This document shows, piece after piece, positions 1 to 20,613 of a DNA stretch of 20,613 nucleotides; within the stretch, counting starts at the first letter, position 1, and every line of letters begins with the position of its first letter. The notes beneath the pieces are model-generated. The model did no database searches, was not told where the DNA came from, and saw nothing but the letters and a program-made list of their open reading frames with translations. Both the position numbers and the translations under genes were made by a program. The DNA comes from a virus. The stretch is from the IMG/VR virus record IMGVR_UViG_3300044539_000107, positions 1 through 20,613 of that record; one strand, given 5' to 3'.

Positions 1-13
1 GAAAGAACGAGTA

Positions 14-262
14 ATGGTTGAGTTTAATCTTGTTTTAGAAAACAGTAAATTAAAAGAAGATTTAGGTATAGAAAATTTACAGTTTTCTAAATGTACTTTT
101 AATATTGCTAATATTGAATATTTTAGAGAGTCTTTGAATGGAGATGGTGAAGCAGAGCCTTACACTGTAGCTATCCTAGATACCGGTTCAGTATTATGTT
201 TAGATATAACTTATGAAGATTTTAAAAAATTATATAAAAAAAATGTAGTAGATGAGCAATGA
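14..262 (+). CDS. Hypothetical protein, possibly 5'-partial
   Basis: An 82-residue acidic protein that I do not recognise. The frame is open from base 2 with no stop before the ATG at 14, so the true start may lie upstream of the window. The central part contains NGDGEAEPYTVAILDTGSVL, which looks like beta strands around a turn, followed by a Lys-rich helix-like end (YEDFKKLYKK). There is no signal peptide or membrane segment. Its last 11 bases overlap the next small gene, which suggests translational coupling in the run of genes leading to the terminase. A function cannot be given from sequence alone. Confidence 0.7.
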   Translation: MVEFNLVLENSKLKEDLGIENLQFSKCTFNIANIEYFRESLNGDGEAEPYTVAILDTGSVLCLDITYEDFKKLYKKNVVDEQ

Positions 263-431
263 TGAGTATCAACAACAATCCTATTGGACAAATAATGGAT
301 TGTGTATAGAAAAAGATAAAGATGGAAAATGTTTAGTGTCTGTTAAATATATTTTTATGGACCTTAAACAAGATGATAAACTTTTTTGTGAACAAATAAA
401 ACAAAATAAAAATGATACCAAAATTCTTTGA
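252..431 (+). CDS. Small hypothetical protein (59 aa)
   Basis: A 59-codon ORF bridging two larger genes. It starts with ATG at 252 inside the end of the upstream gene and stops with TGA at 429-431, 20 bases into the next gene. Without it there would be a gap of about 150 bases, unusual in this tightly packed stretch. The product starts MSNDEYQQQSYW, is polar, contains three cysteines and has a Lys-rich C-terminal half. I recognise no domain. The start-stop overlaps on both sides, typical of coupled phage genes, are the main support. Confidence 0.6.
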   Translation: MSNDEYQQQSYWTNNGLCIEKDKDGKCLVSVKYIFMDLKQDDKLFCEQIKQNKNDTKIL

Positions 432-924
432 TATAATTGGAGGGCATGTTGTAATTAATCATAACTGTTTATCCATTCCAGAATTAAAAGCATTGCATGA
501 TAAATATGTTGATCCTATACCAGCTTTTAACTACCTTTATTACATGTATGATATGGAAAGTCCTTATGTTAATATTGAGGAAGATGTAAAAGAAGATATT
601 ATCTTAAAGGATTATCCTGGAGAATATACTCTTGAAGATGAGGAAATGATTGCTGCTATTGAGAAATTAGAGTTACTATATGTTACAACAACCTACAGAT
701 ATTACTTAGATAATAAAGGGTTACTTGAAAGATTAGGTGCTTTTGCTAGAACTGCTGTTATTACTTCAGGAAGAGATGGCAACATTGGCGCATTACAATC
801 TCAAGTAAAGTCAGTAGGTAAAACCATACTAGAGTACAAACAACTTGAAAAAATTGTGTTACAAGAATTAGAAGAAACTAAAGGCCGTGCAAGGGGCGGT
901 AAAAGATTAGCTTATGATCAATAA
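412..924 (+). CDS. Hypothetical protein, candidate small terminase subunit
   Basis: A 170-residue protein two genes upstream of the large terminase. The N-terminal 60 residues are mixed (MIPKFFDIIGGHVVINHN). An acidic patch follows at about 52-82 (NIEEDVKEDI, YTLEDEEM). The C-terminal half is predicted helical, with a long heptad-like stretch (SVGKTILEYKQLEKIVLQEL, about 133-152) and a basic, Gly/Arg-rich tail (GRARGGKRLAYDQ). Small terminase subunits commonly combine a helical oligomerisation core with a basic tail and lie just upstream of terL, so position and architecture fit. I see no clear N-terminal helix-turn-helix, so this role is inference. Confidence 0.6.
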   Translation: MIPKFFDIIGGHVVINHNCLSIPELKALHDKYVDPIPAFNYLYYMYDMESPYVNIEEDVKEDIILKDYPGEYTLEDEEMIAAIEKLELLYVTTTYRYYLDNKGLLERLGAFARTAVITSGRDGNIGALQSQVKSVGKTILEYKQLEKIVLQELEETKGRARGGKRLAYDQ

Positions 925-1126
925 AGATAACTTATATGACTGGTTGTTCCATTACAACCACTACACTAATATGTGGAATGCATTTAAAAGAGATGATCTT
1001 AATAAATACTTTAATGGAGAATTAGAAAATATATTGACTTCAAAAAAGCACAGTACCTTGGTTGAGATTATTGAAAAAACCAAAGGTGATAAAACAGCTC
1101 TTAAAAAATTATTAAATGACAAATGA
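914..1126 (+). CDS. Small hypothetical protein preceding the terminase
   Basis: A 70-residue protein overlapping the upstream gene by 11 bases and the terminase gene by 11 bases. The first 30 residues are rich in Tyr, Trp and Asn (NLYDWLFHYNHYTNMWNAFK) and the C-terminal half is Lys-rich and probably helical. I vaguely recall similar WLFHYN-type mini-proteins near terminases of large Bacteroidota phages but cannot name a family. It may be a packaging accessory or a regulator; no catalytic motif is visible. Confidence 0.65.
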   Translation: MINKDNLYDWLFHYNHYTNMWNAFKRDDLNKYFNGELENILTSKKHSTLVEIIEKTKGDKTALKKLLNDK

Positions 1127-3326
1127 TCCTTATATAGTTGTTCCTACCTGGGAAAATGATATTTGGTCAACTACCACTTTTGATACACTATTGGAGTTTA
1201 GAGAGTTTTTAGTATCCTTGTTTAAAGCACGTGCCGGTCTGTATGAATTTGATGAAACAGCTTTAGAGTTTAACGCACAAGCTCAAAAATTTAATAAAGC
1301 TGGTTACTTTTGTTTATATCCTGAAGGAAGCAGAGACTATTTAACTTACTGGGAAGATCAAAAAGCAAAATGCCGTAATGGTGTTATCTTTAAAAATGAA
1401 TCTAAGACTTGGTATTTATCTCGTGATTATTATATGTGGATTAACTTTCTCCCAATCAATGATAAAGTTAAAAAGAAATTTGATTTTCCTGAAGTATGGG
1501 ATAGTCAATACCACATGGCTCTTTATGAAATACTAGCAGAACTTCACTGGATGCATGCTGCTATTTTAAAAAAACGTCAGTTTGGCTCAAGTTATTTTCA
1601 CATGGCTAAGCTTATTAATCAAATCTGGTTTGAAGAAACACCTATTCTTAAAATGGGTGCATCATTAAAAGATTATATTAATGAAAAAGGATCTTGGAAA
1701 TTCTTAATGGAATACAAATCTTTCTTAGATGATAAGACTGCTTGGTACCGTCCAATGAATCCAGGTAAGATATTAATGTGGCAACAACAAATTGAAGATA
1801 CAGGTCCTGATGGTAGATCTAAATTAAAAGGTTTAAAAGGTGTGCTTCAAGGTGTGAGTTTTGATCAAAATGATACTGCTGGTGTAGGGGGTGCAATAAG
1901 ATTCTTTTTTTATGAAGAAGCTGGTATTGCTCCCACAATGGATAAAACTGTAGAGTATTTGTTTCCAGCATTACAATCCGGAGACATAACTACAGGTACT
2001 TTTATTGCTGCAGGTTCTGTAGGTGATCTTGATCAATGTGATCCCCTTAAAGAAATGATTGAAAGACCTGTTGTAAATAGTATTTATCCAGTAACAACAG
2101 ATCTATTAGATGATAAAGGTACAATAGGCCAATCTGGTTTATTTATTCCTGAACAATGGTCAATGCCTCCTTACATTGATAAGTATGGTAATTCACTAGT
2201 AGAAGAAGCAACTGCCGCTCTTAACACTAAATTTGATCAATGGAAAAAGGATCTTTCTCCTGAAAAATACCAACTCCGTGTATCACAGCATCCCCGGAAT
2301 ATTGCTGAAGCATTTGCTTACAGAAAAGTATCATTGTTTCCACAAAATTTAATTGCTGCACAAAAAAGAAGAATTGAAGATAAAGAATATCACTATGAGC
2401 ATATTGAACTTATACGTGATGCCAATGGTAAAATTGAACCTAAGATTACAAATAAGTTACCTATCAGTGAATTTCCTATAACAAAAAAAACAGAAGATAA
2501 AACAGGCGCACTTGTGGTGTGGGAAAGACCAGATGCTAATGCTTCCTGGGGAACATATTATGCTTCAATAGATCCTGTGTCAGAAGGTAAGACTACAACA
2601 TCAGAATCTTTGTGCTCTATTTATGTGTATAAAAATCCTGTTGAAGTAACTCGTCATGATAGAGATAAAACTGAAGTGTTTATTGAAAGAGATAAAATTG
2701 TAGCAGCTTGGTGTGGACGTTTTGACGATATCACTAAAACTCATCAAAGACTTGAGATGATTATTGAATGGTATAACTCATGGACATTAATAGAAAATAA
2801 CGTTTCCTTGTTTATTCAATACATGATCAGTAAACACAAACAACGTTACTTAGTGCCCAAAGATCAAATCTTTTTCTTAAAAGAGTTGTCTGCAAATAGG
2901 AATGTGTTTCAAGAATATGGTTGGAAAAATGTAAGCACAATATTTAAAGGTCATTTATTAAGTTACTTAATTGAGTACTTAAGAGAGGAAATAGATGTTG
3001 AAACTAAAGAAGACGGCACCATAGTAAAAACCATTTATGGTATTGAGAGAATCCCTGATGTCATGGCCATGGAAGAAATGAAAGCATACAACGATGATGT
3101 CAATGTAGATAGAATTGTAGCCCTTGCTTCGTTGATTGCTTTTGCTAAAGTACAGCAAGCAAACAGAGGTTTTAGAAAAAGAGTTGAAAATCTTGACAAA
3201 AATCACTTGGAAAAGTCATCAAATTTGTTTAAATTAAACGTAAGCCCTTTCCGGCATATTGGAAAGAGTGCAGGAACACGTGGTTCAATGAGTGCACCAA
3301 GAAGTCCTTTTAAAAATATAAGATAA
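1116..3326 (+). CDS. terL: Terminase large subunit (ATPase-nuclease DNA packaging motor)
   Basis: A 736-residue motor that translocates phage DNA into the prohead and cuts it. The N-terminal ATPase domain shows a P-loop-like KKRQFGSS at about 152-159, lacking the usual GK(S/T) lysine; a Walker B-like strand IRFFFYEEAG at 261-270 with catalytic Glu at 267/268; and a coupling motif near GTFIAAGS at 294-301. The C-terminal RNase H-like nuclease domain shows SIDPVSEG with Asp486, LIENNV with Glu560 and NVDRIVALA with Asp665, the usual acidic triad order. It ends six bases before the portal gene. Terminases are usually 450-750 residues, so this is at the long end. The function is secure from domain order and context; the deviant P-loop is discussed as a finding. 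Confidence 0.9.
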   Translation: MTNDPYIVVPTWENDIWSTTTFDTLLEFREFLVSLFKARAGLYEFDETALEFNAQAQKFNKAGYFCLYPEGSRDYLTYWEDQKAKCRNGVIFKNESKTWYLSRDYYMWINFLPINDKVKKKFDFPEVWDSQYHMALYEILAELHWMHAAILKKRQFGSSYFHMAKLINQIWFEETPILKMGASLKDYINEKGSWKFLMEYKSFLDDKTAWYRPMNPGKILMWQQQIEDTGPDGRSKLKGLKGVLQGVSFDQNDTAGVGGAIRFFFYEEAGIAPTMDKTVEYLFPALQSGDITTGTFIAAGSVGDLDQCDPLKEMIERPVVNSIYPVTTDLLDDKGTIGQSGLFIPEQWSMPPYIDKYGNSLVEEATAALNTKFDQWKKDLSPEKYQLRVSQHPRNIAEAFAYRKVSLFPQNLIAAQKRRIEDKEYHYEHIELIRDANGKIEPKITNKLPISEFPITKKTEDKTGALVVWERPDANASWGTYYASIDPVSEGKTTTSESLCSIYVYKNPVEVTRHDRDKTEVFIERDKIVAAWCGRFDDITKTHQRLEMIIEWYNSWTLIENNVSLFIQYMISKHKQRYLVPKDQIFFLKELSANRNVFQEYGWKNVSTIFKGHLLSYLIEYLREEIDVETKEDGTIVKTIYGIERIPDVMAMEEMKAYNDDVNVDRIVALASLIAFAKVQQANRGFRKRVENLDKNHLEKSSNLFKLNVSPFRHIGKSAGTRGSMSAPRSPFKNIR

Positions 3327-3332
3327 AAAAAT

Positions 3333-6116
3333 ATGAAAGTATTAAACGCAATGCAGCTTAAAGCTGGTGCAAAATCAGAATATAACAGAATGGGTAGCAT
3401 TACCCAACCTATTCAATTTATACCACGTGCAGAAAAAGATGATGAATGGACAGCATGGAACTGTGACTGGTTAGAGTGGAATGGTCTTAAACAAATACGC
3501 AGAAATGCACGTAGGTTTATGAAAAATTATAAACTGGCTAAAGGTGTAATTGATAAAGCTGACTACATTATTGAAGAAGATAATGAGATGCGTGATCTTA
3601 TTGAGACATTGGTTCAAGAAGATACTTCTGCATTAGAACTTAAATTTTATCCTATTATCCCTAACGTGGTTAATGTACTTGTATCTGAATTTGCTAAGAG
3701 GAATACTAAAACAGTTATCCGTGGTGTAGATGAATTTACATATAATGAACAACTAGAAGCTAAAAGATCTCAAGTAGAAGATGTATTGTTTCAACGTGCT
3801 GAACAAAAATTAATGATGCAAATGATTGAACAAGGAATGAATCAAGATGATCCTGAAGTTCAAAAACAAATGCAACAACAAATGTCTCCAGAAAACATGA
3901 AGACTTTACCAGAGATTCAAACATTCTTTGATAAAGATTACAGAAGTATGTGTGAGCAATGGGCTGCTCATCAAATGAAAATAGATGAAGAACGTTTTAA
4001 AATGGATGAACTTGAAGAAAGAGCTTTCAGAGATATGCTTATTACTGATAGAGAATTTTGGCATTTTAAAATGGGTGAAGATGATTATGAAGTTGAATTG
4101 TGGAATCCAGTATTAACTTTTTATCATAAGTCACCTGATGCTCGTTACGTATCACAAGGTAACTGGGCCGGCAAAGTGGATATGATGACTATTGCGGATG
4201 TTATTGATAAGTATGGGTATTTAATGACTCAGATCCAATTAGAATCTCTTGAAGCAATTTACCCAGTAAGATCTGCAGGTTATCCGTTACAAGGTTACCA
4301 AAATGATGGATCTTATTATGACGCTACTAAGTCTCATGACTGGAATAGTAATATGCCAGGGTTAGCTTACCGTCAATTTACTTCAATGTGGGATAACTCA
4401 GTTGCACCTGGTGGAGATATTATTAACTGGATTATGGCTGAAGGAGAAGATTATGCACCAATGGGTTCTTCTTTTTTATTACGTGTTACAACATCTTATT
4501 GGAAATCACAACGTAAATTAGGCCACTTAACAAAGATTGCTGAAAATGGTGAAACTATTGTTGACATTGTTGATGAATCATACAAGGTTACTGATAAACC
4601 TGTTTACAATACCAGACTGGTTACAAATAAAAGTAAAGACAATTTAGTATTTGGAGAACACATTGATTGGATCTGGATTAATGAAGTTTGGGGTGGAGTT
4701 AAAATAGGCCCTAATCATCCTTCTTTCTGGGGTATGAATAATCCAGGAGGCATCAATCCAATGTACTTAGGTATTGATAAAAATAAAATTGGCCCTTTAA
4801 GATTTCAATTCAAAGGTGATAAAACTCTTTATGGTTGTAAACTTCCTGTAGAAGGCGCTATATTCTCTGACCGTAATACTAGGTCAACAGCTATGGTAGA
4901 TTTAATGAAACCATTTCAGATTGGATACAACATTGTAAATAACCAAATAGCAGATATCTTAGTTGATGAGTTAGGTACAATTATCTTACTTGATCAAAAT
5001 GCTTTACCACGTCACTCTATGAATGAAGACTGGGGTAAAAACAATTTAGCCAAAGCTTATGTTGCCATGAAGACTTTTCAGATGTTACCTTTAGATACAT
5101 CTATAACTAACACAGAAAATGCACTTAATTTCCAGCATTTTCAAACACTAAACCTTGAACAAACTAACCGTATGTTATCAAGGATACAAATGGCAAATTA
5201 CTTTAAACAACAATGCTTTGAGGTGATCGGTATCACACCTCAACGTCTAGGTCAGCAAATAGGTCAAACAGAGACAGCTAAAGGTATTGAACAGGCCGTA
5301 ACCGGTTCATACGCCCAGACGGAAACTTACTTTATACAACATTGTGATTACTTAATGCCACGAGTACACCAAATGAGAACAGACTTAGCTCAACATTATC
5401 ACTCAACTAAACCTTCATTAAGATTACAATATATTACAAACACTGAGGAAAAAGTTAACTTTGAGATGAATGGTACAGATTTATTATTAAGAGATCTTAA
5501 TTTATTCTGCACTACTAAAGCTAATCAACGTTCTATACTTGAGCAAATGAAACAAATGGTTGTAGGTAATAATACTACAGGAGCAACAATCTTTGATCTA
5601 GGTAATGTTATGCAGGCTGAATCCTTAGCTGAGGTTAATCATGTATTAAAAGAAACTGATAGAAAAGCTCAAGCTCAACGTCAAGAACAAATGCAACATG
5701 AACAGCAAATGGCTGAACAAGCTAATCAAACCAGATTGCAAGAAAAACAAATGGAACTTGATGCTGATGCACTTAAAGAAGAAAACCGTAACAGAACTAC
5801 ATTACTTGCTGCTGAAATTAAAGCAGCCGGCTTTGGCGCTATGCAGGATATAAATCAAAACAAGCAAAGTGATTACTCTGATGAATTAACTAAAATTCAA
5901 AGTTCAAATGAGTTTCAACAAACAATGAGTTTTGAACAACAGAAAGAAAGAAGCAAAACTATTAATGGTGCAGACAAAAACTCAATAGCTCGTGAGAAAA
6001 TGCAAACACAATTGGCCATGAAACAAATGGATATGAACATAGCTCAAGAGAACAAAAATCAATTTGATCTTAAAAAAAGAGCTCAAGAGAAAAATAAACC
6101 TAAACCAAAAAAGTAA
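3333..6116 (+). CDS. Portal protein, unusually large
   Basis: A 927-residue protein immediately after terL, where the portal ring through which DNA enters the head is normally encoded. Early motifs include WTAWNCDWLEWNGLKQIRRN at about 39-58 and LKFYPIIPNVVNVLVSEFAK at 103-122, which resemble portals of crAss-like and other large Bacteroidota phages as I remember them. A Met/Gln-rich helical insert lies at about 158-190. From about residue 774 the protein is a long Gln/Lys/Glu-rich, probably coiled-coil tail ending KNKPKPKK. Classical portals are 450-750 residues, so the excess is mostly this tail and the insert. The portal identity rests on position, size and family resemblance; I have no direct structural motif. 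Confidence 0.8.
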   Translation: MKVLNAMQLKAGAKSEYNRMGSITQPIQFIPRAEKDDEWTAWNCDWLEWNGLKQIRRNARRFMKNYKLAKGVIDKADYIIEEDNEMRDLIETLVQEDTSALELKFYPIIPNVVNVLVSEFAKRNTKTVIRGVDEFTYNEQLEAKRSQVEDVLFQRAEQKLMMQMIEQGMNQDDPEVQKQMQQQMSPENMKTLPEIQTFFDKDYRSMCEQWAAHQMKIDEERFKMDELEERAFRDMLITDREFWHFKMGEDDYEVELWNPVLTFYHKSPDARYVSQGNWAGKVDMMTIADVIDKYGYLMTQIQLESLEAIYPVRSAGYPLQGYQNDGSYYDATKSHDWNSNMPGLAYRQFTSMWDNSVAPGGDIINWIMAEGEDYAPMGSSFLLRVTTSYWKSQRKLGHLTKIAENGETIVDIVDESYKVTDKPVYNTRLVTNKSKDNLVFGEHIDWIWINEVWGGVKIGPNHPSFWGMNNPGGINPMYLGIDKNKIGPLRFQFKGDKTLYGCKLPVEGAIFSDRNTRSTAMVDLMKPFQIGYNIVNNQIADILVDELGTIILLDQNALPRHSMNEDWGKNNLAKAYVAMKTFQMLPLDTSITNTENALNFQHFQTLNLEQTNRMLSRIQMANYFKQQCFEVIGITPQRLGQQIGQTETAKGIEQAVTGSYAQTETYFIQHCDYLMPRVHQMRTDLAQHYHSTKPSLRLQYITNTEEKVNFEMNGTDLLLRDLNLFCTTKANQRSILEQMKQMVVGNNTTGATIFDLGNVMQAESLAEVNHVLKETDRKAQAQRQEQMQHEQQMAEQANQTRLQEKQMELDADALKEENRNRTTLLAAEIKAAGFGAMQDINQNKQSDYSDELTKIQSSNEFQQTMSFEQQKERSKTINGADKNSIAREKMQTQLAMKQMDMNIAQENKNQFDLKKRAQEKNKPKPKK

Positions 6117-6130
6117 AACTAGCGTTATAA

Positions 6131-6186
6131 TGCAAAAAACTTTATTTATGAATAATAATAAAGCAAATATATAAAGTTTATTTGCA
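6131..6186. promoter_or_regulatory. Imperfect inverted repeat between portal and scaffold genes
   Basis: The gap of 131 bases holds an inverted repeat: TGCA-AAA-AACTTTAT at 6131-6145 pairs with ATAAAGTT-TATT-TGCA at 6171-6186, with eight perfect inner base pairs, four outer pairs and a small asymmetric internal loop; the apical loop is 25 bases. A competing stem pairs GCAAAT at 6163-6168 with ATTTGC at 6180-6185. No T-tract follows, so it is not a canonical terminator. It could be a processing site, a weak terminator or a regulator site. In such AT-rich DNA, chance pairing is a real alternative. Confidence 0.35.
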
Positions 6187-6194
6187 TAAATTTG
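6187..6194 (+). promoter_or_regulatory. Candidate Bacteroidota-type -7 element
   Basis: TAAATTTG matches the TAnnTTTG -7 consensus known from Bacteroidota promoters and lies 54 bases before the scaffold start, in the longest gap of the head module. No TTG or TTTG is found at the expected distance upstream, so the -33 element is missing. A transcript starting a few bases downstream would carry the repeated leader at 6213-6241. Confidence 0.25.
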
Positions 6195-6212
6195 TTATAT
6201 TAAGTATATGAC

Positions 6213-6245
6213 ATGTCAGTCAATAATAACCAACCAACAAAATAA
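6213..6245 (+). repeat. Duplicated leader element with micro-ORF, copy A
   Basis: ATGTCAGTCA (6213-6222) followed after four bases by TAACCAACCAA (6227-6237). The same two blocks recur before the gene at 9268. The element can be read as a ten-codon micro-ORF, MSVNNNQPTK, whose stop TAA lies two bases before the scaffold ATG at 6248. It may be a translational leader, an operator or an mRNA-stability element; the sequence alone does not decide. Confidence 0.5.
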
Positions 6246-6247
6246 AA

Positions 6248-7501
6248 ATGGAAAACAACAATAACAATACAACTGTAGATACCGTAGATATGGATCTAGA
6301 TCAACTCCTAAACATAGGAGATGCAGTTATGTTACCTTCTTCCGGAGATGACAAAGTAAAAAACTCAATTTTTTCACGTAACAAGACAGACTTGTCTTTT
6401 CTTGATAAACCTGAGGAAAAAGAAATCACACCTCCTGCAGATAATGCAGATAAAAAAGAAGGTGGTGAACCTAAGGTCATTGCTCCTGAAATAACAAGTG
6501 ATGAATTTAATGATCTTGTTAATGACACTGAAGTAGACACTAAAAAAACTACAGGTAGACCTAAACTTGAAAAAGAAGGTTTAATTGAGTTAACTACTAA
6601 GTTGTTTGAGAAAAACTTACTTACTCCATTTGATGATGAGAAACCATTAGACAAATATACACTTCAAGATTTTGAAGAATTAATTGAAGCTAACTTTAAT
6701 GAAAAAGAAAAAAACTTATCTAGCCAAGTGTCTGAGCAGTTTTTTAATTCTTTACCAGGAGAGTTTCAGTATGCTGCAGAATACATTTCTAAAGGCGGTA
6801 CTGATTTAAAAGGTTTATTTAAAAGCTTAGCTCAAGTAGAAGAAGTAAGACAAATGAATCCAGCTGATGAAAATGATGCTAGACATATTGTAAGAAGCTA
6901 TCTTCAAGCTACCAACTTTGGTAACCAAGAAGAGATTGAAGAAGAAATTGTTGGGTGGGATGATCGTGGTGAATTAGAAAATAAAGCAGCTAAGTTTAAA
7001 CCTAAGTTGGATGCAATGTCTGAAAAACAAGTTCAGTATAAATTGCAACAACAAGCTCAATTGCAACAACAACAACAAAAACAAATGGAATTATACATGG
7101 ATAATGTATATAAAACATTAGAACCAGGTGAATTAAACGGTTTAAGACTTGACAGAAAAACTCAAAACTTGTTATTCACAGGATTGGTTCAACCAAATTA
7201 CCAATCAGCAAACGGTAATGCTACAAACTTACTTGGTCACTTACTTGAGAAACATCAATATATTGAACCTAACCATGGTTTAATTGCTGAAGCATTATGG
7301 CTTTTAGCTGATCCTGATGGTTACAAAAATAAAGTACGTGAGGTTACAAAAAAAGAAGTAGTTGCTGACACAGTACGTAAATTAAAATCTGAACAATCTA
7401 ATAAATCAGCATCTTACTCAGATGATGAAGCAGAAGATAATAAACCAAAAGGAAGTTACAAGATTCCACGGGCAGCCGGTGGAGGATTTTTTAAACGCTA
7501 A
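6248..7501 (+). CDS. Putative capsid scaffold protein
   Basis: A 417-residue protein between portal and major capsid genes, the classic place for a scaffold. The first 110 residues are acidic and low in complexity, starting with an Asn run and continuing with many Asp/Glu and Lys. A helical middle follows, including a Gln-rich run (LQQQAQLQQQQQKQ, about residues 266-279). The C-terminus is basic and glycine-rich (IPRAAGGGFFKR), similar in style to scaffold tails that bind capsid subunits. There is no serine protease signature, so a protease-scaffold fusion is unlikely. The assignment rests on context and composition. Its start is tightly preceded by the leader micro-ORF. Confidence 0.65.
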   Translation: MENNNNNTTVDTVDMDLDQLLNIGDAVMLPSSGDDKVKNSIFSRNKTDLSFLDKPEEKEITPPADNADKKEGGEPKVIAPEITSDEFNDLVNDTEVDTKKTTGRPKLEKEGLIELTTKLFEKNLLTPFDDEKPLDKYTLQDFEELIEANFNEKEKNLSSQVSEQFFNSLPGEFQYAAEYISKGGTDLKGLFKSLAQVEEVRQMNPADENDARHIVRSYLQATNFGNQEEIEEEIVGWDDRGELENKAAKFKPKLDAMSEKQVQYKLQQQAQLQQQQQKQMELYMDNVYKTLEPGELNGLRLDRKTQNLLFTGLVQPNYQSANGNATNLLGHLLEKHQYIEPNHGLIAEALWLLADPDGYKNKVREVTKKEVVADTVRKLKSEQSNKSASYSDDEAEDNKPKGSYKIPRAAGGGFFKR

Positions 7502-7545
7502 TAACACAATAAATAAAATATAAACCCTAAAAACAAAAAAAAAGA

Positions 7546-9171
7546 ATGAGCACTCCAGTTTTAAACAATGGCCTCTTCCTACGTGATACGCAGTACAATG
7601 CGAGTTCACATGTAGATTCATATCACTTAGTGAATATGTTGAAAGATGCAGAACCAATGGACATGGGTCCAGTAGACATTTGGGCAATGACCCAAAAAGT
7701 TGAAATGCCTTTGTACCAATTATCATCTTTTGGTGGTAAAAACATCATCATGGTAGACAATGCCCGTGGTGAATACAAATGGCAAACGCCAGTATCTCAA
7801 GACTTAGCATATATCCTTGAAGATATTGAAAGTGAAAATGAGACAAAAGGTATTGACGGTACAACCTTCAAAATTAAAATCAACAGACGTGAATTTGGAC
7901 ATGGTGATATTATCACTTATGATAAATTCAACGGTGTTGAGATGTACATTACTGCAGATGATATCTTACCTATGGGTGATGGTTTTATCTACACAGTACA
8001 ATTAGTAAACAATGACAACTACAAATTCATGGACAACAAGTATTTAACACCACAAACTAAAGTGTTCCGTAAAGGTTCTGCTAGAGGTGAGTATGGTGAA
8101 AGATTCTCTGACATTCAGACTCGTGCTGGATTCCGTGAATTCTACAACTTCGTAGGAGGATCAGAAGCTCATGTACATTATTCTATCAGTTCTCGTGCTG
8201 ATATGATGATTAAAGGTGGAATGAATGCAGATGGTACAGTTCCTGTAACTGAGATCTGGAGAAACTTTGATAAATCAATGGATCCAGCAATCACTAAGAT
8301 TGAGGACATTGCATCAAGAATGGGTAAAGATTATTTGAAGCGTGCAGTAGGAAACGGTACTTTAACACGTACTTTCTTAACTACAATGGAAGCAGCTCAT
8401 TTAACTAAAATTGCTACAGATATTGAGACTTACTTAATGTGGGGTCATGGTGGTAAATTAAAACAAGACGGTCCAGATGACATGCGTTTATCTGTAGGTT
8501 TATGGAAACAGTTAGATAACTCATTCAAACGTGTGTACAATAAAGCTAATTTCTCTTTAGAGTTATTCCGTGGTGAGATTTATAACTTCTACGCAGGTCG
8601 TGTAGAATTTCAAGGTCCAGATCCTAAGCGTCAAGTTATTGTTCAAACAGGTATGGGTGGTATGCGTTTAGTAAATGAAGCTATCAAGCGTGAAGCTGTT
8701 AACTCAAGTTTATTAATTCAAGCTGCTAGCAATAATGGTATTGGTGCTATTACTGGTCAAGGTATGGACTTAAATTTTGGATTTGCATTTACATCTTACG
8801 TTATTCCATTCTTGGCTAACGTGAAATTTGTATTAAATCCAGCATTTGATAATTTACATACAAATGACATTGAGAACCCAATCATTGATGGTAACCCGTT
8901 ATCATCTTATTCATTCATTATCTTTGATATCACTGATACAGGAAATGACAACATCTTTATGTTGAAATTATCTTGGGATAATCAATTGAAATGGTGGTAC
9001 CAAAATGGTACTATGGATTACATGGGTCGTTCTCAAGGCTTCCAAAGTTCAGGTCAATTCAACGGTTACCGTGTGATGATGACTCAAACTATGCCAGCTA
9101 TCTGGGTTAAAGATCCAACTAAAGTGTTGAAAATTGTAATGAGAAATCCAATCACTGGAGGATCATTCTAA
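7546..9171 (+). CDS. Major capsid protein
   Basis: A 541-residue protein directly after the putative scaffold. It is mixed alpha/beta with no low-complexity parts, starting MSTPVLNNGLFLRDTQYN and ending MRNPITGGSF. Arginine is encoded 18 times by CGT and 6 times by AGA by my count, the reverse of most neighbours, which suggests very high expression. A G-rich mid-region (GMGGMRLVNEA) and a strand-rich C-terminal third would fit an HK97-type coat fold, but I cannot show that fold from sequence alone. Length is within the usual range for coat proteins of large Bacteroidota phages. The start follows an A-rich leader (AAAAACAAAAAAAAAGA) without Shine-Dalgarno. It is followed by a strong hairpin. 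Confidence 0.82.
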   Translation: MSTPVLNNGLFLRDTQYNASSHVDSYHLVNMLKDAEPMDMGPVDIWAMTQKVEMPLYQLSSFGGKNIIMVDNARGEYKWQTPVSQDLAYILEDIESENETKGIDGTTFKIKINRREFGHGDIITYDKFNGVEMYITADDILPMGDGFIYTVQLVNNDNYKFMDNKYLTPQTKVFRKGSARGEYGERFSDIQTRAGFREFYNFVGGSEAHVHYSISSRADMMIKGGMNADGTVPVTEIWRNFDKSMDPAITKIEDIASRMGKDYLKRAVGNGTLTRTFLTTMEAAHLTKIATDIETYLMWGHGGKLKQDGPDDMRLSVGLWKQLDNSFKRVYNKANFSLELFRGEIYNFYAGRVEFQGPDPKRQVIVQTGMGGMRLVNEAIKREAVNSSLLIQAASNNGIGAITGQGMDLNFGFAFTSYVIPFLANVKFVLNPAFDNLHTNDIENPIIDGNPLSSYSFIIFDITDTGNDNIFMLKLSWDNQLKWWYQNGTMDYMGRSQGFQSSGQFNGYRVMMTQTMPAIWVKDPTKVLKIVMRNPITGGSF

Positions 9172-9184
9172 TAAATCTAGGAAA

Positions 9185-9206
9185 GGGAGGAGAGCAATCT
9201 TCTCCC
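9185..9206 (+). terminator. GNRA-capped hairpin after the capsid gene
   Basis: GGGAGGAGA (9185-9193), loop GCAA (9194-9197), TCTTCTCCC (9198-9206): a nine-pair stem with one G-T wobble and a GNRA tetraloop, starting 13 bases after the capsid stop. The stem is far richer in G/C than its surroundings. No U-tract follows (TCACCTATTAA), so it is probably an mRNA 3'-end stabiliser, a processing site or an attenuating terminator rather than a full intrinsic terminator. Confidence 0.6.
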
Positions 9207-9220
9207 TCACCTATTAATAA

Positions 9221-9250
9221 ATGTCAGTCAAAAAATTAACCAACCAATAA
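9221..9250 (+). repeat. Duplicated leader element with micro-ORF, copy B
   Basis: Second copy of the leader found before the scaffold gene: ATGTCAGTCA at 9221-9230 and TAACCAACCAA at 9237-9247, spaced two bases wider than in copy A. Read as codons it gives a nine-residue micro-ORF, MSVKKLTNQ, ending at the TAA at 9248-9250, 17 bases before the ATG at 9268. Confidence 0.5.
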
Positions 9251-9267
9251 ACTTAAAACAAAAAATT

Positions 9268-10281
9268 ATGAGTGTAACAATAGTATCAACCCCGTATGAC
9301 GTAAAGAGTGGAGCAATAAGTGTAAAACCTTATTTTGATCCAACTACAAGTAACTTAGGCCTAGAAAAATATGGCTTATCACTTTATGATGGTGTATTTC
9401 ATGAAGAGCAATTAGCTTGTATAGAACGTAATGGGATTAAAAGATATATCACCGGCTTAAATGAATTTGCTCCAGAAGTAAAACTTATAGCTGATAAAGA
9501 AACTAGAGAAGCTAAGATTAAAGAAATCCGTACAGTAGTAGCACAACTTGAAAGAGAATTAGCTGCAAACATTATTGATGTAGATAGTCCTAACTTCTGG
9601 AATGAAGTAAAATTATTAAAACATGACAATGATGAATTTTGGAATAAAATTTCAATGCGTTGTGGTAATGACACTGTTCCTTTAGATCCTGCAAAAGATC
9701 CTTATGATTTAATCAAGTTATATGCAATTGAATCAGGTGGTTTTTCAATGATTGCTGCAAGTTATGATATTGCACGCACTAAAAACATAGCACCTAAATT
9801 TTATCTTGACAAATACATTAATACTGTATCCACTAAAACTGAAGTTACAAAAATCAAAAACAGAGCAATTTCTGAACTTGATAAGTTGTTTAACAAAAAC
9901 CAAAACAAGTTATTTTATATTGCTAAGTTGGTTGATGGTAATAGTGTACAGTACAAAAAATCTACACCAAATGATGTCATCTATGATAACATGGATAAAT
10001 TTATTAATGGATTAGGTATTGAGTCAAATCTTAAAAGAGCTGCACAGTCTTTCTTAGATGCTGTTGATTTAGATATGGAAACATTAAAAATCAGAGCAAT
10101 GATTAAAGATTCAACTTTTTACAAGATTCTTTCTGCAAAAGGTGATGGCTTTATTTATCATACATCAACAAATAGTCAAATGGGCCGCAACTCAGCAGAA
10201 TGTCTTGAGTACTTAAAGAACCCATTAAATGAATCTATCTTGTTAGAAATTACTAAGAAATTAGAAAAAAATTGGCAATAA
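9268..10281 (+). CDS. Uncharacterised head-associated protein
   Basis: A 337-residue soluble protein of unknown family that follows the capsid gene. The N-terminal 70 residues look beta-rich (VTIVSTPYDVKSGAISVKPY). Residues about 75-105 form a likely coiled helix (KETREAKIKEIRTVVAQLER), and the C-terminal half is mostly helical. It carries only three cysteines, unlike the later genes. The gene has its own leader and begins a short operon with the tiny basic genes, sharing the 14-base string ACTTAAAACAAAAA before its start and before the next gene. It could be a head decoration, head-fibre or internal head protein. No motif decides between these. Confidence 0.7.
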   Translation: MSVTIVSTPYDVKSGAISVKPYFDPTTSNLGLEKYGLSLYDGVFHEEQLACIERNGIKRYITGLNEFAPEVKLIADKETREAKIKEIRTVVAQLERELAANIIDVDSPNFWNEVKLLKHDNDEFWNKISMRCGNDTVPLDPAKDPYDLIKLYAIESGGFSMIAASYDIARTKNIAPKFYLDKYINTVSTKTEVTKIKNRAISELDKLFNKNQNKLFYIAKLVDGNSVQYKKSTPNDVIYDNMDKFINGLGIESNLKRAAQSFLDAVDLDMETLKIRAMIKDSTFYKILSAKGDGFIYHTSTNSQMGRNSAECLEYLKNPLNESILLEITKKLEKNWQ

Positions 10282-10298
10282 CTTAAAACAAAAATACA

Positions 10299-10469
10299 AT
10301 GGCTGGTACAATGAAAACCCAAAACAAATTCCCTGAAGTAGTGCAAAAGCCTACTCAATACAAAGGTGGTATGAATACATGTCCTACAGTAGTAACTAAT
10401 CCAACTCGTTATACAGGAGGTTTGAATAAAGCCGTTTGTGATGTACCAGCTGGTAAATTAAAAAAATAA
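10299..10469 (+). CDS. Tiny basic protein with internal repeat (56 aa)
   Basis: A 56-codon ORF beginning MAGTMKTQNK and ending AGKLKK, with eight Lys and one Arg against two acidic residues. It contains a tandem pair, KPTQYKGGMNTCP and NPTRYTGGLNKAVC (about residues 17-29 and 34-47), so the core is a PT(Q/R)YxGG(M/L)N motif duplicated at 17-residue spacing. The start lies 17 bases after the previous stop behind an A-rich leader. First of six tiny basic genes. Function unknown; it may be a packaged head protein. Confidence 0.65.
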   Translation: MAGTMKTQNKFPEVVQKPTQYKGGMNTCPTVVTNPTRYTGGLNKAVCDVPAGKLKK

Positions 10470-10473
10470 GATC

Positions 10474-10644
10474 ATGGCCGGACAAATGAAAACTGCAAAC
10501 GCTAAAGTTACAGCAGCTACAAAAGCTACTGGTAAACAACATGGTGCAAATGGTGTTGCTAAAAAGCAAACCAATATTAAAGCTAAATCTTCAGGTGGGG
10601 TAAACACTCCACCTAAAGGAGCTATACCTTCTAAGAAAAAGTAA
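10474..10644 (+). CDS. Tiny lysine-rich protein without acidic residues (56 aa)
   Basis: A 56-codon ORF four bases after the preceding gene. The product has 12 Lys, no Arg and no Asp or Glu, and is otherwise Ala/Gly/Thr-rich, ending SKKK. It starts MAGQMKTANAK, so its N-terminus matches that of the preceding gene (MAGTMKTQNK), which suggests duplication. It looks intrinsically disordered and histone-tail-like, so nucleic-acid binding is plausible. Its stop overlaps the next start in TAATG. Confidence 0.65.
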   Translation: MAGQMKTANAKVTAATKATGKQHGANGVAKKQTNIKAKSSGGVNTPPKGAIPSKKK

Positions 10645-10796
10645 TGGCTAAACCAGGATTATATGCAAATATTCACGCTAAAAAAGCCCGCATAGCAGCG
10701 GGCTCTGGCGAAAAAATGCGCAAGCCCAAAGCTAAAGGTGCTCCAACTAAACAATCATTTATTAACTCAGCTAAGACAGCTAAAAAGAAAAAATAA
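10644..10796 (+). CDS. Tiny basic protein of the NIHAK...SGEKMRKP type (50 aa)
   Basis: A 50-codon ORF whose ATG overlaps the previous stop. Core motif: GLYANIHAKKARIAAGSGEK followed by MRKPKAKGAP and a Lys-rich end (KTAKKKK); 13 Lys and 2 Arg against one Glu. I recognise this core from many small proteins or domain ends in aquatic phages, large DNA viruses and viromes, with no function known to me. Unlike its neighbours it uses GC-rich codons (GCC, CGC, GCG, GGC, CCC) and holds a perfect seven-pair GC hairpin, which suggests separate ancestry. Confidence 0.75.
   Translation: MAKPGLYANIHAKKARIAAGSGEKMRKPKAKGAPTKQSFINSAKTAKKKK
10685..10704 (+). other. GC-rich perfect hairpin inside a tiny gene
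   Basis: AGCCCGC (10685-10691), loop ATAGCA, GCGGGCT (10698-10704): seven perfect pairs, six of them G-C, preceded by six A. It is inside the coding region and is not followed by a T-tract. It stands out in DNA that is otherwise about two-thirds A/T. It may be a translation-modulating hairpin or merely a by-product of foreign GC-rich codons. Confidence 0.45.
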
Positions 10797-10798
10797 CT

Positions 10799-10948
10799 AT
10801 GGCAGATAAAAAGTGGATACAAAAAGCTACAGCTTCTATCAAAAGAAGAGGAACTGAAGGTAAGTGTACACCAATTACTAAACCAGGTTGCACAGGTAAA
10901 GCAAAAGCATTAGCTTTGACATTTAAGAAAATGGCTAAAAATAAATAA
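10799..10948 (+). CDS. Tiny basic protein of the GKCTPITKPGCT type (49 aa)
   Basis: A 49-codon ORF two bases after the previous stop. Core: KKWIQKATASIKRRGTEGKC, then TPITKPGCTGKAKALALTFK; 12 Lys and 2 Arg, with two cysteines eight residues apart in the core. I recognise this as a recurrent small viral module (W-I-Q, R-R-G-T-x-G-K-C, K-P-G-C-T) from aquatic phages and metagenomes, of unknown function. The spaced cysteines could bind metal or form a disulfide in the virion, which is speculation. Confidence 0.75.
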   Translation: MADKKWIQKATASIKRRGTEGKCTPITKPGCTGKAKALALTFKKMAKNK

Positions 10949-10949
10949 C

Positions 10950-11192
10950 ATGGCAAAAACTCCAAGCTGGCAAAGAAAAGAAGGTAAATCTCCTTCTGGT
11001 GGGTTAAACCAAAAAGGTAGAGACTCTTATAATAAAGCTAATCCCGGATCAAATCTTAAGGCTCCACAGCCTGAAGGAGGTCCTAGAAAAAAATCTTTTT
11101 GTGCTAGAATGTCTGGTGTAAAAGGACCAATGAAAAAACCTAATGGTGAACCTACAAGAAAAGCATTAGCACTTAGAAAATGGAAATGTTAA
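10950..11192 (+). CDS. Small basic SPSGGLN...KSFCARMSG...ALRKWKC protein (DUF6321-like)
   Basis: An 80-residue protein, one base after the previous stop, with 14 Lys and 6 Arg against 4 acidic residues. Motifs in order: SWQRKEGKSPSGGLNQKGR (6-24), GSNLKAPQPEGGPRKKSFCA (33-52), RMSGVKGPM (53-61) and a terminal ALRKWKC. I recognise this family strongly from cyanophages and other aquatic phages and believe it corresponds to the Pfam entry DUF6321; the entry number is from memory. No function is established to my knowledge. The Ser-Phe-Cys and the final Cys are conserved features in my recollection. Context suggests a virion-linked or DNA-binding role. Confidence 0.8.
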   Translation: MAKTPSWQRKEGKSPSGGLNQKGRDSYNKANPGSNLKAPQPEGGPRKKSFCARMSGVKGPMKKPNGEPTRKALALRKWKC

Positions 11193-11203
11193 AATAATAT
11201 ACT

Positions 11204-11374
11204 ATGAAAAAGAAACTGGCAAAAAAAGCTACAGGAGGATCAATCACTAAAACTGCAGGTAAAACTACTAGCGGTGTGATAAGCAATTATGAAAACTATA
11301 AAGCCCCTAAAACATTTGTTGGAGCAGCTCCTTCAAAAAAAATGGGTGGTTCAATTAAAAGTAAAAAATGTTAA
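11204..11374 (+). CDS. Tiny lysine-rich protein (56 aa)
   Basis: A 56-codon ORF beginning MKKKLAKKATGGS and ending SIKSKKC, with 14 Lys, no Arg and one Glu. Glycine pairs (GGS twice) flank a central aromatic part (YENYKAPKTF). Lys-rich GG(S)-bearing mini-proteins of this style occur near head genes of Bacteroidota phages in my memory. Its stop overlaps the start of the connector gene by seven bases (ATGTTAA), supporting that it is translated. Function unknown. Confidence 0.65.
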   Translation: MKKKLAKKATGGSITKTAGKTTSGVISNYENYKAPKTFVGAAPSKKMGGSIKSKKC

Positions 11375-12072
11375 ACTCAACAATACTTATAAAAGTAAAA
11401 CAACGCTTAAATAAGCTAGCCAGTAACGATTACGATAACATTCAAGACTGGCAAGTTATTGAAGCTTTTAATAAGGGTCAAGTAGATTGGTGCCGTAGAA
11501 ACTTACATGGCTTAAACATTGTAAAAGAAGGTGATGAACAATCCACTAGAAGAATTGATGATCTTCAACATTTATTAATAACTGTTAATTTAAATATCAA
11601 TGATCATAAAACTTATTATGAAAGTGTTGATATACCATTAGATTACCTTCAGTGGAAAAGAATTTCATCACAAGCTAAAAGTGAATGTTGCCCTGATCCA
11701 AAACCTATTGTTGTTTATTTAGCTGAACAAGGTAATCTTGATGAATTACTAAGAGACAAAAACAAAAATCCAAGCTTTGAATGGGGTGAAACATTTGCTA
11801 CATTTAAAGGTAATAAAATACAAATATACACAAACAATAAGTTTGAAATTGTTAACCCTACACTTACTTATTACAAACAACCCATAGGTATACAAATTGC
11901 AGGAGTACAAGATCCTTATACCGGAATAACACCAACTGTAGATGTTGAATCTAACTTTAAAGAAGATATGATTGAGCTATTAGTTGATGAATGTGCTAAA
12001 ATTATAGCTGGTGATATCGAATCTCAATTACAAATGCAAAGACAACAACAAGCTGTAGAAAATAATAACTAA
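11368..12072 (+). CDS. Probable head-tail connector (adaptor) protein
   Basis: A 234-residue protein with an N-terminal helical part (KVKQRLNKLASNDYDNIQDW, then EAFNKGQVDWCRRNLHG), a strand-rich middle (about 65-170) and a C-terminal helix (NFKEDMIELLVDECAKIIAG) ending in a Gln/Asn-rich tail. Helix, then beta domain, then a helix of the form (F)xEDxxELLVDxxxxxxAGD is the layout of adaptor/ring proteins that dock under the portal in podoviruses and crAss-like phages. It overlaps the last tiny basic gene by seven bases and is followed five bases later by the Dps-like gene. Assignment is from layout and position, not from a defining motif. Confidence 0.6.
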   Translation: MLNSTILIKVKQRLNKLASNDYDNIQDWQVIEAFNKGQVDWCRRNLHGLNIVKEGDEQSTRRIDDLQHLLITVNLNINDHKTYYESVDIPLDYLQWKRISSQAKSECCPDPKPIVVYLAEQGNLDELLRDKNKNPSFEWGETFATFKGNKIQIYTNNKFEIVNPTLTYYKQPIGIQIAGVQDPYTGITPTVDVESNFKEDMIELLVDECAKIIAGDIESQLQMQRQQQAVENNN

Positions 12073-12077
12073 ATATT

Positions 12078-12527
12078 ATGGAACAACAAAGATTTTTAAA
12101 AAGAGATGGTGGGGCAGCTGCTAAGTATAGCGCTCCAATAACAGGATCGGTAGATTCCATGACAGCTGCATGTGTATCAGAATTAATGAATGCTGCAACC
12201 GCCATCCACAAATTGCATTTAAAGGTAACAGGTGCAGGATCCTATGCTGCACATAAAGCTCTTAATGAGATTTATGATGCTTTACAAGGACATGCAGATG
12301 ACTTAGCTGAAGGGTATCAAGGAGATTCTGAGAAGTTACTTGTATATAAAGAAGTAGCACCAAAAACCTTAAATACAGTGGCTGAAGCTATTGATTATTT
12401 AAGAGAAATGTCTGAGATGGTAACAGGATTACAAGAGAAAATGCCTTACTCAGAAATAGTAAATGACTTAGATATGATTAAGTCAACAATTAACTCAGGT
12501 AAATATAAATTAATTTTCTTAAAATAA
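12078..12527 (+). CDS. Dps/ferritin-like helical protein
   Basis: A 149-residue helical protein. Residues 47-78 align without gaps to the ferroxidase region of E. coli Dps as I recall it: His47=His51, Gly52=Gly56, His59=His63, Asp74=Asp78, Glu78=Glu82, with the surrounding pattern H(x4)G(x6)H(x14)D(x3)E retained. Asp67 of Dps is replaced by Asn63, next to Glu64. Two later helices (about 96-146) would complete a four-helix bundle. The N-terminus (QQRFLKRDGG) is short and basic. In Dps the site lies between two subunits and oxidises iron inside a 12-mer shell that can also bind DNA. Short ferritin-like proteins occur in marine phages (I recall the label DUF5856, unverified). It lies between connector and major structural genes, so it may be a virion component or an iron-handling or DNA-protecting protein. 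Confidence 0.65.
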   Translation: MEQQRFLKRDGGAAAKYSAPITGSVDSMTAACVSELMNAATAIHKLHLKVTGAGSYAAHKALNEIYDALQGHADDLAEGYQGDSEKLLVYKEVAPKTLNTVAEAIDYLREMSEMVTGLQEKMPYSEIVNDLDMIKSTINSGKYKLIFLK

Positions 12528-12532
12528 ATTTG
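12525..12532 (+). promoter_or_regulatory. Candidate -7 element before the 557-aa structural gene
   Basis: TAAATTTG spans the stop codon of the Dps-like gene and matches the Bacteroidota TAnnTTTG consensus. It lies 70 bases upstream of the ATG at 12603, in a gap that also has a long A-rich leader (CTCAAAAAAACAAAAAACAAA). No upstream TTG at the usual distance is seen, so the call is weak. Confidence 0.22.
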
Positions 12533-12602
12533 GAAAAGTAATTTTAATTACATATATTAGTATTATCTATTTATTTATTAACTCAAAAAAACAAAAAACA
12601 AA

Positions 12603-14276
12603 ATGGCTTATTTCAATCATGCGTTTACTAAGATATTCTTAGGCACGCAATCCTCTACACCAGGACAACCAAATTACAATGCAAATATTAATTTAGCAAA
12701 TGGTTTTATTATTGAAGCAGGAATTCCTACAGTAGCTTTAACAACTACATTTGATGCAAATCCTGACAATGTTTATGGACCAGGATCTTATGGATTCTTT
12801 GATCCTAAAACATGGAACTCTGTTGATTCTACTTTTTTTATTGGTAGTCAATGTTGCCCATTAGTATTAGCTTCTGCATCATTATTAAAAAATGATAAAA
12901 TTGGACCTTACCATGGTGGGTACAAAGAATCTAACAAATCAAAAACAATTAATCCACGTTACATTCAACAAGTATATCGTGTTGATAGCTGTGTGCCTCA
13001 ACAATCATTAATATCAATTGGTACTACACCACAAACTGGTTCAGGTATTTTAACATTAGGTGCTACAGTATTAGGTACTGAAACTTATGTTAATGGTACT
13101 TATACAAATATTAATCTTACAGGCGGTACAGGTTCTAGTGCTAAAGCTACAGTTGTTGTAGTTGCTAATGCAGTTAGTTCTATTACTTTAACAAGTGCTG
13201 GAATAGAATATACAGCAGGTGATGTATTAACTTTAGCTAGTGCTGCAGTTGCTACTCCAGGTTCTTTAACTGAGTTAGTTGCCGGTACATCTACTACTAA
13301 AGCTGTAGCAACAGTAGCGACTACAACTAACATTGGTTTTCAAGGTGGTACAACTGAAGCAAACTGTTGTTATAACTACTTATGTGGTGAGACTTACTAC
13401 TTAAGAATTGATATCAAAGGTTCTCCTGCATTACGTTTTTTAAACCATAATGCTTACCAAACATTATCAGCTTACACAGGATGTTGTACTGGTACTGTTC
13501 CAAATAACGTTGATCCATCAACTGTATATTTAACTTGGGCTAAAGCTTTAGTTTTAAATAACTACTTAAAAGACTTAGTAGCTCCTGTAGTTTATGATTA
13601 CACTGGTGTTGCTTGGTATGCTCCAGGAACAACTGTAACTTATGATGGAACTAATGCTCCAGTAGCTGATACACAATGGTGGACTTCACCTACAGGTGTT
13701 GATCAATATGCTGCATCTGCTCAAGCTGCTGCTTGGACAAATGAGTGTACTGCAGGTATGCGTTTATTTGGTGCTTATGTTGAGACTAAATTCGGTAACT
13801 GTTCATTCCAAATTACTGACTTTTTTGAAAAAGAGCCAGTACGTTTATATGCTTCATTAGTTGATTACAATGGAGATCCATGTGTATTTGAAGGTCTTTG
13901 TGTATACAATGATTGTTTAGGTGTTCAAGGTATGGGCTTTGGTGAACAAGTAGTTCGTGACTTAATTAAGTCTGAATCTTATTTACAAAACTTCTTCCAC
14001 ACAGATATTCGTATCAGGGAGATTACGCAAGGTGATCAAATCCTTAATAGTGTTGACCGTAATGCATTATACACAAGATACTTTATCTTACATAGTGTAC
14101 CACGTTTTAACAATCCGTCAAGTACATTTGACAATGACCGTTACTTATTAGAAATTATTACTAATGGAGTAAATGCTAGTTTAGAAAGTTTCTTAGAAGG
14201 ATGGTCTGATGCTTGTCCTAATTGTGCTGTATTAGAAGAATTTAGTTGTAATCACTGTGATGTGGTAATTGACTAA
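12603..14276 (+). CDS. Major virion structural protein, probably tail or neck, with inserted beta domain
   Basis: A 557-residue protein with about 24 cysteines. Residues 1-137 and 250-557 form the core, with CCPLVLAS, CCYNYLCGETYYLRIDIKGS and CVFEGLCVYNDCLG among the Cys-bearing motifs. Residues about 138-248 look like an insert: NGTYTNINLTGGTGSSAKAT, VSSITLTSAGIEYTAGDVLT, a Gly/Ser/Thr-rich beta repeat of a type often inserted into phage structural proteins. Arginine is CGT in 10 of 13 cases, the bias shared with the capsid gene, which suggests high expression. It has its own A-rich leader and is followed by a strong terminator. A tail tube or sheath subunit would fit size and abundance, but I recognise neither fold, so I leave the exact part open. 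Confidence 0.6.
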   Translation: MAYFNHAFTKIFLGTQSSTPGQPNYNANINLANGFIIEAGIPTVALTTTFDANPDNVYGPGSYGFFDPKTWNSVDSTFFIGSQCCPLVLASASLLKNDKIGPYHGGYKESNKSKTINPRYIQQVYRVDSCVPQQSLISIGTTPQTGSGILTLGATVLGTETYVNGTYTNINLTGGTGSSAKATVVVVANAVSSITLTSAGIEYTAGDVLTLASAAVATPGSLTELVAGTSTTKAVATVATTTNIGFQGGTTEANCCYNYLCGETYYLRIDIKGSPALRFLNHNAYQTLSAYTGCCTGTVPNNVDPSTVYLTWAKALVLNNYLKDLVAPVVYDYTGVAWYAPGTTVTYDGTNAPVADTQWWTSPTGVDQYAASAQAAAWTNECTAGMRLFGAYVETKFGNCSFQITDFFEKEPVRLYASLVDYNGDPCVFEGLCVYNDCLGVQGMGFGEQVVRDLIKSESYLQNFFHTDIRIREITQGDQILNSVDRNALYTRYFILHSVPRFNNPSSTFDNDRYLLEIITNGVNASLESFLEGWSDACPNCAVLEEFSCNHCDVVID

Positions 14277-14302
14277 AATTTAATTCTTAATAACATAACT
14301 TT

Positions 14303-14345
14303 AAAAATGGAGAGTGAGAGTATATCTCTCCCTCCATTTTTTTTT
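14303..14345 (+). terminator. Strong intrinsic terminator
   Basis: TGGAG (14308-14312) pairs with CTCCA (14332-14336) and GAGAG (14316-14320) with CTCTC (14326-14330), with a small internal loop (AGT against C) and a five-base apical loop TATAT. The stem extends by A-T pairs (AAAAA with TTTTT) and ends in nine T at 14337-14345. It sits 27 bases after the stop of the 557-aa structural gene. The A-tract before the stem would let it work partly in the reverse direction too. Confidence 0.85.
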
Positions 14346-14357
14346 AATTCTCATAAA

Positions 14358-14915
14358 ATGGCACAACACGTATTAAGTCTTGAAGCACCAGATACACTAA
14401 ACAAATGTATTTTACGTGTTATAGATACAAGTATATATAATGATCAAATACCAGTAAAATGTCTTTTATTACAAATCACTTTACCTGGATTTAATACACC
14501 TGTTCAATTTACAGACCCTGATATTCAACCTGGTTTTTCATTAAACTTAACTGCTTGTGATCTTGGTGTTCAAAATGCAGGCTGTGGTACAAATTACAAT
14601 GACTTACCAGATGGTATTTATATTATTAAATATAGTGTATCACCAAATGAATATGTTTATGTTGAGTATAATCATTTAAGAGAAACTAAAGCATTAAATA
14701 AAATAGAATCCGTATATTGCGATCTAGATCTTGGAACATGTGATCCACCTATGCAGATAAAACAAAAACTTGAAAAAATACAATTTATACAACAGTATTT
14801 AAAAGCTGCTAAAGCGTATGTTGAATATTGCAGACAACCTAAAAAAGGAATGGAGCTTTATAATTACGCTGTTAAATTGCTAGATAAACTAACATGTTCC
14901 TCATGTAGAAATTAA
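14358..14915 (+). CDS. Phage structural or assembly protein (185 aa)
   Basis: A 185-residue protein starting MAQHVLSLEAPDTLNKCILR. A longer reading from an ATG at 14307 would translate the terminator hairpin and its T-tract (giving PPFFF), so I choose the ATG at 14358, 13 bases after the T-tract. An N-terminal beta domain includes LPDGIYIIKYSVSPNEYVYV (about 101-120). A C-terminal helical part (QIKQKLEKIQFIQQYLKAAK, then YVEYCRQPKKGMELYNYAV) ends in LTCSSCRN. I recognise this two-part type (LPDGIYxIKYSVSPN plus AKAYVEYC) from aquatic Bacteroidota-type phages, always among tail genes, but know no function. It could be a tail completion protein or a chaperone. Confidence 0.7.
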   Translation: MAQHVLSLEAPDTLNKCILRVIDTSIYNDQIPVKCLLLQITLPGFNTPVQFTDPDIQPGFSLNLTACDLGVQNAGCGTNYNDLPDGIYIIKYSVSPNEYVYVEYNHLRETKALNKIESVYCDLDLGTCDPPMQIKQKLEKIQFIQQYLKAAKAYVEYCRQPKKGMELYNYAVKLLDKLTCSSCRN

Positions 14916-14926
14916 TTAACTCTTTA

Positions 14927-14936
14927 AACCAACAAA
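14927..14936 (+). repeat. Partial third copy of leader block
   Basis: AACCAACAAA four bases before the ATG at 14941 is identical to 6232-6241, seven bases before the scaffold ATG. The ATGTCAGTCA block is not repeated upstream here, although the gene itself starts ATGTCAACT. Possibly a shared translation-enhancing leader; the string is short and A-rich, so chance is possible. Confidence 0.25.
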
Positions 14937-14940
14937 GAAA

Positions 14941-15102
14941 ATGTCAACTTGTTCAAATTGTAAAAAAACATTATCATGTGGCTGTCAAAAACGTACAGCA
15001 AGTAATGGTCAAAGCGGATGCGCATCATGTATAGGAACACTTGAAGCTGCAGCAAAAATGATTAAACCTGTTCCTACCAGTATTTTATATCAAAAAAAAT
15101 AA
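14941..15102 (+). CDS. Small zinc-ribbon-like Cys-rich protein (53 aa)
   Basis: A 53-codon ORF starting MSTCSNCKKTLSCGCQKRTA, with six cysteines: Cys4-x2-Cys7, Cys13-x-Cys15 and Cys27-x2-Cys30. The paired spacing suggests zinc binding. The C-terminus (LEAAAKMIKPVPTSILYQKK) is a helix plus a tail. I recall the CSxCxKTLSCGCQKR motif from aquatic phages of the same kind, near Cys-rich tail genes. It follows the 185-aa gene by 25 bases with an A-rich leader and precedes the 1216-aa gene by six. It could be a small tail component or a chaperone for the Cys-rich neighbours; neither is proven. Confidence 0.7.
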   Translation: MSTCSNCKKTLSCGCQKRTASNGQSGCASCIGTLEAAAKMIKPVPTSILYQKK

Positions 15103-15108
15103 TTTATT

Positions 15109-18100
15109 ATGGCTGTTTGCACCTGTTTTTGTTGGAGAGTACGTTTTGTAAACGAGTCTGGAGGACCTGTTCCAACATTTACTTTTAAATATAAAAGTTG
15201 TGAAACAGGTTTAGATATATATGTAACTGTTCCACCTACAACTCCTTATGTAGATATTTGCTCTCAAGGATTAACAGGTATGTCAAGTAGTTTTCCTCAA
15301 CTTATTTCTCCACCAAATATTCCTCCTTATGCATTCCGTTGGGATCCTGCTAATACAGGCTACACTTTGGTAAATTGTAGTAATCCTGCTGATTCTTTTG
15401 TTACAAGCATTTATATGATAAATCTTAATAACTATGTAGGTTCAGGAAAAGCTTTACAACTAGCGGATCGTCCAGGATGTTGGTATGTTGCATCTACTGG
15501 TGTTGTATGTTATTCAGATGCACAACCTGTAACAATAACAACGGAATTTGCAAGTTGTGTAGAATGTCTTGATGCTTTACCTTGTTATTTACTTACTAAT
15601 TGTAATCCATTAGCCGTACCTGCTACAATAATTACAAGTACTGATTTATTTCTTAATCTAAGTTCAGTAGTTACATTAGTAGATCTTTCCGGTTGTTGGA
15701 CAGTATCTGCATCACCAACATGTGAAGGTTCTATTCCTGTTACAGTTATACAATCTTATACTAATTGTGAAACGTGTACTCAAGAATATGTAACATTTGT
15801 ATCATGTTGTGGTGGATTTGAATTACATTTTGTAAGAAATTTAGTAACTGTACCAACATACTTAGTCAACAATACAGTATACGTTTACAACGGTTCTTTA
15901 TATACAGATGGTATTAATACCATGTATCCAGGCCAATGTTACACGTATAAAAATACGTTTAGTTCTAGTTTACTACCAACGTTTGCAGTACCTCCTTTTG
16001 TTAGTTTTACATCTACAAGTGTTACTACAGGTAACTGTGCTAATGTTGTTACTCTATGTGATCATTGCTTTTATAAATTAACTAACTGTGATATTGATAA
16101 TGATGTAATTTACACTTACACAGATTTATCTCAAAGCGTAGGAGAAATTATAACAATTACAGGTTATCCTAAAATATGTTGGATAGTTTCAGAATCTGAT
16201 ACAGCTATACTTCCTGTTGTTGTTACACCAGTAGGTATAAATTATAAAACATGTCTTGATTGTAAAGGTTATTTTTTTACAATAAATGATTGTTGTACAG
16301 ATGAACCTTATTTAGTTAATAATGTTCCTTTAGTATTAGAGTATCATGGTGATTCAAATCCGGGTTTTTCTCCGGTTGATTTAAGTACTCAGATTATTAC
16401 AACTATTAATTTAGCTAATGGTAACTCAATTACAGGTTGTTTTTATATTGTTGATATTACAACTGCAGGTAGGTCTAGTGTAGCACAAAGTCAAATAGTA
16501 GTTGATTGGGATACAGATCTTGAATTTGTAACAGTACCAACTTGTGAAGATTGTCAATCATGTAAAACTTGTTATTTATTAACAAACTGTGTAACTGGAG
16601 AAGTTGAATACATTACAGGAACAGATTTAATTCAATATATTGGTGGAGTAATTACTATTAAAGGTTGTAAAGATCAGTGTTGGATTGTTACTCAAGCAGA
16701 AAACTGTGATGGTTGTGGAGGTGCTGTAACTGTATTAAGTTATTTTCCTAACACTGATCCAGCTGTTGGTAAAATATGCACATATACACTTACTGACATA
16801 AATTTTACTATTACAAGTGGAACTATTGTTATTGATGGTGTTACATATCCTTTAGTTATCACATCTTTTTCAAATTTAATAACGTCCATTAATGCTTTAG
16901 GTTTAGGTACAGCATATATTAGTACTAGTGGTACAAATGTTTTAATAGGTATTGTTGGTGATTATGTTTATGGTTCTATATGCCTAATAGGTAATGATGA
17001 TGGAACACCTATTACAAATTGTTTTACACCTGTTTGTACTAACTATATAAATAATTGCACATATTCAGTTTTAACTTTAATAGATTCATCAATACCTGAT
17101 CGTAATGTAACAATTACTATTAACGGTATTGTACATACAACATTATTAACTTCAGCTAATATAAGTAAATTACTTATTTGGTTAAACTCATTAGGGCTTG
17201 GTTTTTTTACAGCAAATATAGTTGGTGCTAATTGTACTATTCAAGTTTTTGGTAATGCCACATATGGTAATATTGTTATAGATAGTGAAATTGTAACAAC
17301 ACTTACAACAACTTGTACAACAATAACAAGTAATCCTTGTGACTTATGTTTACCACAACCTATACCTGAACCACCAGTAGTTTTAAATACTAGATTTGTT
17401 AAACCCGGTTACAGTACACCATCTTGTTCTCCTGAATATACTGAAAGAGTAAACTGTAATTATGGTGATCAACTTTATAATAGAATGCTTTCAGTAAGAT
17501 ATGGGTTAACTGTATGTTGTGATGAAGCCTTTGATAAATGGTTAATTAAAAAAGAATTACTTGACTTAACCTCATTAAAAAATACTGAGTTTGATTGTTG
17601 TCCTCCTATAGCGCCTTGTAACGTGTGTAATACACAAGAATGTTGTTGTGTAGTTATACCTGTATTACCTGTAGAACCTTGTTCTTTAATTTGTTATTCA
17701 GCTCAATTATTTTGTGATAATAGAATTTCTTGTACATTAGTATATGCTGATTGTAATAATACATTTGAATATATTATAGTATTACCTGGGGAGTCTCTTA
17801 ATACATATATATGTTCATCCATATTACCAACGTTTAGTAGTAATAATATAATAACTCCTTTGTTATTAGATTGTGCTGCAGGAGATTGTGCAGCACCTTT
17901 ACCATGTGTTACTACATGTTATAAAGTAACTTTTAGTTATACTGGACTTCCTACATTATATAATTATTTTAATTGTGCAACAGGTATGAATGTTAGATCA
18001 GCTACTACTGGTGGTACATTATACATATGTTCAGGTATAATCCCAATTGGTCCTTCTATAACAAATGTTGTTGCTTTACCTAATGATTGTGCTGCTGGAT

Positions 18101-18759
18101 TATGTGTTGCACCTCCTCCATGCTTTTGTTGGTCATTCAATATACCTAAACAACCAGAGCCATTACAATTTACATATGATACATGTGATGGTATACCTGT
18201 TACTATAAATGGAGTATATAATAATATATCAATGTGTTCTCCTGTACAACCAATGTATACAGGAGGACTAGCCTTCGGAATTAATTCAGGTGTATGTTTT
18301 GCAGATTGTGGAATTCTTGAAAGTCCTGTTTGTCAATGTTATATAATTGAAGTTACTTCTTCAGATGCATCTATAGCAGATGTAGATTTTAATATTTATC
18401 CTTGTGATTTACCAGCTACAGATATAAAGGTAACTTCATTGAGTGGTCCTGCATATGGCTGTTTTAGTTTTTGCCCTATTATTGTAACTAGTACACCTAA
18501 TGCAATAGTTACAATAACAATAAGAAATGATTTAGATTGTACTGTAGGAGAATGCGTAGCTCCACCTCCATTATTATGTGTATGTTATGTGATAAATACA
18601 GATAGACTTACCGTAATAGACTACACAGATTGTGAAGGAAATTCTTTGTCGTTACCTGTAGAAGCTGGATCATTTAGTATATGTTCATTAACAGTGCCTA
18701 CAACTGATGTACCAGCAGAAAAAATTGAAACAGCAACTCCTTGTAATTTGTGCATATAA
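15109..18759 (+). CDS. Very large Cys-rich modular tail/appendage protein
   Basis: A 1216-residue protein with about 91 cysteines by my count (7.5%) and few charges. Modules in order: an N-terminal CxCxCW unit (4-80); CYxLTNC...CWxV...CxxC units starting near 85, 159, 320 and 488, the last three in longer repeats with a second half (EYVTFVSCCG at about 226, GYFFTINDCC); two tandem beta units near 557 and 650 (INGxxY...LNSLGLG); a helical core with VKPGYSTPSCSPEYTERVNC (764-783) and WLIKKELLDLTSL (about 813-825); and five C-terminal units starting near 862, 937, 1007, 1077 and 1159. I recall the VKPGY...KKELLDL core from many aquatic phages, among tail genes. No signal peptide or transmembrane segment is seen. 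Probable role: baseplate or tail-tip adhesin scaffold. Confidence 0.7.
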   Translation: MAVCTCFCWRVRFVNESGGPVPTFTFKYKSCETGLDIYVTVPPTTPYVDICSQGLTGMSSSFPQLISPPNIPPYAFRWDPANTGYTLVNCSNPADSFVTSIYMINLNNYVGSGKALQLADRPGCWYVASTGVVCYSDAQPVTITTEFASCVECLDALPCYLLTNCNPLAVPATIITSTDLFLNLSSVVTLVDLSGCWTVSASPTCEGSIPVTVIQSYTNCETCTQEYVTFVSCCGGFELHFVRNLVTVPTYLVNNTVYVYNGSLYTDGINTMYPGQCYTYKNTFSSSLLPTFAVPPFVSFTSTSVTTGNCANVVTLCDHCFYKLTNCDIDNDVIYTYTDLSQSVGEIITITGYPKICWIVSESDTAILPVVVTPVGINYKTCLDCKGYFFTINDCCTDEPYLVNNVPLVLEYHGDSNPGFSPVDLSTQIITTINLANGNSITGCFYIVDITTAGRSSVAQSQIVVDWDTDLEFVTVPTCEDCQSCKTCYLLTNCVTGEVEYITGTDLIQYIGGVITIKGCKDQCWIVTQAENCDGCGGAVTVLSYFPNTDPAVGKICTYTLTDINFTITSGTIVIDGVTYPLVITSFSNLITSINALGLGTAYISTSGTNVLIGIVGDYVYGSICLIGNDDGTPITNCFTPVCTNYINNCTYSVLTLIDSSIPDRNVTITINGIVHTTLLTSANISKLLIWLNSLGLGFFTANIVGANCTIQVFGNATYGNIVIDSEIVTTLTTTCTTITSNPCDLCLPQPIPEPPVVLNTRFVKPGYSTPSCSPEYTERVNCNYGDQLYNRMLSVRYGLTVCCDEAFDKWLIKKELLDLTSLKNTEFDCCPPIAPCNVCNTQECCCVVIPVLPVEPCSLICYSAQLFCDNRISCTLVYADCNNTFEYIIVLPGESLNTYICSSILPTFSSNNIITPLLLDCAAGDCAAPLPCVTTCYKVTFSYTGLPTLYNYFNCATGMNVRSATTGGTLYICSGIIPIGPSITNVVALPNDCAAGLCVAPPPCFCWSFNIPKQPEPLQFTYDTCDGIPVTINGVYNNISMCSPVQPMYTGGLAFGINSGVCFADCGILESPVCQCYIIEVTSSDASIADVDFNIYPCDLPATDIKVTSLSGPAYGCFSFCPIIVTSTPNAIVTITIRNDLDCTVGECVAPPPLLCVCYVINTDRLTVIDYTDCEGNSLSLPVEAGSFSICSLTVPTTDVPAEKIETATPCNLCI
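15361..16773 (+). repeat. CYxLTNC module repeats within the 1216-aa protein
   Basis: Four diverged copies begin with YTLVNC (base 15361), CYLLTNC (15583), CFYKLTNC (16066) and CYLLTNC (16570). Each runs through a TDLxxxxG segment, a (G/I/Q)CW(Y/T/I)V motif and, in copies 1-3, a closing CxxC (CVEC, CETC, CLDC); copy 4 has CDGC. The last three are about 160-168 residues apart because each intervening segment adds a Y-x-TF-(S/N)-x-CC half-unit. The repeats are at protein level; nucleotide identity looks low, so they are old. Confidence 0.7.
17692..18756 (+). repeat. Five tandem C-terminal Cys units within the 1216-aa protein
   Basis: Units start at codons for CYSAQL (17692), CYKVTF (17917), CWSFNI (18127), CYIIEV (18337) and CYVINT (18583), 57-82 residues each. 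The pattern is C(Y/W)-beta strand, a (D/N/Y)C in the middle, an (I/M)CS or CF(S)F(C) near the two-thirds point and a linker such as DCAAGDCAAPLPC, DCAAGLCVAPPPC or DCTVGECVAPPP. The N-terminus of the same protein (CWRVRFV...CETG...DICS) looks like a sixth, separated copy. Confidence 0.7.
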
Positions 18760-18807
18760 ACTTGTAAATAAGAAAAAATAATTGTATATTAATAATAAAT
18801 TTGTAAT

Positions 18808-20364
18808 ATGAAACCATTAAATAGTGATAACCCAGGATGCAATCCAATATCTTCCAATTGCGTAATATGGCAAGGTCCTGATATTGCTTGTATTAACTTG
18901 TGTAAAGGAGATACAGTAAGTGATGTTGTATATCAAGTTGCTACTGAATTATGTAACGTACAAAGTATGTTATCATTAGCTGATGGTAATTATAATATAT
19001 CATGTTTTAATTTAACATCTTGTTTACCATCTGATTTTCAAGAATTAATAAACTTATTAATAAGCCGTATTTGTAATCTTGAATCTTGTACAGGTTGTGC
19101 ACCAGCTTGTGATGGTACTTTTCCTACACCTATTCCAGCACCAGCTAATGGATGCCCTGATTGTGAAATGACAATTGCTCCATGTTTTGAATACATAGAT
19201 GGTATTGGTGATACAATAACAACATTACAATTAAAAGATTATGTTACTGCTATAGGAAATAAGATATGCAACTTAATTTTAACAAATAACTTAACGGATA
19301 CGGCTATAACTACTTTAGTTGCCAGAGTTGATACTTTAGAAACCCAAGTAACAATAATTGAAGATACTCAATACATTCCTCCTAGTGTAACACCAGTATG
19401 TGTTTTACCTTCTGTACCGACTGAAATGAATTTAGTTTTAACAGCTTTAGAAACTCAGTTTTGTACTTTAAGATATGCTACAGGAACAGCAACAGATTTA
19501 TATTTAAACATATCTAAACAATGTGCTGGTTTAGGAACATCTCCTAAGTTAGCACCAGGCGGTGGACCTATGGCCGCTATACCAGGTTGGTCAAACACTG
19601 TTGATAATTTAGCTCAATCTTTTGGAAACATGTGGATTACTTTATGTGATATAAGATCAGCTGTTCAAAATATTCAAGTTAATTGTTGCCCTACTGGATG
19701 TAGTGGTATTGTTCTTAATTTATTTGCTTCATTAAATTTAGATACTAATTACTTATCAATATATGTAAATGGTACAATTCCACCAGAACTTACACAATGT
19801 ACAGGTAATACAATGATTAAAATTACAGATTCTTCTGGTAATTCAATCACTACTACGTATGATATGATTGCTAACTTAAATTCTTTATTAGGTTATGGTA
19901 TTGCATTAAACGGAACGTTAATTAATACAGCTTTAAATTTAACTATAGAAATACAACCTTGTTTAACTAATCTTAGTACAGGTACTACATGTGAATCATG
20001 TTTAGAATATGTATTAATTAATACACCGGCCTGTCCAGTTACATCAATTGTACCATTATTTAATTCAGCTACATTTGGTTTTACATCAGCTGCTGGAACA
20101 TTTACTTATACAGTAGAAGTATGGGATGCTTTATTTTCAACACTTATTTCTACATATACTATAGTAACAACAACGGCTGCTGGACAAAGTGTAACAATTA
20201 CAGATTTAGAAGGTTCAACTACATATGGTGTTAGACTTACAGTTGTAGCAACAGGTTCAACAGCAACACCTGTAATTTGTCCATTTACTACATTTACTAC
20301 ATATCCTGATTTTTGTTATCCTCCATCAGCAATTATAGTAACAGCATCAGTAATACCACTTTAA
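18808..20364 (+). CDS. Cys-rich appendage protein with fibronectin III-like end
   Basis: A 518-residue protein. The N-terminus holds NCVIWQGPDIACINLCKGDT at 17-36, then a helix with Cys pairs (ISRICNLESCTGCAPACDG) and a Pro/Ala linker. A coiled-coil-like part (ALVARVDTLETQVTIIE type, about 170-190) suggests a trimeric fibre. A Gly/Pro-rich stretch (LAPGGGPMAAIPGW) follows. Residues about 295-385 resemble the beta units of the 1216-aa neighbour (YVNGTIPP...ANLNSLLGYG). Residues about 408-495 look like a fibronectin type III domain (TYTVEVWDA, TDLEGSTTYGVRLTV). FN3 domains are common on phage surface proteins and may bind carbohydrate. I infer a tail-fibre or adhesin role. The gap of 48 bases before it holds nothing clear. 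Confidence 0.65.
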   Translation: MKPLNSDNPGCNPISSNCVIWQGPDIACINLCKGDTVSDVVYQVATELCNVQSMLSLADGNYNISCFNLTSCLPSDFQELINLLISRICNLESCTGCAPACDGTFPTPIPAPANGCPDCEMTIAPCFEYIDGIGDTITTLQLKDYVTAIGNKICNLILTNNLTDTAITTLVARVDTLETQVTIIEDTQYIPPSVTPVCVLPSVPTEMNLVLTALETQFCTLRYATGTATDLYLNISKQCAGLGTSPKLAPGGGPMAAIPGWSNTVDNLAQSFGNMWITLCDIRSAVQNIQVNCCPTGCSGIVLNLFASLNLDTNYLSIYVNGTIPPELTQCTGNTMIKITDSSGNSITTTYDMIANLNSLLGYGIALNGTLINTALNLTIEIQPCLTNLSTGTTCESCLEYVLINTPACPVTSIVPLFNSATFGFTSAAGTFTYTVEVWDALFSTLISTYTIVTTTAAGQSVTITDLEGSTTYGVRLTVVATGSTATPVICPFTTFTTYPDFCYPPSAIIVTASVIPL

Positions 20365-20374
20365 AAAATATATT

Positions 20375-20613
20375 ATGTCAAATTGTAAAACTAAAAATTG
20401 CGGATGTTTAGATACCGGTTTAACAACACCGGCTCCATGTTCATGTGATGCAGTAGTATGCTGTAATCCTCCGGCTTGTCCAGAAACATTTAATGATTGT
20501 TGTATAATACATATGGGAGATCCTATTGTTAATCTTCATATTAACACAGGAGATGCCTTATGTACAATACTTCAGAAACTGGCTATCTACATAACTTTAG
20601 ATCCAACATGTAT
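20375..20613 (+). CDS. Cys-rich appendage protein, 3'-truncated by the window
   Basis: The first 79 codons of a gene that starts ten bases after the preceding stop and runs off the end of the window. Cysteine is very frequent (C4, C9, C11, C22, C24, CC at 29-30 and more). The start, MSNCKTKNCGCLDTG, resembles that of the 53-aa zinc-ribbon-like protein. Residues about 42-70 (CCIIHMGDPIVNLHINTGDA) align without gaps with the N-terminal module of the 518-aa neighbour. Probably another tail-tip or fibre component with a shared assembly module. Confidence 0.65.
   Translation, partial: MSNCKTKNCGCLDTGLTTPAPCSCDAVVCCNPPACPETFNDCCIIHMGDPIVNLHINTGDALCTILQKLAIYITLDPTC

Follow-up and report, generated by a model that had tools for sequence, protein, structure and literature searches.

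What a relative of the Dps mini-ferritins might be doing among the virion genes of a phage is the question raised by a gene at 12078..12527 (plus strand) of the window, by which we mean the whole stretch of 20,613 nucleotides analysed here. This gene runs from ATG to stop and encodes 149 aa. The genes around it, all on the plus strand, include the terminase large subunit (TerL, 1116-3326) and the portal (3333-6116), which fix a Crassvirales-like module order, then the major capsid protein (7546..9171, assigned by homology), the ring (neck) protein (11368..12072), which ends 5 bp before the Dps-like gene, and g12603, a module protein of 557 aa (12603..14276). Ring gene and g12603 are thus the left and right borders of what we call the slot. 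csAssE-Sib and Cellulophaga phage phi4:1 have the same succession of TerL, portal, one gene, capsid, one gene and ring. The ring protein is homologous to the csAssE-Sib ring protein (E 2e-10), to a protein of Leptolyngbya phage Lbo-JY46 and to phi4:1 gp062 (E 6e-15), the last being recorded as a virion protein by MS/MS proteomics; the terminase matches those of crAss-like and Flavobacterium phages. Since the capsid protein has only 21-28% identity to those of phi4:1, gut crAss-like phages and Lbo-JY46, the phage, with related capsid, terminase and ring proteins in the order TerL-portal-capsid-ring, is by its homologies a Crassvirales-related virus, and an outlying one. In phi4:1 and csAssE-Sib the ring gene directly adjoins the next structural gene with nothing between, and g12603 has no homology to that next gene in either phage. 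When 9150-14350 was scanned for promoters and terminators, about as many were counted as in shuffled sequence, and these counts are given no weight here. Two further features were seen. Just upstream of the ring gene (10299-11374) lie five small, very basic ORFs (16-30% K+R, 0-5% D+E), which could be DNA-condensing or packaged proteins; that at 10950-11192 is a DUF6321 member (E 1.4e-25), and the others have no Pfam match. Downstream, the proteins of 14307-20611 are strikingly rich in cysteine (91 in 1216 aa at 15109-18759, 29 in 518 at 18808-20364 and 6 in 53 at 14941-15102), for which metal binding or disulphides are candidate reasons.

The case for a metal site begins with the spacing of the ligands. 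H47, H59, N63, D74 and E78 of the window protein are separated by steps of 12, 4, 11 and 4 residues, the same as for H51, H63, D67, D78 and E82 of E. coli Dps, and a HMMER alignment places them opposite H25, H37, E41, D52 and E56 of HP-NAP. On these two comparisons the reading made in an earlier note, that H47, H59, D74 and E78 are ferroxidase-type ligands at Dps spacing, is borne out. Profile searches agree with it: the DUF5856 profile (PF19174) is matched with E 6.8e-15 and a score of 56.3 bits, the curated cut-off being 34.6, PF00210 (Ferritin) with E 9e-4, under its curated gathering score, and in PHROG phrog_858, named 'starvation-inducible transcriptional regulator', with E 1.6e-21. With these three matches, and with the predicted fold and the invariance of the ligands described below, the pattern is more than chance. 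Relatives were then collected by a pattern scan of IMG/VR, which gave 446 stretches encoding them, and the ligands were aligned in 133 distinct slot sequences together with 10 other DUF5856-type sequences, including T4-like rI.-1, small podoviruses, a 635-kb phage and a portal-side type. A loss of the four ligands was looked for and none was found: H47, H59, D74 and E78 are invariant in all 143, and H44 is nearly so. The position equivalent to E. coli D67, where Dps proteins have an Asp or Glu as fifth ligand, is Asn in the window (N63); the earlier remark that this one ligand is replaced also applies to the family, with Asn in 118 and Gly in 15 of the 133 slot sequences, and therefore a second metal site may be weak. 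The window protein's own residue D67 is a different position, being Asp in 131 slot sequences and Glu in 2. The glycine noted between the two histidines is there as G52, though 7 of 81 relatives have D (G in 74), and G54 is invariant among the 81.

A functional metal site is the simplest cause of the invariance of the four residues. This bears directly on another reading, by which the fold has been reused as a structural part or a regulator, the ligands being a relic and no iron chemistry taking place. The adjoining virion genes are in its favour, as is the PHROG name, which is an annotation by similarity, yet relic ligands would be expected to drift, and these are unchanged across T4-like phages, small podoviruses and the present lineage; it also leaves unexplained the swaps with ferritin described below, and why some related phages have no such gene altogether. 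We regard it as the least probable of the readings considered here.

The predicted fold points in the same direction. An AlphaFold2 monomer model built from 39 relatives has a mean pLDDT of 85.9 and is a four-helix bundle (helices 25-49, 55-84, 101-121 and 125-147), with residues 1-20 under pLDDT 50. Dps proteins head the Foldseek PDB ranking. By VIA-align the closest solved match is M. smegmatis Dps2 (Z 16.6, rmsd 2.1 over 126 residues), E. coli Dps has Z 15.0, the Dps matches overall lie at Z 14-16.6, and ferritin-like bundles outside Dps reach Z 15.3 and below. A fold other than a four-helix ferritin bundle would have spoken against the earlier note; the bundle is what the monomer prediction gives, with mostly Dps proteins as best matches. 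Because other ferritin-like bundles score up to Z 15.3, membership of the ferritin superfamily is, on the model, sure, and a place on the Dps branch only likely. A short BC helix at the dimer interface is a usual Dps feature; the monomer model, which does not include the dimer interface, has no helix at residues 85-100 where it would be. With the D67 ligand absent and no BC helix modelled, the window protein cannot be filed as a canonical Dps, and a dodecamer is putative. Besides, three BFVD proteins of uncultured phages annotated 'Prohead protease' (A0A6J7WIS1, A0A6J7XDU5 and A0A6J7WPK9) contain a stretch matching the model, which would fit the fusion of such a domain with a protein of head assembly.

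The place of the gene among structural genes, which had been called unusual, turns out to be a strictly conserved site beside the ring gene: when relatives are fetched with the Dps-like protein, almost every one has the genes in the order ring, Dps-like, g12603. Among loci fetched by the ring or the capsid protein, 42 are without a Dps-like gene; the majority of these have a ferritin of 174-209 aa in the same place, and the remaining ones are empty, with 74-102 nt from ring to g12603. Overall, 249 loci were classified, 204 with the Dps-like gene (a count inflated by the many loci fetched with the Dps-like query), 28 with ferritin and 17 empty, and in none of the 249 does an unrelated gene replace the occupant. 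The less biased samples, which partly contain the same contigs, are the ring-fetched one, with 51 Dps-like, 12 ferritin and 12 empty of 75, and the capsid-fetched one, with 22, 14 and 5 of 41. On 12 Dps-less contigs, which may be incomplete, DUF5856 has no match elsewhere and PF00210 matches only in the six with a ferritin slot. Two other observations concern single contigs. IMGVR_UViG_3300042526_000402, of 135,860 bases, has two copies (L106 and L151) of the capsid-to-g12603 module, 83-89% alike, probably a chimeric assembly and possibly a duplication. The only match of the Dps-like family in the genome collection (L420, 2030-2458) keeps the order ring, Dps-like, g12603 and sits on a phage contig binned with a Sphingomonadaceae MAG, which we do not take as evidence that Sphingomonadaceae are the host.

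The alternative occupant is, by its sequence, a canonical ferritin with a complete ferroxidase centre. It matches PF00210 with E 2.8e-25 and solved bacterial ferritins with E 5.8e-25, and its residues E60, E93, H96, E138, Q171 and E174, invariant in 16 of 16 sequences, correspond to FtnA E17, E50, H53, E94, Q127 and E130. Its model has four long helices and a short fifth (47-77, 80-106, 127-154, 158-188 and 192-206). Scanning with the ferritin alignment left 80 loci; in 69 the gene directly follows the ring gene, and in the others it precedes TerL or stands between the portal and capsid genes. Ferritin and Dps-like gene stand in tandem in the ring slot of L360-L362 and L412, and in the portal-to-capsid region of L386, L411, L413, L414 and L417. 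In close relatives, then, the slot is either empty or occupied by a Dps-like gene, by a canonical ferritin or by the two in tandem, and from the swaps and the tandem pairs the two genes are sometimes alternatives and sometimes partners. Compared profile to profile, the Dps-like and the ferritin alignment reach a probability of only 9%, and the kinship of the two therefore rests on fold. No bacterial source of the phage ferritin was found in genome contigs by close patterns.

These states have changed many times. On the ring-protein tree the three states need at least 18 changes, and the ferritin state alone 13 for 16 rows, with 8 being imposed by branches that are well supported; a capsid tree, as independent evidence, calls for at least 23 among four states (both trees being quick ones), and two sets of identical capsid proteins come with differing slot states. 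Near-identical phages can differ at the slot alone. L321, which has a ferritin, and L322 share 86% identity along the 9.6 kb upstream, part ways in the slot and become similar again before g12603. L200, which is empty, and L023, which is Dps-like, are 95-97% identical on either side of the slot, and since L200 retains a remnant of the last Dps-like codons, its empty state is a loss. The existence of phages with an empty slot means that its function is helpful, not essential; the empty slots in the two samples, with the L200 remnant, count against a required virion part.

Both occupants begin with a similar leader. In the window it is a basic, disordered N-terminal segment (MEQQRFLKRDGG..., 12078..12137, plus strand), corresponding to the low-pLDDT residues of the model, and the slot ferritins also start with a basic leader of low confidence. 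The mean net charge over the first 20 residues is about +2.4. A strict motif, [LIV][KQS][RK], is present near the N-terminus in 126/132 Dps-like proteins and 16/18 ferritins, as against 0-20% of the sequences of each other module gene having at least 10 sequences. A looser motif was dropped for this strict form, as it was also found in 62% of g12603. FtnA and several DUF5856 relatives are without an N-terminal extension. The leaders of ferritins and Dps-like proteins of related phages do not co-vary significantly (mean percentile rank 0.54, p 0.076), and co-evolution with a docking partner, as judged from leader detail, was accordingly ruled unestablished. Detailed sharing is confined to recent swaps, where the common DNA runs 3-35 nt into the gene, that is, into the leader, and recombination alone can explain it. 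A docking tag, a DNA-binding tail or passive hitch-hiking would all fit the leader.

The DNA-binding possibility leads to the reading of the protein as a DNA-compacting one, in which the main task of the cage, or of its basic leader, is to bind phage DNA and the metal site matters less. E. coli Dps has a lysine-rich tail, comparable with the basic leader here, and a run of very basic small ORFs is nearby. Such a role, however, leaves unexplained both the invariant metal ligands and the swap with a ferritin having a full ferroxidase centre, and in the ferritins the leader precedes a long linker; we consider it very unlikely.

We favour, with some confidence, a cage of Dps type that is made late and oxidises and stores iron, and that is interchangeable with ferritin. 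Iron handling had been proposed from the ligands; it is now better supported than the earlier reader could know, because relatives hold a true ferritin in the same slot and some have both genes, a replacement that strongly implies iron handling as far as sequences can tell. The gene's position 5 bp behind the ring gene suggests that the mini-ferritin would be made late in infection, alongside the virion proteins. Its subunits would form a hollow cage in which, as in Dps, Fe2+ would be bound where two subunits meet, by H47 and H59 from one and by D74 and E78 from its two-fold partner, and the cage would oxidise the iron with O2 or H2O2 and store the ferric mineral. Iron and peroxide could in this way be removed around new DNA and virions, or iron be hoarded. 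The basic leader, common to both cages, might direct either of them to a shared target, be it phage DNA or a module protein; what the phage needs would be an iron cage, not one in particular, and some phages would manage without.

A virion-borne iron cage, a placement that the earlier note had also considered, differs from this late-made cage by its site, the chemistry being the same: inside the head, or docked by its leader at the neck, it would have virions carry iron or protect their packaged DNA. The gene is always within the run of virion genes, the neighbouring ring protein is homologous to the phi4:1 protein detected in virions, the leader motif is frequent in both occupants and rare in most other module genes, small podoviruses have a DUF5856 gene immediately behind the portal gene, and crAss001 virions contain cargo proteins in head and tail, according to a structure paper that mentions neither Dps nor ferritin (PMC10172136). 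The empty slots, the lack of significant co-variation in leader detail and the DpsA of a gut crAss-like phage, which sits outside the structural module, all stand against it, and we hold it to be conceivable but rather unlikely. A bolder form takes the leader as a constant virion-docking part and the cage as an exchangeable plug-in, so that these crAss-like phages would exit the cell with a mineral-loaded cage on or in the particle; this we consider unlikely.

With the Dps mini-ferritins (E. coli Dps, HP-NAP, M. smegmatis Dps2) the window protein has in common the four-helix bundle and the H, H, D, E spacing, and E. coli Dps likewise has a basic N-terminal leader. Unlike them, it has Asn or Gly at the D67 position in its family, no BC helix in its model, structural-alignment identities of 12-14% and a gene within a phage structural module. 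FtnA, the bacterial non-haem ferritin, is the canonical form of the alternative or tandem occupant; it belongs to another branch of the superfamily than the Dps-like protein, with an intrasubunit centre and a fifth helix, and the phage ferritins differ from it by their added N-terminal leader. Genes of the ferritin superfamily are also carried by Gratiaviridae, by Lactobacillus phages, where the Dps genes are near replication genes, and by the gut crAss-like phage cr106_1, whose DpsA is in a tRNA cluster; for these three we found no fixed virion-module slot or ferritin exchange described. Dps genes in phages are thus not new (PMC8008677; PMC6669764). What is new is the fixed slot with its Dps-like/ferritin exchange: in the open-access literature searched we came upon no account of Dps-like and ferritin genes standing in for one another at a fixed place in the virion module, nothing on DUF5856, and on phage or viral ferritin a single paper, reporting that giant viruses encode ferritin (PMC7136201), so that viruses may quite generally have to control iron while they are produced. 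Dps genes in phages have been viewed as loosely attached auxiliary genes that help against oxidative stress. That two distantly related kinds of ferritin-superfamily protein swap repeatedly in a slot among virion genes argues more strongly, as far as is possible before an assay, for selection on iron storage itself. The idea that iron is carried by phage particles, proposed by Bonnain, Breitbart and Buck (2016, as cited in PMC11705849), also gains a concrete object in the slot family, which makes phage iron handling or carriage testable.

Within DUF5856 and phrog_858 themselves, the T4-like phages (rI.-1), Krischvirus and small podoviruses have members of the same family with the four ligands in common, while the slot, the ferritin exchange and the leader of this lineage were not found there; the T4-like members, unlike the window gene, are in non-structural regions. 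In the small podoviruses MW202483 and MW202640 the DUF5856 gene is directly behind the portal gene (L162, 6031-6393; L164, 5917-6339), a second structural-module position for the family, in unrelated phages.
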